Assembly (NCBI RefSeq): GCF_016772415.1
Contig: NZ_JAGSGD010000001.1
Coordinates: 3,559,501-3,623,500 of the forward strand
Reading direction: 5' to 3'
Source of the DNA: Phenylobacterium glaciei
Lineage (GTDB): Bacteria; Pseudomonadota; Alphaproteobacteria; Caulobacterales; Caulobacteraceae
Length of the DNA: 64,000 nucleotides
In this document: positions 1 through 64,000 of the stretch, piece after piece
Layout of the letters: each line of letters opens with the position of its first letter
How positions within the stretch are numbered: position 1 is the stretch's first letter
The notes under the pieces: model-generated
The model's input: only the letters and a program-made list of their open reading frames with translations
Database searches by the model: none
What the model was told of the DNA's origin: nothing
Translations under genes and position numbers: made by a program

Positions 1-773
1 CGCTGGCTGTCATGATCATCGGCGGCCGGCAGCTGGGCCTGGCCATCCTGATGCATGACGCCGCCCACGGGGCCCTGCACAAGAACCTCAAGGTCAACGA
101 CTGGGCCGGCGAGTGGATGACCGGCGGCGGCCTGGCCCGCTATCGCCCCTATCACCTGACCCACCACCGCTTCGCCCAGCAGGCGGAAGACCCGGACCTT
201 GGCCTCTCGGCGCCCTTCCCGATCACGCGAGTGTCCCTGCGGCGCAAGCTGGTGCGCGACCTCACCGGCCAGACCTTCTTCAAGCAGCGGTTCGGCGACC
301 TGGTCGCCCGGCTGAAGGCCCGCAAGCCGGGCGAACCCTTGGCTCCGATCCTGGCCGAAGAGGTCCGCCGCAAGCGCCGCTGGCTGCTGGGCGGCCTGGT
401 CATCACCGCCCTCGGCGCCCCCTTCGGCGCCTGGTGGGCCTGGCCAGTGCTGTGGGTCCTGCCCCAGGCCACCTGGTATCCGATGATCACGCGGCTGAGG
501 AACATCGCCGAGCACGCCTGCATCGCCAAGGACGAGCCCGATCCCCTGCGCCACGCCCGGACCACCAAGGCCAACCTGATCGAGCGCGCCCTGCTGGCCC
601 CCTACTATGTGAACTACCACTGCGAACATCACATGTTCATGCACCTGCCCTGCTACCAGCTGCCCCGCGCGCACCGGGCGCTGGCGAAGGCCGGAATAAC
701 CGACGGCATGCTGGTGGAGCCGGGCGGGTATTTGAAGGTGCTGGCTCTGGCGGCAGGTAAGGCGTCCGGCTAA
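1..773 (+). CDS. Fatty acid desaturase, 5' end cut by window edge
   Basis: Membrane di-iron fatty acid desaturase. The frame is open to the left edge, so the true start lies outside the window; numbering here is from the first ATG at 12. The three histidine clusters of the family are visible: HDAAH (15-19), HLTHH (48-52) and HCEHH (203-207), which together bind the two irons. A hydrophobic stretch at about 126-150 fits a membrane segment. The enzyme should introduce a double bond into a fatty acyl chain or a carotenoid-like substrate at the inner membrane; substrate not determinable. The histidine spacing resembles the FA_desaturase (PF00487) family. It ends 8 bases before the next gene, so the two may be co-transcribed. 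Confidence 0.9.
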   Translation, partial: LAVMIIGGRQLGLAILMHDAAHGALHKNLKVNDWAGEWMTGGGLARYRPYHLTHHRFAQQAEDPDLGLSAPFPITRVSLRRKLVRDLTGQTFFKQRFGDLVARLKARKPGEPLAPILAEEVRRKRRWLLGGLVITALGAPFGAWWAWPVLWVLPQATWYPMITRLRNIAEHACIAKDEPDPLRHARTTKANLIERALLAPYYVNYHCEHHMFMHLPCYQLPRAHRALAKAGITDGMLVEPGGYLKVLALAAGKASG

Positions 774-781
774 GCGAGGGG

Positions 782-1444
782 ATGATCGATCCCAGTTTCG
801 AGGGCCGCCGCGCCTTCATCCTCGAAAACACCCGGCTGCAGACCCCGCCCCACACCCCGGAGCTGCAGCTGCATCTCGCCGATGAGATCACCCCGATCTG
901 GAAGATGACCGAGGAGGCCCTGGCCGAGATCGGCCTGCCGCCGCCCTTCTGGGCCTTCGCCTGGGCCGGCGGCCAGGCCCTGGCGCGCTACATCCTGGAC
1001 AATCCCAAGCTGGTCGCCGGCAAGCGGGTGATCGACTTTGCCTCGGGCTCCGGCATCGTCGGCATCGCCGCCATGCAGGCCGGCGCGACCCACGTCCTGG
1101 CCGCCGACATCGACGGCTTCTGCGGCGCGGCGCTGGCCCTCAACGCCAAGGCCAATGGGGTCGCCGTGGACTTCACCGACGCCAACCTGCTCGACACCCC
1201 AGCCCCCGCCGCCGACGTCATCCTGGCCGGCGACATCTGCTACGAAAAGCCCATGGCCGACGCGGTGATGGCCTGGCTGGCGCAGGCGCGGGCGCGGGGG
1301 ACCGCCGTCCTGATCGGCGATCCGGGGCGCTCCTACTTCCCGCGCTCGGGCCTCACCAAGCTGGCCGAGTACCAGGTGGCCACCACCCGCGAGCTGGAGG
1401 ACCAGGAGGTCAAGAAAACCTCCGTCTGGACTCTCGCGGCCTGA
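782..1444 (+). CDS. Class I SAM methyltransferase, ETF-beta lysine methyltransferase (METTL20) type
   Basis: A 220-residue Rossmann methyltransferase. Motif I is at 85-97 (DFASGSGIVGIAA), followed by the acidic motif II residue D109 and a late DPGRSYFP segment near 182. The early PFWAFAWAGGQALARY segment is typical of the METTL20/METTL18-like protein methyltransferases often annotated as nicotinamide N-methyltransferase. Bacterial members of this group are known to methylate lysines of electron-transfer flavoprotein beta, which is the favoured substrate by family knowledge only. It starts 8 bases after the desaturase. A ribosomal-protein methyltransferase is an alternative. Confidence 0.8.
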   Translation: MIDPSFEGRRAFILENTRLQTPPHTPELQLHLADEITPIWKMTEEALAEIGLPPPFWAFAWAGGQALARYILDNPKLVAGKRVIDFASGSGIVGIAAMQAGATHVLAADIDGFCGAALALNAKANGVAVDFTDANLLDTPAPAADVILAGDICYEKPMADAVMAWLAQARARGTAVLIGDPGRSYFPRSGLTKLAEYQVATTRELEDQEVKKTSVWTLAA

Positions 1445-1488
1445 CCTTCTAAAAGGGAACAAACACAGAACTGAAAGCGGCGACCGAA

Positions 1489-1833
1489 ATGCGCGAAGAC
1501 GGCAAGATCGACTATGTGGAGCTGCCGGGCGCGGACCTGCCCGCCACCAAGAGCTTCTACGGCCAGGCCTTCGGCTGGACCTTCACCGACTACGGCCCGA
1601 CCTATGCCGCCTTCGGCGACGCAGGCCTCGACGGCGGTTTCCAGGCCGATCCGGCCGAGGCGCCGGCCGCGCCCCTGGTGGTGATCTTCACCACCGACAT
1701 CGAGGCGATGTTGGCCAAGGTGAGCGCGGCTGGCGGGGCGATCGTCAAGCCGATCTTCAGCTTCCCCGGCGGCCGGCGGTTCCACTTCCGCGACCCCAGC
1801 GGGAATGAGCTGGCGGTCTTCACCGAGGATTGA
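1489..1833 (+). CDS. VOC superfamily (glyoxalase/bleomycin resistance-like) protein
   Basis: A 114-residue single VOC domain made of two beta-alpha-beta-beta-beta halves: the first from IDYVELPGADLPATKSFY, the second ending FRDPSGNELAVF. The family includes glyoxalases, dioxygenases and resistance proteins, so the substrate cannot be assigned. It lies 44 bases after the methyltransferase and could be the third gene of that operon. Confidence 0.85.
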   Translation: MREDGKIDYVELPGADLPATKSFYGQAFGWTFTDYGPTYAAFGDAGLDGGFQADPAEAPAAPLVVIFTTDIEAMLAKVSAAGGAIVKPIFSFPGGRRFHFRDPSGNELAVFTED

Positions 1834-1886
1834 GTTGGGCGTGGAGCCTGTGCTGTAATTCCAGTCGGATAGCTGGGGGGCTGAGT

Positions 1887-3116
1887 ATGCGTCGCGTGGC
1901 CTTCGTTGGATTGTTGCTGGCGCTGATGGCCGGGCCGGCGATGGCCCAGCCAATATCTGTCGGCTCGAAAACCCTGCCGGTGAATCTGGCGCGCGTCGTC
2001 TTCGATATTCCGCCGGGCCAAGTGCTGGGGGATTGGCGGGGCGGGCTTCTTTGCATTCCATGGTCGAAGCTGAAGTGGCGTGAAGGCCGCATGCAGGTCA
2101 GCGACAACATCTTCCCAGACACTTTCCGACGGGAAGTGCGGGCCGCAGGGTTCGAGAGCGGAAGCGACGATCTTTTCGACAACGAGGCCGATTCCGCGGG
2201 CGAGTTCACCATCGGCGCACGCGTGAAAGGTATGACGGCGGACGCTTGCAGCGCCGAATCCGAGTACGTTTCCCACCGCGAAAAGGGCTCGATGTCCTTC
2301 ACGATCGAATGGCAGGTCTATTCGAAGCTGCAGCGAAAGGTGGTGGCCACCATCCCCACCAGCGGCGCCTTCGCCATTGACCGGTTCCAAAGAGACGGGG
2401 TCATAAACCCCCTGATGGTGGGCGCCTTCCGGGAGAATGTCCGCGCCCTGACCGAGTCAGAAGCGTTCCGCACAATCTTCGTGGCGGACGCTGAACAGGC
2501 GGCTCAGGAGCAGAAGCCGCAGTCAAACAATCTCATCGTGCTGACGGGCGCGGCGCCCGGCGCGAAAGCGATTCCCGAGGCGTCGGGTGCGGTGGTCGCC
2601 GTCCTGGCTGGGGCCGGCCATGGGACTGGCTTCCTCGTGTCGGCCGACGGCTATATTATCACCAACGAGCATGTCGTGGGCAAGGACACCAAGGTCCGCA
2701 TCCGCTGGTCCGACGGCTTCGAGAGCGACGGGGAGGTCGTCCGCAGGCACAAGGCCCGAGATGTCGCGCTCATCCGCACCAATCCGCACGGGCGCCAGCC
2801 GCTCTATGTCCACCGCGGCTCCCCCGCTCCCGGCGCGACAGTGTTCGCGGTCGGGACGCCGCTGGACCTCAAGTTTCAGACCACGGTGACCAAGGGCATC
2901 GTCTCGGCCAATCGCATCTTCGAGGGGTTCACCTTCATCCAAAGCGACGTGGCGGTGGCGCACGGCAACAGCGGCGGCCCCCTGCTGAACGAAAAGGGCG
3001 CCGTGATCGGCATAACCGACTGGGGTCACCGGGAGGACGGCGAGCCCGCGACGCTAAACTTCTTCATCCCCATCGGCGACGCCCTGGACTTTCTGAACCT
3101 GCAAGCCGCACCCTGA
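1887..3116 (+). CDS. Secreted trypsin-like (S1C/Deg-type) serine protease
   Basis: A 409-residue exported protease. I chose ATG 1887 rather than the in-frame ATG at 1830 because it begins a clean signal peptide (MRRVAFVGLLLALMAGPAMA) and follows a G-rich ribosome-binding site. The protease domain is C-terminal, with catalytic residues His262 (TNEHVV), Asp292 (ARDVAL) and Ser362 (GNSGGP). The N-terminal 240 residues match no family I recognise and may be a sensory or substrate-binding region. No PDZ domain is seen after the protease, unlike DegP/DegQ. Probably periplasmic, cleaving damaged or specific envelope proteins. Confidence 0.88.
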   Translation: MRRVAFVGLLLALMAGPAMAQPISVGSKTLPVNLARVVFDIPPGQVLGDWRGGLLCIPWSKLKWREGRMQVSDNIFPDTFRREVRAAGFESGSDDLFDNEADSAGEFTIGARVKGMTADACSAESEYVSHREKGSMSFTIEWQVYSKLQRKVVATIPTSGAFAIDRFQRDGVINPLMVGAFRENVRALTESEAFRTIFVADAEQAAQEQKPQSNNLIVLTGAAPGAKAIPEASGAVVAVLAGAGHGTGFLVSADGYIITNEHVVGKDTKVRIRWSDGFESDGEVVRRHKARDVALIRTNPHGRQPLYVHRGSPAPGATVFAVGTPLDLKFQTTVTKGIVSANRIFEGFTFIQSDVAVAHGNSGGPLLNEKGAVIGITDWGHREDGEPATLNFFIPIGDALDFLNLQAAP

Positions 3117-3204
3117 TATCGATGGTGCTAGAGGACCCTGCCCACGGAAAATCTGACTCAGGCCTGAGACCGGCGCCATAGTGGCGGCCAGTCTAGGAGT
3201 CCGC

Positions 3205-4968
3205 ATGCGCCGCCGCACCTTCCTCGCCGCCCTGCCCGCCGCGGCGCTCGCCACCCGCGCCCTGGCCGACGCCCGGTCCGACAATCCCAACCGCAACCGC
3301 CCCGACGTGCACGGCGGCGACCGGGTGGACGGCGCCACCTTCGCCAGCCGCAGCGCCGCCTGGGGTGTCCATGGCGCGGCGGCCACGGCCCATCCCCTGG
3401 CCAGCCTGGCCGCCATCGAGATCCTGAAGGCCGGCGGCTCGGCGGTGGACGCGGCCATCGCCGCCAACGCTGTGCTGGGCTTCGTCGAGCCGATCTCCTG
3501 CGGGGTCGGCGGCGACTGCTTCGTCATGCTGTGGGACCCGAAGACCAAACAGGTGGTGGGCCTCAACGGCTCGGGCCGCAGCCCCAAGGGTCTTTCCCTG
3601 GAGACCGTTCGCGGCCGCGCCAGGAACGGCCTGATCCCATCCTACGGCGCCGTCTCGGTCAGCGTGCCGGGCGCGGTCGACGCCTGGTGGACCCTGCACC
3701 AGCGCTACGGGAAGCTTGCGTGGAAGGACCTGTTCAAGCCCGCCATCACCCACTGCGAAGAGGGCGCGCCGGTCACCCAGAACGTCGCCTACTATCTGGA
3801 CCGCTCGCTCACCAACTTCACCAAGCCCGGCGCCGGCCTGGAGGAGGTGGAGAACTTCAAGTCGATCTGGGCGCCCGACGGCAAGACGCCGAAGGAAGGC
3901 GAGGTGTTCCGCAATCCGGCGCTGGCCCGCACCTACGGCCTGATCGCCTATGGCGGCCGCGACGGCTTCTACGAGGGCGAGATCGCCACCACCATCGAGC
4001 GCTACTTCAAACGCATCGGCGGCTGGATGACCAAGGCCGATCTGGCCGCCCACCACAGCCGCTGGGACCCGCCGCACAAGGTCAACTATCGCGGCGTCGA
4101 CGTCTGGGGCCTGTCCCCCAACAGTCAGGGGCTGGCCAGCCTGCAGGCGCTGAACATCATGGAGCAGTTCGACCTCAAGGTGATGGGCTTCCAGTCGGCC
4201 GCCGCGATCCACCACAGCGTCGAGGCCAAGCGCTTGGCCTTCGAGGACCGTGCCCGCTACTACGCCGATCCCGACTTCGCCAAGATCCCCACCGAGTGGC
4301 TTATCTCCAAGGCCTACGCCAAGGAGCGCGCGAAGCTCATCCGCCCTGACGCCATCCTGACCCCGGTCAATCCCGGCCAGGCGCCCAGCCACGGCGACAC
4401 CACCTATTTCACCACCAGCGACGCCGACGGCATGATGGTCTCCATCATCCAGTCCAACTATCGCGGCATGGGCTCAGGTCTGATGCCCGACGGCCTGGGC
4501 TTCATGTTCCAGGACCGCGGCGAGCTGTTCGCCCTGACCGACGGCCACCCCAATATCTACGCCCCGGGCAAGCGGCCCTTCCAGACCATCATCCCGGGCT
4601 TCGCGACCAAGGGGGACCAGCCGTGGCTGTCCTTCGGCGTCATGGGTGGGGACATGCAGCCCCAGGGCCAGGCCCAGATCATCTCCAACATGGTGGACTT
4701 CGGCCTGGGCGTTCAGGAGGCCGGCGACTCGCCACGCTGGCACCACGGCGGCTCCACCGAACCCACCGGCGAGGCGCAGCAGGGGGTGGGTGTGCTCAAC
4801 CTGGAGAGCGGCGTGCCTGAGGCCACCAGGCAGGCCCTGGCCAAGATCGGCTGGGTGCTGGCGCCCGAACCCGGCGGCTATGGCGGCTACCAGGCCATCG
4901 AGCGCTGGCCCGGCCGCTATGCCGCGGCCACCGAGATGCGCAAGGACGGGGTAGCGCTCGGCTACTGA
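3205..4968 (+). CDS. ggt: Gamma-glutamyltransferase, probably Tat-exported
   Basis: Gamma-glutamyltransferase/glutathione hydrolase of 587 residues, normally a proenzyme that cleaves itself into two subunits. The expected nucleophile is Thr399 in GDTTYFTTSD, and the glycine-rich MPDGLGFMF and FGVMGGDMQ segments follow. ATG 3205 is preferred over GTG 3181 because AGGAG lies 5 bases upstream. It then begins MRRRTFLAALPAAALATRALA, a twin-arginine-like signal ending in an AxA-type site, so the enzyme should act in the periplasm on glutathione or gamma-glutamyl peptides. Close to full family length. Confidence 0.92.
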   Translation: MRRRTFLAALPAAALATRALADARSDNPNRNRPDVHGGDRVDGATFASRSAAWGVHGAAATAHPLASLAAIEILKAGGSAVDAAIAANAVLGFVEPISCGVGGDCFVMLWDPKTKQVVGLNGSGRSPKGLSLETVRGRARNGLIPSYGAVSVSVPGAVDAWWTLHQRYGKLAWKDLFKPAITHCEEGAPVTQNVAYYLDRSLTNFTKPGAGLEEVENFKSIWAPDGKTPKEGEVFRNPALARTYGLIAYGGRDGFYEGEIATTIERYFKRIGGWMTKADLAAHHSRWDPPHKVNYRGVDVWGLSPNSQGLASLQALNIMEQFDLKVMGFQSAAAIHHSVEAKRLAFEDRARYYADPDFAKIPTEWLISKAYAKERAKLIRPDAILTPVNPGQAPSHGDTTYFTTSDADGMMVSIIQSNYRGMGSGLMPDGLGFMFQDRGELFALTDGHPNIYAPGKRPFQTIIPGFATKGDQPWLSFGVMGGDMQPQGQAQIISNMVDFGLGVQEAGDSPRWHHGGSTEPTGEAQQGVGVLNLESGVPEATRQALAKIGWVLAPEPGGYGGYQAIERWPGRYAAATEMRKDGVALGY

Positions 4969-5145
4969 TGGATTCCCTGTTCTGCGAAACCGAGATTGCG
5001 GTCGGCTTGTAGAAGGTGGGGTCGGGCGCCCTGCGCAGTGTCCTCCGGCGGCGACGGCGCGGCATCGCGGGCAAGGCCGGGCCCACGACGCAATTGACGG
5101 CGGCGGCGCTCAGGGCGAGCCTTCGCTCAAGGAACGGAGAGAGCC

Positions 5146-5490
5146 ATGACACCCGACGAGATGCGCGAGATCATCCTGTCGTTTCCCGGCGCCGAGGAGG
5201 GCGAGTCCTATGGCGCGCCCGCCTACAAGGTGCACGGCAAGTTCTTCACCCGCCTGCGCCGCGAGGATCAGAGCGTCGTGCTCACCGGCGTCAGCTTCGA
5301 CGAGCGCGACATGCTGATGGAGGCCGAGCCCGCCACCTTCCACACCACCCCGCACTACAAGGACTATCCCAGCGTGCTGGCCCGCATCGAGACCCTGCAT
5401 CCCGGGTCGTTCCGCAACTTCCTGGACCGCAAGTGGCGCGAGATCGCGCCGAAGAAGCTGATCAAGGAATTCGACGCGGCCAGGGCCTAG
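5146..5490 (+). CDS. MmcQ/YjbR family protein
   Basis: A 114-residue MmcQ/YjbR fold protein. Visible hallmarks are FPGAEEGESYGAPAYKV near the N terminus and HYKDYPSVLARI / RKWREIAPKKL near the C terminus. The family has a CyaY-like fold and is proposed to bind DNA; its cellular role is unknown. The start is supported by a GGAGAGA site just upstream. The UAG stop is part of the outer arm of the intergenic palindrome that begins at 5489. The preceding gap (4969-5145) shows no other feature. Confidence 0.85.
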   Translation: MTPDEMREIILSFPGAEEGESYGAPAYKVHGKFFTRLRREDQSVVLTGVSFDERDMLMEAEPATFHTTPHYKDYPSVLARIETLHPGSFRNFLDRKWREIAPKKLIKEFDAARA

Positions 5491-5550
5491 AGCATGATCG
5501 TTTTAGACGGAACCGCGTCGCGGTCCCGGCTGAAGCGTGAATCATGCTCT
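5489..5550. repeat. Intergenic palindromic repeat, GAGCATGAT type
   Basis: Imperfect palindrome with outer arms AGAGCATGAT (5489-5498) and ATCATGCTCT (5541-5550), and an inner inverted repeat around GGAACCGCG / CGCGGTCCC (5509-5527). Elements with GAGCATGAT ends are common between genes in Alphaproteobacteria. Its left end supplies part of the stop codon of the preceding gene. It could fold in RNA and protect mRNA ends. Confidence 0.8.
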
Positions 5551-5561
5551 CGCTTAAATCT

Positions 5562-5623
5562 GGAGCCTGATTCACCGCATCGGCGGAATCGCGAAGCGAT
5601 TCCACCTCAACGGATCAGGCTCT
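5562..5623. repeat. Second intergenic palindromic repeat, GAGCCTGAT type
   Basis: Second palindrome 11 bases after the first, with outer arms GAGCCTGATT (5563-5572) and GATCAGGCTC (5613-5622) around a perfect 8-bp stem GGAATCGC / GCGATTCC (5585-5592, 5596-5603). It is related to, but distinct from, its neighbour. Its right end overlaps the TAG stop codon of the minus-strand gene ending at 5622. It sits between convergent genes and may act as a bidirectional transcript end. Confidence 0.8.
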
Positions 5624-5849
5624 AGAACTCGTCCTCCATCATCGAGCGGAACTGCTCGAAGATTTCCTTGGCCTGTTCCTCGGGCGGCGGTTCCGGTTCG
5701 CTCTCGCCGGCCTTGGCCACGGGCGCGCCGCCGGTCAGGTGGCCTGCCACCATGCCGTCCTGGACCAGCAGCAGTTCCTCCCCCTCGGCCAGGCCGGTGA
5801 GCAGATGAGCGAGCTTGGGGGGAAGGTCGTCGAGGTCGAGGCGTTTCAT
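5622..5849 (-). CDS. Small hypothetical protein, N-terminus resembling Phd/YefM antitoxins
   Basis: A 75-residue acidic protein if started at ATG 5849; an in-frame ATG at 5900 would add 17 residues, but that part looks like untranslated leader. The N-terminal half (LDDLPPKLAHLL, then GEELLLVQDGMVAGHL) has the layout of Phd/YefM-type antitoxins. The C-terminal half is an E/P-rich tail ending in a helix. No toxin-like gene is adjacent, so an antitoxin role is doubtful; it may be an orphan regulator. Confidence 0.6.
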   Translation of the reverse strand: MKRLDLDDLPPKLAHLLTGLAEGEELLLVQDGMVAGHLTGGAPVAKAGESEPEPPPEEQAKEIFEQFRSMMEDEF

Positions 5850-5940
5850 GGCTTTGATTTTACCCCTCCCGTCTCGCGCCGCAAAGGGTGACAGACGCAA
5901 GGCTCGGCCCTAGCTTCCGGCCAACTGTTTCGGAGAGCAC

Positions 5941-7467
5941 ATGGCCTATCGGTCCCTGCGGGATTTCATCGCCAAGCTGGAGGCCGCGGGCGAGCTGGTG
6001 CGCGTCACCGAGCCGGTCTCATCGGTCCTTGAGATGACCGAGATCCAACGCCGGCTGCTGGCCACGGGCGGGCCAGCGGTCCTATTTGAGAATGTCACCC
6101 GCGCCGACGGCGAGCCGTCGGGCATGCCCTGCTTGGTCAACCTGTTCGGCACCGTCAAACGGGTGGCCATGGGCGTCACCCTGGACGGGCGCGAACGCAC
6201 CACGGCCGCCGACCTGCGGGAGGTGGGCGAACTGCTGGCCTTCCTGCGCGCGCCCGAGCCGCCCCGCGGCCTGAAGGACGCCCTAGACATGCTGCCGCTG
6301 GCCAAGACCGTGATGTCCATGCGGCCGGCCATCGTGAAGAAGGCGCCGGTGCAGGAGATCGTCTGGACCGGCGACCAGATCGACCTTTCCAAGCTGCCGA
6401 TCCAGACCTGCTGGCCCGGCGAGCCCGCCCCCCTGATCACCTGGCCCCTGGTGGTCACCCGCGGACCTTCGCAAGAGCGCGAGGACAATTACAACCTCGG
6501 CATCTACCGCATGCAGGTGATCGGCAAGGACCGCACCATCATGCGTTGGCTGGCCCACCGGGGCGGCGCCCAGCACCATCGCCGCTGGAAGAGCGCCGGC
6601 AAGCGCGAGCCCCTGCCCGCCTGCGCGGTGATCGGCGCCGATCCCGGCACCATCCTGGCGGCGGTGACACCGGTTCCTGAGACCCTGTCGGAGTATCAGT
6701 TCGCCGGCCTGATGCGGGGCTCCAAGGTGGAGCTTGTTCCCGCCAAGACCGTCCCCCTGATGGTCCCGGCCAACGCCGAGATCGTCATCGAGGGCCACGT
6801 CCTGCTGGACGAATACGCCGATGAGGGCCCCTACGGCGACCATACCGGCTACTACAACTCGGTCGAAAAGTTCCCGGTTTTCCAAATCTCCGCCATCACC
6901 ATGCGGAAGAATCCCATCTATCTGACCACCTTCACTGGCCGGCCGCCGGACGAGCCGTCGGTGCTCGGCGAGGCGCTGAACGAGGTCTTCATCCCCCTGC
7001 TGCGCCAGCAGTTCCCGGAGATCGTCGACTTCTGGCTGCCGCCGGAGGGCTGCTCCTACCGCATCGCCGTGGTCTCCATGAAGAAGGCCTACCCCGGCCA
7101 CGCCAAGCGCGTGATGATGGGCGTCTGGAGCTATCTGCGGCAGTTCATGTACACCAAGTGGGTGATCGTCGTGGACGACGACATCGACGCCCGCGACTGG
7201 AAGGACGTCATGTGGGCGCTGTCGACCCGCATGGATCCGGCCCGCGACATCACCCTGATCGAGGGCACCCCCATCGACTATCTCGACTTCGCCTCGCCCG
7301 AGAGCGGGCTGGGATCGAAGGTAGGCCTCGACGCCACCAACAAGTGGCCGCCGGAGACCCACCGCGAGTGGGGCGAGAAGCTGGGCATGGACGAAGCCAC
7401 GGTAAAATTGGTGACCGAGAAGTGGTCGAGGCTCGGCCTGCCGGGCGGCGGCGCGCCCGTCAAATAG
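5941..7467 (+). CDS. ubiD: UbiD family decarboxylase
   Basis: A 508-residue UbiD-type decarboxylase, which uses prenylated FMN to remove the carboxyl group of aromatic or unsaturated acids. In ubiquinone synthesis the substrate is 4-hydroxy-3-polyprenylbenzoate. Recognisable segments are [11 protein letters not shown] and [13 protein letters not shown] (cofactor-binding region) and [16 protein letters not shown] (acidic catalytic region). Length matches the family. No ubiX (flavin prenyltransferase) gene lies in the window. A non-ubiquinone UbiD substrate cannot be excluded. Confidence 0.9.
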
Positions 7468-7533
7468 CGGCAGGGCTTGCCCTTTCAGGGATTTCCACCC
7501 CAACTGCCGCCGCTAATCGGGGATAGTGACATC

Positions 7534-7941
7534 ATGGACGCCGTAACATCGACATCGGGCAACGCCGCCGCCCTCTGGGTCGGCCTGCACATGTTCCTGC
7601 TGCTGGTCCTGTCCCTGCTGGTGGTCCGCCAGCGGCAGAAGCACAAGGTGGCGCTGGGCGACGAGGGCATCCCGGAACTGGCCCAGGCCATCCGCGCCTT
7701 CGGCAACGCCACCGAATACGTTCCTGCCGCCATGTGCGGACTTGCGGTTCTGGCCCTGGTCAACGCCCCCAGCCTGGCCATTCACCTGGCGGGCTTCGTG
7801 ATGTTCGCCGGCCGCTGCCTGCACGCCGTCGGCCTCTCCAATAGCGGCGGCACCTCCTTCCCGAGGGTGATCGGCGTCCTGGCCACCTGGGTCGCCTATG
7901 TCTTCATCGGCGTGGCCCTGCTGTTCTACGCCATCGCCTAG
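7534..7941 (+). CDS. MAPEG family membrane protein
   Basis: A 135-residue membrane protein of the MAPEG type (eicosanoid/glutathione metabolism). ATG 7534 is preferred over the upstream ATG 7477, giving a start just before the first membrane segment. Four hydrophobic segments are visible; the signature region is RAFGNATEYVPAAM followed by FAGRCLHAVGLS. MAPEG members in bacteria often act as glutathione transferases; the substrate here is unknown. Confidence 0.85.
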   Translation: MDAVTSTSGNAAALWVGLHMFLLLVLSLLVVRQRQKHKVALGDEGIPELAQAIRAFGNATEYVPAAMCGLAVLALVNAPSLAIHLAGFVMFAGRCLHAVGLSNSGGTSFPRVIGVLATWVAYVFIGVALLFYAIA

Positions 7942-7949
7942 AACGGCGC

Positions 7950-8222
7950 CTGACGCGCGCTGGCTATCGCCTCGCCGACGTACTCAGCGCGATCGCCGCG
8001 CCGCTGGGTCCGACCCAGGTGTTCGGGTCGAAGCTCTCCCTGGACATCTCGGCGGCCTATGACCTCACCGATCGCGTCCGCCTTCATGCGGGTGTGATCA
8101 ACGTGGTCGATGAGTGTCCGGATCGGGTTGTCGGCTCCAACGACGGGCGGCCCTTCACAGAGGCCGGTGGTTTGGGAGTGGACGGACGTGAGTATTTCCT
8201 ACGGATTTCGACGCGCTGGTAG
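7950..8222 (+). pseudogene. Remnant of a TonB-dependent receptor (C-terminal barrel end only)
   Basis: The frame translates to the last strands of a TonB-dependent outer membrane receptor: QVFGSKLSLDISAAYDLTD, then a VNNLFDxxPDRV-like segment (VINVVDECPDRVV) and a terminal REYFLRISTRW ending in an aromatic residue. The plug domain and most of the barrel are absent, and no start codon with a leader is seen. The fragment follows the MAPEG gene directly and overlaps the start of the alkaline phosphatase. It looks like the residue of a deletion that joined two loci. Confidence 0.75.
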
Positions 8223-9594
8223 CGCGGTTGCGGCCTTCGCCGCCGGCTTGGCCCTCTGCGGGTCCGCGCCGGCGGCCGAGCCCGCCCACGCCAAGAACGT
8301 CATCCTGTTCATCGGCGACGGCATGGGGGTCTCGACCCTGACGGCGGCGCGGATCTACCAGGGTCAGCTGCGCGGGGCCGACGGCGCGTCCAATCGGCTG
8401 AGCTTCGAGCGATTCCCCAACCTGGCTCTGGTGAAGACCTACTCCGCCGACAGCCTGGTCACCGACTCCGCCAACGGCGCCTCGGCCATGATGACGGGCG
8501 TGCGGACCATCAATGGGGCGCTCGGCGTTGACGCCAGCGTCGATCGCGACAGCTGCGCCTCGGCCCTGGCGGCCCGGGTTGAAACCGTGGCCGAACTCGC
8601 CAAGGCCCGGGGCCTCTCGACCGGCGCGGTCAGCACCGCGGCGATCACCGACGCCACCCCGGCGGCCCTCTACGCCCATACCGGCGCAAGGAGTTGGCAG
8701 GGGGATTTCGTCATACCGCCGGAGGCGGCGGCGGCGGGTTGTATCGACATCGCCCGCCAGCTTGTCGAAGCGCCGGAGGCCGTGCGGCTCGATCTGGCCC
8801 TGGGCGGCGGCGCGGAATTCTTCAAGGCCGCCAAGCGTCGGGACGGCCGAGATCTGACCCACGAGTGGGCCGGGCGGCCCGGATCGGTATTCGTCGACAC
8901 CGCTCAGGCCCTGGTTGCCTTGCCGAACGGAACCCGCCGCGTCCTGGGCTTGTTCGCCAGCAACAACATGAGACGCGAAACCGATCGGCCCAGCGACGCG
9001 CCTCGTCTTGCGGACATGACCAAGTCCGCCATCAGCTTCCTGTCGCAGAACCCCAAGGGCTATTTCCTGATGGTCGAGGGCGGCCTGATCGACAAGGCGC
9101 ACCATGTGGGCCTGGCCCACGAGGCCCTGAACGAAACCGTGGAGTTCGACGCCGCCATCGTCCAGGCCCTGGCCATGACGGATCCACGCAACACCCTGAT
9201 CCTCGTCACAGCCGATCACAGCCACGGCCTGACCATCAGCGGGGGCGCGCGAAACAGTCCGATCCTGGGCCTGGTTCCCGACGCGGACGGCAAGCCGAAA
9301 CTGGCGGCCGACGGCAAACCCTACGGCATCCTGAACTACGAAACCGGGCCTGGCGCTCCCGGAGCGGGCGAAACCCGCTTCGATCCCGCCACGAAGGACA
9401 CCCTGGACCCAGCCTACGTCGCCCAGGCGGCCATTCCCATGTCGAGCGCCGCCCACACGGGGGAGGATGTCGCGCTCTACGCCCAAGGACCGGGGGCCGA
9501 ACGCGTCCATGGCCTGATCGACCAGCCCGACATCTTCGAAATCATGCGTCTGGCTCTGGGGCTTCCGGCGCCGAAGCGCCCTGCGCGGCCCTAG
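8188..9594 (+). CDS. Alkaline phosphatase (PhoA family), exported
   Basis: A 468-residue alkaline phosphatase, hydrolysing phosphate monoesters in the periplasm. I chose GTG 8188: GGGAG lies 9 bases upstream and the protein then begins with a signal peptide ending SAPAA. An in-frame ATG at 8110 would put 26 remnant-derived residues before it. Metal and catalytic residues fit the family: Asp44 (FIGDGMG), nucleophile Ser94 in DSANGASAM, VEGGLIDKAHH, and TADHSHG. It lies inside the end of a decayed TonB-receptor gene, so its original promoter may be lost or lie within the remnant. Confidence 0.9.
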   Translation: MSISYGFRRAGSAVAAFAAGLALCGSAPAAEPAHAKNVILFIGDGMGVSTLTAARIYQGQLRGADGASNRLSFERFPNLALVKTYSADSLVTDSANGASAMMTGVRTINGALGVDASVDRDSCASALAARVETVAELAKARGLSTGAVSTAAITDATPAALYAHTGARSWQGDFVIPPEAAAAGCIDIARQLVEAPEAVRLDLALGGGAEFFKAAKRRDGRDLTHEWAGRPGSVFVDTAQALVALPNGTRRVLGLFASNNMRRETDRPSDAPRLADMTKSAISFLSQNPKGYFLMVEGGLIDKAHHVGLAHEALNETVEFDAAIVQALAMTDPRNTLILVTADHSHGLTISGGARNSPILGLVPDADGKPKLAADGKPYGILNYETGPGAPGAGETRFDPATKDTLDPAYVAQAAIPMSSAAHTGEDVALYAQGPGAERVHGLIDQPDIFEIMRLALGLPAPKRPARP

Positions 9595-9612
9595 AGCCCA
9601 CGACCCAGTTCA

Positions 9613-9643
9613 TCCTGGCTGACGTGATCCAAGTCAGCCGGGA
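9613..9643. other. Stem-loop between alkaline phosphatase and pmbA
   Basis: An 11-bp stem (TCCTGGCTGAC / GTCAGCCGGGA, one G-T pair) with a 9-base loop lies just after the alkaline phosphatase stop codon. No T-run follows, so it is not a classical intrinsic terminator. It may protect the 3' end or act as an operator. Confidence 0.4.
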
Positions 9644-9731
9644 CAGGGTCTGGTCCGGCAGGTCGCCGGCGCGGGACGGGGTCTCGTCAAGCGGGCTTGC
9701 CCCCGCCGCTCCACCCGGCCATATCCACGGG

Positions 9732-11063
9732 ATGGAAGAGAGCCTGTTAGCCGATGTCGTCGCCGCCGCCTTGAAGGCTGGCGCGGACGCCGCCGAAGCC
9801 GTTGGCGCCCAGCGCGCCGCCCTTGGGATCAATGTCCGCCTGGGCAAGCTGGAAGAGGTGGAGCGCGAGGAGTCGCGCGACCTCGGCCTGCGGGTGTTCG
9901 TCGGCAAGCAGCAGGCCACCGTCTCCGGCTCCGACGTTTCCGCCGAGGCCCGCGCCAAGCTGGTGGAGCGCGCCGTGGCCATGGCCCGCCTGGCGCCGGA
10001 GGATCCCTATTCCGGCCTGGCGGACGCCAAGCGCCTGGCCCGCGGCCCCTTCCCCGACCTTGATCTCTATGACGGCGCCGAGCCGACACCCGAGCAACTG
10101 GAGGATCGCGCGCGGGCCGCCGAGGACGCCGGCCGCGCCATGCCGCGCATCAGCAATTCCGACGGCGGCTCGGCCTCGACCTCTTCCGGCCAATGGCGGC
10201 TGGTGACGTCGGGCGGCTTCTCCGGCGTGCACCGCGCGTCGAGCTACTCCATCGGGGTCTCGGTGATCGCCAGCGACGGCGACGAGATGGAAGGCGGCTA
10301 TGACGGCCGCACCACCCGCTGGCAGGCCGACCTGCCGACCCCCGAAAGCATCGGCGCCGAGGCCGGCCGCCGAGGCGCCGCCCGCCTGGGCGCCCGCAAG
10401 ATCGCGTCCACCACCGCCCCGGTGATCTTCGAGAACCGCCTGGCAATGTCTCTGATCGGCCCGCTGATCGGCGCCATCTCGGGTCCCGCCATCGCGCGCG
10501 GCAACTCCTTCCTGAAGGACAAGCTGCACAGCCAGGTCTTCTCCAAGGGCATCCACGTCACCGACGACCCGCACAAGGTGCGCGGCCTGGGCTCCTCGCC
10601 CTTCGACGACGAGGGCGTGGCTAACCGCGCCTGGAACATCATCGACGACGGCGTGCTGACCACCTGGCTGATGAACTCCTCCTCGGCACGCCAGCTGGGC
10701 CTGGAGACCACGGGCCACGCCTCGCGCGGCCTAGCCGGTCCGCCCGGCGTCTCGACCACCAACCTCACCCTGCTCCCGGGGACCAAGACCCAGGCCGAAC
10801 TGATGGCCCAGGCCGGGACCGGAGTGCTGATCACCTCGATGTTCGGCCCGTCCCTGAACGGCAACACCGGCGACTGGTCGGTGGGCTGCGCGGGCTTCTG
10901 GTTCGAGGGCGGCGTCCTGGCCTATCCGGTGGCCGAGATCACCGTGGCGGGCAACCTGATCGACATCTATGCCCGCCTGATCCCCGGATCGGACCTGGAA
11001 TTCCGGGGCTCGGCCAATGCGCCGTCGATCCTCGTGGACGGCCTGGCCATCGCCGGGAAATGA
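9732..11063 (+). CDS. pmbA: PmbA/TldE family protein
   Basis: A 443-residue TldD/TldE superfamily member. It lacks the zinc-binding HExxxH of TldD, so it is the TldE (PmbA) partner. In Escherichia coli TldD and TldE form a heterodimeric protease that trims unfolded or modified peptides. Family segments include SIGVSVIAS, SSPFDDEGV and AGNLIDIYARL. Start ATG 9732 was chosen because upstream residues in this frame are antisense-like and overlap the phosphatase. The stop overlaps the next start (ATGA), so the two are translationally coupled. No tldD in the window. Confidence 0.9.
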   Translation: MEESLLADVVAAALKAGADAAEAVGAQRAALGINVRLGKLEEVEREESRDLGLRVFVGKQQATVSGSDVSAEARAKLVERAVAMARLAPEDPYSGLADAKRLARGPFPDLDLYDGAEPTPEQLEDRARAAEDAGRAMPRISNSDGGSASTSSGQWRLVTSGGFSGVHRASSYSIGVSVIASDGDEMEGGYDGRTTRWQADLPTPESIGAEAGRRGAARLGARKIASTTAPVIFENRLAMSLIGPLIGAISGPAIARGNSFLKDKLHSQVFSKGIHVTDDPHKVRGLGSSPFDDEGVANRAWNIIDDGVLTTWLMNSSSARQLGLETTGHASRGLAGPPGVSTTNLTLLPGTKTQAELMAQAGTGVLITSMFGPSLNGNTGDWSVGCAGFWFEGGVLAYPVAEITVAGNLIDIYARLIPGSDLEFRGSANAPSILVDGLAIAGK

Positions 11064-11854
11064 CCGATGCGGACGCCGATCTCGAGCTGATCGTCGCCGC
11101 GGCGGTGGAGGCCGGAAATCTCGCGGTGCGTCTGCGCGACGAGGGCCTGACCGTCGAGATCAAGTCCGACAAGACCCAGGTCACCAACGCCGATCTCGCC
11201 ACCGACGCCCTGCTGACGGAGCGCCTACGGTCCGCGCGACCCGACTATGGCTGGCTGTCGGAGGAGACCGCCGACAATGCCGACCGGCTGGCCAAGCGCC
11301 GGCTGTTCGTGGTGGACCCCATCGACGGCACCCGGGCCTTCATCCGCGACCGGCCCTGGTGGTCGGTGTCCATCGCCGTGGTGGAGGACGGCCTGCCGAT
11401 CGCCGGCGTGGTCTTCGCCCCCGATGTCGAGGAGACCTACACCGCCATCGCCGGTCAGGGCGCCAAGCTCAATGACGCCGGTATCCGCGCCAGCGACTGC
11501 GGCCTGGTGGAGGGCTGCGGCATGATCGGCGACGAGCGGATGTTCGGCCATCCCGCCTGGCCGGAGCCCTGGCCCGCCATGCGGATCGAGGCCCGCAACT
11601 CCACGGCCTATCGCATGTGCCTGGTGGCCGCTGGCTCCTTCGATGCGGCCATCGCCATCGTGCGCAAGAGCGACTGGGACCTGGCCGCCGCCGACCTGAT
11701 CGCCCGCGAGGCCGGCGCCTATTGCGGCGACCACCTGGGCCAGGCCTTCGCCTACAACCGTGCAGATCCCTCGCAACCGAGCCTTGTCTGCGCGGCGCCG
11801 CGATTGGCGCCATTGATCCTTAACCGTGTCGGGCATATCGCCTTGAGGAATTGA
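11060..11854 (+). CDS. Inositol monophosphatase family (CysQ-like) phosphatase
   Basis: A 264-residue magnesium- and lithium-type phosphatase fold. Metal-binding motifs: SEET (67-70), DPIDGT (86-91) and a C-terminal WDLAAADLIAREAG. The family includes inositol monophosphatase, CysQ (adenosine 3',5'-bisphosphate nucleotidase) and histidinol phosphatase. The coding context does not decide the substrate; a CysQ- or HisN-like role is most likely. It overlaps pmbA by 4 bases and is followed by a DUF4170 gene. Confidence 0.87.
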   Translation: MTDADADLELIVAAAVEAGNLAVRLRDEGLTVEIKSDKTQVTNADLATDALLTERLRSARPDYGWLSEETADNADRLAKRRLFVVDPIDGTRAFIRDRPWWSVSIAVVEDGLPIAGVVFAPDVEETYTAIAGQGAKLNDAGIRASDCGLVEGCGMIGDERMFGHPAWPEPWPAMRIEARNSTAYRMCLVAAGSFDAAIAIVRKSDWDLAAADLIAREAGAYCGDHLGQAFAYNRADPSQPSLVCAAPRLAPLILNRVGHIALRN

Positions 11855-11876
11855 TTCACTTCGGAAAACCTCAACA

Positions 11877-12116
11877 ATGCCCGACAAGCAGCTCCTGCAC
11901 CTCGTCATCGGCGGCGAACTTGAAGACCTTGAGCACAACACCTTCCGCGACCTGACAAAGGTCGACCTGGTTGGGGCCTACGCCAGTCACGCCGAGGCGG
12001 TCGCCGCCTGGCGGACCAAGGCCCAGTCGACGGTCGACAACGCCTTGATGCGCTACTTCATCATCCATGCCCACAAACTGCTCGACCCCGACAAGGACGA
12101 TCACCACGAACACTGA
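11877..12116 (+). CDS. DUF4170 small protein
   Basis: A 79-residue soluble protein matching the alphaproteobacterial DUF4170 pattern: LHLVIGGELEDL, then VDLVGAYASHAEAVAAW, with a His/Asp-rich tail. Function unknown. It lies 22 bases after the phosphatase gene and is probably in the same operon. Confidence 0.8.
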   Translation: MPDKQLLHLVIGGELEDLEHNTFRDLTKVDLVGAYASHAEAVAAWRTKAQSTVDNALMRYFIIHAHKLLDPDKDDHHEH

Positions 12117-12197
12117 GGCGAGGAACGCTCTCGTCTACGGCGAGGCGTCTGGCTCGCGGCCCGCGCATGCCGTAACCTGCGCGACCAGGGCTATGGG

Positions 12198-13265
12198 ATG
12201 AGCAAGATGAGCGGCGAGAGTTCCGATCCGGCGCCCGACCGCGCACGCCATGAGCTGGGTCAGATCTCGGAGTCGGACTATATCAACCCGACGCCTGAGC
12301 GGCAGGCCGAGCTCAGCGCCGAGATCGACCGCTATTACAACACGCCGCTGGATATGTTCCCGTTCTCGGAACATGCGCGCAAGCCCGACCGCTTCTACGA
12401 CTTCTACGAGGCCAGCATCGATGAGCGGTTCCCGGGCGACCGGGACATCCGCAATGTGATCAGCCGCTACACCCGCGCTTTCTTCGGCTCCCTGGTGGGC
12501 TATGTGGCCGCCAAACGGGTGCTGTTTGCGCTCGCCCTGGCCGGCCTCTGGCTGCTGGCGGTCGAGGGCCCGGTCATCGTCGGCGGCATGGGCGTCGCGG
12601 GCCTCGGCCAGATCGCCGCCATCCTCGTGGCCATGCTGCTGATCCTTCCGGTGTTCGCGGGGATCAATGCGCTGGTGTTCCAGCAGTACCGGATCAGCCT
12701 GGAGAACCGCAGCTACGAGCTGTCGCGCCTGATCGTCCAGCGCACGCGGGAACTGCAGAACCTCTACACCACCCTGCGCGCCCTCCCCGATCAGGAGGAG
12801 ACCCGCCACGTCAACGCCGGCAAGGCTTGGGGCGCACGCTCGGCCTACCTGGTGCGGCTGATGATGTGGGTGGCCCAGCGCATGGAATATCTGGAAAAGT
12901 TCATCCAGGTGGAGATGTGGCGGGTGCGCCGCGAACGCTACTGGATCAACTGGGCCGGCGGCTTCCTGGTGGTGCTGATCCTGGGAACCTGGGCCGCCCT
13001 GCTGCTGATCCAGACCGGCAGCCCCATGCCCGCCGCCCCCTGGGCCTTCCGCCTGTTCGAGGGCCTGGCCGTGGTCCTGGGCCTCGGCCTGTCCTGGGCC
13101 ACCTATCACTTCTGGAAGACGCCCCTGAACCTTGCCCGCGACAAGCTGGGGTCCGAGGCCTGGATCCGCTACGCGACGCTCGATCTGGACAACACCATCG
13201 GCGACCAGATCAGCCGCGATAAGGAGCGGCTGGTGGAATATCTGAACCTCAACAAGGGCCGCTGA
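12198..13265 (+). CDS. Hypothetical four-segment membrane protein
   Basis: A 355-residue protein I do not recognise. It has a polar N-terminal 100 residues, two membrane segments (about 107-123 and 137-160), a charged 90-residue middle region rich in Arg and Glu with helical character, two further segments (about 253-272 and 287-305), and a soluble tail. The two hairpins around a long charged loop suggest both termini and the loop are cytoplasmic. ATG 12207 is an alternative start. No linkage gives a function. Confidence 0.75.
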   Translation: MSKMSGESSDPAPDRARHELGQISESDYINPTPERQAELSAEIDRYYNTPLDMFPFSEHARKPDRFYDFYEASIDERFPGDRDIRNVISRYTRAFFGSLVGYVAAKRVLFALALAGLWLLAVEGPVIVGGMGVAGLGQIAAILVAMLLILPVFAGINALVFQQYRISLENRSYELSRLIVQRTRELQNLYTTLRALPDQEETRHVNAGKAWGARSAYLVRLMMWVAQRMEYLEKFIQVEMWRVRRERYWINWAGGFLVVLILGTWAALLLIQTGSPMPAAPWAFRLFEGLAVVLGLGLSWATYHFWKTPLNLARDKLGSEAWIRYATLDLDNTIGDQISRDKERLVEYLNLNKGR

Positions 13266-13268
13266 GGC

Positions 13269-13934
13269 CTATTCCCGCTTCAGCACGCCCTCGGTGAGCA
13301 GGCGGCCCCACATCTGGCTGCGGAAGTCGGCCTTGATCGCGGCCTCGTCATAGGCGGGGCTGTCGACCCATTCCAGGAAGCTCTGGCCGGCCGGCTCGCC
13401 CTGCGCCAGGTAGCGCTCGAAGGTGTAGTCCAGCACCCCGGTCTTGCCCTGCTTGATGTGCAGGTACTTGAGCGACAGCTGTTCCAGGGCCTCGCGGATC
13501 GTCTTGCCCTGCCGGAAGTGCATGTAGAAGACGCTCATGATCCCGGCCCGGTCCGCGCCCGACTTGCAGTGCATCAGGGCCGGATATTCGATGGTCTCGA
13601 ACAGCGCCTGGGCGCCATGGACGCGCGCCCGGCTGGGGACCTCACGGCTGGTGATGGTGAAGTCCACCATGGTCAGGCCCAGCCGCTGGCAGGCGTCCTT
13701 CTCCAGGGCATGGAAGCTGGCGTCGAACCCGCCGCGCAGGTTGACGATGGTCTTCACGCCGCGGCGCTTCCACTCGGCGAGTTGGAAGGGCCAGGGCTGG
13801 TTGGTGCGCACCAGCTCGTCGCTGATCCAGTGGGCGTTGGAGAAGCCCAGCCGCAGATAGGCGTGGTCGTTCCACAGATAGTTCAGCGTGGTCGACAGCC
13901 GCCCGCCGGGCGTGGAGAGATCGAAATCGGCCAA
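13269..13934 (-). CDS. Protein tyrosine phosphatase-like protein
   Basis: A 221-residue protein with the cysteine phosphatase loop HCKSGADR (122-129; nucleophile Cys123, phosphate-binding Arg129). The preceding VNLRGGFD and following helix match the dual-specificity/tyrosine phosphatase fold (a DSP-like group common in Proteobacteria). Substrate unknown; may act on tyrosine-phosphorylated proteins or phosphoinositides. It converges with the membrane protein gene (3-base gap). Confidence 0.82.
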   Translation of the reverse strand: MADFDLSTPGGRLSTTLNYLWNDHAYLRLGFSNAHWISDELVRTNQPWPFQLAEWKRRGVKTIVNLRGGFDASFHALEKDACQRLGLTMVDFTITSREVPSRARVHGAQALFETIEYPALMHCKSGADRAGIMSVFYMHFRQGKTIREALEQLSLKYLHIKQGKTGVLDYTFERYLAQGEPAGQSFLEWVDSPAYDEAAIKADFRSQMWGRLLTEGVLKRE

Positions 13935-14006
13935 GGGGGGCTCCGGGTGTTCGGCCCCTAACTAGGACGTGACGCCGCCAAACGGAAGCGCGGCGGCTGG
14001 TCCCAC

Positions 14007-14351
14007 CTATTGCAGCAGGGTGAGCGTATTGCCGGCCGGGTCCTTGAAGTGGGCCAGGATCCCGCCCCAGGGCATCTTTTCCGGGGGCCCCACGAACGGC
14101 ACGCCCTTGGCCTTCAGGGCCTCGTAGGTCGCCTGGATATCGTCCACCTGGATCGAGGTCCCAACGAAGCGGCCCACCAGGTTCTCGCCCTCGTGGCTCC
14201 CATCATCGCGCTCGACGATCAGGTCGATCCCAAGGTCGTAGCCGACGGCCATCTCCATGTCCCACTTGGCTGTCAGACTCAGGGTCTCTCCATAGAACCG
14301 CTTGGCTGCAGCCATGTCATCGACCCAGATTCGCAGTCCGTAGATCTTCAC
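14007..14351 (-). CDS. VOC superfamily protein
   Basis: A glyoxalase-like domain of 114 residues starting KIYGLRIWVDDMAAAKRFY and ending FKDPAGNTLTLL. GTG 14351 is preferred: GAGGGAG lies 8 bases upstream and the VOC fold begins at once. ATG 14372 would add seven residues, and a further upstream start at 14495 would run into the divergent gene's leader. Substrate unknown. Divergent from the ABC exporter gene with 88 bases between. Confidence 0.8.
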   Translation of the reverse strand: MKIYGLRIWVDDMAAAKRFYGETLSLTAKWDMEMAVGYDLGIDLIVERDDGSHEGENLVGRFVGTSIQVDDIQATYEALKAKGVPFVGPPEKMPWGGILAHFKDPAGNTLTLLQ

Positions 14352-14439
14352 GTGGCCCACTCCCTCAACCATGCGGCGCCACATCTTAGCGCATCGCCGG
14401 AAGCTTGACTTCCCGCCCCTGACAGCCGACCCCAGGACG

Positions 14440-16215
14440 ATGACCGGCCCCACCCCCGAGCCCGAGCTTTCGGCCCGCGCCCTGATCGCGCGCATCGCAG
14501 GGGTCTATATGCGGCCTCGCTGGAAGGCCTGGACCTGCGCCATGCTGGCGGCCATCGCCGTGGCGGTGCTGTCGGCCAAGCTTGTTCAGATCTTCGAGCC
14601 GGCCATCAACGACCTGCTGGTGAACCATAAGCCCGGCGCCCTGGTGATGGTGCCGCTGACCATCGGCGCCCTGGCCATCGGCCGGGCCCTGGCCCAGGTG
14701 ATCCAGGCCTCCCTGGTCAACCAGATCGGCAACGCCGTGGTGGGCGACGTCCAGGTGCAGCTGTTCGGCAAGCTGGTCCGCGCAGACCTGGCCCACCTGC
14801 GCACGCAGCATTCCGGAGCCTATGTCTCCTCGGTGCTCTACGACGCCAGCCTGATCCGCGAGGCGGCGACCTCGGGCGTGATCAACTATACCCAGCACGC
14901 CCTGACGGTGATCGGCGCCGTCACCGTGATGGTCTCCAACGACCTGCTGCTGTCGCTGACCCTGGTCGCCGCCGCCCCCATCACCGCCTTCATCATGCGC
15001 CGGTTCTCCAAGAAGACCTCGAAAGCCGCCAAGGGCGCCATGGCCGAGACCTCGGCGCTGTCGACCGCCATCATGGAGAGCCTGGACGGGGTGCGGGTGG
15101 TGAAGATCGAGAACCGCGAATCCTACGAGGAAGCCCGGGTCGCCGAGGTGGTGCAGCGCCGGCAGAAGCACCTGGTGAAGGGCGCCAATGCGCGGGCCCG
15201 CGCCGCGCCGGCCACCGAACTGGTCATGACCCTGATCACGGCGGCGGTCATCGCCTATGCCGGCTGGCGCTCGCAATCGGGCGCCATGAACGTCGGAGCC
15301 TTCATGGCCTTCATCCTGGCGCTCGGCCTCGCCTCCCAGTCCCTGCGCCAGCTTTCCAACCTGGCCACCGTGATGGCCGAGGGGATGAGCGCCGCGCGCC
15401 GCCTGTTCGCCGCCCTGGATGTCGAGCCCGAGGTGCGCGAGCAGCCGGGCGCCGCGCCGCTGGCGCGCGGCGAGACCACCATCGCCTTCGAGAACGTCGG
15501 CTTCGCCTATGCCGGCGGCCCGCCCACCCTGAGGGACGTGACCCTGGAGGTTCATCGCGGTGAGACCGTCGCCCTGGTGGGCCCCTCCGGCGGTGGCAAG
15601 ACCACGATCCTGAACCTGATCCCGCGCTTCTATGACGCCACCGCCGGACGGGTGACCATCGACGGGACCGACATCCGCGATGTGACGCTGGCCTCCCTGC
15701 GCGACCAGATCGCGCTCGTCACCCAGGAACCCTTCCTATTCGACGACAGTATCCGCGCCAACATCGCCTATGCGCGTCCCGCCGCCAGCCAGGACGAGAT
15801 CGAGACCGCCGCCCGCGCCGCCGCCGCCCACGACTTCATCCTGTCCCTGCCCGCCGGCTACGACACCCTGGTGGGAGAGGCCGGGGCCCGGCTGTCGGGC
15901 GGCCAGCGGCAGCGGATCGCCATTGCGCGGGCCTTCCTGAAGGACGCCCCCATCCTGCTGCTGGACGAGGCCACCAGCGCCCTGGACACCGAGAGCGAGG
16001 CCCAGGTCCAGGCCGCGCTCGCCCGCCTGATGGCCGGCCGCACCACCATCCTCATCGCCCACCGCCTGTCGACCGTGCGCGGCGCCGACCGCATCTATGT
16101 GATCGACCGGGGCCAGGTGGTGGAGACCGGCGACCACGACGCCCTGATCAAGAAGCGCGGCCTCTATGCCCGCCTGGCCCGCAGCCAGGACCTCGAGGCC
16201 GAGACCGCGGCGTGA
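14440..16215 (+). CDS. ABC exporter, MsbA-type (membrane plus ATPase domain)
   Basis: A 591-residue half-transporter with six membrane segments in the first 300 residues and a C-terminal ATPase. The ATPase shows Walker A GPSGGGKTT from residue 382, signature LSGGQRQR and Walker B ILLLDEATS. Position at the head of an operon with a lipid acyltransferase, waaA and lpxK argues for lipid A/LPS-core flipping, as for MsbA. ATG 14440 was chosen because the upstream extension is not fold-like and runs into the divergent promoter region. The stop overlaps the next start by 4 bases. Confidence 0.88.
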   Translation: MTGPTPEPELSARALIARIAGVYMRPRWKAWTCAMLAAIAVAVLSAKLVQIFEPAINDLLVNHKPGALVMVPLTIGALAIGRALAQVIQASLVNQIGNAVVGDVQVQLFGKLVRADLAHLRTQHSGAYVSSVLYDASLIREAATSGVINYTQHALTVIGAVTVMVSNDLLLSLTLVAAAPITAFIMRRFSKKTSKAAKGAMAETSALSTAIMESLDGVRVVKIENRESYEEARVAEVVQRRQKHLVKGANARARAAPATELVMTLITAAVIAYAGWRSQSGAMNVGAFMAFILALGLASQSLRQLSNLATVMAEGMSAARRLFAALDVEPEVREQPGAAPLARGETTIAFENVGFAYAGGPPTLRDVTLEVHRGETVALVGPSGGGKTTILNLIPRFYDATAGRVTIDGTDIRDVTLASLRDQIALVTQEPFLFDDSIRANIAYARPAASQDEIETAARAAAAHDFILSLPAGYDTLVGEAGARLSGGQRQRIAIARAFLKDAPILLLDEATSALDTESEAQVQAALARLMAGRTTILIAHRLSTVRGADRIYVIDRGQVVETGDHDALIKKRGLYARLARSQDLEAETAA

Positions 16216-16913
16216 AGAAGTTCATCCGCCGCCCGGCCGTGCAGGCCTTCCTGGGCTGGGTCCTGGCCGGCTACATGAGCCTGATCCGCCACAGCGTCCG
16301 CTGGCGGCACGAAGGCCTGGAGAGCGCCAACGCCGTGCTCACCGCCGAGCCGGGGGTCATAGCCCTGCTCTGGCACGGCCGCATCCCGGTGGCGCTGACG
16401 GTGGCGCCGGTGCTGAAACAGGCCAAGCTGGCCCACTGCCTGGTGTCGCCCTCCGCCGACGGCGAGTTCTTCGCCCAGGCCATGGCCCACAACGGCTTCC
16501 CCTCCATCCGCGCCTCCTCGGCCAAGAAGGGCGACTCGGCCAAGGCCCGCGCCGTGGTCGCCGCCTTCCGCGAGGCAATGGCCTGGGTGAAGGGCGGCGG
16601 GGTGCTGATCGTCACCCCTGACGGCCCGCGCGGTCCCAACGAGGTTATGGCCCCTGGCGCCCTGCAGATCGCCAAGCGGACGGGCGCGCCGGTGCTGCTG
16701 GTGGGCCTGGCCGCCTCCCCCGCCGCACGGCTGGGCAGCTGGGACACCGCCATGGTCGCCACCCCCTTCGGCAAGGGCTCCGCGATCTGGGAAGGCCCCT
16801 ACTACGTGCCGGCCGACGCCGACGACGCGGCTATCGAGGCCCTCACCGCCGATTGGGCGGCCAGACTTTCGGCCGCCACCCGAAAGGCCGAAGGACTCGT
16901 GGCGGGCGATTGA
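16212..16913 (+). CDS. DUF374 lysophospholipid acyltransferase-like protein
   Basis: A 233-residue DUF374 protein of the acyltransferase superfamily. LLWHGRIPVAL carries the H-containing active-site region; later TPDGPRGPNEVM is the family hallmark (KxGxxxxxDGPxGP type). The gene starts at GTG inside the stop of the ABC exporter. The setting between an MsbA-like exporter and waaA suggests a role in acylating lipid A or a precursor, by inference only. Confidence 0.85.
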   Translation: MKKFIRRPAVQAFLGWVLAGYMSLIRHSVRWRHEGLESANAVLTAEPGVIALLWHGRIPVALTVAPVLKQAKLAHCLVSPSADGEFFAQAMAHNGFPSIRASSAKKGDSAKARAVVAAFREAMAWVKGGGVLIVTPDGPRGPNEVMAPGALQIAKRTGAPVLLVGLAASPAARLGSWDTAMVATPFGKGSAIWEGPYYVPADADDAAIEALTADWAARLSAATRKAEGLVAGD

Positions 16914-16943
16914 TCCGGCGCGCTCCCGGTGAGACATAGGGTC

Positions 16944-17915
16944 ATGGCCCATCACAATCACGATCACCACGACCACGATCATGATCACGCCCATCACGAT
17001 CATGGGGCGCACAGCCATGCGCACGGCGGCCACAGCCATGCGCCGAAGGATTTCGGCCGCGCCTTCGCCATCGGGGTGGCGCTGAACTTCGGCTTCGTCC
17101 TGGCCGAGGTCGGCGCGGGCCTGTGGTCGGGGTCCCTGGCCTTGCTGGCCGACGCCGGCCACAACCTGTCGGACGTGCTGAGCCTGCTGCTGGCCTGGGG
17201 CGCGACGGTGCTCGCCCGCCGGGCGCCCAGCGCCAACCGCACCTACGGCCTGCGCAAGGCCACCATCCTGGCCTCCCTGGCCAACGCCGTCCTGCTGTTG
17301 GTGGCGGTCGGCGTGATCGGCACAGAGGCGGTCCGCCGCTTCGCCGAGCCCGCCGACGTCGCCACCCTGCCGGTGATGATCGTCGCCGCGGTGGGCGTGG
17401 TCATCAACACCGCCACGGCCCTGATGTTCATGCGCGGCCACGACGACCTCAATGTCCGCGGCGCCTTCCTGCACATGGCCAGCGACGCCGCCGTCAGCCT
17501 GGCCGTGGTGATCGGCGCCGGCGTCATGGCCCTGACGGGCCTGGGGTGGATCGACCCGGCGCTGAGCCTGGCCATCGCGGCCGTCATCGTGCTCGGCACC
17601 TGGGGGCTGCTGAAGGACTCGGTGAACCTGGCCCTCGACGCCGCCCCCAAGGGGATCGATGTCGGCCAGGTGCGGTCCTGGCTGAACGCCCTGCCCGGCG
17701 TCACCGATGTCCATGACCTGCACGTCTGGGCCATGAGCACCACCGAGACGGCCATGACCGCCCACGTGACCCGGCCCGAAAACCCCGACTGCGACGCCTT
17801 CCTGCACGCCGCCTGCGAGGGCCTGGAAAAGACGTTCAAGATCGGCCACTGCACCCTGCAGGTGGAGACCGGCGGGGCGGAGCTCTGCCGGCTCTCGCCC
17901 GCGGAAGCCGTGTGA
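16944..17915 (+). CDS. Cation diffusion facilitator (CzcD/ZitB-like zinc efflux)
   Basis: A 323-residue CDF transporter. It opens with a His/Asp-rich metal-binding tail (MAHHNHDHHDHDHD...) of about 35 residues. Six membrane segments follow, with the metal-site pairs in LLADAGHNLSD and HMASDAAVS, then a cytoplasmic C-terminal domain (GVTDVHDLHVWAM). It exports Zn2+ or related ions in exchange for protons. ATG 16944 is preferred over GTG 16929. It ends overlapping the GTG of waaA, placing a metal exporter inside an LPS operon. Confidence 0.9.
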   Translation: MAHHNHDHHDHDHDHAHHDHGAHSHAHGGHSHAPKDFGRAFAIGVALNFGFVLAEVGAGLWSGSLALLADAGHNLSDVLSLLLAWGATVLARRAPSANRTYGLRKATILASLANAVLLLVAVGVIGTEAVRRFAEPADVATLPVMIVAAVGVVINTATALMFMRGHDDLNVRGAFLHMASDAAVSLAVVIGAGVMALTGLGWIDPALSLAIAAVIVLGTWGLLKDSVNLALDAAPKGIDVGQVRSWLNALPGVTDVHDLHVWAMSTTETAMTAHVTRPENPDCDAFLHAACEGLEKTFKIGHCTLQVETGGAELCRLSPAEAV

Positions 17916-19180
17916 GACGCCCGCTCGCCCTCGAGCTCTACGCCTCTGTCCTGCGCCTCGCCGAACCGCTCGTACGGCCGCTGCTGGAACGGCGCGTGAA
18001 GGCCGGCAAGGAAGACCCTGCGCGGCTGGAAGAGCGCCTTGGCCGCTCCACCGTCGAGCGCCCCGAGGGGCCTCTGGTCTGGCTGCACGGGGTCAGCGTC
18101 GGCGAGAGCATGTCCCTGCTGCCCCTGGTCGGCGCCCTGAAGGCTCGGCGGCCGGATCTGGCCCTGCTGGTCACCTCCGGCACCCGCACCTCCGCCGAAC
18201 TCCTGGCCCAGCGCCTGCCCGCAGGCGTCATCCACCAGTACGCGCCGGTGGACTCGCCACGCGCCGTCACCCGTTTCCTCGACCACTGGGAGCCCGACCT
18301 AGGCGTCCTGGTGGAGAGCGAGCTCTGGCCCAACCTGATCCTGGGCGCCCATGAGCGGGGGGTGAAGCTGGCCCTGATCTCGGCGCGGATGACGCAGGCC
18401 AGCGCCCAGGGCTGGGCACGGGTCCCCGCAGCCGCCAAGGTGGTGCTGGACGCCTTCGATCTGATCCTGCCCCAGGAGGCGGAGACGCAAGGGCGGCTGA
18501 AGAGCCTGGGCGTCCGCACCGGCCCGCTGCTGAACCTGAAGACCGTCGGCGAGGTGCTGCCCGTCGACGCCGCCGAACTGGCCACACTCAAAGCCGTCCT
18601 TGGCGATCGCCGCGTGGTGCTGGCCGCCAACACCCATCCTGGCGAGGACGAGATCGTCATCGACGCCTTCCGCCAAGCCGCGCTGCCCGACACCCTGCTG
18701 GTCGTCGCCCCGCGCCATCCTGCGCGCGGTGACGCCGTCGGAGGCCTCCTGACCCTGGCCGGGTTCAACGTCGCCCGCCGCGCCGCGAGCCAGCCGGTGA
18801 CGCTCAGGACCACCGCCTATGTCGCCGACACCCTGGGGGAGATGGGCCTGCTCTACAGCCTGGCCGACGTGGTGGTGATGGGCGGCGCCTTCCTGCCGGG
18901 GATCGGCGGGCACAATCCCCTGGAGCCCGCGCGCTTGGAAAGGCCGATCCTCACCGGGCCACACAGCTTCAACGCCGCCCCCCTCTATGCCGACCTGTTG
19001 GCGGAGGCCGCCGCCATCGAGGCGCCGGACGCCGCGGCCTTGGCCCGGCACCTGAGGGGCCTGCACGACTATCCCCATATCGGCCGCCGCATGGGCGAGG
19101 CGGCGCTGGCCTATGCCGAGCGGCAGGGCGGGGCCCTCGATCAGGCCCTGGCCCTGCTCGAACCCCTGCAGCCCACATGA
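17912..19180 (+). CDS. waaA: 3-deoxy-D-manno-octulosonic acid (Kdo) transferase
   Basis: A 422-residue WaaA/KdtA enzyme adding Kdo from CMP-Kdo to lipid IV-A at the inner membrane. Seen: the WLHGVSVGES segment (catalytic Glu), VLVESELWPNLIL, the CMP-Kdo-binding region VVAPRHPARGD, and GGAFLPGIGGHNPLEPA. Starts at GTG overlapping the previous stop by 4 bases and ends overlapping lpxK by 4 bases. Length is normal. Only the presence of one Kdo transferase is shown; how many Kdo residues are added is not. Confidence 0.93.
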   Translation: MRRPLALELYASVLRLAEPLVRPLLERRVKAGKEDPARLEERLGRSTVERPEGPLVWLHGVSVGESMSLLPLVGALKARRPDLALLVTSGTRTSAELLAQRLPAGVIHQYAPVDSPRAVTRFLDHWEPDLGVLVESELWPNLILGAHERGVKLALISARMTQASAQGWARVPAAAKVVLDAFDLILPQEAETQGRLKSLGVRTGPLLNLKTVGEVLPVDAAELATLKAVLGDRRVVLAANTHPGEDEIVIDAFRQAALPDTLLVVAPRHPARGDAVGGLLTLAGFNVARRAASQPVTLRTTAYVADTLGEMGLLYSLADVVVMGGAFLPGIGGHNPLEPARLERPILTGPHSFNAAPLYADLLAEAAAIEAPDAAALARHLRGLHDYPHIGRRMGEAALAYAERQGGALDQALALLEPLQPT

Positions 19181-20187
19181 AGCTGCCCACGCCCCGCTGG
19201 TGGTATGTGCGCGAGGATGCGCCGGCCCCGATCGCCCGCGCCCTGCTGACCCCAGTCTCCTGGATATGGGCGGCGGTGACAGCGCTGCGGATCGCGCGGG
19301 CGGTTCCGGTGGAGACCGGCGTGCCGGTGATCTGCGTCGGCAATCTCACCGCCGGCGGCACCGGCAAGACCCCGGTGGTGCGTGAACTGCTGAAGCGGCT
19401 GCGCGCGCGCTATGTGGACGCCCAGGGTCTGTCCAAGGGCTATGGCGGTTCCCTGGAGGGCCCTATCCTCGTGGATCCCGCCAAGCACACCGCCGCGCAG
19501 GTGGGCGACGAGCCGCTGATGCTCGCCGCCGACGCGCCGATCTGGATTTCGCGGGACCGGGCCAAGGGCGCCGTGGCCGCCGCCTGGGCCGGCGCCCAGG
19601 CCCTGGTGATGGACGACGGCCACCAGAACCCCTCGATCAACAAGACCCTGTCCCTCGTCGTCGTGGACGGCGAGACCCGCAACAATGAGTGGCCGCTGGG
19701 CGACGGCGCGGTCTTCCCCGCCGGTCCCTTGCGCGAGCCCCTGGCCGTGGGCCTGGCCCGCGCCGATGCGGTGATCCTGATGCTGCCCTCCGACCTCGAG
19801 GCGCCCGATCCGGAACTTTTGGCGATGTTCCCAGGCAAGCCGGTGCTGATCGCACGGCTGGCGCCCACCGCCCCACCGCCGTCGGGGCCGCAGGTGGGGT
19901 TCGCCGGCGTCGGCAAGCCGTGGAAGGTCGAGCGCTCGCTACAGGCGGCGGGCTGCGACCTGAAGGACTTCGCGCCCTTCCCCGATCACATGGCCTATGA
20001 CGCGCGCACCCTGCAAAGCCTGGCCGACCGCGCCGCGACCTTCGGGGCGGGCCTGGTGACCACGGAAAAGGACTGGGCGCGCTTGCCGCCTGAGTGGCGC
20101 GCGAAGATCACGGCCTGGCCGGTGGCGGCGGTCTTCGAGGACGACGACGCCCTCGAAGCGCTGCTGGACTTGGCGCTTAGACCGTAG
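19177..20187 (+). CDS. lpxK: Tetraacyldisaccharide 4'-kinase
   Basis: A 336-residue LpxK, which phosphorylates the 4' position of the lipid A disaccharide. The phosphate-binding loop is GNLTAGGTGKTP (55-66), and the conserved DDGHQNPS segment follows near 148. The N-terminal hydrophobic helix fits membrane attachment. Translational coupling to waaA (ATGA overlap) groups Kdo addition and lipid A phosphorylation. It converges with the phosphotransferase gene, overlapping it by 11 bases. Confidence 0.93.
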   Translation: MKLPTPRWWYVREDAPAPIARALLTPVSWIWAAVTALRIARAVPVETGVPVICVGNLTAGGTGKTPVVRELLKRLRARYVDAQGLSKGYGGSLEGPILVDPAKHTAAQVGDEPLMLAADAPIWISRDRAKGAVAAAWAGAQALVMDDGHQNPSINKTLSLVVVDGETRNNEWPLGDGAVFPAGPLREPLAVGLARADAVILMLPSDLEAPDPELLAMFPGKPVLIARLAPTAPPPSGPQVGFAGVGKPWKVERSLQAAGCDLKDFAPFPDHMAYDARTLQSLADRAATFGAGLVTTEKDWARLPPEWRAKITAWPVAAVFEDDDALEALLDLALRP

Positions 20188-21250
20188 CGCCGGCCTTCTG
20201 GGCGTAGGTCCAGCTGGCCTTGGCCAACTGGGGCACGCGCAGGGCCATGGCGGCGGCCTGCGGGCTGTTGGCGGTGCCGTCGCGGGCCCGGCCGACGATC
20301 CCCTGACAGATCCCGGCCAGCCGGAACATGTTGTAGGAGAAGAACCAGTTGAGGTCGTGCAGGGCCTCGCGATTGGTCAGCCGGCAATACTCGGCGACGT
20401 ATTCGTCCAGGGTCGGAATGCCGTGGGCCTTGAGGTCCGGGATGGCCGCGATGCCTCCATTGACCCAGTTCATCAGCAGGTAGGTGAAGTCAGCCAGGGG
20501 CTCACCCAGGGTCGAGAGCTCCCAGTCCAGCACCGCGACGACCTTCGGCTCGGTGGCGTGCAGCACCATGTTGTCGAGGCGGTAGTCGCCGTGGACGACG
20601 GAGGTGCGCTCCTGCTCGGGCAGGCTCTGGGGCAGCCAGGTGATCAGCCGCTCCATCTCCTCGATGTGCTCGGTCTCGCTGGCCTTGTACTGCTTGGTCC
20701 AGCGGTCGACCTGACGGCCCATATAGTTGCCGGGCCGACCGTAATCGCCCAGGCCGATGGCCTCGTAGTCGGTGTTGTGCAGGTCAGCCAGGGTCTTCAG
20801 CTTGGCCATGTAGATGGCGTGGCGCTCGGCCGGCTCGTACTGCGGCAGGCTCTGGTCCCAGAGGATGCGGCCCTCCACCATGTCCATCACGTAGAACATG
20901 GTGCCGATGACGCTGTCGTCGGTGCAGAGCCCCCAGGACTTGGCCACCGGGAAGCCGGTGGTGTGCAGGGCGGTGATCACCTTGTACTCGCGGTCGACCG
21001 CGTGGGCCGAGGGCAGCAGCTTGCCCGGCGGTTTGCGGCGCAGGACGTATTTCTTGCTGGGGGTCACCAGCTGGTAGGTCGGGTTCGACTGCCCGCCCTT
21101 GAACTGGCGCACTTCCAGGGGACCGGCATAGCCCTCGACATTGGCCTGCATCCAGGCGGCCAGGGCGGCTTCATCGAACCTGTGGCTCTCGACGACGTCC
21201 TTGGTGCCGGTGTTGAGCTGCTCGCGAGCCTGCTCGTCTGCGTCGGCCAT
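20177..21250 (-). CDS. APH-family phosphotransferase (ACAD10/11 N-domain type)
   Basis: A 357-residue kinase-like protein. Seen: VVHGDYRLDNMVLH (Brenner-type catalytic motif) and VLDWELSTLGEPLADF (metal-binding Asp). The sequence resembles the phosphotransferase half of eukaryotic ACAD10/11, whose bacterial relatives act with acyl-CoA dehydrogenases on hydroxy fatty acids; that is a family-based guess. ATG 21250 is preceded by AAGGGGAA; the longer frame to 21559 is not coding, as it overlaps the purD end. A 14-bp palindrome lies 26 bases upstream. Confidence 0.85.
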   Translation of the reverse strand: MADADEQAREQLNTGTKDVVESHRFDEAALAAWMQANVEGYAGPLEVRQFKGGQSNPTYQLVTPSKKYVLRRKPPGKLLPSAHAVDREYKVITALHTTGFPVAKSWGLCTDDSVIGTMFYVMDMVEGRILWDQSLPQYEPAERHAIYMAKLKTLADLHNTDYEAIGLGDYGRPGNYMGRQVDRWTKQYKASETEHIEEMERLITWLPQSLPEQERTSVVHGDYRLDNMVLHATEPKVVAVLDWELSTLGEPLADFTYLLMNWVNGGIAAIPDLKAHGIPTLDEYVAEYCRLTNREALHDLNWFFSYNMFRLAGICQGIVGRARDGTANSPQAAAMALRVPQLAKASWTYAQKAGATV

Positions 21251-21275
21251 GAGCGTTCCCCTTGTTCTCTTACGC

Positions 21276-21289
21276 GTGTTTGAAAACAC
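21276..21289. promoter_or_regulatory. Perfect 14-bp palindrome upstream of the APH-family gene
   Basis: GTGTTT-GA-AAACAC, perfectly inverted 6-bp arms around 2 bases, 26 bases before the start codon of the minus-strand phosphotransferase gene. Placement and symmetry fit an operator for a dimeric repressor of TetR or GntR type. No regulator gene is adjacent, so the partner is unknown. Confidence 0.4.
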
Positions 21290-21353
21290 CATACCGACGC
21301 CCCTGCCTCCACGGCAAGGCAAGAGGCGATCTTCGTACCGGAACTTCGAAAAT

Positions 21354-22631
21354 CTAGGACGGCTTGCCGAGCACCCGCCAGCCGATATCGCGGCGATGGA
21401 ACCCGCCCGGCAGATCGATCTTCGCCACTGCGGCATAGGCCTTGTCTCGGGCGTCCTGCAGGGTCGCGCCGCGGGCGCAGACATTGAGCACCCGACCGCC
21501 GCTGACGCGTAGGATTCCGTCGGCGCCGCGCGAGGTTCCGGCGTGGAAGACCACGACATCCTCGCCGAAATCCTGTTCGGCGCCGGTGATCCCGGCGCCG
21601 GTCCTAGGCGCGTCGGGATAGCCCTCGGCGGCGAGCACCACGCAGATGGCGGCCTCCTCGCGCCAGACCGGGGTGGACATCTGATCCAGGGTCCCGGTGG
21701 CGCAGGCCAGCAGGTAGGGGACGAGATCGCTCTCCAGGCGCAGCATCAGCACCTGGCATTCCGGGTCGCCGAAGCGGACGTTGAACTCCACCAGCTTGGG
21801 GCCGTCGGCGGTGGCCATCAATTCCACGAACAGGACGCCGTGGTAGGGCGCGCCTTCGTCGGCGATGCCGTCGAAGGCCCGCTCGGCCAGCCGCTCGCGG
21901 GTTTCGTCGATCAGGTCCGGCGTGAAGACCGGGGCAGGCGAATAGGTCCCCATGCCGCCGGTATTGGGGCCCTGTTCGTCGTCATAGGCGCGCTTGTGGT
22001 CCTGGGCCTGCCCGAACACCATGGCGGTCTTGCCATCGCACAAGGCGAACAGCGAGCCGATTTCGCCCACCAGGAACTCCTCCAGCACCACCCGCGCGCC
22101 GGCGGTCCCGAAGCGGCCGCCCAGCACATCGTCGATGGCGGCCTCGGCGGTCGCGCGATCCTCGGCGATCACCACGCCCTTGCCCGCCGCCAGGCCGTCG
22201 GCCTTGATCACATAGGGCGGCTTGAAGCGGTCGAGGGCGGCCTTTGCGGCGGCGGCGTCGTCAAAGACGCCATAGGCCGAGGTCGGCAGGTCGTGGCGGT
22301 CGCAGAAGGCCTTGGTGAAGGCCTTCGAACTCTCCAGTTGGCCGGCGAAAGCCGTCGGTCCGAAACAGGGAATGACGGCTTCGGCCAAGGCGTCGGCCAG
22401 GCCCGCCTCGACGGCGGTCTCGGGCCCGATCACCACCAGGTCGGCGGCGATCTCCTTGGCAAGGGCCACGAGGGCCGAAACGTCGGTCGCTTTGATGGCC
22501 CTCAGTTCGCCCAGCGCCGCCATGCCGGGATTGCCGGGCGCGATCACCAGGCGCCCCAGGAGCGGCGAGGCCGCGATCTTCCAGGCCAGGGCGTGTTCGC
22601 GCCCGCCCGAACCGACGAGGAGGATGTTCAT
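21354..22631 (-). CDS. purD: Phosphoribosylamine-glycine ligase
   Basis: A 425-residue ATP-grasp enzyme for the second step of purine synthesis. The N-terminal MNILLVGSGGREHALAWK, the ATP-grasp region (PYVIKADGLAAGKGVVIA) and FNVRFGDPE near the metal site are all canonical. Length is standard. It is divergent from fbp with 117 bases between. Confidence 0.97.
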   Translation of the reverse strand: MNILLVGSGGREHALAWKIAASPLLGRLVIAPGNPGMAALGELRAIKATDVSALVALAKEIAADLVVIGPETAVEAGLADALAEAVIPCFGPTAFAGQLESSKAFTKAFCDRHDLPTSAYGVFDDAAAAKAALDRFKPPYVIKADGLAAGKGVVIAEDRATAEAAIDDVLGGRFGTAGARVVLEEFLVGEIGSLFALCDGKTAMVFGQAQDHKRAYDDEQGPNTGGMGTYSPAPVFTPDLIDETRERLAERAFDGIADEGAPYHGVLFVELMATADGPKLVEFNVRFGDPECQVLMLRLESDLVPYLLACATGTLDQMSTPVWREEAAICVVLAAEGYPDAPRTGAGITGAEQDFGEDVVVFHAGTSRGADGILRVSGGRVLNVCARGATLQDARDKAYAAVAKIDLPGGFHRRDIGWRVLGKPS

Positions 22632-22748
22632 GGCCCGCGCTTTCGCCCGTCAGGCGCCGCCGGTCAAGCCGCCAGGGCTTGTCCCATTGCACCCGGTTGT
22701 GATCTTAGGTCCGCGAGCCCCCGGCGGGCGCTTTCCAGCGGATGATCG

Positions 22749-23741
22749 ATGCCCACCAACCTGCGCGACCACCTGGCGACCAACGACGCCGAACCGGCCC
22801 TCGCCGATCTGATTGTGACGGTCGTGGACACCTGCAGCGAGATCAGCGCCCTGGTTCGCCGCGGCGCGCTCGGCGAGATCATGGGCGCCCTGGAAAGCGA
22901 GAACGTCCAGGGCGAGGTTCAGAAGAAGCTCGACGTCATCTCCAACGACATGCTGCTGCAGCGCTGCGCGGCTTCAGCCGGCTTGGTCGCCATGGCGTCC
23001 GAGGAGATGGACGACATTCATCCGGTCCGCGACCTCACGCCCAAGGGCGGCTACCTGCTGCTGTTCGACCCCCTCGACGGGTCCAGCAACATCGACGTGA
23101 ACGTCTCCATCGGCACCATCTTCTCCATCCTGCCGGCCCCCATGGCGGACGCCCCGCGCCCGGCGGCGCTGGCCGACTTCCTGCAGAAGGGCCGCGCCCA
23201 GGTCGCCGCCGGCTATGTGGTCTACGGGCCGCAGACGACACTGGTCCTGACCCTGGGCGACGGCGTCCACGCCTTCACCCTGGATCCCGACACCGGCGAC
23301 TGGCTGCAGACCAGCGCCGGGATCACCATTCCGCCCGAGACCAAGGAATACGCCATCAACGCCTCGAACCTGCGCCACTGGGCGCCGGCGGTGCGCGGCT
23401 ATGTCGAGGTCTGCCTCGCCGGCGAAACCGGGCCCCGGGGCAAGAACTTCAACATGCGCTGGATCGCCTCCATGGTGGCCGACGTCCACCGCATCATGAT
23501 GCGCGGCGGGGTCTTCCTCTATCCGTGGGACGCCCGCGAGCCAGAGCGGGCCGGCAAGCTGCGCCTGATGTACGAGGCCAACCCGATGTCCCTGCTCGTG
23601 GAACAGGCCGGCGGCGCGGCCTTCGACGGCCACGGCGCCATCCTCGACGCCGAGGTCACCGACCTGCACCAGCGCATCTCGGTGATGCTGGGGTCACGCG
23701 CCGAGGTTGCGCACATCGAGCGACTTCACCAGAGCGCCTGA
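22749..23741 (+). CDS. fbp: Fructose-1,6-bisphosphatase class I
   Basis: A 330-residue class I enzyme converting fructose 1,6-bisphosphate to fructose 6-phosphate in gluconeogenesis. The metal/substrate signature [18 protein letters not shown] begins at residue 106, and [16 protein letters not shown]-like sequence ([20 protein letters not shown]) lies near 275. Start ATG 22749 is the only good candidate. It converges with phoB (2-base gap). Confidence 0.96.
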
Positions 23742-23743
23742 AT

Positions 23744-24436
23744 CTAGGCGTCCATGTCCAGGGAATAGCCCGCCGAGCGCACGGTGCGGATCGGATCGGC
23801 CTCGGCGTCCTGGCGGTTCAGAGCCTTGCGCAGGCGGCCGATATGGACATCCACCGTGCGCGCCTCGACATAGACGTCAGAGCCCCAGACGGCGTCCAGC
23901 AGCTGTTCGCGGGAGAAGACGCGCCCCGGGTGCTGCATCAGATAGTCCAGCAGGCGGAACTCGGTGGGGCCGAGGTGAATCTCGCTGCCCGCCCGCTTCA
24001 CGCGGTGGGCGACGCGGTCAATGACCAGGTCGCCGATATGGACGCGGTCTTCGGCCAGGCCCGGCCGGATGCGGCGCAGCACCGCGCGGATGCGGGCCGA
24101 GAGCTCGCTCATGGCGAAGGGCTTGATGATGTAGTCGTCGGCGCCGGTGTCCAGGCCGCGGATGCGGTCGCTCTCCTCGCCCCGCGCCGTCAGCATGATG
24201 ATCGGCACGTTGCGGGATTCGGTGCGCTGCCGCAGCCGACGGCAGACCTCGATGCCGGAGACCTTGGGCAGCATCCAGTCCAGGACGATCAGGTCGGGCA
24301 GGCGCTCGCTGACCACGGTCAGAGCCTCCTCGCCGTCGGTGGCCACGACGACGTCGTAGCCCTCCTTTTCAAGATTGTACTGCAACAGCGTGGAGAGGGC
24401 GTCCTCATCCTCCACCACCAGGATATTGGGGATCAT
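23744..24436 (-). CDS. phoB: Phosphate regulon response regulator PhoB
   Basis: A 230-residue OmpR-type regulator. Receiver domain 1-120 with acidic residues around 9-12 and phosphoacceptor Asp53 (IVLDWMLPKVSG); winged-helix domain from about 130, including GPTEFRLLDYLMQHPGRVF. It is the last gene of the phoR-pst-phoU-phoB block, 2 bases after phoU, so it should be autoregulated with the block. Confidence 0.95.
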   Translation of the reverse strand: MIPNILVVEDEDALSTLLQYNLEKEGYDVVVATDGEEALTVVSERLPDLIVLDWMLPKVSGIEVCRRLRQRTESRNVPIIMLTARGEESDRIRGLDTGADDYIIKPFAMSELSARIRAVLRRIRPGLAEDRVHIGDLVIDRVAHRVKRAGSEIHLGPTEFRLLDYLMQHPGRVFSREQLLDAVWGSDVYVEARTVDVHIGRLRKALNRQDAEADPIRTVRSAGYSLDMDA

Positions 24437-24438
24437 GT

Positions 24439-25140
24439 TCAGGCTTCCCGCAGCAGGTCGTCGGTTTTCGGCCGGGCCGAGCCGATCGTCTCGACGCCGG
24501 TGATCTCGTAGTGGATGATCTCAGCGATATTGGTGGCGTGGTCGCCAATCCGCTCGAGGTTCTTGGCCACGAACAGCATGTGGGCGCAGGCGGTGATCGT
24601 GCGCGGATCGCCCATCATGTAGGTCAGCAGTTCGCGGAACAGACTGTTGTAGTGCTCGTCCACCTCATCGTCGCGGGACCAGACAGCCAGAGCCCGATCA
24701 AGATCCGAAGCGGTGTAGGCGTCCAGCACGTCCTTCAGTCGGCCCAGCACCAGCTTGCCCATCCGCTCGATGGAGCGGGTCAGCGGGCTCATCGGCTCGG
24801 CCTCGGTGAGCACCAGGGTGCGCTTGGCGATGTTCTTGGCCAGGTCGCCGCAGCGTTCAAGGTTCATGGCGATCTTCATCGCCGCCACGGTCTTGCGCAG
24901 GTCATTGGCCATCGGCTGACGCAGGGCGATCAGCCGGATCGCCTTACGCTCGATGTCGGCTTCGAGGATATCCAGACGTTGGTCGCGGCCGACCACGGAC
25001 TCGGCGAGGGTCGTGTCGCGGCGGACCACGGCGTCGATACTGTCGCCCACCTGCGCCTCAGTCAGACCGCCCATCCGCGCGCATTCGGCCGTGAGCGTGT
25101 TCAGCTCGTCTTCGTAGGATTTGACGATGTGCTCGTTCAT
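24439..25140 (-). CDS. phoU: Phosphate signalling protein PhoU
   Basis: A 233-residue PhoU made of two three-helix repeats; the metal-site motifs appear as NLERCGDLAKNIAKR and NLERIGDHATNIAE. It links the Pst transporter to PhoR and holds the regulon off when phosphate is sufficient. ATG 25140 is the correct start; the longer frame upstream overlaps pstB in a different frame. Confidence 0.95.
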   Translation of the reverse strand: MNEHIVKSYEDELNTLTAECARMGGLTEAQVGDSIDAVVRRDTTLAESVVGRDQRLDILEADIERKAIRLIALRQPMANDLRKTVAAMKIAMNLERCGDLAKNIAKRTLVLTEAEPMSPLTRSIERMGKLVLGRLKDVLDAYTASDLDRALAVWSRDDEVDEHYNSLFRELLTYMMGDPRTITACAHMLFVAKNLERIGDHATNIAEIIHYEITGVETIGSARPKTDDLLREA

Positions 25141-25151
25141 GTCGGAGTTCC

Positions 25152-26027
25152 CTAGCCGAACCGGCCGGTGATGTAGTCCTGGGTGCGGCTGTCCCGCGGG
25201 TTGGTGAAGATTTCGCCGGTGGGACCGGCCTCCACCAGCTTGCCCAGGTGGAAGAAGGCGGTCTTCTGTGACACCCGCGCGGCCTGGGCCATGGAGTGGG
25301 TGACGATGACGATGCAGTACTGGTTGCGCAGATCGTCGATCAGTTCCTCGATCCGCGCCGTGGCGATCGGGTCCAGGGCCGAGCAAGGCTCGTCCATCAG
25401 GATGACTTCGGGGCTGACGGCGATGGCGCGTGCGATCACCAGGCGCTGTTGCTGGCCGCCGGAGAGGCTGGTGCCCGGCTGATTCAGTCGGTCGGCCACC
25501 TCGCCCCATAGGCCCGCGCGCTTCAGCGAGGATTCCACCAGGGCCTCCAGCTCGGCCTTGCTGCTGGTCAGCCCGTGGATGCGCGCGCCATAGGCGACGT
25601 TCTCGAAGATGGTCTTGGGGAAGGGGTTGGGCTTCTGGAACACCATACCAACCCGGGCGCGCAGGATCACCGGGTCGATGGACTTGTCGTTGACGTCCTC
25701 GCCATCCAGTTCGATCCGGCCGCGCACCGTGGCGCCGGGGATGGTGTCGTTCATCCGGTTGATGCAGCGCAGGAAGGTAGACTTGCCGCAGCCGGAAGGC
25801 CCGATCAGGGCGGTGACGGACTTCTCCGGCACGTCCAGGGAGACGTCAAACAGGGCCTGCTTGTCGCCATAGAAGACATTGACGTCGCGGGCGCGGATCT
25901 TGATCCCGCCCTGGGGCGCGCCGGAGCTGGCCCGTTCCACGGCGACGTGGACGGGGGCGGAGCCTTTGGCCTGGCTGTCGTCGCGCTGGCTGAGCATGGG
26001 GGACCTTGAGGTTTGACGCGGGGTCAT
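25152..26027 (-). CDS. pstB: Phosphate ABC transporter ATPase PstB
   Basis: A 291-residue ATPase with Walker [11 protein letters not shown], the PstB-specific [17 protein letters not shown], signature LSGGQQQRL and Walker [14 protein letters not shown]. The first 40 residues form a poorly conserved tail; ATG 25997 is an alternative start. It energises phosphate import with PstC and PstA and lies 4 bases after pstA. Confidence 0.95.
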
Positions 26028-26031
26028 TGGA

Positions 26032-27324
26032 CTACCACCGGCGTTCGAAGCGGCGGCGAAGCAGGATCGCGGCCAGGTTCATGACGATCATGAAGGCGAG
26101 GAGGACCAGGATCGCCGCCGCCGTACGTTCATGGAAGGCGCGCTCCGAGGCGTTTTCCCAGATGAAGACTTGGACCGGCAGGACGGTGGCGGCCCCGGTG
26201 AAGCCCTCGGGTACGCCGGGGACGAAGGAGATCATGCCGATCATCAGCAGGGGCGCGGTCTCGCCCAGCGCATGGGCGAGCGACAGGATGGCCCCGGTCA
26301 TGACGCCCGGCATGGCCAGCGGCAGAACATGGTGGAACACCGTCTGGGTGCGCGAGGCGCCGACGCCCAGCGCGGCTTCCCGGATCGAGGGCGGCACCGC
26401 CTTCAGCGCCGAGCGGGTGGCGATGATCACGGTGGGCAGGGCCATCAGGGCCAGGACCAGCCCCCCCACCAGGGGTGAGGACCGCGGCACGTGCAGCCAG
26501 TTGATGAACACCGCCAAGCCCAGCAGGCCGTAGACAATAGAGGGGACGGCGGCGAGATTGTTGATGTTGACCTCGATCAGGTCTGTCCAGCGGGTCTTGG
26601 GCGCGAACTCCTCAAGATAGGTCGCCGCCAGCACCCCGATGGGCACGGCCAGGACGGCCGTCACCAGCAGCATCATGGCCGAGCCGACCACGGCGCCGAG
26701 CACGCCCGCCTGCTCCGGCTCGGTGGAGTCGGACTTGGTGAGGAAGCCCAGGTTGAAGCCCTTGGTGACCGCGCCTGAGGCCTGCATCTTGTCGAGCCAG
26801 GCCAGTTGCCGGTCGTCGAGCTTGCGTTCGTCCTGCGGCGTCGAGCGCTTCAGCTCGCCCTTGTAGTAGAGGGCGGCGTCGGCCTTGACCGGGCCGGTCA
26901 GGGTGACCCGCTTGCCGATCAACGAGGGGTCGGCCTTGATCATCTTGAGCAGCTGGAAGCCGAAATCGTTGGAGATGATGTCCATCATCTTGCCCGAGGC
27001 CTCGCCGAACTCGTCGTCCTTCTCGCCCAGCTTGGCCAGCATCTGGTCGGCCACCAGCAGGTCGAAATTGGCGCCGCCGATATCAGCCGCGTCGACCTTG
27101 GCGGGGTCGACATAGATGGTCTGGGTGACCTCGTAGTCGATGAAGGTCGAGTAGCCCTGCAGGCCGATCCGGCCCACCAGCAGCGCCAGGAAGCCGAGGG
27201 CGAAGACGATCGCCAGCTGGCCGTAGAGGCGAAACCGGCGCTCCTGGGCGTAGCGCTTCTTCAGACGCGTCTCCAGCCCGAGGCGGAAGGCGGCCTTGTC
27301 CGTGGGGAGGGCGGCGTCAGTCAT
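26032..27324 (-). CDS. pstA: Phosphate ABC transporter permease PstA
   Basis: A 430-residue permease, longer than the roughly 290 residues of Escherichia coli PstA. The extra length is a periplasmic domain between the first segment (about 33-50) and the permease core, as is usual in Caulobacterales. The core carries the inner-membrane EAA-type loop [19 protein letters not shown]. It overlaps pstC by 8 bases. Confidence 0.93.
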
Positions 27325-28762
27325 ACTGTTCCCGGTATTTCTGGACGATGCGCAGGGCGATCACGTTGAGGATGAAGGTGACCACGAAGAGGGTGAGCCC
27401 CAGACCGAAGGCGGAGAGCGTCTTGGGGCTGTCGAATTCCTGGTCGCCGGTCAACAGGGTGACGATCTGCACCGTCACCGTCGTCACCGTGTCCAGGGGA
27501 TTGAGGGTTGTCTTGGCCTGAAGCCCGGCGGCCATGGTGACGATCATGGTCTCGCCGATGGCCCGCGACACAGCCAGCAGCAGGGCGGCCATGATCCCCG
27601 GCAGGGCGGCGGGCAGCACCACCAGCTTCACCGTCTCCGAGCGCGTGGCGCCCATGGCCAGGCTGCCGTCCCGCAGCGACTGGGGCACGGCGTTCATGAT
27701 GTCGTCGGAGAGCGAGGAGACGAAGGGGATCAGCATGATCCCCATCACCGCGCCGGCCACCAGGGCCATCTGGTTCTGCACCTGGCTGAGATAGAGGCCC
27801 AGGCTGTCCAGGGGACCGCCGATCAGCAGGCGGCCCAGGCCGTTGAAGGCCTCGCGGAAGATCGGCCCCACAGTCAGGGCGGCGAAGAAACCGTAGACCA
27901 CGGTCGGTACGCCGGCCAGGATCTCCAGCAGCGGCTTGACCACCGCCCGCGTCAGGGGCTTGGCGTATTCCGAGAGATAGATCGCCGAATAGAGGCCGAT
28001 AGGCGCGGCCACCATCATGGCGATCAGCATGATCAGGAAGGTGCCGGCAAACAGCGGCACAGCACCGAACGCGCCCTTTGAGGCGTATTGGTCGCTGCGC
28101 ATGGCGATCTGCGGATCCCAGTCGGTTCCGAACAGGAAGTCCAGCGGCGCGACGGATTGGAAGAACCGCCAGCTTTCCCAGACCAGGGAGGCGACGATGC
28201 CGACTGTGGTCAGGATGGCGACGACCGCGCAGGCGATAAACAGGACCGCGATCCAGCCCTCCACCCGGTTGCGGGCCCGGAAGCTGGGGCTGATGCGAGG
28301 ATAGGCGATCGCCAGGCCGGCCAGTCCCACCACGACCCCCGCGGCGAGCGCGCCGTACTGGATGAGCTGTTCCAGGAACTTGGCCTGGGCGGCCTTGGCC
28401 TCGAGGGCGCTCTTCAGGTCGCCGTCATAGACGGTCTCGCTGGCCTGGGCGCCGTGGGCCATGGCCCGCGCGTCGTCGAAGAACACATCCTGGCCTTGGG
28501 GCGTCAGGGCTGAGACGGCGGCCGGAGATTCGGCGCGCAGCACGGCGACTTCCAGGCGGGCCCCGAACATGGCGGCGGCCAGCACGATCAGGGCCGCCGG
28601 CAGGCCGGCCCAGAGGGCGACATAGCTGCCGTGGTAGCCCGGCAAGGAGTGTAACGCGCCGGCCTTACCCGTCGCGGCCAGGGCCTGGGCCTTGCGGCGC
28701 CCAAAGGCATAGGTCGCGCCGGAAAACAGGAAGAGCGCCAGCAGGGCGATCCAGGTGAGCAT
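27317..28762 (-). CDS. pstC: Phosphate ABC transporter permease PstC
   Basis: A 481-residue permease. Like PstA it has an N-terminal extension (about 170 residues with several hydrophobic stretches) before the conserved core, in which LAGVPTVVYGFFA and the EAA-type loop RDGSLAMGATRSETVKLVVL are visible. A GGGAG site lies 5 bases before ATG 28762. No pstS gene adjoins; the phosphate-binding protein must be encoded elsewhere or be the porin-linked binding protein at 31944. Confidence 0.93.
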   Translation of the reverse strand: MLTWIALLALFLFSGATYAFGRRKAQALAATGKAGALHSLPGYHGSYVALWAGLPAALIVLAAAMFGARLEVAVLRAESPAAVSALTPQGQDVFFDDARAMAHGAQASETVYDGDLKSALEAKAAQAKFLEQLIQYGALAAGVVVGLAGLAIAYPRISPSFRARNRVEGWIAVLFIACAVVAILTTVGIVASLVWESWRFFQSVAPLDFLFGTDWDPQIAMRSDQYASKGAFGAVPLFAGTFLIMLIAMMVAAPIGLYSAIYLSEYAKPLTRAVVKPLLEILAGVPTVVYGFFAALTVGPIFREAFNGLGRLLIGGPLDSLGLYLSQVQNQMALVAGAVMGIMLIPFVSSLSDDIMNAVPQSLRDGSLAMGATRSETVKLVVLPAALPGIMAALLLAVSRAIGETMIVTMAAGLQAKTTLNPLDTVTTVTVQIVTLLTGDQEFDSPKTLSAFGLGLTLFVVTFILNVIALRIVQKYREQYD

Positions 28763-28853
28763 CGGGGCTCCCGAGCCAGATAAGGTGCGTGAGCGAGGGT
28801 CGGTTCACGCCGCGCGGAACCTGCCTGCGCAATGCAGTCGGCTTACGACACTT

Positions 28854-30257
28854 CTACGACGGTTTTGTAACAGCGGCGGGGGCCGGTGCTTCGGGCATCG
28901 CCAAGGAGCCCGGGACGAGCGGAAAATAGGCGCTGAAGGTCGCGCCCTCGCCCTCGACGCTTTCCACCACCAGGCCGCCACGGTGGCGGTTCATGATGTG
29001 CTTGACGATGGCCAGGCCAAGTCCGGTGCCGGACCGCTCGCCACTCTTCTGGCCCTCGACCCGATAGAACCGCTCCGTCAGCCTGGGCAGGTGCTCGCGC
29101 TTCAGGCCCACGCCGGAATCGGTGACCCGCAGGGCGGCGTAGAGGTCGGGGCCGTGGTCGGGGGTGAGCAGGGATAGCCGCGCCGATCGCGGCCGTAGCG
29201 GCGCCGCGGCGGCCTCAGCGGTTAGACCGCTCACCAGGGCGATCGCCACCGACCCATCGCGGGGCGAATACTTCAGGGCGTTGTCCACCAGGTTCTGGAC
29301 CACCTGGACGATCTGGTCGCGGTCGCCCGACACCACCGCCTCACCACGCGCCGGCATGCAGGGCGTGAGCGTCACGCCGCGCTCGCGGGCCAACGGCCCC
29401 AGGGCGTCGACGACATCCATTACCGCCAGGGCGAGATCGGTCTCACCCTGCGGAGCGATGTGCTCGTTGAGTTCGATGCGCGACAGCGACAGCAGGTCGT
29501 CGATCAGCCGGGCCATGCGCTCGGCCTGGGTGGACATGATCGTCAGGAACTTCTCTCGCGCGCCCTCGTCGGTGCGGGCGTGGCCGCGCAGGGTCTCGAT
29601 GAAGCCGCTGAGGGAGGCCAGCGGCGTGCGCAATTCATGGCTCGCGTTGGCCAGGAAGTCGGCGCGGGTCCGCTCGGCGCGGCGGATATCGGTCTCGTCG
29701 CGCAGCACGAGCAGGGCCAGGCGCGAGCCGTCCGGCGCCTCACCCAGCGGCTTGGCGAAAGCCTTCAGGACGCGCGCCTGGGCGCCGCCCATCTCATAGA
29801 CCGCCTGGCTGTCCATCCCACCGAACAGGGCCTCGTCGACGGCTTCCAGCACCTGCGGGTCGCGGATCGCGGTGACCAGCAGGCCTGCATCGAATTGAAT
29901 TCGCAACAGATCGCGCGCAGCGTCGTTAACCATGACGAAACGTCGACCTGTGAGGTCATCGGGTTCATGGGCGGCGATCACCAGGACCGGGTCGGGCAGC
30001 GCGTTGATGATGCTGACATAGGGCGGGGCGTTTTCGTGCCGCGGCCGGGTCGGCGCCAGTGGAGCCTGTCCCTCCGCCTCAGTGAGCCTTGCAGCGCGCC
30101 AAGCGACGGCCAGAACCAAGATCGCCAGGACCCCGGCCATCCAGACAGCCCCAGGCGTCTGAGGCGCAAGCGCCAGAACCGCCAGGACGCCGAGACCGCC
30201 CGTGATCAGCGCCGGGCCCGAGAGCCGGTGCCATCCGCGCGGCGGCGTTTGCGACAA
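28854..30257 (-). CDS. phoR: Phosphate regulon sensor kinase PhoR
   Basis: A membrane histidine kinase with two short N-terminal hydrophobic segments, a PAS-like sensor region, the phosphoacceptor motif ASHELRTPLASL and an ATP-binding domain (NLVDNALKYSP, GTGLGLAIVKHIM). The start is unusual: I chose TTG 30257 because GGAG lies 7 bases upstream and a Pho-box-like sequence lies 44-61 bases upstream. A TTG at 30326 would place that box inside the gene. Head of the phoR-pstCAB-phoU-phoB unit. Confidence 0.9.
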   Translation of the reverse strand: MSQTPPRGWHRLSGPALITGGLGVLAVLALAPQTPGAVWMAGVLAILVLAVAWRAARLTEAEGQAPLAPTRPRHENAPPYVSIINALPDPVLVIAAHEPDDLTGRRFVMVNDAARDLLRIQFDAGLLVTAIRDPQVLEAVDEALFGGMDSQAVYEMGGAQARVLKAFAKPLGEAPDGSRLALLVLRDETDIRRAERTRADFLANASHELRTPLASLSGFIETLRGHARTDEGAREKFLTIMSTQAERMARLIDDLLSLSRIELNEHIAPQGETDLALAVMDVVDALGPLARERGVTLTPCMPARGEAVVSGDRDQIVQVVQNLVDNALKYSPRDGSVAIALVSGLTAEAAAAPLRPRSARLSLLTPDHGPDLYAALRVTDSGVGLKREHLPRLTERFYRVEGQKSGERSGTGLGLAIVKHIMNRHRGGLVVESVEGEGATFSAYFPLVPGSLAMPEAPAPAAVTKPS

Positions 30258-30300
30258 GGCGAATCTCCGAAGCTGCAAAGTTTGAGCAGGCCCGAGACTT

Positions 30301-30318
30301 ATGACACTGACGTGACGT
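30301..30318 (-). promoter_or_regulatory. Candidate Pho box upstream of phoR
   Basis: On the minus strand the sequence reads ACGTCAC-GTCA-GTGTCAT, against the Pho-box half-site CTGTCAT separated by 4 bases. The promoter-proximal half has one mismatch and the distal half three. The position is right for PhoB activation of phoR. A single further half-site CTGTCAG occurs at 30338-30344 on the plus strand, towards the porin gene. Confidence 0.45.
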
Positions 30319-30447
30319 CCGCCCAAGCGGCGGCGTCCTGTCAGGAAATCTGCGGCGGCTTCAAATCAATCTCTATTTGTCCGATGGGTTTTCTCGGGTC
30401 TTTACGGCCTGGGGTTTAGAAACTCCGACACGAGGGGCTAGCGTCTT

Positions 30448-31905
30448 ATGGCTTGGAAATCAAAACTACTTGGGGGGGTGACCGGTCTCGTCCTGGCGTG
30501 GCCCGGCCTGGCCGCCGCCGATCCGGTCACCGACGCCAAGATCGCCGCGCTCGAGGAACAGCTCGCCCTCCTCCAGGCGCAGATCGCCGACCTGAAGGTG
30601 TCCACCAGCGCCAGCATCTCGGCCCTTCGCAGCGACGCCACAACGACCTCAGCCACTATCGCTAATGGCAAGCCGACCATCGCCACCCCGGACGGCACGT
30701 TTTCCGCCACCCTGCACGGGGTGATGCAGCTGGACACAGCCAAGTACGACCAGGACGACCGTCTGCCGGCCGCCGTCACCGCCCGCGACCTGTCGGGCGG
30801 GGCCAACTTCCGCCGCGCCCGCATCGGCGTCGACGGCAAGGTGTTCGGCAACTTCGACTACAACATCCTCTTCGAATTCGGCGGCTCCGGCGCCGAGGAC
30901 GCCGGCCGCGTCCAGGAGCTGTGGCTGCAGTATTCCGGCCTGAAGCCCCTGCGCTTCCGGATCGGCGCCTTCGCCCCGCCGCTGGGCCTCGAAGACGCGG
31001 CCTCCGTCAACGGGTCGCTCTTCCCCGAACGTCCGGCCGTGGCTGATATCGCCCGTGGCCTGGCCGGCGCCGACACCCGCATCGGCGGCGGAGTCATCGG
31101 CAATGGCGACCACTGGTTCGCCTCGGCCATCGCCACCGGCCCCCTGGTCCAGAGCCTGAACTCCGGCGCCACGGCTTTCAACGCCCCGATCTTCGACGAG
31201 CAACAGGGCTACGCCCTGCGCGTCGCCGGCATGCCGCTCCACGGCTTCGACTGGCTGGTCCATGTCGGCGCCAACGCCAGCATCGTGGCCCAGCCCACCG
31301 ACCTGGGCGCCAGCGCCGGGACACGCTACGCCCTGCAGCTGCGCGAACGGCCCGAGCTGCGGGTCGACGGCACGCGGCTCGTAGACACCGGCCAGATCGA
31401 CGCCAAGGGCGCCCAGGCCTATGGCCTGGAACTCGCGGCCCAGAAGCAGAACCTGCTGATCCAGGGCGAGTATTTCGACATCTCGCTGGATCGCCGCAAT
31501 CCGGCGGTCGGCGCCTCCGACCCCAGCTTCAACGGCTGGTACGTCGAAGGCAGCTGGGTGCTGACCGGCGAACGCCGCAAGTACAACATCGGCGCCGCGG
31601 CCTTCGACGCGCCCGGCGTCGACAAGCCCTTCGACCCTTCGAACGGTCAGTGGGGCGCCTGGGAGCTCGCCGCGCGTTATTCCACCATCGATCTGAACTA
31701 CGCGGAGGACAGCCTCATCGCCGCCGACCGCGTTCGGGGTGGCCAGCAGGACATCTGGACCCTGGGCGTCAACTGGTTCCCCAACCCCGCCGTCAAGTTC
31801 ATGCTCGACTATTACGACGTCAGCGTGGACCGGAAGAACACCACCGGGGCGGCCATTGGCCAGGACTACCGCGCCCTCAATCTGCGGTCCCAGATCGCCT
31901 TCTAG
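30448..31905 (+). CDS. OprO/OprP-type phosphate-selective porin
   Basis: A 485-residue outer membrane porin. It has a signal peptide (cleaved near GLAAA), an N-terminal coiled coil ([20 protein letters not shown]) for trimer formation, then a beta-barrel with alternating hydrophobic strands, ending FRSQIAF-like (LNLRSQIAF) with terminal Phe. The OprO/OprP family carries phosphate or polyphosphate across the outer membrane. Divergent from phoR, sharing a 190-base region with Pho-box-like sequence, so it is likely PhoB-controlled. Confidence 0.9.
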
Positions 31906-31943
31906 CCCTTCGAACCCGAGCCTCAGAACAAGGATTTCGATCC

Positions 31944-32996
31944 ATGAGCGACCACTTTAAGACCCCGTCCCGCCGTGGCGTGCTGGCCACCGGCGCAGGG
32001 GTCGCGGCCGCCGCGGCCGCCCCGTCCCTACTGGCCGGCCCGGCGCTCGCGGCCAGCGCCAAGCCGATCACCCTGCTGAACGTCAGCTATGACCCGACCC
32101 GCGAGCTCTACAAGCAGATCAACGCCGCCTACGCCAAGTACTGGAAGGACAAGACCGGCCAGGACCTCGTTATCAACCAGAGCCACGGCGGCTCGGGCAA
32201 GCAGGGCCGCTCCGTGATCGACGGCCTGCAGGCCGATGTCGTCACCCTGGCGCTCGCCTCCGACATCGACGAGATCGCGGCCAGAGCAAAACTGCTGCCG
32301 GCCAATTGGCAATCGCGCCTGCCCAACAACTCTACCCCCTACTATTCGACGATCGTCTTCCTGGTCCGCAAGGGTAACCCCTGGAAGATCCGCGACTGGA
32401 CCGACCTGGTGAAGCCGGGCATCGAGGTCATCACCCCGAACCCCAAGACCTCGGGCGGGGCCCGCTGGGCCTATCTGGCCGCCTGGGCCGCGGCCCTGCG
32501 CGCGCCAGGCGGCACGCCCGCAAAGGCCCAGGCCTTCGTCGAGCGGATCTACCGCAACGTGCCGGTGCTCGACACCGGGGCCCGCGGCTCCACCGTGACC
32601 TTCGCCCAGCGCGGCCTGGGCAACGTGCTGCTGTCATGGGAGAATGAGGCCCATCTGGCCGGCGAGGAATTCGGCGACAAGTTCGACATCGTCTATCCGT
32701 CCAGCTCGATCCTGGCCGAGCCGCCCGTGGCCATCGTCGACAAGGTGGTGGACCGCAAGAAGACCCGCACCGTCGCCGAGGGCTATCTGAACTTCCTCTA
32801 CAGCCCGCTGGCGCAGGATATCATCGGCAAGAACTTCTACCGCCCGCGCAACCCGGCGGCGGCGGCCAAGTACGCGGCCAACTTCCCGAAGATCCCCTTG
32901 TCCACCATCGACGACACCTTTGGTGGCTGGAAGAAGGCCCAGGCCGTCCACTTCGCCGACGGCGGTGTGTTCGACAAGATCTACAAGCCGCGCTGA
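31944..32996 (+). CDS. Sulfate-type ABC transporter substrate-binding protein
   Basis: A 350-residue periplasmic binding protein of the Sbp/CysP family. ATG 31944 has AAGGA 9 bases upstream; the longer frame from 31650 overlaps the porin. Signal region [13 protein letters not shown] is twin-arginine-like. Family segments: [32 protein letters not shown]. No sulfate permease or ATPase gene (cysT, cysW, cysA) follows, which is unusual. Placement 38 bases after a phosphate-porin gene suggests PhoB control or an altered ligand. A terminator follows the gene. Confidence 0.88.
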
Positions 32997-33019
32997 TCCC
33001 CTTCCCGGCGTGAGGCTCC

Positions 33020-33052
33020 AGGGCGCGGGACTCCCCTCCCGCGCCCTTTCTT
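33020..33052 (+). terminator. Rho-independent terminator after the binding-protein gene
   Basis: Stem AGGGCGCGGG / CCCGCGCCCT (33020-33029 and 33038-33047) with an 8-base loop, followed by TTTCTT. It ends the porin and binding-protein transcript and isolates it from the SemiSWEET gene. Confidence 0.85.
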
Positions 33053-33114
33053 GTGGGCGCTTGGCAACCGGGGCCTTGGGCATCCGTTCTCTGGCGTCGA
33101 AGGGGGCCCGCGCC

Positions 33115-33390
33115 ATGACCAATCTCTCCGCCACCGACATCGTGGGCACGTTGGCCGCCCTCTGCTCCATGGCCAGTTTCACACCGCAGATCGTCAAGAT
33201 CTGGCGCGAGCGGGACGCGAGCTCGGTCTCCCTGCGCATGTACGTGGTGACGGTGACCGGCTTCATGCTGTGGATCGCCTACGGCGTCTTGATCGGCAGC
33301 TGGCCGGTGGCGGCCTCAAACACCGTCTGCCTGGCGCTCTCGGGGGCGATCCTGGCCCTGAAGTGGCGCTTCGGCGAAAACCGCGGCTGA
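33115..33390 (+). CDS. SemiSWEET-type small membrane transporter
   Basis: A 91-residue protein with three membrane segments and the PQ-loop motif FTPQIVKIWRERDASSVSLRM of SemiSWEET proteins (MtN3/saliva family). SemiSWEETs act as dimers to move sugars by facilitated diffusion. ATG 33115 matches the usual length of about 90 residues; the upstream extension to 32920 is spurious. Confidence 0.87.
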   Translation: MTNLSATDIVGTLAALCSMASFTPQIVKIWRERDASSVSLRMYVVTVTGFMLWIAYGVLIGSWPVAASNTVCLALSGAILALKWRFGENRG

Positions 33391-33530
33391 CGGCCACGCC
33401 GGTTGGCGCCGCCACCGCCGCGCTCTAGATTGCCGGCCAGCCGCGGGCCCTAGCCCGCACATGACCAACCCCCAATCGCGGCCGAAGGCGCCTCGGACCC
33501 CCGAGCCCTCACGCGTGACAGGACGCCGCG

Positions 33531-35813
33531 ATGTCGATGGAACGGTTTGCCCCCGCCGAGGCCGCCCTCAAGGCGGGGAATCGGGACGAGGGCATTCGCC
33601 TCACCGCCGAGGAATTGACCCGCGATCCCGACGCGCCGGCCCGCGTCTATCAGAACTTCACCGCCATGCTGATCCGCCACCAGATGTACGAGCAGGCCGA
33701 GCACTGGGCGCAACTGGCCACCGACCGCTATCCCCGCGACATGGACCTGTGGAACATCCTGGGCGTCACCCTGCGCCGGCTGGGCCGTCACGCCGACGGC
33801 CTGAAGGCCCTGGAGCGGGCCATCAAGATCAACCCCAAGAGCCTGACGCCGCAGATCAACCGCGGCAACATCTTCAACGACCTGAAGAACCCCGCCGCCA
33901 TCGACATCTTCACCAAGATCATCCGTCAGGCGCCCGCCAACGCCGAGCACCAGCGCTCCCTGGGCCGCGCCTACTGGTACGCCGGCGATCTCGACAAGGC
34001 CGAGATGCGCTTCAATCTCGCGGTGAAGCTGAAGGCCGACTATGTCGACGCCTGGCTGGACCTCAGCTCTCTGGCCGCCGACACCAAAGGTGCGATCGAG
34101 ACCCTGCCCATCATTGAGCGCGCCGCCGCGGCCCTGCCCGACAACCACAAGATTCGCGAATCCAAGGGCGTCATGCTGCGCCGGGCTGGGCGTAACAAGG
34201 AGGCGGAGCTCTATTTCGAAAGCCTGCTGACCGAGCTCGGCGAGCAGGCCTGGGTGCATTACCAGCTCGGCCTGACGCTTTCAGACTTTGATCGCGCCAA
34301 GGCCAATGTCCACTTCGAGCGGGCCCATGAACTGGCCCCTGACAACGCCGAATTCCAGCTGGCCCTGGCCGAGAGCTATTCGCGCACCCGGGTCGGCGAC
34401 GAGGCGGCCAATCTCGAGCGCGCCTATCAGCTGCTGAAGCCCGTCGTGGACAAGGTCGGCGGGGGCGCGGGGCCGGTGAAGGTGGCCAGCGACATCTTCG
34501 TCCGGGTGGCCGACTATGACGCCGCCGACGCCTTGGGGGACTTCGAGCACCTGGGACGGCTCTGGGCCTCCAACGGCCGCCACACCGCCCTGCTCTCCCA
34601 CCTGGCCCGCGTCCGCACCTCGCAGGACCGCGACGAGTTGGTCCACCAGCACCGGATCTGGGGCGAACTCATGGAGGCCGTGGTGGCCCGCCGCCCGCTG
34701 ACCTATACCGCGCCACGCGCGCCCAACGGCAAGATCCGTGTGGGTTTCATGTCCTCCGACCTGCGGGCGCACCCGGTGGCCTATTTCTCCCTGCCGCTGT
34801 TCGAGCACTACGACCGGGATAAGTTCGAGGTCTATTGCTACTCCTACTACACCGGCCAGGAGGACCCGACGCAGAAGCGTATCGCCGGCATGGTCGAGGG
34901 CTTCCGCTGGAACCCGGAGATCAACGATCGCGACGCCGCCCAGGTGATCGCCAACGACCAGCTGGACATGCTGATCGAGCTGGGCGGCTCGACCCACATG
35001 AACAAGATCACGGTCATGGCCTACAAGCCCGCCCCGATCCAGGCGAGTTGGCTGGGCTATCCCCATTCCGCGGGCCTGAAGGCCATCGACTACCTGATCG
35101 TCGATCCCTTCATGCTGCCCGAGCGTGAGGGCCTGCTGATCGAGAAGCCGCTGGTCCTGCCGCACGGCTGGTTCGCCCTGTCGGCCGGCGCCTTCAACGA
35201 GCGGGTCGCCGTGCAGAACCCGGCGCCGGTGGCCCGCAACGGCTACGTCACCTTCGGGACCGCCAACAATCCGTACAAGTACAGCCGCGACATGGTCCGC
35301 ACCTGGGCCAAGGTGGTCGCCCAGGTCCCCAATTCGCAGTTCATGTTCGTACGGCCCGAGGGCGGCTCGGAGAGTTTCCGCAACAATCTCGCAGCGATCT
35401 TCGCCGAGGAAGGCGTCAGCGCCGATCGTCTGCGCTTCGAGGCCGTGCGCGGCGCCCACCTGCCTTTCTACAACGAGATGGATATCTCCCTGGACAGCTT
35501 CCCCCAGACCGGCGGCACCACCACCTGCGAGAGCCTGTGGATGGGTGTGCCTGTCATCACCCTGGTGGGCGAGACCCTGTTCGAGCGGCTCAGCTATTCC
35601 AGCCTCATGAACGGCGGCCTGCCGGAACTTTGCGCCCGCGACACCGAGGGCTACATCGCCGCGGCGGTGAAGCTAGGGACCGATCCTGACCGCATCGTCG
35701 AGCTGCGGGCCGGCCTGCGGGAACGCATGCGCGCCAGCCCCATCGGTCAGACCACCCAGTTCGCCCACGACTTCTTCGGCCTGGTGGAAAAGGCCGTCAA
35801 AGAGAAGGCTTAG
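33531..35813 (+). CDS. TPR plus SPINDLY/OGT-type glycosyltransferase (GT41-like)
   Basis: A 760-residue protein. Residues 1-340 form tetratricopeptide repeats (for example LWNILGVTLRRLGRHADGL, HQRSLGRAYWYAGDLDKAE); the C-terminal half is an O-GlcNAc-transferase-like catalytic domain (ASWLGYPHSAGLKAIDYLI, FGTANNPYKYSRDM, LDSFPQTGGTTTCESLWMG). The family transfers sugars to serine or threonine of proteins bound by the repeats. In Caulobacter, TPR glycosyltransferases of this build modify flagellins. ATG 33537 is an alternative start. It overlaps the end of the converging sugar operon by 4 bases. Confidence 0.9.
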   Translation: MSMERFAPAEAALKAGNRDEGIRLTAEELTRDPDAPARVYQNFTAMLIRHQMYEQAEHWAQLATDRYPRDMDLWNILGVTLRRLGRHADGLKALERAIKINPKSLTPQINRGNIFNDLKNPAAIDIFTKIIRQAPANAEHQRSLGRAYWYAGDLDKAEMRFNLAVKLKADYVDAWLDLSSLAADTKGAIETLPIIERAAAALPDNHKIRESKGVMLRRAGRNKEAELYFESLLTELGEQAWVHYQLGLTLSDFDRAKANVHFERAHELAPDNAEFQLALAESYSRTRVGDEAANLERAYQLLKPVVDKVGGGAGPVKVASDIFVRVADYDAADALGDFEHLGRLWASNGRHTALLSHLARVRTSQDRDELVHQHRIWGELMEAVVARRPLTYTAPRAPNGKIRVGFMSSDLRAHPVAYFSLPLFEHYDRDKFEVYCYSYYTGQEDPTQKRIAGMVEGFRWNPEINDRDAAQVIANDQLDMLIELGGSTHMNKITVMAYKPAPIQASWLGYPHSAGLKAIDYLIVDPFMLPEREGLLIEKPLVLPHGWFALSAGAFNERVAVQNPAPVARNGYVTFGTANNPYKYSRDMVRTWAKVVAQVPNSQFMFVRPEGGSESFRNNLAAIFAEEGVSADRLRFEAVRGAHLPFYNEMDISLDSFPQTGGTTTCESLWMGVPVITLVGETLFERLSYSSLMNGGLPELCARDTEGYIAAAVKLGTDPDRIVELRAGLRERMRASPIGQTTQFAHDFFGLVEKAVKEKA

Positions 35814-36754
35814 GCGGCCCCGCCCAGTAGGCCGCGCCGCTCCACCTCGCGGTAGTAGTCGACATAGGCGTCCCAGAAGCCGGCCTCGTTCCATGGGGTG
35901 TCGAGGGTCGGCTCGTCATTGGCCACCACCCGCGGCTCTGGGAAGGCCGTCTGTTCCAGACAGTCCAGCGGGCAGTCGCGCCCCAGGCGGGCCGAGGCCT
36001 CCCGCGCCACCCTCTGGGCGAACTCGCCCTGCGTGCTGACATAGCCCGCCGGACGACAGACCCTGTCCAGCTTGGGATCAGCCAGCATCTCGGCCACCAG
36101 CCCGGCATAGGCGCGGCCCAGCAGCAGCACGGGGATGTTGTCGCGCACATAGGCTGGGGTCCGCACCACGCCGGCCTTGCCCGCGAACCAGGCCTGGAAC
36201 AGCGACCAGACCAGCCGCCCCTCCTCCAGAGGTCCGAACGGACCGTTGATCATGAACCGCCCGAAGGCCAGACCCCGCCACAGCGCCAGGTGCCGGAAGC
36301 CGTCATTGGTGAGCTTCTTCGACAGGCCATAGGGCGAGACCGCCAGGCCACCCTCCGCCGCGTCTTCGAACCCCGTGCCGGTGGCGATCACGCCGTGCAC
36401 GCCAGCGGTCGCGGCGGCTTCGAACACTACCCCGGCCCCGGTCAGATTGCGGGTCACGCCGGCGGCTACGTCGTAGTCGGCGTTGCGATAGCCGGGGATA
36501 TCGGCGGCGTGGTGGGCGAAGACGTCCGGGCGGGCGGTCTTCAGCAGGTCCAGGAAGGCCGGGGATCCGAAGGGAGCGTCGAAGGCCACCCGCGCCACGG
36601 ACTTCAGCCGGTCCATGCGGTCGCGGCGCAGGCCCTCATAGTCGGACTCGACGCGCTTCAGCGGCGCGATCACCTCGTGCCCGGCGTCGGCCAGAGCCCG
36701 GGCGATCCAGACACCGGTGAAGGAGGTCGCGCCGGTCAGCAGGACCCTGGCCAT
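35810..36754 (-). CDS. NAD(P)-dependent sugar epimerase/dehydratase-family reductase
   Basis: A 314-residue extended short-chain dehydrogenase. Nucleotide-binding motif GATSFTG near the N terminus and the YGLSKK catalytic pair (Y and K four apart) around 165 are visible. In this operon it most likely reduces the 4-keto group of the CDP-sugar, the last step before transfer. It lies 1 base after the epimerase gene. Confidence 0.85.
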   Translation of the reverse strand: MARVLLTGATSFTGVWIARALADAGHEVIAPLKRVESDYEGLRRDRMDRLKSVARVAFDAPFGSPAFLDLLKTARPDVFAHHAADIPGYRNADYDVAAGVTRNLTGAGVVFEAAATAGVHGVIATGTGFEDAAEGGLAVSPYGLSKKLTNDGFRHLALWRGLAFGRFMINGPFGPLEEGRLVWSLFQAWFAGKAGVVRTPAYVRDNIPVLLLGRAYAGLVAEMLADPKLDRVCRPAGYVSTQGEFAQRVAREASARLGRDCPLDCLEQTAFPEPRVVANDEPTLDTPWNEAGFWDAYVDYYREVERRGLLGGAA

Positions 36755-36755
36755 C

Positions 36756-37286
36756 TCAGGCTCCGTGGTCCGGATAGGTCGCGTCCCGCTCGGAGATCAC
36801 GGTGGGCTGCGCGGGCCAGACGATGCCGAAGGCCGGGTCGTTCCAGCGTACGCCCCGGCCATGACCGGCCTCGAACATCTGGTCGATCTGGTAGAGGACG
36901 TCGGTGTCAGGCTCGAGCGTGATGAAGCCGTGGGCCATGCCGGCCCCGATCAGCAGGGCCCGGCCGTTCTCGGCCGAGAGCTCCGCCCCCGTCCATTGCA
37001 GATAGGTCGGGCTGCTGGGCCGCAGGTCGACAGCCACATCGAAGATCGCGCCGCGCGTCACCCGCACGAGCTTAACCTCGGCCCGTGGCGACGCCTCGTA
37101 GTGCATGCCGCGCAGAGTGCGAGCCGCAGTGTTGCGCGACAGGCTGGTCTGGGCCGGAACGAAGGGATGGCCGGCCGCGGCGAACTCGTCGGGGCAGTGC
37201 AGCCGGGCGAAAGACCCGCGCTCGTCAGTAGACGGATCGAGCTCGACGACCGTTACGCCGTCGATGGCCGTGCCCACGAACCGCAT
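36756..37286 (-). CDS. RmlC-like sugar 3,5-epimerase family protein with altered catalytic Tyr
   Basis: A 176-residue cupin of the dTDP-4-dehydrorhamnose 3,5-epimerase family. His62 in RGMHYE matches the catalytic base, and SAENGRALLIGAGMAHGF is canonical. At the position where RmlC enzymes have YY before the final conserved RGxRW, this protein has MF (137-138), so the usual catalytic tyrosine is missing. It may be a single-position epimerase or have another role. ATG 37286 overlaps the preceding stop by one base (TGATG). Confidence 0.85.
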   Translation of the reverse strand: MRFVGTAIDGVTVVELDPSTDERGSFARLHCPDEFAAAGHPFVPAQTSLSRNTAARTLRGMHYEASPRAEVKLVRVTRGAIFDVAVDLRPSSPTYLQWTGAELSAENGRALLIGAGMAHGFITLEPDTDVLYQIDQMFEAGHGRGVRWNDPAFGIVWPAQPTVISERDATYPDHGA

Positions 37287-38527
37287 CAGCTGATAACCTT
37301 CGTCTCCGGCGAGGCGGTGACGAAGCGGCCGCCCCAATCCTTTATGTGGGCCAGCTGGCCCATGATCTCGTCCTTCAGGTTCCAGGGCAGGATCAGCAGG
37401 TAGTCCGGCTTGATCTCGTCGACCTTGGCCGGGGCATGGATCGGGATGTGGCTACCCGGCATGTAGTGGTCCTGCTTGTGCGGATTGGCGTCGAACACCG
37501 CGACGATGTCGCCCGTCCCCACGCCCGCATAGTTCAGGAAGGTGTTGCCCTTGGCCGCAGCGCCATAGGCCGCCACCGTCTTGCCCTCGGCTTTTGCCTT
37601 AGCGAGGAAGGCCAGGAAGTCGGCGCGCACCGCCTCCACCCTGGCGGTGAAACCGTCATAGCCCGACAGCTTGTCGAGGTCGGCGGCCTGTTCGCGGGCC
37701 CGCAGGTCCTTCAGCGCCTGGGTCTCCTGGTGGCTCGACGCCTCGTGCGCGCAGAACAGTCGCAGGGACCCGCCGTGGGTCGGCAGCAGCTCGACATCGA
37801 AGGGTCGCAGGCCATTGGCCCGCAGCACCCGCTCCACCGCCAGCAGCGACAGGTAGGAGTAGTGCTCGTGATAGATGGTGTCGAACTGCACCAGCTCGAT
37901 CAGGTTCAGCAGGTGCGGGAACTCGAAGGTCAGCACGCCGTCCGGCGTCAGCACGTGCTGGAAACCCGCCACGAAGTCGCCGATGTCCGGCACGTGGGCC
38001 AGGACGTTGTTGCCCGCCATCAGGTCGGCGGCGATCCCGCGGGCCTTCAGGTCACGGCCGGTGGCGTCGTTGAAGAACGAGACCTCGGTGGGGATGCCTC
38101 GTTCCTTCACCGCGACCTCGGCGGTGTTGGCGGTGGGCTCGATCCCTAAGACCGGGACCCCCATCGCCTTGAAATGCTGCAGCAGGTAGCCGTCGTTGGA
38201 GGCCACCTCGATCACCAGGGACTGCGGACCCAGGCTGAACCGCTTGGCCATGGCCTCTGCATAGCGCTTGGCGTGAGCCACCCAACTTTCTGAATAGGCT
38301 GAGAAATAGGCGTATCCGTCGTCAAATATAGCGTCAGCCGCGACGGGATCATCGGCCTGAACCAGGAAGCAGTTCCCACAGACCCGGGTGTGCAGGGGGT
38401 AGGATTTCTCCGCCCCCGCGTCGAGCTGGGCCTGGGTCAGGTAGCTGTTGGCGAGCGGCTGCAAGCCCAGGTCCACGAAGTCCTGGGTGAGAGGCGCGCG
38501 GCAGAAGCGGCAGGTGGGGACAGTCAT
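37286..38527 (-). CDS. Sugar C-methyltransferase (TylC3/NovU type)
   Basis: A 413-residue three-part enzyme. An N-terminal zinc domain shows CRFC and CGNC; a Rossmann SAM domain follows (VIEVASNDGYLLQHF, with acidic E later); the C-terminal domain carries AAYGAAAKGNTFLNYAG. This is the arrangement of antibiotic-sugar C-methyltransferases that act on 4-keto nucleotide sugars. Here it sits between the CDP-glucose dehydratase and the epimerase, so the substrate is probably CDP-4-keto-6-deoxyhexose. ATG 38527 chosen (MTVPTCRFC). Confidence 0.88.
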   Translation of the reverse strand: MTVPTCRFCRAPLTQDFVDLGLQPLANSYLTQAQLDAGAEKSYPLHTRVCGNCFLVQADDPVAADAIFDDGYAYFSAYSESWVAHAKRYAEAMAKRFSLGPQSLVIEVASNDGYLLQHFKAMGVPVLGIEPTANTAEVAVKERGIPTEVSFFNDATGRDLKARGIAADLMAGNNVLAHVPDIGDFVAGFQHVLTPDGVLTFEFPHLLNLIELVQFDTIYHEHYSYLSLLAVERVLRANGLRPFDVELLPTHGGSLRLFCAHEASSHQETQALKDLRAREQAADLDKLSGYDGFTARVEAVRADFLAFLAKAKAEGKTVAAYGAAAKGNTFLNYAGVGTGDIVAVFDANPHKQDHYMPGSHIPIHAPAKVDEIKPDYLLILPWNLKDEIMGQLAHIKDWGGRFVTASPETKVIS

Positions 38528-39585
38528 CAAAGGCCTTCGTAACGCGAGATCTGGTCCCGGCACAGGGTGAGGGCATCGCCGCCGTCGGCCTGCAGGCGAT
38601 ACCAGTCCATGGTCCACTCGACGGCGACGGGCGCGTCCAGCTGGCTCTCGAAGTCGAGAAGCCGCTTGGCCTGGCTGGCGTCGATGCCAAGCGACTGGGC
38701 TTCCAGGGAATTGGGGTCGGGTTCGTGGCGCCAGGGCTTGGCGCCCAGCGCCTTGACCGCCGAGGTGGCCAGCTCGCCCACGGTGACTTCGGGCCCACCC
38801 GGACGCGGCCCGAAGTTCATCGCCCGTGGCGTCGCCGGATTGGTGGCCAGTCGCTCAAGATAGACAAGGTAGCCCGCCACGCAGTCCAGCACGTGCTGCC
38901 AGGGGCGTGTGGCTTCCGGGTGCCGGAGGACCGTCACCCCTTGCGCCTGACCGGCGCGGACGATGTCGGCGACGATGCGGTCGCGGGAATAGTCGCCGCC
39001 GCCGATGACGTTGCCGCCGCGCGCGGTGGCCACCGGCACTTGGGCCTTGTCGAAGAAGCTACGGGCGAAGCTCTGGGTGACGATCTCGGCCGCCGCCTTT
39101 GACGCCGAATAGGGGTCCTTGCCGCCCAGAGCATCAGTCTCGGTGAAGGCCCGGCCCGTCTCGGCATTGGCGTAGACCTTGTCCGACGTGATCACCAGGA
39201 CCGCCTTCAGCGCGGGCTGCTTGCGCAGGGTCTGCAGCAGGTGGGCCGTGCCCAGGATGTTGGAGGAGAAGGTGGCGATCGGGTCCTCGATGGAGGCCCG
39301 CACGATCGGCTGAGCCGCCATGTGCAGCACCAGGTCGAACTCGGCGCCCTTGAGCGCCGCCTCCACCGCCCCCGGATCGCGCAGGTCTGCGATGCGCGAA
39401 TCGATCAGGCCCCCGACGCCCGCCTGCTCGAACAGGGCCGGGGTCTGGTCGGGATCGAGCGACAGGCCGGTGACCTTGGTGCCCATCGCGCACAGCCAGA
39501 TCGCCGCCCACGAGCCTTTGAAACCGGTGTGGCCGGTCAGCAGGACGCGCTTGCCCGACCAGAAGGCGGGATCGGGCCGGCTCAT
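38527..39585 (-). CDS. rfbG: CDP-glucose 4,6-dehydratase
   Basis: A 352-residue extended SDR. NAD-binding LLTGHTGFKGSW near the N terminus and YSASKAAAE catalytic motif are typical of RfbG/DdhB. It converts CDP-glucose to CDP-4-keto-6-deoxyglucose. Start ATG 39585 overlaps the rfbF stop (ATGA), and its own stop overlaps the methyltransferase start by one base. Confidence 0.93.
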   Translation of the reverse strand: MSRPDPAFWSGKRVLLTGHTGFKGSWAAIWLCAMGTKVTGLSLDPDQTPALFEQAGVGGLIDSRIADLRDPGAVEAALKGAEFDLVLHMAAQPIVRASIEDPIATFSSNILGTAHLLQTLRKQPALKAVLVITSDKVYANAETGRAFTETDALGGKDPYSASKAAAEIVTQSFARSFFDKAQVPVATARGGNVIGGGDYSRDRIVADIVRAGQAQGVTVLRHPEATRPWQHVLDCVAGYLVYLERLATNPATPRAMNFGPRPGGPEVTVGELATSAVKALGAKPWRHEPDPNSLEAQSLGIDASQAKRLLDFESQLDAPVAVEWTMDWYRLQADGGDALTLCRDQISRYEGL

Positions 39586-40355
39586 TTCCAGACGTGCCAC
39601 GGCGCATTGCCCGACGCCCACAGGGCCTCAAGCTGGTTCTTGTCGCGCAGGGTGTCCATGGCCGCCCAGAAGCCCTCGTGGCGCCAGGCCATCAGCTCGC
39701 CGTCGGCGGCCAGGCCCTCCAGCGGCGCGGACTCAAACGGGATCTCGTCACCCGCTATCCGGCCGACCACCTCGGGCTGCAGGACGAAGAAGCCGCCATT
39801 GATCAGGCCATTGTCGCCGGGCGGCTTCTCGATGAAGCGCTCCACCGCGCCATTGACGATGTCCAGGGCGCCGTAGCGGCCCGGCGGCGACACCGCCGTC
39901 ACCGTCGACTGCTTGCCGTGCGACGTGTGGAAGGCGGCCAGGGCCGCGAGGTCCACGTCGGCCACGCCGTCGCCATAGGTGAAGAAGAACGGCTCACCCG
40001 GCGTCAGGTACTTGGCCACCCGCTTCAACCGGCCGCCGGTCATGGTGTCGGGCCCGGTCTCCACCAGGGTGACCTTCCACGGCTCATGGTTGGTGGCGTG
40101 GTATTCCATCGACCCGCTGGCCAGGTCGACGGTGAAGTCGGCGTTGTGGAGCACGTAGTTGGAGAAGTACTCCTTGATCACGTAGCCCTTGTAGCCAAGG
40201 CAGATGATGAACTCGTTGAACCCGTAGTGGGAGAACAGCTTCATGATGTGCCAGAGGATCGGCCGCCCGCCGACCTCGATCATCGGCTTGGGCTTGAGGT
40301 GGCTCTCCTCGGAGATGCGGGTGCCGAGCCCGCCGGCCAGGATGACAACTTTCAT
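39582..40355 (-). CDS. rfbF: Glucose-1-phosphate cytidylyltransferase
   Basis: A 257-residue nucleotidyltransferase forming CDP-glucose from CTP and glucose 1-phosphate. The N-terminal nucleotide-binding loop KVVILAGGLGTRISEES and KPKPMIEVGGRPILWHIMK are diagnostic. It is the first gene of the five-gene CDP-sugar operon (rfbF, rfbG, C-methyltransferase, epimerase, reductase), all overlapping or nearly so. Confidence 0.95.
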   Translation of the reverse strand: MKVVILAGGLGTRISEESHLKPKPMIEVGGRPILWHIMKLFSHYGFNEFIICLGYKGYVIKEYFSNYVLHNADFTVDLASGSMEYHATNHEPWKVTLVETGPDTMTGGRLKRVAKYLTPGEPFFFTYGDGVADVDLAALAAFHTSHGKQSTVTAVSPPGRYGALDIVNGAVERFIEKPPGDNGLINGGFFVLQPEVVGRIAGDEIPFESAPLEGLAADGELMAWRHEGFWAAMDTLRDKNQLEALWASGNAPWHVWK

Positions 40356-40503
40356 CGGGCGCTCGCGGAGGCATGGCCGGCGGACGCGGCGCGGTCGAAG
40401 ATCACGGTCAAGGCTCTGAAACCCGTTCTAGAATGGCGCCGCCTGGGCTTTCATGGCCCAGCGCGGCGCGGTCCTCCCCCTAATATCGCGTGTCGTCGCG
40501 CGC

Positions 40504-40524
40504 ATGAAGTCGTATCCACGCCAA
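40504..40524. promoter_or_regulatory. Shared upstream sequence, copy 1
   Basis: ATGAAGTCGTAT, then 2 bases, then ACGCCAA. The same 12-mer followed directly by ACGCCAA occurs at 50034-50052 upstream of the type I exporter operon. Copy 1 lies in the 221-base divergent region 149 bases before rfbF and 53 bases before the sulfotransferase gene, so either gene may be the target. Nothing else is seen in 40356-40576. Confidence 0.4.
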
Positions 40525-40576
40525 GCGTAGGTCGCAGCTCCGCCTCCTCGCGTCCCGGGTGAGCTGAAGAGGAACC

Positions 40577-41299
40577 ATGCCGCGCGTCGACTTCATCATC
40601 CCGGGCGTTCAGAAGGCCGGCACCACGGCCCTGTTCGACCACCTGGGCGATGTGCCCGGCCTTGCGCTGTCGACCGTCAAGGAGGTCCACTTCTTCGACG
40701 ATGAGAGCGTCGACTGGGTCCGGCCCGACTACCGCGCCTACGAGGCGCAGTTTTCGTCCGCGGAGGGCGCGGTGGTCGGCGAAGCGACGCCGATCTACCT
40801 CTATTGGCCGAACGCCCTGGAGCGCATCGCCGCCTATAATCCGGTCATGCGGCTGATCGTCATGCTGCGCGATCCGGTGGAACGCGCCTGGTCGCACTGG
40901 CGGATGGAGACCTCTCGCGGACCCGAGCGCGAGCCTTTCGGCTGGTGCATCCGTCAGGGCCGACAGCGGCTGTTCGAGAGTGAGCCCTGGGGACATCACC
41001 GGGAGTTCTCCTACGTCGAACGCGGCTTCTACGGCGAGCAGGTCGCGCGGCTGTTCGAGCACTTCCCGCGCGAGCAGGTCCTGTTCCTCAAGGCAGACGA
41101 CCTGCGGATTGATCCCAACACCGCTCTCGCGTCCATCTGCGCCTTCCTGGGCGTTCCACCGCCGCCGCGCACCGAGCCCCGCGCCGTCCACGTCGGCCAG
41201 GACATGGAAGGCCTGGAGCCCGCCGACGTCAGCTATCTCCGCGCGCTCTACGCTCGGGACGGTGCGCGCCTCAGGGACCTGACCGGGATCGGCTTCTGA
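40577..41299 (+). CDS. Sulfotransferase family protein
   Basis: A 240-residue sulfotransferase. The 5'-phosphosulfate loop is FIIPGVQKAGTTALFDHL, and the 3'-phosphate motif is VMLRDPVERAWSHW. It should transfer sulfate from PAPS to a sugar hydroxyl or similar acceptor. GAAGAGGAACC precedes the ATG. Placement beside the CDP-sugar operon suggests a sulfated surface glycan. Acceptor unknown. Confidence 0.85.
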   Translation: MPRVDFIIPGVQKAGTTALFDHLGDVPGLALSTVKEVHFFDDESVDWVRPDYRAYEAQFSSAEGAVVGEATPIYLYWPNALERIAAYNPVMRLIVMLRDPVERAWSHWRMETSRGPEREPFGWCIRQGRQRLFESEPWGHHREFSYVERGFYGEQVARLFEHFPREQVLFLKADDLRIDPNTALASICAFLGVPPPPRTEPRAVHVGQDMEGLEPADVSYLRALYARDGARLRDLTGIGF

Positions 41300-41357
41300 G
41301 ACGTCATAGTTCAGTCCCATGCCACACCGAGGATCATGGGACCTGGGAGTTTCGCCG

Positions 41358-42413
41358 ATGACCTTCGCCCGCTGCGCCACCCTCTCCGCCGTCGCTCTGC
41401 TGGCCGGCTGCGGCCGCGGAACGCCGGCGGCGACGGCGCCGAACCCCAAGCCTGCGCCTGTCATCGCGCCCACGATCCCGCCGCCCGCCGACGCGCCGCA
41501 CCTGGCCCTGCCCATCGCCTGCGCGATCGGCGCCACCTGCGAGATTCAGAACTATGTCGACCGCGATCCCGGCCCCGCCGTGCAGGACTACCGCTGCGGT
41601 GAGCGCACCTATCAGGCCCATGGCGGCATCGATTTCCGCATCCCCGACATGGCCGCCCAGCGCGCCGGCGTCGCGGTCCTGGCCGCCGCCCCGGGCACGG
41701 TGAGCCGGCTGCGGGACGGGGTGGAGGACATCTCCGTGAGGACGGCCGGCGTCGACGTCGCCAACAAGGAGTGCGGCAACGGGGTGGTGGTGGACCATGG
41801 GAGCGGCTGGGAGACTCAGTACTGCCACCTGGCCCGCGGCAGCCTCGTCGTGAGGGCCGGCGACCAGGTCACTACCGGCCAGCCCCTGGCCAAGGTCGGC
41901 CTGTCGGGGAACACGGAGTACCCGCATCTGCACCTCACCGTGCGCCACAACGGCGTCACCATCGACCCCTTCGCGCCCACGCCGGGCGCGGCTTGCAACG
42001 CCACCACGGGTCCCGCCTCCAGCCTGTGGGATCGCGCCACAGGCGAGGTCTTGCGCTACCAGACCGGGGCGGTCCTGAACGGCGGCTTCGCCGCCGGGCC
42101 GGTGGCGGCCGATGCTGTGGAGGCTGGCGGCATTGCGGCCCCGTCGGCCGACAGCCCCATGATGATCGCCTATGTGCGCGCGATCGGCCTGAAGGGCGGG
42201 GACGTGCAGGAGATCGTCGTCAAAGGGCCGGACGGCGAGGTCCTGGCCCAGTCCCGCCTGCCGCCGCTGGACCGCGACAAGGCCCAGTACCTGGTCTATG
42301 CGGGCAAGAAACGTCCCGCCGCGGGCTGGTCAAAGGGCGTCTATACCGCGCGCTATACTGTCCTGCGCGCCGGCGCCACGGTGCTGCATCGGGAGTATGA
42401 ACTCGGCGTCTAG
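41358..42413 (+). CDS. M23 family peptidase lipoprotein
   Basis: A 351-residue lipoprotein. Starting at ATG 41358 gives a signal ending LLAGC (lipobox). After a Pro-rich linker comes a LytM-type domain: HGGIDF (zinc-ligand region HxxxD) and HLHL near the end of the domain. An additional C-terminal domain of about 120 residues follows, of unknown function. Likely a peptidoglycan peptidase or regulator on the outer membrane's inner face; activity not proven. Confidence 0.85.
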   Translation: MTFARCATLSAVALLAGCGRGTPAATAPNPKPAPVIAPTIPPPADAPHLALPIACAIGATCEIQNYVDRDPGPAVQDYRCGERTYQAHGGIDFRIPDMAAQRAGVAVLAAAPGTVSRLRDGVEDISVRTAGVDVANKECGNGVVVDHGSGWETQYCHLARGSLVVRAGDQVTTGQPLAKVGLSGNTEYPHLHLTVRHNGVTIDPFAPTPGAACNATTGPASSLWDRATGEVLRYQTGAVLNGGFAAGPVAADAVEAGGIAAPSADSPMMIAYVRAIGLKGGDVQEIVVKGPDGEVLAQSRLPPLDRDKAQYLVYAGKKRPAAGWSKGVYTARYTVLRAGATVLHREYELGV

Positions 42414-42570
42414 CCGCCCGTTTTTGAGACTGGCATGGCGCGGACGGCGACAATGGGTGTTCGTCCTCTCAAACTGTTGATTTCGCCTGCAGCGGGATTT
42501 TCTTTCGTCTGCCGTTGAATTGGATTACAGTTTTTTGTCAGCCGAGCTCTCCAAGGCTGTGTCGCTTTGG

Positions 42571-42602
42571 CCGGGCGGTCAGCCCCAGGGTGAGCCGCCC
42601 GG
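42571..42602. terminator. Possible terminator hairpin between convergent genes
   Basis: Stem CCGGGCGG / CCGCCCGG (42571-42578 and 42595-42602) in the 253-base gap between the M23 gene and the GT4 gene, with CTTTTC 8 bases beyond on the plus strand. Only a weak T-run, so termination efficiency is unclear. No gene is seen in the gap. Confidence 0.5.
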
Positions 42603-42666
42603 CCTCTCGCCTTTTCAGACATTGATGATCGAAGACCGGCTCAGGCCTCGATGGGCCTTGCGCGCG

Positions 42667-44355
42667 TCAGGAGTCGGTGGAATTGGCCACCGAGGGCGGC
42701 GACACCAGCTCGATCACGCCGAACTTCACCAGCCAAAGCAGGCCCCGTTCGACGAACCCTCGGCGCGGGACGGCGAAGGTGGCGACGATGTCGGCCACCG
42801 CAGAGTCCGCATGAGCCTGAAGGTAGGTGAGGATAGCCTGCGCCTCGGCCAGGCTCGGCAGCGCCCAGCCGCCGATCGCGCCCAGTTCCAGGGTCAACCG
42901 CGACTTGGCCAGGTCCCAGCTCATGCCAGACACCGCCCGCAACCTGGTCTCCGAGGTCAGCAGGCTGGTGGGATAGGTGGCGAACATCTCGAAGGGGTCG
43001 AGGCGGCGCGGATTGTCGACAATCCTGGCCATCTCCGGCGCTTCCGGCTGCGCGGCCAAGCGGCGCGCCGCGAGTTCCGCCCAGAGCGCCTGATAGCGCG
43101 GGATGATCGCCGACCAGTCGAAGTGGTCGCGCGCCTGCCGCGCGGCGGACTCGCCCATCGATCGGCGAAGGTCGGGATTTGCCACCAGGGCGCTGATGGC
43201 CGCGACCGCCGCGGCATGATCCACGCCGGTCATCTGGGCGCCCGCCACCAGATAAGCCTCGTAGGTGATCCAGTCGTTGGCGAAATGATAGGCCAGGTCG
43301 CGGCCCAGCCCAGGGCGCGGCGCGGTGGTGGGAATCCGGAAGCCATCCAGACCGTGCCGGACCGTATCGCGATAGCCATCCCAGTCGGTGACGACGGAAG
43401 GCAGGCCGGCCGCCATGGCCTCCACCGGGGTCAGGCCAAAGGTCTCCTGCACATTCTCGGAAAACGAAATGAAGAAGTCCGCCGCCGACCAGATGGAGAA
43501 CCGCGTGTCCGGCGCGCGCCCGTCCACCGGGCGATAGTGGATGCTGGGGCAAAAGGCCTGGGTCTGACGGTGGAAGATGGCTGTCGTTTCATCGGTGGCC
43601 GACCAGCCGGCGACGATCCAGTAGATGGGCTTGCCGGTCGACTGGGCCGCGGCCTCCAGGGCGAGCGCCATGGTGGCGGGGTTCATCTTCCCCGCCGCAT
43701 GGAAGCGGCCGAGATAGAGGGCGACGAGGGCGTCCTGCGGAATGTCCAACCGCGCGCGCCAGGCCGACCTCTGTTCCGGCGACGGCGCGAAGTCCGACGC
43801 GTTGACCCCCAGAGGGATGGTGGTGATCTCGGGGGTCGGGAAGCGAGTCGCCCCGAGCCGGGCGTGTAGATCTTCGCGGGTCTTTTCCAGCAGCACCTGC
43901 ACACCTGACCGCACCGCGTCGGAGGTGCAGATCAGGGCATCCCAGGCTTCCACCGGGGCGGTCATCATGTCGGCCAGCACGTCGGTGGCGCGGTGTGTCG
44001 CGGTGGTGTGGGTGATACCGCACAGGCTATAGCGGGCTCGGCCGAAGGGCCGGCGTAGCCAGGCTTCCGGCGCGAGGGTCGGTTGCGGAAGGTAGAGGCA
44101 ACCCGGATCGGCGACGCGATGGCGGGAGGTGCGGTCGAGCCAGGTGACGGGGCGGTCGCTCGGCTGGATGCGGTCCAGCAGAGGCTGCAGGCTGGCCGGG
44201 CTTCGGGTGCTGGCGTTGAACAGGTGGAGCCGTTCGACGTCGGCGTGGCGCAGAAAGCCGCGCAGAAAACTCTCGCCGGCGGAGTGGCGGCCCATCAGCC
44301 GTACCCCGGTGGTGTCGTAGCCGTCGGGGTGGAAGAAGATCGCCGCGTTACTCAT
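42667..44355 (-). CDS. Glycosyltransferase family 4 with extra C-terminal domain
   Basis: A 562-residue GT-B enzyme. The core (to about 430) shows LGRFHAAGKMNPATM and the GT4 donor-binding motif ENVQETFGLTPVEAMAAGLP. The remaining 130 residues are not part of the usual GT4 fold; a helix-rich piece ends AVPRRGFVERGLLWLVKFG and could be winged-helix-like. Likely builds the surface polysaccharide. Donor unknown. Confidence 0.85.
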   Translation of the reverse strand: MSNAAIFFHPDGYDTTGVRLMGRHSAGESFLRGFLRHADVERLHLFNASTRSPASLQPLLDRIQPSDRPVTWLDRTSRHRVADPGCLYLPQPTLAPEAWLRRPFGRARYSLCGITHTTATHRATDVLADMMTAPVEAWDALICTSDAVRSGVQVLLEKTREDLHARLGATRFPTPEITTIPLGVNASDFAPSPEQRSAWRARLDIPQDALVALYLGRFHAAGKMNPATMALALEAAAQSTGKPIYWIVAGWSATDETTAIFHRQTQAFCPSIHYRPVDGRAPDTRFSIWSAADFFISFSENVQETFGLTPVEAMAAGLPSVVTDWDGYRDTVRHGLDGFRIPTTAPRPGLGRDLAYHFANDWITYEAYLVAGAQMTGVDHAAAVAAISALVANPDLRRSMGESAARQARDHFDWSAIIPRYQALWAELAARRLAAQPEAPEMARIVDNPRRLDPFEMFATYPTSLLTSETRLRAVSGMSWDLAKSRLTLELGAIGGWALPSLAEAQAILTYLQAHADSAVADIVATFAVPRRGFVERGLLWLVKFGVIELVSPPSVANSTDS

Positions 44356-44397
44356 CGACCTAGGCCGTAGCGGATAACCGGGCGCGATACAAACAGC

Positions 44398-44432
44398 GCA
44401 AAAAGAAAGGGGCCGCCCCGAAGGACGGCCCC
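44398..44432 (-). terminator. Rho-independent terminator of the RTX gene
   Basis: On the minus strand a stem GGGGCCG / CGGCCCC closed by a TTCG tetraloop is followed by a T-rich tract (TTTCTTTTT). It lies 27 bases after the RTX stop codon. This is the strongest terminator in the window and fits a highly expressed single-gene transcript. Confidence 0.9.
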
Positions 44433-44458
44433 CAACTCAGTTTTTGGTCGGCTTCGTC

Positions 44459-46672
44459 TTAGGCGACGAAGTCCGTGTTGGCCAGCGTGACCAGGCCCGT
44501 GAGCTTGATCGCGTTGGTCACAGTGTTGTTCGCCGAGCTGTCAGCGAACACGTAGGTGCCCGTGTCAGCGCCGGAGGTCACTTGGATCACCACGATGTCG
44601 CGCGAACCGCCGCCGATCAGCGAGGTCGCATCGGCCAGGGCTTGCGCGTAGCTGGCCGCCGAGGACCCGACCAGGAAGTTCCCGGCCGTACCCGTAACAC
44701 CGAGAGCGAAGCTGTCAGCGCCCGAGGTGTTGAAGTCGGTGATCAGATCCGGCGTCGCCGAAGTCGAGTCACCCGCCGCGAAGACGAAGCGATCCGTACC
44801 GCCGCCGCCGACGAGGGTGTCAGCGCCCGCGCCACCGGTGACGGTTTCGTTGCCGGTGCCGCCCGTGAGGGAGTCGGCGCCGAGGCCGCCATTCAGGATG
44901 CCGCCACCGCTGCTGGCGCTGGCGATGGTGTCGTTGCCATCGTCACCCGAGAGCGTGTTGGCGCCCGTGCCGGACGTCGTGATGGAGTCGTTGCCGAGAC
45001 CACCCGCGATGTTACCCGCACCGTCACCACCGACGATAAGGTCGTTACCGTCGCCACCGGCGATGGTGTCACCGTTCGCGCCACCGACGATCGAGTCATT
45101 GCCGATACCACCATCAAGGATGTTGGAACCCGCGCCACCGTCGAGGGTGTCGTTACCGTCCGAACCCAGCAGGGTGTCGGTGTTGGCGCCGCCCAGGAGG
45201 GTGTCGTCACCGAGACCGCCGTCGGCGTAGTTGGTGCCGGCGCCCGTGGAGAGGGTGTCGTTACCGTCGTTGCCGGAGAGGGTGTCGTAGTCAGCGCCGC
45301 CGAGCACGGAGTCGTTGCCGAGACCGCCCACGCCGACGTTGGTGCCGGCGCCCAGGCCGATCAGGTCGTTGCCGTCACCACCGTCGATGGTGTCGCTTTC
45401 CGTCCCGCCGACCAGGTTGTCGTTACCCAGACCACCGGTGACCGAGTTGGTGCCGTTGCCAGCGTTGACCGCGTCATCGCCGTCGCCGGACGTGACCGTG
45501 TCGTTGTTGGCGCCGCCGAGGAAGGAGTCGTTGCCGGCGCCCAGATCGGTGAGGTCGTTACCGCCACCCACGTTGCTGATCGTGTCGTCGCCAGCGCCGC
45601 CTTGAGCGTTGTCGTCGCCAGCGCCGGAAACGATGGAGTCGTTGCCGAGGTCGCCGAAGATCAGGTCGTTGCCGCCGGCGCCGTCGATGGTGTCGACGCC
45701 TTGGCCACCGAGGATGGTGTCGCTGTCGGCGCCGCCGAGGATCGAGTCATCGCCGAGGTTGCCGTGGGCGTAGTTGGTGCCCGCGCCGGTGGAGATGGTG
45801 TCGCCGCCTTGACCGCCCAGCAGGGTGTCGCCGTTGACGCCGCCGAGGATGGAGTCATCGCCGAGGTTGCCGTTCACGGTGTTGGTGGTGCCGTCGCCGG
45901 TGGAGATGGTGTCGTTGCCATCGAAGCCGGAGATGGTGTCGTTGCCCGTGCCGCCGGTCAGGCTGTCGTTGCCCACGCCGCCGTCGATCGAGTTGGCGCC
46001 CGCGCCGGCGTCGATGGTGTCGTTGCCGTCGCCGCCGACAACCGTGTCAGCGCCGGTGCCGGCCCCGATGGAGTCGTTGCCGAGGTCACCGAACAGAAGG
46101 TTGGCGCCCGAGCCCGCGGCGAAGGTGTCGTCGCCTTGGCCGCCGAGGAGGGTGTCAGCGCCCGTGCCCGACGTGATGCTGTCGTTGCCCAGGTTGCCGT
46201 GCGCGTAGTTGGCGCCGTCGCTGGCGACAATGCTGTCGTCGCCTTGGCCGCCCAGCAGGGTGTCGGCGCCCGTGCCGGCCGAGATCAGGTCGGAACCCTG
46301 GTTGCCCTGGACGTAGTTGGCGCCCCCGGCAGCGTCGAGCGTGTCAGCGCCACCGGCGCCGAACATCGCGTCGCCGGCCGTACCGCCGGCCACCGAGGTG
46401 GCCGAGGCGCTGCCGCCGCCGATGAGCAGCTTGGAGTTGTCGCCGAAGATGCTGAGGAAGTTGTCACCGTTGACGTGGGTGCCGTCCGGATTCAGCGAGA
46501 TCGTGCGGCCGGCGTAGGTCACGTCGATCCGGGCCGGGCTCGCGCCCACCGCCGGAACGTAGGCGACGGAAACGGCAGTCGCCGTTGCGCCGTTGGCGAA
46601 CACGAGGGTGTCAGCGTCGGTGAATGCCGCCTGCTGCGCCGCCGTGATCGTATCGAAGAAATAGTTAGCCAT
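44459..46672 (-). CDS. RTX calcium-binding surface protein (S-layer-like), type I secretion substrate
   Basis: A 737-residue acidic protein with no signal peptide. Residues 1-104 are a non-repetitive head. Residues 105-630 are about 58 glycine- and aspartate-rich nonapeptides (GGxGxDxxx type, such as GNLGNDSIT, GGQGDDTIS) expected to form a calcium beta-roll. The last 107 residues are a non-repetitive tail like a C-terminal type I secretion signal (ending TLANTDFVA). Exported probably by the adjacent ABC/HlyD pair. GGAGAG lies just before the ATG, and a 223-base leader region precedes it. No hydrolase or toxin domain is seen, so a structural role such as S-layer is favoured over haemolysin. 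Confidence 0.88.
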   Translation of the reverse strand: MANYFFDTITAAQQAAFTDADTLVFANGATATAVSVAYVPAVGASPARIDVTYAGRTISLNPDGTHVNGDNFLSIFGDNSKLLIGGGSASATSVAGGTAGDAMFGAGGADTLDAAGGANYVQGNQGSDLISAGTGADTLLGGQGDDSIVASDGANYAHGNLGNDSITSGTGADTLLGGQGDDTFAAGSGANLLFGDLGNDSIGAGTGADTVVGGDGNDTIDAGAGANSIDGGVGNDSLTGGTGNDTISGFDGNDTISTGDGTTNTVNGNLGDDSILGGVNGDTLLGGQGGDTISTGAGTNYAHGNLGDDSILGGADSDTILGGQGVDTIDGAGGNDLIFGDLGNDSIVSGAGDDNAQGGAGDDTISNVGGGNDLTDLGAGNDSFLGGANNDTVTSGDGDDAVNAGNGTNSVTGGLGNDNLVGGTESDTIDGGDGNDLIGLGAGTNVGVGGLGNDSVLGGADYDTLSGNDGNDTLSTGAGTNYADGGLGDDTLLGGANTDTLLGSDGNDTLDGGAGSNILDGGIGNDSIVGGANGDTIAGGDGNDLIVGGDGAGNIAGGLGNDSITTSGTGANTLSGDDGNDTIASASSGGGILNGGLGADSLTGGTGNETVTGGAGADTLVGGGGTDRFVFAAGDSTSATPDLITDFNTSGADSFALGVTGTAGNFLVGSSAASYAQALADATSLIGGGSRDIVVIQVTSGADTGTYVFADSSANNTVTNAIKLTGLVTLANTDFVA
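44783..46306 (-). repeat. 108-bp higher-order repeat array inside the RTX gene
   Basis: The nonapeptides group in fours: GNLGNDSIL-type, GGADxDTLL-type, GGxGxDTIS-type, then xGAGTNYAx-type, where the last lacks the usual Asp and has Asn. This 36-residue unit occurs about 14 times in residues 123-630. Four units carry one extra residue. The pattern shows growth by duplication of 108-base blocks. Confidence 0.8.
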
Positions 46673-46799
46673 GAGTCTCTCCAGTCATGTGTCACACGGA
46701 CCGCCTGAAAACGCCTGGCCACCATTGCCGAATGGCGCGGTCCCAGGAAGTCCTTACCGTTCGCCATAACATGGTCGTGGCGAAGGTTAAACGAGCCCG

Positions 46800-46811
46800 A
46801 GGAAGACGTAT
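46800..46811. promoter_or_regulatory. Shared upstream sequence, variant copy 3
   Basis: AGGAAGACGTAT matches 10 of 12 bases of the sequence seen at 40504 and 50034. It lies 128 bases before the RTX start codon in the 223-base gap, which otherwise holds a TTAACC element and no gene. Weak on its own; meaningful only with the other copies. Confidence 0.3.
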
Positions 46812-46895
46812 CGGAACCGTTGAAAATGCGCAACAGTAAAAACGGCGGGAAACCAGCCCCTTCTGCAGCGCTTGGGAGGGCGGTTCGCCCCCTGA

Positions 46896-48263
46896 TCAAT
46901 CTTCTTTCAGAGAGTCTCTGATCGTGTCGGTCAGCGGGCTGACGACGTAGGAGAGAATGGTCCGCGTCCCGGTCACGATGGAGACCGCCGCCGGCATGCC
47001 GGGACTGAGCTTGGCCCCCTTGGGAAGGCTCGCAAGGTCTTTGGGAGCGATGCGGATATCTGCGCGGAAGTAGCCTTCCCCGGTCTTTTGATCGCTCAGC
47101 GAATCGGCTGAGACGGCGATCACCTCGCCCTGCACGGGCGAGACCTTGCGGTAGTTGAAGGCGGTCAGGCGGACCTCGGCTTTCATGCCGACTTTCACGT
47201 CGTCGATGTCGGCCGGCTTGATCTTGGCCGAGATGATCAGGGGCGCATTGGCCGGGACGATATTCATCAGCACTTCGCCGGGCCCGACGACACCGCCGAT
47301 GGTCGACTGTGACAGATCCAGCACATAACCATCGACCGGAGACCGCAGGATCGCATTGTTCAGGGTCTGGCGCGCGGCGGTGAGCCGCGGCGAGACATCC
47401 GACAGGCCCGCCTGCATCTGGCGAAGGCCATCGGCGGCCTGACTGACCCTCTGATCCCGGAGCGAATTGAGTTGCAGACGGGTCTCGCCCTTCTGCTGGC
47501 GCAGGCGAGTGATCTCGGAGTTTAAAGCGCCCCGGCGTCCGGCCAGGTCGGCCAAGCTCCTGTCGTAGCGAAGGATCAGGGTCTTGGGGGCGTAGCCCTT
47601 CTCATAGAGGGTCTGGTAGCCCGACAGTTCTTCCTTGGTCAGGCGGACGCTCTCCTCAAGCGCGTCGAGCTGAGCCTGTACGCCGGAGATCTGTGATTCG
47701 ATCTGGCTCTGGCGCTGGTTCAGCACGTCGGCTTGGCTGTCGAAGAACTGTAGGCGCGTCGAGAACAGCAATTGCTGATCCTGGATCAGGCCCGCGACCC
47801 GAGGATCGGAGATTCGCGTGGTCAGGCTCGCCGGGATGCTCAGCACGCGGGCGCCGCGGGCCTCAGCCTCGAAGCGCGCGCTCTGGGCCATCAGGGCGTC
47901 GGACTGATTCTGGAACACATCGACGGCCGCCTTGGGCTGCACGTCGTCGAGAATGAGCAGCGGCTGACCGGCCGCCACATGCTGGCCTTCGCGCACCGGG
48001 ATGGCCCGCACGGAGCCGCCCTCGCGGTGTCGGATGACCTTGCGATTAGCTTCCACCCGCACCAGGCCCGGCGCCATGATCGCGCTGCGAACAGGCGAGA
48101 CCGCCGCCCAAAGAATCATGGCGACGACGAAGACGCCGACGATTGCGCCGCCGACGATCATCGGCCGGCGCAGCTTGCGTTTCAGCTCGGGATCGAGAGC
48201 CTGCTCCTGACCGCTGAAGGTCGGGGTCACATAGGCCTTGATCGGGGTTACGTCGCGGGTCAT
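46896..48263 (-). CDS. HlyD-family type I secretion adaptor
   Basis: A 455-residue membrane fusion protein. One membrane helix near residues 36-56, a lipoyl/barrel-sandwich hybrid around it (VRAIPVREGQHVAAGQPLL), a long alpha-helical hairpin (about 150-290) and a C-terminal domain with the RTX-family signature PGMPAAVSIVTG. It spans the periplasm between the ABC protein and an outer membrane TolC-type channel, which is not in the window. It overlaps the ABC gene by 4 bases. Confidence 0.9.
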   Translation of the reverse strand: MTRDVTPIKAYVTPTFSGQEQALDPELKRKLRRPMIVGGAIVGVFVVAMILWAAVSPVRSAIMAPGLVRVEANRKVIRHREGGSVRAIPVREGQHVAAGQPLLILDDVQPKAAVDVFQNQSDALMAQSARFEAEARGARVLSIPASLTTRISDPRVAGLIQDQQLLFSTRLQFFDSQADVLNQRQSQIESQISGVQAQLDALEESVRLTKEELSGYQTLYEKGYAPKTLILRYDRSLADLAGRRGALNSEITRLRQQKGETRLQLNSLRDQRVSQAADGLRQMQAGLSDVSPRLTAARQTLNNAILRSPVDGYVLDLSQSTIGGVVGPGEVLMNIVPANAPLIISAKIKPADIDDVKVGMKAEVRLTAFNYRKVSPVQGEVIAVSADSLSDQKTGEGYFRADIRIAPKDLASLPKGAKLSPGMPAAVSIVTGTRTILSYVVSPLTDTIRDSLKED

Positions 48264-49990
48264 CGGGCCGCCCCTATGGCTTGCACGGCGGCCGGCTGAG
48301 TAAAGCGGGCCAGAACCTGATCGCGCGGACCAAACAGCTCCATGCGTCCGTCACGCAGCACCAGGATCTTGTCGGCCGCCCGGAACAGGTTGGGCTTGTG
48401 GGACACCACCGCGATGGTGACGCCGGCGGCCTTGAGGGTGTCGAGCGCCTTCATCAGGGCGTCCTCGCCCTCGGCGTCCAGGCTGGCGTTGGGTTCGTCG
48501 AGCACGATGAACGGCGGCTGCTTCAGAACAGCGCGGGCCAGGCCGATACGCTGGCGCTGACCGGCCGACAGCACGTGGACGCTCTCGCCAAGGTCGGTGT
48601 CGTAGCCTCTGGGCAGGCGGAGGATGAGCTCGTGGACGCCGGCGATCTGGGCCGCCGCCACCACCTCGGCGTCGGTGACATCGGGCTGGAAGCGGGCGAT
48701 GTTGTCGCGGATGGTGCCGGCGAACAGCTCGGTGTCCTGCGGCAGGTAGCCGACGTTGCGGCCGAAGTCCTGGCGGTCCCAGGTGAAAACGTCGGCGCCG
48801 TCGAGGCGGATATTTCCGTTGTTGGGTTTCCAGATGCCCATCATCAGCCGCGAGAGCGTCGACTTGCCGGCCCCCGACGGACCGATGATGCCTAGCATCT
48901 CGCCCGGCTCGATCTTGAAGTTGATGCCCTGCAGGACGAACTTCTCCGCGCCGGCCGGGGCGAAGTTGACACCCTCCACCGACAGCCGGCCCGTGGCGCG
49001 GGGCAGACCGGTGACCGGCTTGGCCGGCTTGTAGTCACCGAAGATCTGCATCAGCCGGTCGAAGGCTCGGGTGCCCTGCAGCATGCCGTCCCAGGAACCT
49101 ACCAGCCGGTCGATGGGCTGGAGGGCGCGGGCCGCCAGGATCATGTTGGCGAACAGCAGGCCCGAGTGAATCTTGCCCTTCACCACGAGATAGGCGCCGA
49201 TAGCGATGATCAGCACCTGGATGACCTGTCGCCACCACTTGCTGAGATTCGATAGGGCGCTAGCCGTGTTGCTGGCGTCGGCGCTGCGGTTCATGGTCGT
49301 CTGCCGGAAGCCGACCCAACGGCCGCCGAGCGTTTCCACCATGCCCATGGCCCGCACAACCTCGCCGTTGCGCAGGGCCGCGTCGGTGAAGGCGTAACTG
49401 CGCAGGGCCGCATCGTTGGCTTCGCCCAGCATAGGCCGGGTGGCCCGGTCCTGGATCAGGGTGATGGCCACCAGAACCACGGCGCCCAGCAGGGTCACTA
49501 TGCCTACCAGGGGGTCAATGAACCACAGGACGACCAGGAAAACCGGCATCCAGGGCAGGTCGAAGACCACGCCGAAAGTGGGGCCTGTCAGCATCTGGCG
49601 GAACGTGTCGAGGTCGCGCAGAGCCTGGGAGCGCAGGGCCGGATTGCCGCGCACCACGCCGTCGAACAGGGCCGAGAACACGTGGCCCGAGACCCGCTGG
49701 TCCATGACCACGCCATAGTTTACCAGCACCTTGGTCCTGTAGTGGTCGATGACACCGGAGACCGCGAAGGTGGCCAGCACGCCGAAGGTGATCACCAGCA
49801 GGGTGGGAATGCTGCCGCTGCTCATCACCCGCCCATAGATCTGGAAGGTGTAGAGCGGCAGCGCCATGTAGAGCAGGTTCGAGACCAGGCTGAACGCCGC
49901 GGCCACAGCCAGGGAGGGATAGCCCTCACGGATCGCCCGCGTCAGCGGATTGTCCGGCTGATCCGCCGACAGCAGCTTGAAAATCTTCAT
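48260..49990 (-). CDS. Type I secretion ABC transporter (PrtD/RsaD-like)
   Basis: A 576-residue permease-ATPase of the PrtD type. Six membrane segments in the first 300 residues, then Walker A GIIGPSGAGKSTLSRL, signature LSAGQRQRIGLA and Walker B FIVLDEPNASLD. No C39 peptidase domain, so the substrate is not a leader-peptide bacteriocin. First gene of the exporter pair, with the RTX gene directly downstream, as in the Caulobacter RsaD/RsaE/RsaA system but in different order. Confidence 0.92.
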   Translation of the reverse strand: MKIFKLLSADQPDNPLTRAIREGYPSLAVAAAFSLVSNLLYMALPLYTFQIYGRVMSSGSIPTLLVITFGVLATFAVSGVIDHYRTKVLVNYGVVMDQRVSGHVFSALFDGVVRGNPALRSQALRDLDTFRQMLTGPTFGVVFDLPWMPVFLVVLWFIDPLVGIVTLLGAVVLVAITLIQDRATRPMLGEANDAALRSYAFTDAALRNGEVVRAMGMVETLGGRWVGFRQTTMNRSADASNTASALSNLSKWWRQVIQVLIIAIGAYLVVKGKIHSGLLFANMILAARALQPIDRLVGSWDGMLQGTRAFDRLMQIFGDYKPAKPVTGLPRATGRLSVEGVNFAPAGAEKFVLQGINFKIEPGEMLGIIGPSGAGKSTLSRLMMGIWKPNNGNIRLDGADVFTWDRQDFGRNVGYLPQDTELFAGTIRDNIARFQPDVTDAEVVAAAQIAGVHELILRLPRGYDTDLGESVHVLSAGQRQRIGLARAVLKQPPFIVLDEPNASLDAEGEDALMKALDTLKAAGVTIAVVSHKPNLFRAADKILVLRDGRMELFGPRDQVLARFTQPAAVQAIGAAR

Positions 49991-50033
49991 GGGCGCCAGG
50001 CCGTCTCGTTACTTGCGGGTGAACCGCGCCGAA

Positions 50034-50052
50034 TGAAGTCGTATACGCCAAC
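50034..50052. promoter_or_regulatory. Shared upstream sequence, copy 2
   Basis: ATGAAGTCGTAT followed at once by ACGCCAA, 44 bases before the type I exporter start codon. It overlaps a 6-bp inverted repeat GTCGTA / TACGAC (50039-50044 and 50057-50062). The rest of the 236-base gap up to the DUF6270 gene shows no gene. Confidence 0.4.
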
Positions 50053-50226
50053 TGTTACGACAGAAGGCGGCAAGAGCGCGCGACAGATGATCGGCGCCCT
50101 TCGTGATGTCAATGCCACACCCCCGCGGCGAGCGCGCGCAGCGGGATGCTCGCTCGGCCCGGGATGGCGTGGCGGCGAGCTGTGGTAAGGAATGGCGGAC
50201 AGCGGTTTGATAGGAGACGTGCCCGC

Positions 50227-50991
50227 GTGGCTAGGGTGGCGATAATCGGCAGCTGCATAACGCGGGATTTGTGGCCGATCCTGGGCGAAGCGCCCGCCGA
50301 CCTGCTGTACGTTTCGCGCACCAGCCTGCCCAGCCTGTTCGCCCGCCCCCTGACGGACGCCGTGGTCGCCAGCGACCCGCCGCCCGGCCTGGCGCGGCAT
50401 CAGAACAACGCCGTGCGCGCCGATCTGAAGAAGTCGTCCCTGGCCGCCCTGATCGATCACCGTCCTACCCATCTGATCTTCGACTTCATCGACGAACGCT
50501 TTGATCTCCTGGCGGCGGGCGACACCCTGGTCACCCATAGCTGGGAGCTTGAGGCCAGCGGCTACCTCGCTCAACCGGCCTTTTCCTCCGCACGGATCGT
50601 GCCGCGCGCATCCACCCAGTGCGACCAGCTCTGGCGCGAAGCCGCCCTGGAAATGGCGACCTTCCTGCAGCTGACGCCGCTGAGGGACACCCAGATCATT
50701 CTGCATGCGTCTCAGTGGGCGCAACGATACCTGGACCGTGCGGGCCAGCTGCGCGACTTCGACCCCGACGTGATGATCTTCGACGGCAATGTCGGGCGTC
50801 TGGACGACCACAACGCCCTGCTGGCCGGCTATCAGCAGCGATTCGCGCAGATGACGGGCGCCGCCCGGGTCAGCGCGGCCCCGGAGCTGGTGATGGGCGA
50901 CGTCGGCCACCGCTGGGGCCTCAGCCCCTTCCACTATGTCGCCGACTATTACCGCGACATCTGGCGTCAGCTGCGGGCGCTTGGGATCTAG
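50227..50991 (+). CDS. DUF6270 protein
   Basis: A 254-residue protein with the hallmarks IIGSCITRDL at the N terminus and FDFIDERFDL near residue 80, and LSPFHYVADYYRD near the end, as in DUF6270 proteins that occur in polysaccharide loci. The GSC start and the HxxxD-like end resemble SGNH/GDSL esterase-fold proteins, which suggests glycan acylation or deacylation, by inference. GTG 50227 is chosen because AGGAG lies about 10 bases upstream and the fold begins at once. It converges with the next gene, overlapping 4 bases. Confidence 0.75.
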   Translation: MARVAIIGSCITRDLWPILGEAPADLLYVSRTSLPSLFARPLTDAVVASDPPPGLARHQNNAVRADLKKSSLAALIDHRPTHLIFDFIDERFDLLAAGDTLVTHSWELEASGYLAQPAFSSARIVPRASTQCDQLWREAALEMATFLQLTPLRDTQIILHASQWAQRYLDRAGQLRDFDPDVMIFDGNVGRLDDHNALLAGYQQRFAQMTGAARVSAAPELVMGDVGHRWGLSPFHYVADYYRDIWRQLRALGI

Positions 50992-52154
50992 GCGTCGTCG
51001 GAGAGCGAAGCCCAATGCTCCAAGGGCGTCAGCCGGAGATCGGCGGCCTCCCCGACAAGGGGCGCGGCCACGGTCCAGGCGCCGCCCTGCAGGTAGTCGG
51101 TCAGGGGATCGACGTCGGCGCGCAGCTGGTCGCCGCGAAGCGCCATGTAACGGGCGGCGTCGAACCACGGCCCCGGATTGCGGCCCTCGCGGCCGCCCGC
51201 CAGGACGTAGTGGCTCAGCGGCTCGAGGCCGCCAGCCGCGACGTCGGGATATTGGTCGTGATACCAGGCCGGATCGAACAGCCGGTGGGGCTTCAGCCCG
51301 AGCGCCGACCCAACCGTCACATAGTGGACCAGGGCCGGGACCTGCGCCTCCGCGCCCGCTAACCGGGCCCGATAGCGCGCCGCCTGGAACAGGGGATGGG
51401 GGCTGAGATCGCGCCGCCAGCCTTCGCGCAGATAGTGGGCCAGGGGATTTTCGCCGCTTTGGGCCAGTTCCGGGGCCTGGGCGACATAGTGGTCGATGCT
51501 GAACAGCGGATGCGGATCGCGCCCCATCGCCGCGCCGCGGTGCACGAAGTGTTCCAGGGGTGAGAGCCCCGTGGCCGCGAGGTCTTCTGCGTTGCGGGCG
51601 GCGTAGAAGGCGCGATCGAAAAGCGGGTGGGGCGAGCGGCCCTCCGCCCAGCCGCGGGCGATGTAGTGGACCAGGGGGGCCAGACGGCCGCTGGCGACAT
51701 CCGGATAGGTCGCCAGATACCAAGCCTGGTCCAGCAGGGCGGCGGGCTGGGCGGCGGGATCGGCCTCGCGCCGCGCGTAGGCCGCCATGGCCGAAAGGCC
51801 GCCCCCGACCCGGGCCCAGAGACCCGAGCGGGCGATGACCAGGGCGCCGCCCAGCGAGCCCAGACGCACCAGGGCCGCGTCGAGGCGGCGTTTGACGCGG
51901 TTGCGGCGGCGGGCGCGCATCTTGGCTTCAGCCGCCGCGCGATAGGCATTGGCGGCGGCGGCGCGCCCCTCGGCCTCAGCCCGCGCCACGGCGATCAGGG
52001 CCTCGGCCAGCGCCTGGCTCAAACGCCCGCGCGTCAGGGCCTCGGCGGTCTGGGCCCGCTGCACCTCCTCGCGCAGGGCGGCGTGGCGTAGGGCCAGGGT
52101 CTCGACCTTGGCGGCGAGATCGGGGCAGTCCTTCGATGTCACGGGAGCGGTCAC
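50988..52154 (-). CDS. Coiled-coil protein with six 38-residue FD..WY..YPDVA repeats
   Basis: A 388-residue protein with no catalytic domain I can see. Residues 12-80 are an Ala/Arg/Glu-rich coiled coil, then a basic stretch and RSGLW. From 140, six tandem units of about 38 residues follow the pattern LFDxxWYxxxYPDVAxxGxxPLxHYxxxGxxEGRxPHP. The same units occur in the proteins at 54119 and 57177. It may be a scaffold or glycan-binding partner of those glycosyltransferases. Two bases after the previous gene's stop side. Confidence 0.75.
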   Translation of the reverse strand: MTAPVTSKDCPDLAAKVETLALRHAALREEVQRAQTAEALTRGRLSQALAEALIAVARAEAEGRAAAANAYRAAAEAKMRARRRNRVKRRLDAALVRLGSLGGALVIARSGLWARVGGGLSAMAAYARREADPAAQPAALLDQAWYLATYPDVASGRLAPLVHYIARGWAEGRSPHPLFDRAFYAARNAEDLAATGLSPLEHFVHRGAAMGRDPHPLFSIDHYVAQAPELAQSGENPLAHYLREGWRRDLSPHPLFQAARYRARLAGAEAQVPALVHYVTVGSALGLKPHRLFDPAWYHDQYPDVAAGGLEPLSHYVLAGGREGRNPGPWFDAARYMALRGDQLRADVDPLTDYLQGGAWTVAAPLVGEAADLRLTPLEHWASLSDDA

Positions 52155-52155
52155 G

Positions 52156-53019
52156 CTAGAGCGGGGGAACGACGGGCATCTTCAGGTTCGAGAACCCGTT
52201 GTCCATGTGCTCGATCTCCAGGAAACTCGAAGAGCGGCCATAGGCCTTGTAGATCGAGAAGGTCTTGGCGACCCCCAGCGTCGCGGAGCTTTCCAGCGGC
52301 GAGATAAACCCCACGTCACGGTCCATCCAATGGGGCTGGCGCATCCAGTAGTTCAGCTGGTCCCGGGTCAGTGCGAAGTAGCCGGAGTGCGGATTGCGCG
52401 CCCGGCGGAACACAGTCTGACGGCCCAGCGGCGCGCCATAGAGGGTGTCGTCGTCACTGACGAAGGCGTTCATGTTGTCGGCGATTTTCGCATTCAGGTC
52501 GCCGTCGATATAGGTCTTGAGCGTCGGCGCCCGGCGGTTCCACTCGATGCGATTGGGAAACAGCACCCGCTTCTGGCCATAGGTCTGGTTGAACCAGAAG
52601 AGCTTGGAAAAGAAGCTGGGATCGTTGATCCGCAGGTCGTCCTCGCTGAACACAAACAGGTCGTAGCGGTTGGCCCGTTCGGCGATGATCTGCTGGGCGG
52701 AAAAGCCCAGCATGCGCGGGTTCTCCAGCTCCAGCTTGGCGACCTTCACCCCGTACTGGCGGCAGAACTCCGGGGTCAGCAGGTGCTTCTCGCTGGTGGT
52801 CACCGCGATGATGTCGATGTCGTCGTCAGACCCCACCCCCGGCTGGAAGCTCTTGGTCCCCACATCCATGGTTGTGGAGGTCCCGAACTGGCCGCGATAG
52901 GCGCAGATCACCTCCTCGATGGCGCGCTGGCGATCGTCGCGCCGCCGCTCGTTGGTGGAGGAGTGGCGGGAATTGGCCTCGGCCGAGAAGTAATGGGCGA
53001 TGGTGACGAGGATGCGCAT
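52156..53019 (-). CDS. Hypothetical protein, possible GT-A-type glycosyltransferase
   Basis: A 287-residue protein I cannot assign to a family. It begins with a strand and helix (RILVTIAHYFS), has a mid-protein acidic motif FVFSEDDLRI near residue 125 that resembles the DxD region of GT-A enzymes, and an aromatic, charged C-terminal half. No signal peptide or membrane segment. Lies in the minus-strand glycosyltransferase operon, 2 bases before the repeat protein. Confidence 0.65.
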   Translation of the reverse strand: MRILVTIAHYFSAEANSRHSSTNERRRDDRQRAIEEVICAYRGQFGTSTTMDVGTKSFQPGVGSDDDIDIIAVTTSEKHLLTPEFCRQYGVKVAKLELENPRMLGFSAQQIIAERANRYDLFVFSEDDLRINDPSFFSKLFWFNQTYGQKRVLFPNRIEWNRRAPTLKTYIDGDLNAKIADNMNAFVSDDDTLYGAPLGRQTVFRRARNPHSGYFALTRDQLNYWMRQPHWMDRDVGFISPLESSATLGVAKTFSIYKAYGRSSSFLEIEHMDNGFSNLKMPVVPPL

Positions 53020-53096
53020 AGAGGAGCCTGGCGGGAAAGGAGCGGCACGGTAGGCAAGCGGGATGGGCCACGCAAGCTGGCGGGGCGGACGGTGAT

Positions 53097-54122
53097 CTAC
53101 CCGGCAAGGCCTTCATGGGTCAGCCAGCCAAGGTAGCCCGCCGCGTCGAAGGGGTCGGGGAAGGCCGCCTGCAGATCGGGCCGGCCGCGGTAGAGCACCC
53201 GGTGGGGCTTGGCGATCTTCGTCCCGTCGCTGAAGGCCTCGTAGGCCCAGTAGCGTTCGGGGATGATGGGATCGGTGGTCTTGGCCACCTCCTCCTTGTA
53301 CCAGCGCCAGATCTCATAGACCGCGTGGTTGTCGCCGGCATAGCGCTTGGTCATGGCGTCACCGGTGGGGCCGAGCTTGGTGAAGTGCCAGAAGCGCAAG
53401 GGGTGGCCGTTGACGGTGATCGCCCCGTCCTTGCCCACCGCCACCTGGCGCTTGGAGAGGTTCCAGCTGGCGACGTTGTAGCCGGGGTCGCGGACGATCC
53501 TGACCTTGTCGAACAGCGCCGGGACATGGTCGCACCAGCGCTGGTCGACGAACAGGCCGTTGGGGATGTCGTCGTAGCAGAAGCTGAGCAGCCGATCGTT
53601 CCACCACCGGCCGAACCGCGTCCCCTCCCCGCCGGCTCTCACCGCCACGAAGCCCAGGTTGAAGATGCCAGTCTTGGAGGCCGAGAGGTCGTTGTCGAGG
53701 ATCGCTTCCAGGGTGTCGTTGGCGTCCAGCAGGTGCGGCGTGAGCAGGATGTCGTCGACGCCAAGCATCTCTTCCAGCGGCGTCAGGCTGGTGAACAGGG
53801 CGGTGTCGGGGTCAAGATAGACCACCGCGTCGGCGCCGGCGGCCAGCGCCTGGTGCAGGAAGGGACCCTTCACCGCGGTGCAGACCTCCACCACGTCGTG
53901 TTTGAACAGCCAGGCCTGGAAGTCTGGGATGCCGAGGTCCTGGGCGTAGACCACCCGGTCGAACGGCTCGGCGGCCGGATCGAAGCGGAAGCCCGGCGGC
54001 GGCGAATCCGTAATCAATGCCACTCGCTCCCAGTCCGGCTGGTGGACCTTCAGCGTCTGGAACAGCACCCGGGCGCGGTTCAGGTACGAGAAGGTGAAGC
54101 TGGAATAGCAGACGACCTTCAC
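53097..54122 (-). CDS. Glycosyltransferase, GT8-like (GT-A fold)
   Basis: A 341-residue retaining-type transferase. The metal-binding motif is YLDPDTALF near residue 103; FNLGFVAVR and a late RFWHFTKLGP (HxxG-like) fit the GT8-like fold. It begins overlapping the stop of the next upstream gene by 4 bases (ATGA). The C-terminal 20 residues (DPFDAAGYLGWL) faintly resemble the start of the 38-residue repeat found in its neighbours. Confidence 0.8.
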   Translation of the reverse strand: MKVVCYSSFTFSYLNRARVLFQTLKVHQPDWERVALITDSPPPGFRFDPAAEPFDRVVYAQDLGIPDFQAWLFKHDVVEVCTAVKGPFLHQALAAGADAVVYLDPDTALFTSLTPLEEMLGVDDILLTPHLLDANDTLEAILDNDLSASKTGIFNLGFVAVRAGGEGTRFGRWWNDRLLSFCYDDIPNGLFVDQRWCDHVPALFDKVRIVRDPGYNVASWNLSKRQVAVGKDGAITVNGHPLRFWHFTKLGPTGDAMTKRYAGDNHAVYEIWRWYKEEVAKTTDPIIPERYWAYEAFSDGTKIAKPHRVLYRGRPDLQAAFPDPFDAAGYLGWLTHEGLAG

Positions 54123-56011
54123 GAAACAGTCTCCAGGTCGGCGGTCAGGTTGCTGAACTCCATATTATAGAGAGGCGGCTGCCGAAGGCTGCGCGCCAGG
54201 GTCAAAATCTCGCCGCTCTCAAACATTGCGATCAGCGACCGCTCGTCGGGCAGGACCAGCCCGTGGCCCCCCTCCCGCGTGAAGGCGGCGATATTGCCCG
54301 AATCAGGCCCGGTGATGACGGCCGCACCGGCCGCGGCGGCCTCATAGGCGGTGAGCGAGAAGGTCTCCAGGCAGAGCGACCAGATCATCGCGGCGTCGAT
54401 TTCCAGGCGCTTGAGGGCATCGCGCATGGCCATGGGCTTGGCCGCGGTGGCCGAGACTGGGTGGTGGATCACCGGCAGGCCGGGGATGTGGGTCTTGCCC
54501 AGGTGCAGGAAGCTGAAGCGCGGGTCGTTCTCAAACCGCAGCGCCAACTCGACGAAGATCGGCCAGCCCTTGTGCAGGGACGGCGTGCCCGGGAAGGCGA
54601 AGCGGAACGGCCCCTCGCGGGGCGGGGCGGCCTTGGCGCGGGCGGGCGTAAGGCGGGCCAGGGGCGCGACCTTTGCGTCTACCGGATCCATCCAGTCGGC
54701 GCCGCGCCAGGTGTCCATCACCACCTGGGAGGGGGAGACGACGGTCAGGTCCAGATGGCGGAACAGCCGGGTGTGCTCGTCGATGTGCAGCTGGCGGTAG
54801 GGGCCGTAGACGCAGATGCCGCAGGCCGGACTGCCTGGGGGCGGGGCGCCGCAGTTGACGATGTCATTGCGCAACAGGTGGACGCCGGCGCAGAGGCTGG
54901 TGAAGTCGTGGGTCCAGTAGTGGCCGGCATTGGCCCCGGCGATCCGCACGATGTCGATCACCTCGCGGCTGGAATGGCCCAGCATGGAGTGGATGGCGAA
55001 GCTGCGCTTGCCCTCGGTCCAGTCGGCCAAGGCGCTCCGCAGGCCCTCGATCAGCGTCTCGGGGCGGAAGGCGCCCAGCTTGACCCCGTTCCACAACACC
55101 CCCAGCGGCGGGCCGTCGAGGCCGGTGGCGACGATGGGCCAGGGGGACGCGGGATAGACGTGCAGGTGATCGCGGCCCAACTCCCCGAACCGGACAGCCT
55201 CGCGCTGGACGCTGGCCTGCACCCCGCCCACCACGGCGGCGTAGTTGTCGTGGCTGAAGGTGACGTGCAGGTGGCGGCGGCCCGACACCGAATCAGCCAG
55301 CACAAAGTCGGAGGCCTCGTCGAGCGGCACGGCGCGAGCCCAGACCTCGCAGTCGGCCAGCCGTTCCTGCAGCGGCCGCAGACGCGCCAACGCGTCGTGG
55401 CGGAAGCCCAGCCGACGCTTGGCGATGCGGCCCTCGCTGCGACCCTGGGCCAGGAAGTGGACGAAGGGCTGAACGCCGGCTGCGGCCACGTCCGGATTGA
55501 GCTCCAGATAGTCGTGCAGGTGGAAGTCCCGCGACGGATCGCGCCCCTCCTTCCAACCCCGCAGCAGGAAGTGGTCCAGCGGGTCCTGGCCGGAAGCGGC
55601 CACGTCGGAATTGTTGAACAGGTAGAAGGCGGCGTCGAACTCGGTGGCGGCCAGCGCCCGGTCGGCGGCGGTGATCGGCATATCGGCCTTTCCGTCGCGG
55701 CGCAGCTTCTCGGCCACCAGGTAGTCCAGGGCCTGGGCCGAAGCTGTCGCTTCGCGCCCCTCCCGGCGGCCGGTGGTCAGGTAATGGTAGAAGGGGTTGC
55801 CGCCGCCCTCGGCGACGTCGGGATAACGCTCCAGGTAGCCGGTGGTGGAAAACCACGGGGCGGGATCACGGCCTTCGCCCCAGCCGGCGTCGGCATAGTG
55901 GGCCACTAGGTCGCAGTCGGTCTCACTGATGTCGGGATAGATCGCGCGATAGAAGTCGGCGTCCAGGGCCAGACCCAGGACCAGGGGGCTACGATCGAGG
56001 CCGACGGCCAT
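54119..56011 (-). CDS. GT4-like glycosyltransferase with four N-terminal 38-residue repeats
   Basis: A 630-residue protein. Units of the FD..YL..NPDVA..G..P..HFL..G..EGR type lie at about 14-50, 52-88, 125-161 and 162-198; a 36-residue unlike insert separates the second and third. The rest is a GT-B enzyme (FAFPGTPSLHKGWPIF, SLCLETFSLTAYEAAAAGA). ATG 56011 is chosen: GGAGAG lies 8 bases upstream and the longer frame to 56284 overlaps the divergent gene. First gene of the minus-strand operon. Confidence 0.82.
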   Translation of the reverse strand: MAVGLDRSPLVLGLALDADFYRAIYPDISETDCDLVAHYADAGWGEGRDPAPWFSTTGYLERYPDVAEGGGNPFYHYLTTGRREGREATASAQALDYLVAEKLRRDGKADMPITAADRALAATEFDAAFYLFNNSDVAASGQDPLDHFLLRGWKEGRDPSRDFHLHDYLELNPDVAAAGVQPFVHFLAQGRSEGRIAKRRLGFRHDALARLRPLQERLADCEVWARAVPLDEASDFVLADSVSGRRHLHVTFSHDNYAAVVGGVQASVQREAVRFGELGRDHLHVYPASPWPIVATGLDGPPLGVLWNGVKLGAFRPETLIEGLRSALADWTEGKRSFAIHSMLGHSSREVIDIVRIAGANAGHYWTHDFTSLCAGVHLLRNDIVNCGAPPPGSPACGICVYGPYRQLHIDEHTRLFRHLDLTVVSPSQVVMDTWRGADWMDPVDAKVAPLARLTPARAKAAPPREGPFRFAFPGTPSLHKGWPIFVELALRFENDPRFSFLHLGKTHIPGLPVIHHPVSATAAKPMAMRDALKRLEIDAAMIWSLCLETFSLTAYEAAAAGAAVITGPDSGNIAAFTREGGHGLVLPDERSLIAMFESGEILTLARSLRQPPLYNMEFSNLTADLETVS

Positions 56012-56140
56012 GAGACGAACTCTCCACGAGGCTGGAGCTGTGCCGCAGAACGCCGCCTCGATCAACCGCCCCTTGCCCGCGCGCGCTCGCGGCCATAGAG
56101 CGAGGGTCACGCGCGCGTCCAAAGCGCCAGATGGGGCCAG

Positions 56141-57172
56141 ATGGCGAGAACGACAACCCGATCGGCCAAGCCCGCGGCCTACCTCGTGTTGGGGATGCAC
56201 CGGTCCGGCACCTCCGCCGTGACCCAGCTCCTGGCGCTGGCCGGTGCGGAACTGCCGCAGAACGTCATGCCGGGCGACGAGCACAATGCAAGGGGCTATT
56301 TCGAGCCCTGGAAGGTCGCTCTGTTCAACGACGCGCGCCTGCGCGCCGCCGGCAGCGCCTGGGACGACGTCTTCGCCCTGCCCTACGCCCCGCTGCCAAA
56401 GGCCGATGAGGCCGACTGGACCGCTCAGGCGCTGACCCTCTATCGCGAGGAGTTCGGCGAGGCCCGCTTCCCCCTGCTGAAAGACCCCCGGGTCTCAGTG
56501 CTAGGCCCCATGTGGCGCGAGGTCTTGAAGACCGTGGACATGCCGGCCCGCGCGGTGATTCCGGTCCGCTCGCCGCTGGCCGTGGCCGGCTCCCTGGCGC
56601 GACGCGACGGCTTCCCGGTGGAGAAGTCGGTACTGCTGTGGTGCGTCTACATGCTGGCGGCCGAACTCTATTCCCGCGACCTGCCCCGCGCCTTCGTCTC
56701 CTATGACGGTCTGCTGGCCGACTGGCGGGCGGAGGTCGTCCGGATCGAGACGGCCCACGGCGCGCCCCTGCCCCGCATGAGCCCGCACGCCGAGGGCCAG
56801 ATCGATCAGTTCCTGACCGGCGACCTGCGCCACAACGCCGGCGCGGGTGACCTCGCCGCCGTGCCCCTCGTCGGGCCCCTGGCCAAGACCGTCCACGACT
56901 GGTTCGAGGCCGCCGCCGTCGGCCCCGCCCCGCCGCTCGCGCCGCTGGAGGCCGCCGCGGTGCAGATCGCCGAGCTCAAGGCGAAGATGGGGGTCTTCGT
57001 CTCGCCGGTGACCTCGGCCCTGTCGGCCGCCAGCGCCGAGCTGGACGAGGAGCGCCAGCAGCGCCTGCGCGAGCGCCTCTTCACCCAGGAGCTGGAAACC
57101 GAACTAGCCCTGCTGCTGCGTGAACGCGCCGCGATCGACGCCCAAATCGACGCCATGCTGGCCGCGCGCTGA
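56141..57172 (+). CDS. Sulfotransferase-like protein
   Basis: A 343-residue protein with a P-loop-like LVLGMHRSGTSAVTQLL at 15-31, the 5'-phosphosulfate-binding region of sulfotransferases, and IPVRSPLAVAGSLARR as a 3'-phosphate site. A 60-residue helical tail (ELDEERQQRLRERLF...) follows. First gene of the plus-strand operon, 129 bases from the divergent one. Could sulfate a glycan made by its neighbours. A kinase of similar P-loop is an alternative. Confidence 0.78.
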   Translation: MARTTTRSAKPAAYLVLGMHRSGTSAVTQLLALAGAELPQNVMPGDEHNARGYFEPWKVALFNDARLRAAGSAWDDVFALPYAPLPKADEADWTAQALTLYREEFGEARFPLLKDPRVSVLGPMWREVLKTVDMPARAVIPVRSPLAVAGSLARRDGFPVEKSVLLWCVYMLAAELYSRDLPRAFVSYDGLLADWRAEVVRIETAHGAPLPRMSPHAEGQIDQFLTGDLRHNAGAGDLAAVPLVGPLAKTVHDWFEAAAVGPAPPLAPLEAAAVQIAELKAKMGVFVSPVTSALSAASAELDEERQQRLRERLFTQELETELALLLRERAAIDAQIDAMLAAR

Positions 57173-57176
57173 TTCT

Positions 57177-60100
57177 GTGACCAAGCCCCCCATCAAGAAG
57201 ACCGAGAATGTCGCCGCCGAGCTTCTGGCCCAGCGCCGCCGCCTGCACGCCGTCCACGCCGGCCTGGCCGAAGACCGCTGGGCCCGCTTCCGGTCCGCCG
57301 CCGCCAAGCGCCAGTGGGACCGCGAACGCGGCCGCCTGGAGCAGCGGTTCGACCTGGTCCTGGCGCGGGGCAAATGGCCGGGCCGCGCAACCCTCCTATT
57401 GCGCTCGGGCCTGTGGACGTTCGGTCTCGACCAGGGTGTCGGCCGCGAGGGCGGCGAGACGCGCGGTCTGATCGACTATGTCCGCGCCGGCCCCGATTCC
57501 AACGCCCACCCAAAGGCCCTGTTCGACCAGACCTGGTACATCGAGAAGAACCCCGACCTGGTGGGCACCGCCTGGGCGCCGCTCGCCCACTACCTGGTGG
57601 CGGGCGACAAGGAGGGCCGCGACCCTCACCCACTGTTTGACCTGGCCGACTATCGCTCGCGTCACGCGGTGAAGGTGGCCGCCAGCGGCCTGAGCGCCCT
57701 GCAGCATTTCGTGTTCACGGGCGCCCGGGAGGGCTTCAACCCCCACCCACTGTTCGACGTGCGCCACTATGTCGGCCAGTCCGAGGAGCTGGCCAGGTCG
57801 GGCGAGAACCCCCTGCTGCACTATCTGCGGCAGGGCTGGAAGCTGGGATACGAGCCCCACCCGCTGTTCTCCGGCGCCTGGTATCTGCGACAGAATCCCG
57901 ACGTCGCCGAGCGCGGCCTCCCGCCCCTGCTGCACTACGTCACCAGTGGCGCGGGCGAAGGCCGCCCGCCGCATCCGCTGTTTGACTCAGGCTGGTACGC
58001 CGACCGCTACCGCGACGCCACGGCCCTGGGCGCGAGCCCTCTGGCCGACTTCCTGACCCACGGCCTGGCGGGCCGCCGCAACCCCAGCGCCCATTTCGAT
58101 TCCGGCTTTTATCTGGAACAGAACCCCGACGCGCCGGACGACGTTCACCCCATCCTGCACTACTTGGCCGACGGTGCCTTCGAGGGCGCATCCCCCGCGC
58201 CGGACTTCGATGAGCTGGCCTATCTCGCCGCCCATCCAGACGCCGCCGAGCAGCCGATCTCGGCCCTCGAGCACTGGGCGCTCAGCCGTGCGCCCAAGCC
58301 AGAACCCGGCGCGGGTCATCTGCGCGCCGGAGGCTCCGACACCGGCCTCTTTGAGCAGTTGCGCGCCGGCCGCACCAAGGACGCCGGTCTCTATGACGTC
58401 CAAGCCTATCGCGACCTCGCGGGCGAGCGCCGCCGTATGGACAACGCCCGCATCGCCAAGGTGAAGGTCAAGCCGCTGAAGCTGATCAAGCTGGCGGAGA
58501 AGGACCTTGAGGAAGCTGCCGCCACGCTCGCCTTTGCAGCCCCCGCCATGCCGCGGGCCTCCATCGTGATCCCGGCCTACAACAATCTGAAGTTCACCCT
58601 GGAATGCCTGGCCTCGCTGCAGGCCGCCGGGGGCGTTGAGGACGCCGAAATCATCGTCATCGACGACGCCTCGGCCGATGCGACCTCCGCCGTCCTGGCC
58701 ACGGTTCCTGGCCTGACCTTGCTGACCAACCCCCAGAACCTCGGCTTCATCCGTACCTGCAACCGGGCGGCGGAAGCCGCCAAGGGCGAGTTCGTCATCT
58801 TCCTGAACAACGACGTCCAGGTCCGCCCGGGCTGGCTGGCGGCCCTGCTTTCGCCCTTCGATGAGGAAACCGGTGTCGGGGCCACGGCGCCCAAGATGCT
58901 GTTCCCCGACGGCCGCTTGCAGGAGGCCGGCGCCCGGATCGGCGTCGACGGGACCTCCGAGATGATCGGCCTGTTCGACGATCCGTCCTTGCCCCGCTGG
59001 AACGTGCGGCGCGAGGTGGACTACGCCTCGGGCGCCTGCCTGGCGTTGCGCCGCGAGGTGTTCGCCGACCTGGGCGGTTTCGACATCGTCTTCGCGCCGG
59101 CCTATTGCGAAGACGCCGATCTCTGCTTCCGGCTGCGCGAGCGCGGCCTGCGGATCGTCTACGAGCCCACCTCCGAGATCGTCCACCACCTGTCGGTCAC
59201 CGCCAACTCCATCGACGTCGGCTACAAGCACCGGCTGGCGACCAGGAACCAGCAGGCCTTCGTACAGCGCTGGGGCGAGCGGCTGGAGGGACTGAACACC
59301 GTCCGCACCATCGCCTTCCACCTGCCGCAGTTTCACACCATCCCCGAGAATGACCGCTGGTGGGGCGCGGGCTTCACCGAGTGGACCAATGTCACCCGGG
59401 CCCTGCCCAACTATCGCGGCCACTACCAGCCGCACCTGCCCGCCGACCTGGGCTTCTACGACCTGTCGGACCCGGCCGCCCTGAAGCGCCAGGGGGAGCT
59501 GGCCGCCCGGTACGGGATCGGCGGCTTCTGCCACTATTTCTACTGGTTCTCCGGCGGCCGCCGGGTGCTGGAAAAACCGCTGGAGCACCTGCTGACCGGG
59601 GCGGCGGGCGACTTCCCCTTCTGCCTCTGCTGGGCCAACGAGAACTGGACCCGCACCTGGGACGGTCAGTCCAACGACGTGCTGCTGGCCCAGACCTATG
59701 AGGAGGGCGACGCCGAGGCCCTGATGGCCGAGATGGGGCCGTTCCTGAAACGCCCCAACTACATTCGGGTGAACGGCAAGCCGCTGGTGCTGCTGTACCG
59801 GCCGGGGCTCTTACCGGACGCTAAGCTGTGGGCGGCGCATTGGCGCGACTGGTGCGCGAAGAATGGCGTGGGCGATATCTACCTGGCCTATGTCGAGGGC
59901 TTCGAGAAGGCGGGCGGGGCGACCGACCCCACCACCCTGGGCTTCGACGCCAGCGTCGAGTTCCCGCCGGCCGGCGCCCACGCCCTGATCCATCCGCCCG
60001 GCCCGCTCTACAACGCCCGCTTCGAGGGCAAGGTCAGCGACTACCGCCAGATCGTGCGTCGCTACATGGCCGAGCCGACCCCGCCCCACACCCGCTTCCG

Positions 60101-60371
60101 TGGGGCCATGCCCGGCTGGGACAACACCGCGCGCCGGCAGGACAACAACCTCTCGCACCACTACGCGACACCGGGCGCCTTCCAGGCCTGGCTGGAGGCG
60201 ATGTTCGCCGAGACCCGCCGGCAGAACTTCGGCGACGAGCGCCTGGTGTTCATCAACGCCTGGAATGAGTGGGCCGAGGGCGCGCACCTGGAGCCCGACC
60301 AGCGCTTCGGCCACGGCTGGCTGGAGGCGGTGAAGAACGCCGCCGACGCCGACTTGCTGGACAAGCCATGA
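57177..60371 (+). CDS. Repeat array + GT2 + WbsX/GH99-like three-part glycan enzyme
   Basis: A 1064-residue multidomain protein. After a basic helical head (1-110) come seven tandem 38-residue repeats (115 to about 380), then a GT2 domain from 461 (SIVIPAYNNLKFTLE, DDASADATS, EFVIFLNNDVQVRPGW), then a WbsX/GH99-like domain from about 711 (FHLPQFHTIPENDRWWG, TEWTNVTRA, AWNEWAEG). It begins at GTG 57177, 4 bases after the sulfotransferase stop, with poor ribosome-binding sequence, so it may be translationally coupled. Ends overlapping the next start by 4 bases. Confidence 0.85.
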   Translation: MTKPPIKKTENVAAELLAQRRRLHAVHAGLAEDRWARFRSAAAKRQWDRERGRLEQRFDLVLARGKWPGRATLLLRSGLWTFGLDQGVGREGGETRGLIDYVRAGPDSNAHPKALFDQTWYIEKNPDLVGTAWAPLAHYLVAGDKEGRDPHPLFDLADYRSRHAVKVAASGLSALQHFVFTGAREGFNPHPLFDVRHYVGQSEELARSGENPLLHYLRQGWKLGYEPHPLFSGAWYLRQNPDVAERGLPPLLHYVTSGAGEGRPPHPLFDSGWYADRYRDATALGASPLADFLTHGLAGRRNPSAHFDSGFYLEQNPDAPDDVHPILHYLADGAFEGASPAPDFDELAYLAAHPDAAEQPISALEHWALSRAPKPEPGAGHLRAGGSDTGLFEQLRAGRTKDAGLYDVQAYRDLAGERRRMDNARIAKVKVKPLKLIKLAEKDLEEAAATLAFAAPAMPRASIVIPAYNNLKFTLECLASLQAAGGVEDAEIIVIDDASADATSAVLATVPGLTLLTNPQNLGFIRTCNRAAEAAKGEFVIFLNNDVQVRPGWLAALLSPFDEETGVGATAPKMLFPDGRLQEAGARIGVDGTSEMIGLFDDPSLPRWNVRREVDYASGACLALRREVFADLGGFDIVFAPAYCEDADLCFRLRERGLRIVYEPTSEIVHHLSVTANSIDVGYKHRLATRNQQAFVQRWGERLEGLNTVRTIAFHLPQFHTIPENDRWWGAGFTEWTNVTRALPNYRGHYQPHLPADLGFYDLSDPAALKRQGELAARYGIGGFCHYFYWFSGGRRVLEKPLEHLLTGAAGDFPFCLCWANENWTRTWDGQSNDVLLAQTYEEGDAEALMAEMGPFLKRPNYIRVNGKPLVLLYRPGLLPDAKLWAAHWRDWCAKNGVGDIYLAYVEGFEKAGGATDPTTLGFDASVEFPPAGAHALIHPPGPLYNARFEGKVSDYRQIVRRYMAEPTPPHTRFRGAMPGWDNTARRQDNNLSHHYATPGAFQAWLEAMFAETRRQNFGDERLVFINAWNEWAEGAHLEPDQRFGHGWLEAVKNAADADLLDKP

Positions 60372-61498
60372 GCGACGACCTGGTCCTGGTGGGCCACCCC
60401 TTCTCGGCCATCGGCATGGCCGAACACGTCCGCTCGGCCTGGCGAGCCTTCAAGGCGGCCGGGATAACCACGGGCCTGATCGACATCTACGGCCTGGACC
60501 GCAACAAGGACCCAGACTTCGAGCGCGACTTCGGTCCCCACGTCGTCCCGAAACTCAGCCCCAAGACCAACCTCTTCTGCATCAACGCCAATGAGGTGGA
60601 GCAGGCGATGGGGGTGCTGGAGGCCACCGGCTCCAAGGCCGCTTTCGAGAGCGCCCACAACATCATCTATCCGGCCTGGGAGCTGTCGAAGTACCCCGAG
60701 CCCTGGGCCCGCATCCTGGAGCGTTTCGACGAGGTCTGGGCGCCGTCCGACTTCATCGCCCAGGCCATCGCGCCTGCCGTCAGCAAGCCGGTGATCCACA
60801 TGCCCCTGGCGGTGGAACTGACCCTGTCGAGCTTCCTGGGACGGCGCGCCTTCGGCATTCCCGAGCATGCCTTCGTGGTGCTGTTCTCCTTCGATTTCTC
60901 GTCCTTTTCGGAGCGCAAGAACCCGCTGGCCATGCTGGACGCCTTCGAGCGGCTCTGCGCGCTGCGCCCTACCGCGCCCCTGCACGCCATCGTCAAGTAC
61001 AAGGGCGGCGACGACAGGAATCCGGCCCGCAAGGCCTTGGAAGCCAGGCTCGCGGCCCTCGGCGGCCGGGCCCAGGGGATCACCCGCGAGCTCAGCGACA
61101 ACGAGAACAAGAACCTGATCCGCTGCGCCGACGCCTTTGTCTCGCTGCACCGCTCGGAAGGATTCGGGCGCGGCCCGGCGGAGGCCATGACGCTCGGCCG
61201 CGTCGCCATCGCCACGAACTATTCGGGCAATCTCGACTTCATGACACCGGAGACCAGCCTGCTGGTGGACTGCGAGCTCGTGCCGGTGCCGGAGGACGCC
61301 TACCTGTTCCCGCAGGGCCAGGTCTGGGCCGACGCCAGCGTCGAGCACGCCGTTGAGCTGATGGCCCGCATGCTGGACGACCCGGCCGAGGCCCGCGCCC
61401 TGGGCCGCCGGGCCAGCCGCCACATCCGCACCCACTTCAGCGCCCGCGCGGTGGGCCTGCGCTACACCGCGCGCCTGGACGACTTGGCTAAGGCTTAG
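60368..61498 (+). CDS. GT4-like glycosyltransferase
   Basis: A 376-residue GT-B enzyme starting at ATG 60368 within the stop of the three-part enzyme. ERKNPLAMLDAFERL and the donor site RSEGFGRGPAEAMTLGRVAIAT are recognisable. Likely a polymer- or core-building transferase. It converges with the lipoprotein gene, overlapping 11 bases. Confidence 0.85.
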   Translation: MSDDLVLVGHPFSAIGMAEHVRSAWRAFKAAGITTGLIDIYGLDRNKDPDFERDFGPHVVPKLSPKTNLFCINANEVEQAMGVLEATGSKAAFESAHNIIYPAWELSKYPEPWARILERFDEVWAPSDFIAQAIAPAVSKPVIHMPLAVELTLSSFLGRRAFGIPEHAFVVLFSFDFSSFSERKNPLAMLDAFERLCALRPTAPLHAIVKYKGGDDRNPARKALEARLAALGGRAQGITRELSDNENKNLIRCADAFVSLHRSEGFGRGPAEAMTLGRVAIATNYSGNLDFMTPETSLLVDCELVPVPEDAYLFPQGQVWADASVEHAVELMARMLDDPAEARALGRRASRHIRTHFSARAVGLRYTARLDDLAKA

Positions 61499-62324
61499 CG
61501 GCGGGTTTGGTTTCGGCCTTCTTGGCCGGCTCGGCCTTCTCGGATTTTGCCTTCGGCTTTTCAGGCGTGGCCTTCTCCGTCTTGCTCTTCACCGGTTCCA
61601 CAGCCTTCTCCGGCTCCGCCTTGGCCGCTTCCGGCGGCTTGGGCGCCGGCTTCAGACCCAGCGCTTCGCGGCCCGGGTTCTCGGTCACAGCGATCTGACG
61701 GATCACGAAGGCGCCGCCGGGGCTGTCGTCGGTGTCGAGGCGGATCTGGCTGATCAGGGAGGTGGTCCAGTCGTCGCCCCCGCCCATCGGATGGGTCATG
61801 TCGTAGGCCAAGATCAGCGTCTCGTTGACCGCCGGGCTGCCGCCCATCACCGGCTTGGCGAAGAAGCCCTGACTCTCACCATGGGTTGCGGTGGTGTAGT
61901 AGAGCGAGCCGTCCCAGGCCGGACTGGCCTGCTTGCGGGTCAGGCGCACCAGCACCAGGGAGCCGCGCGCACCGTTGATCTCCAGGTTGCTGGGGGAGCG
62001 CAGGGCTGGATCGGGCGTCTGATTGGTCAGACGCAGGCCGGCCTTCTGGGCCAGGCCGGTAACGCCGCCGGCCAGGACGAAGCCGTCGCTGGCCCCATCG
62101 AAGGTCCACATCCGCACCGACTTCAGCGGCGTCGTTCCCAGGCGGAAGGTCTCCTCGGTGGCGTCCCACGTGATCGGCTGCGTTCTCGTCGAGGGGGCGA
62201 CGACCTTCTCCACCGGCAGGCTGGGTTGCGGGACCGGCGCCAGCTTCATCGTGCGCGGCGCCGGCTTGTCGCAGCCGGCGAGCGCCAGGATCAGGGCGAG
62301 GGGTAGGAGGCGGAGCATGATCAT
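61488..62324 (-). CDS. Hypothetical lipoprotein with Lys/Pro/Glu-rich tail
   Basis: A 278-residue lipoprotein with signal ending LALAGC. The middle 170 residues form a beta-rich domain of unknown fold. The last 65 residues are low-complexity, rich in Lys, Pro, Ala and Glu, which may reach through the periplasm or bind peptidoglycan. It ends 1 base from the membrane protein gene upstream. No family recognised. Confidence 0.7.
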   Translation of the reverse strand: MIMLRLLPLALILALAGCDKPAPRTMKLAPVPQPSLPVEKVVAPSTRTQPITWDATEETFRLGTTPLKSVRMWTFDGASDGFVLAGGVTGLAQKAGLRLTNQTPDPALRSPSNLEINGARGSLVLVRLTRKQASPAWDGSLYYTTATHGESQGFFAKPVMGGSPAVNETLILAYDMTHPMGGGDDWTTSLISQIRLDTDDSPGGAFVIRQIAVTENPGREALGLKPAPKPPEAAKAEPEKAVEPVKSKTEKATPEKPKAKSEKAEPAKKAETKPAAKP

Positions 62325-62325
62325 A

Positions 62326-63708
62326 TCAGCGCCTCAGCAGACGGCGGACCTGGGCGATCGGTGGGTCGAGGGCCAGGTAAAGCAGACCTGTCATGGCCGC
62401 CAAGTCCAGGAAATAGAGGTAGCGGTAGTCGCAGGCGATGGAGATGGCGAAGAAGCTCGCCGTGAAGGCCAGGGCCGCCACCATCAGGGCGATGATGGCG
62501 ATGTCGGCGCGATCGCGCCGCAGCAGCAGGGCGCCGGCCACCAGGACTGCGGTCACCGCATAGCTGAGGTGCGAGAACAGCGGCCCGTCCAGGAACCAGG
62601 TGCCGTAATTGTAGAGGGCGCGGTCCGAGGCGTCCTTGCCCGGTGCGATCTGCAGCTTCGTCAGGGTGTCGGCCGGCCCGTCGACGCCGACGAACAGCGG
62701 CAGGCAGCTGTCGATCTTGGGTGTCAGGAACACCCAGCGGAACACGTCGAACCGGTGGGCCAGATAGGCGCCGGGATGGTGCAGTACGATGTCCAGCCAC
62801 TGAGCGCGGACCACTTCGTCGCTCTGGCGCCACAGCACCGCCCCCACCGCCGGGTCGGCGTCGAGATAGTCGATGCGCACGGGGGTGTAGAGGGGCGCGC
62901 CACGGGTGCGGATCACACCTTGGGCCTCGGGATCCGCGGCGTTGAAGACAGTGAGCTTCAGGGTGGGATCGTGGGCCACCGCGCCAATGATGTCGTACTG
63001 CTCCAGGATGCGGATGCCCACTCCGCCTGCGGTGTCAGGCCCCGCCTTGGCCGGCTGGGAGGCAACGCCGATCAGATGGGAGGCCACGACGATGGCGGCG
63101 AATGAGCCCAGCCCCCAGATCAGGCTGCGCCGCCAGCCCTCGCCGCGCACGGTCCAGGCCAGGGCAAGGCCTGCGAAGGGGGCCACGATGAGGCCGTTCT
63201 GACGGACCTGGGCGGCGAGGGCCAGGGCTAGAAGGGCGCCGGCCAACACGATCCAGGGGGGTCGACGCGCCGGCCAGCTGACGCTGGCGCGGGCCAGCAG
63301 GAAGAAGCCGGCGACGGCAAGGTTGGCGAACAGGATGTCCTTCCAGACGATGCCCTGGAAGATCAGGATGATGGGGGAGACCAGGAACAGCAGCGCCACC
63401 GGGGCCGCCGCCCAGGACGCCTTCGGCCGCAGGCCGCGCAGGCCGAGCAGGCTGGCGAACAGCACAAAACCGCTGCCGATCAGGTAGAGCGCGGTCCCGG
63501 GAACAACCGAATCAAAAACCGCCAGCACCGAGGCGTAGGCGGCGGGACCCCAGGTCTCCCGGGTGCCCGTCCGGCCCTCATAGAGCTGCGAGATCGAATC
63601 CGGCGACAGATGGCCCGGCATGGCGCCGGCGAGCATGACCAGGAAGGCCACGATCAGCAGGCCGCGCACCACATCGTCGGCCGTTAGATCCAGTCCCCGT
63701 CGCGCCAT
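62326..63708 (-). CDS. Multi-pass membrane protein, GT-C-like
   Basis: A 460-residue protein with about ten hydrophobic segments. After the first segment, a loop bears an acidic motif (GHLSPDSISQLYEG), as in the first periplasmic loop of GT-C glycosyltransferases, and a larger polar region lies at about 225-345. Probably a lipid-linked sugar transferase or ligase-like protein of the surface-glycan system. Assignment is by topology only. Confidence 0.65.
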   Translation of the reverse strand: MARRGLDLTADDVVRGLLIVAFLVMLAGAMPGHLSPDSISQLYEGRTGTRETWGPAAYASVLAVFDSVVPGTALYLIGSGFVLFASLLGLRGLRPKASWAAAPVALLFLVSPIILIFQGIVWKDILFANLAVAGFFLLARASVSWPARRPPWIVLAGALLALALAAQVRQNGLIVAPFAGLALAWTVRGEGWRRSLIWGLGSFAAIVVASHLIGVASQPAKAGPDTAGGVGIRILEQYDIIGAVAHDPTLKLTVFNAADPEAQGVIRTRGAPLYTPVRIDYLDADPAVGAVLWRQSDEVVRAQWLDIVLHHPGAYLAHRFDVFRWVFLTPKIDSCLPLFVGVDGPADTLTKLQIAPGKDASDRALYNYGTWFLDGPLFSHLSYAVTAVLVAGALLLRRDRADIAIIALMVAALAFTASFFAISIACDYRYLYFLDLAAMTGLLYLALDPPIAQVRRLLRR

Positions 63709-63817
63709 GCGCCCGCTCCCAATCCCACCTTGAGAGTTAGGGCGGGCAGGTCCCCCTGAGAAGGTGCAAAAAGCGTCCGTTGCCGCGACGCAGCGACGCT
63801 TCCATGATCGCAGCCAG

Positions 63818-64000
63818 ATGAGCAGTGCGCCAAACCTTGAGATTCGTCCTGCCGGCGTGGCGCCCGATCAGCTCACGGCCTATTCCGCCCTGCTGCAGAA
63901 GGTGTTCGGCGCGGCCGAGAAGTTCACGGCCGACGCCCTGGCCTGGCGCTACCGCGACAATCCCGACGGCCGGGTGGTTGGCTTCGACGCCTGGGACGGC
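63818..64000 (+). CDS. GNAT-type acetyltransferase, 3' end cut by window edge
   Basis: 61 codons are present, from ATG 63818 to the right edge. The start NLEIRPAGVAPDQLTAYSAL and the later WRYRDNPDGRVVGFDAW fit the first strand-helix of a GNAT N-acetyltransferase of the kind found in polysaccharide loci. Not identified further. The 110-base gap upstream shows no other feature. Confidence 0.55.
   Translation, partial: MSSAPNLEIRPAGVAPDQLTAYSALLQKVFGAAEKFTADALAWRYRDNPDGRVVGFDAWDG

Follow-up and report, generated by a model that had tools for sequence, protein, structure and literature searches.

A 38-residue tandem repeat of predicted helical fold shared by bacterial glycan enzymes and secreted proteins

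In the glycan locus of Phenylobacterium glaciei, three proteins, here termed A, B and C, share a 38-residue tandem repeat with the consensus LFDxxxYxxxxPDxAxxGxxPLxHYLxxGxxEGRxPxP, which is best explained, on the basis of structure prediction, as a distinct helical repeat domain. We tentatively favour a reading, drawn by analogy with known O-antigen systems and rated slightly short of an even chance, in which the array is a protein-docking module that would bring together glycan-polymerising enzymes, with A as their scaffold. If so, a repeat found on capsule enzymes of bacteria as distant as E. coli and Acidobacteria would be a new, general component of ABC-transporter-dependent polysaccharide assembly, a process in which the recruitment of polymerase and terminator has been explained for no more than a few O-antigen systems.

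Profile searches of the window (the whole 64,000-nucleotide stretch of DNA analysed) located six units in A, four in B and seven in C, exactly as counted in the initial annotation. The 17-unit profile gave whole-protein E-values of 6e-95, 6e-67 and 2e-102 for A, B and C, respectively, and a seed devoid of any B unit still recovered all four B units at E-values from 1.5e-9 to 8e-15. Autocorrelation peaked at lag 38 in A (0.195), B (0.210) and C (0.223), and all three peaks exceed the maxima reached in 1000 shuffles of each array (0.170, 0.169 and 0.148, respectively). In a shuffle control of the profile search, with a database size of 3, nine of 3000 shuffled proteins scored at E < 1e-3, which is near chance expectation and far below the real scores. 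The profile and the autocorrelation thus substantiate the earlier claim of a single module common to the three proteins. Whole-genome searches yielded 17 unit matches, all in the open reading frames (ORFs) of A, B and C, and the profile found no 38-residue unit in the other ORFs of the window, including that of the RTX protein. The degenerate unit is the last one in A, and likewise in C.

Protein A (388 aa; 50988..52154, minus strand) consists of an N-terminal coiled coil, a linker and the six-unit array. AlphaFold2 with DSSP assignment predicted a 73-residue helix at residues 11–83 (51906..52124, minus strand) with pLDDT values mostly of 86–95, and a sequence proxy places the coiled coil at residues 12–101. 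The array covers residues 140–366 (51057..51737, minus strand), with units assigned by hmmsearch at residues 140, 178, 217, 255, 292 and 330. No Pfam or NCBIfam profile matched any part of A, and the AlphaFold2 model displays only helix, linker and array; the view of A as a catalytic body is therefore not borne out. Protein C (1064 aa; 57177..60371, plus strand) comprises a coiled-coil-like N-terminus (residues 6–64 by the proxy), a seven-unit array (57519..58313, plus strand; hmmsearch units at residues 115, 153, 192, 230, 268, 306 and 343), a GT2 domain (Pfam E-value 1e-25) and a WbsX domain (PF14307; E-value 6e-126; 421 bits, the cut-off being 25.1). The identity order of units between the arrays of A and C is the best of 720 permutations, with a mean identity of 0.47 in register versus 0.39 off register; when each array is compared across genomes, the units of A and of C reach 0.50–0.79 in register and 0.26–0.49 off register. 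The homology of the two proteins extends to the region before the array (E-value 5e-9). A and C are, judging from their sequences, colinear paralogues, and therefore A is most simply a copy of the front end of C without the catalytic domains. Accordingly, the previous description of the array-bearing proteins as otherwise unrelated catalytic bodies has to be given up for the A–C pair.

Protein B (54119..56011, minus strand) carries its four units at the N-terminus (55421..55966, minus strand; hmmsearch units at residues 107, 144, 216 and 253). Its match to Pfam GT4 is weak (E-value 0.006, best score of 17.3 bits, under the cut-off of 27), thus B is termed GT4-like only. The listed ORF runs to 56284, and its first 91 residues are probably untranslated, with the start at 56011, because this upper part overlaps a gene on the opposite strand and because the open frame of several orthologues reaches only about 35 residues above unit 1. 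The unit identity matrix resolves the B array into two repeated pairs, with unit 2 resembling unit 4 and unit 1 resembling unit 3.

Domain calls in this work are profile matches, and structures are predictions. With a 46-row alignment, AlphaFold2 modelled the A array alone with a mean pLDDT of 95.6 and a pTM of 0.90, and the full protein A with a mean pLDDT of 87.8 and a pTM of 0.83. Each predicted unit contains three helices, the middle one short, and neighbouring units are linked by a short beta bridge. For this confidently predicted helical repeat, Foldseek and VIA searches of the PDB with the full A model and with the array alone gave no significant match, an absence that neither equates to a new fold nor excludes a TPR-type superhelix; the best Foldseek match of the array is a designed PPR protein at a non-significant E-value of 3.2. 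The units of TPR, Sel1-like and PPR repeats comprise 34–44 residues. The present array resembles them in its short tandem helical units of comparable length, but differs in having no significant Pfam or Foldseek match to them: TPR and Sel1 profiles of Pfam, searched at E-values up to 10, gave nothing significant on the arrays, the best being TPR at 0.84 on a consensus. Sequence searches of Pfam, NCBIfam and the PDB with the repeat returned no significant match either, and no relevant paper was found by motif strings in the literature outside most subscription journals. Within these resources, the module is indeed without an established description, as had been suspected, and neither a characterised domain nor a solved relative was found.

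The repeat is widely distributed. In a sample of 385 genomes of the class, at least 32 have units, and so do at least 55 of 398 drawn from the whole phylum, or at least 14% of the sampled Pseudomonadota; no array was found in the eight genomes searched from other genera of the family. A scan of species genomes, queried with a four-row alignment, confirmed 257 stretches; the best 78 loci, picked by score and hence biased in any proportions taken from them, belong to several classes of Pseudomonadota, Desulfobacterota-type bacteria, Acidobacteria, Verrucomicrobia, Cyanobacteria, Planctomycetes and others. A system particular to the present locus, as initially envisaged, is at odds with this occurrence on many phyla and on both enzymes and secreted proteins, two classes assigned partly by inspection. 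The matches are not spread evenly over genomes but concentrate on glycan enzymes, in keeping with the earlier proposal of a tie to glycan synthesis. Arrays at the N-terminus or internal to the chain go with glycan enzymes, including surface-polysaccharide glycosyltransferases and methyltransferases; in a set of 44 proteins whose arrays are mostly N-terminal or internal, matches are to GT2 in 27, to a GT4 family in 16, to WbsX in five and to Methyltransf_24 in four. C-terminal arrays are mostly borne by secreted RTX, M10, subtilase, GDPD, Ig-like and cadherin-like proteins, with a minority of methyltransferases. In Pseudoroseomonas aestuarii, a single genome encodes many array-bearing ORFs (41 profile matches), several of which have C-terminal six-unit arrays.

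The array enzymes are enriched in coiled coils. Counted by a composition proxy, a long coiled-coil-like segment occurs in 42 of 74 array-enzyme ORFs versus 53 of 481 other ORFs of at least 400 aa in the same loci (Fisher p 2e-17, the loci being not fully independent), and it lies N-terminal of the array in 33 of those 42; the secreted array proteins have such a segment in 1 of 21 cases. Around 66 array-enzyme loci elsewhere, raw neighbour counts over a range of about 8 kb, taken without a random-locus baseline, gave a sulfotransferase homologue at 17, KpsT at nine, KpsM at six and type I secretion genes at three, one of these three being the syntenic counterpart of the present locus in a relative. 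A tie to the RTX layer, put forward in the initial annotation, is ruled out as a general rule by this count of three in 66.

In the same block as the trio, a CDP-sugar cassette (35810..40355, minus strand; TIGR02623, TIGR02622 and Pfam) contains a glucose-1-phosphate cytidylyltransferase, a CDP-glucose 4,6-dehydratase, a C-methyltransferase and an epimerase. Further along the window are encoded a 737-aa RTX protein with 16 HemolysinCabind stretches and no 38-residue units (44459..46672, minus strand), an HlyD-type adaptor (46896..48263, minus strand; TIGR01843) and a PrtD-type ATPase (48260..49990, minus strand; TIGR01842), both over the cut-off, and a DUF6270 gene (50146..50991, plus strand; Pfam E-value 3e-42). 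Between A and B lie an unassigned gene that is present in the closest relative and missing in most others examined (52156..53019, minus strand) and a glycosyltransferase-like gene with a DxD-like motif and no Pfam match, syntenic in the genus (53097..54122, minus strand). C is flanked upstream by a sulfotransferase-like gene (56141..57172, plus strand; weak Pfam Sulfotransfer_3 match, E-value 0.009) and downstream by a GT4 glycosyltransferase (60269..61498, plus strand; Pfam Glycos_transf_1 E-value 3e-12), the true start of which is probably inside the listed ORF. The glycan locus extends beyond the window end: an ABC2_membrane protein and a KpsT-like ATPase lie about 5 kb past it (window-equivalent positions about 68,500–70,350), followed by a homologue of the gene at 53097, and homologous stretches are present in the three genus members checked. 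The order RTX, HlyD, PrtD, DUF6270, A, glycosyltransferase-like, B, sulfotransferase-like and C is largely kept in the genus members examined and one Caulobacteraceae MAG, with RTX scored where the stretch reaches it; some genomes deviate by having lost genes or by carrying a second B. Among these relatives the RTX protein diverges more (40–58% identity) than its exporter ATPase (61–88%). In Caulobacter, the gene of the S-layer RTX protein RsaA adjoins those for its type I export and for a surface polysaccharide, and the present locus has the same layout.

The docking model is built on the parallel with WbdD, in which a coiled-coil ruler stands between the terminator and the polymerase recruitment site (PMC11231755). 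The array lies at the spot where such a recruitment site would fall. As in the WbdD/WbdA system of ABC-transporter-dependent O-antigens, a coiled coil would part an end domain from the polymerase recruitment point, and array-bearing methyltransferase–coiled coil proteins adjoin KpsMT-type exporters, as exemplified by a Kiloniellales MAG with the order methyltransferase, coiled coil and array beside KpsM/KpsT; in a Desulfobacterales MAG, methyltransferase, array and GT2 are joined in a single chain. At the present locus, A has a predicted extended coiled coil and an ABC-2 polysaccharide exporter lies nearby, but A differs from WbdD in having no terminator domain, neither methyltransferase nor kinase, by Pfam, NCBIfam or AlphaFold2. 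We thus favour docking because the position of the array and the adjacent partner enzymes with arrays of their own parallel WbdD. In this putative model, an array placed between a coiled coil and a glycosyltransferase, or heading a separate glycosyltransferase, would gather the chain-building enzymes. Docking would involve C (coiled coil–array–GT2–WbsX) and B (array–GT4) as polymerising or decorating enzymes, and A (coiled coil–array), the catalysis-free duplicate of the front end of C, as a WbdD-like scaffold without a terminator. The arrays may bind one another or, within the enzyme complex, a partner common to them, and the glycan would exit via the KpsMT-like exporter beside the locus. A scaffold with fixed contacts would be expected to keep each unit conserved in register across genomes, as is observed here. 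Against the docking model, secreted array proteins should stay outside a cytoplasmic complex, unless the arrays pair extracellularly too.

This secreted class, together with the loci in which both classes meet, places a second reading close behind, namely that the array is a glycan-binding module, which would hold the growing chain on the enzymes and anchor secreted RTX proteins to the polysaccharide of their own cell. We consider it possible, with a somewhat lower probability than docking. It covers enzyme and secreted classes together, whose units fit one profile (Y7 in 100% of both, H24 in 95% of both, and G29 in 98% and 100%, respectively). In Halomonas ventosae and Roseibium limicola, a single locus combines type I secretion genes with array-bearing proteins of both kinds, RTX or M10 proteins and glycan enzymes, and in Azospirillum ramasamyi an array-bearing M10/RTX protein adjoins two glycosyltransferases as well as HlyD/TolC-family genes. 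Moreover, the Caulobacter S-layer protein binds the LPS O-antigen (PMC6978808). However, surface polysaccharides are highly variable and the unit profile is nearly constant, the RTX protein of the window has no array, and a coiled coil directly ahead of the array suits docking better. Foldseek found no carbohydrate-binding module fold matching the array, which counts as an absence only. The binding partner of a unit common to secreted RTX proteins and enzymes would show whether surface proteins and sugars are matched via one module. An unlikely extension is that the array provides a homotypic assembly code for two compartments, which would gather enzymes inside the cell and type I-secreted proteins on their polysaccharide outside; a surface protein and the sugar coat of its own cell would then be connected through one module.

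A purely mechanical role is improbable. As a passive spacer or stalk, the array would fix the distance between domains, as its variable length (1 to 23 units across proteins) and its frequent location between domains may suggest. Each unit is nevertheless conserved in register, and the arrays of A, B, the E. coli proteins and the secreted proteins are at or near a terminus. In the profile of 597 units from elsewhere, Y7, H24, G29, F2 and P38 are near-invariant, with secreted and enzyme units agreeing at these sites; the strictness of Y7, H24, G29 and P38 again speaks against a spacer. Least probable is an RTX-specific trio, in which the arrays would recruit the RTX protein for glycosylation ahead of type I export: in its favour are the synteny with the RTX, HlyD and PrtD genes across the genus members checked and the presence, within the same conserved block, of an OGT-like GT41 protein (33531–35813, plus strand) that has TPR repeats and may act in protein O-glycosylation, but array enzymes elsewhere mostly have no type I secretion neighbours and a KpsMT-like exporter adjoins the locus.

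In the group 3 capsule loci of E. coli, the array system is present in a short form that is amenable to genetics. They encode a KpsD-type export protein, KpsM, KpsT and KpsE beside gspM/yghD, and the probe used matched 50 of 5426 genomes. A methyltransferase with coiled-coil segments bears two C-terminal units, and the next gene encodes either a one-unit GT2 protein or a two-unit GH99-like (WbsX-type) protein; the partner therefore keeps an array despite its different catalytic body. The E. coli loci thus resemble the window in having the array on one protein and on an adjacent GT2 or WbsX-type protein, but differ in carrying one or two units per protein instead of four to seven; the stretches examined there contain neither RTX nor type I secretion genes. 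Between the two types, methyltransferase identity in 40-residue blocks is 80–100% as far as about residue 760, an internal deletion excepted, and drops to 47–60% past this point. For group 3 capsules, a study has reported that most substitutions between two clusters lie in the final 263 bp of a common methyltransferase gene (PMC10433991), which we infer to be of the array-bearing type described here; as a reservation against docking, the divergence near the array end could also reflect an ordinary recombination gradient at the gene end (PMC10433991). In a K96 transposon screen nearly all kps-locus genes were needed, the array protein being unnamed there (PMC13410964).

Viral sequences were also surveyed. 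Phage records gave no match to the repeat, and a scan of viral contigs with the E. coli array, the last few residues of which are approximate, gave no relative. The best viral fold matches of the array in BFVD, a lead only at E-values of 1e-3 or weaker, are giant-virus glycosyltransferases and an FkbM methyltransferase, from Fadolivirus, Hyperionvirus and Indivirus. An RgpF/glycerophosphotransferase protein bearing four units is encoded at positions 7884–10829 of an IMG/VR contig, where its neighbours are phage-like.
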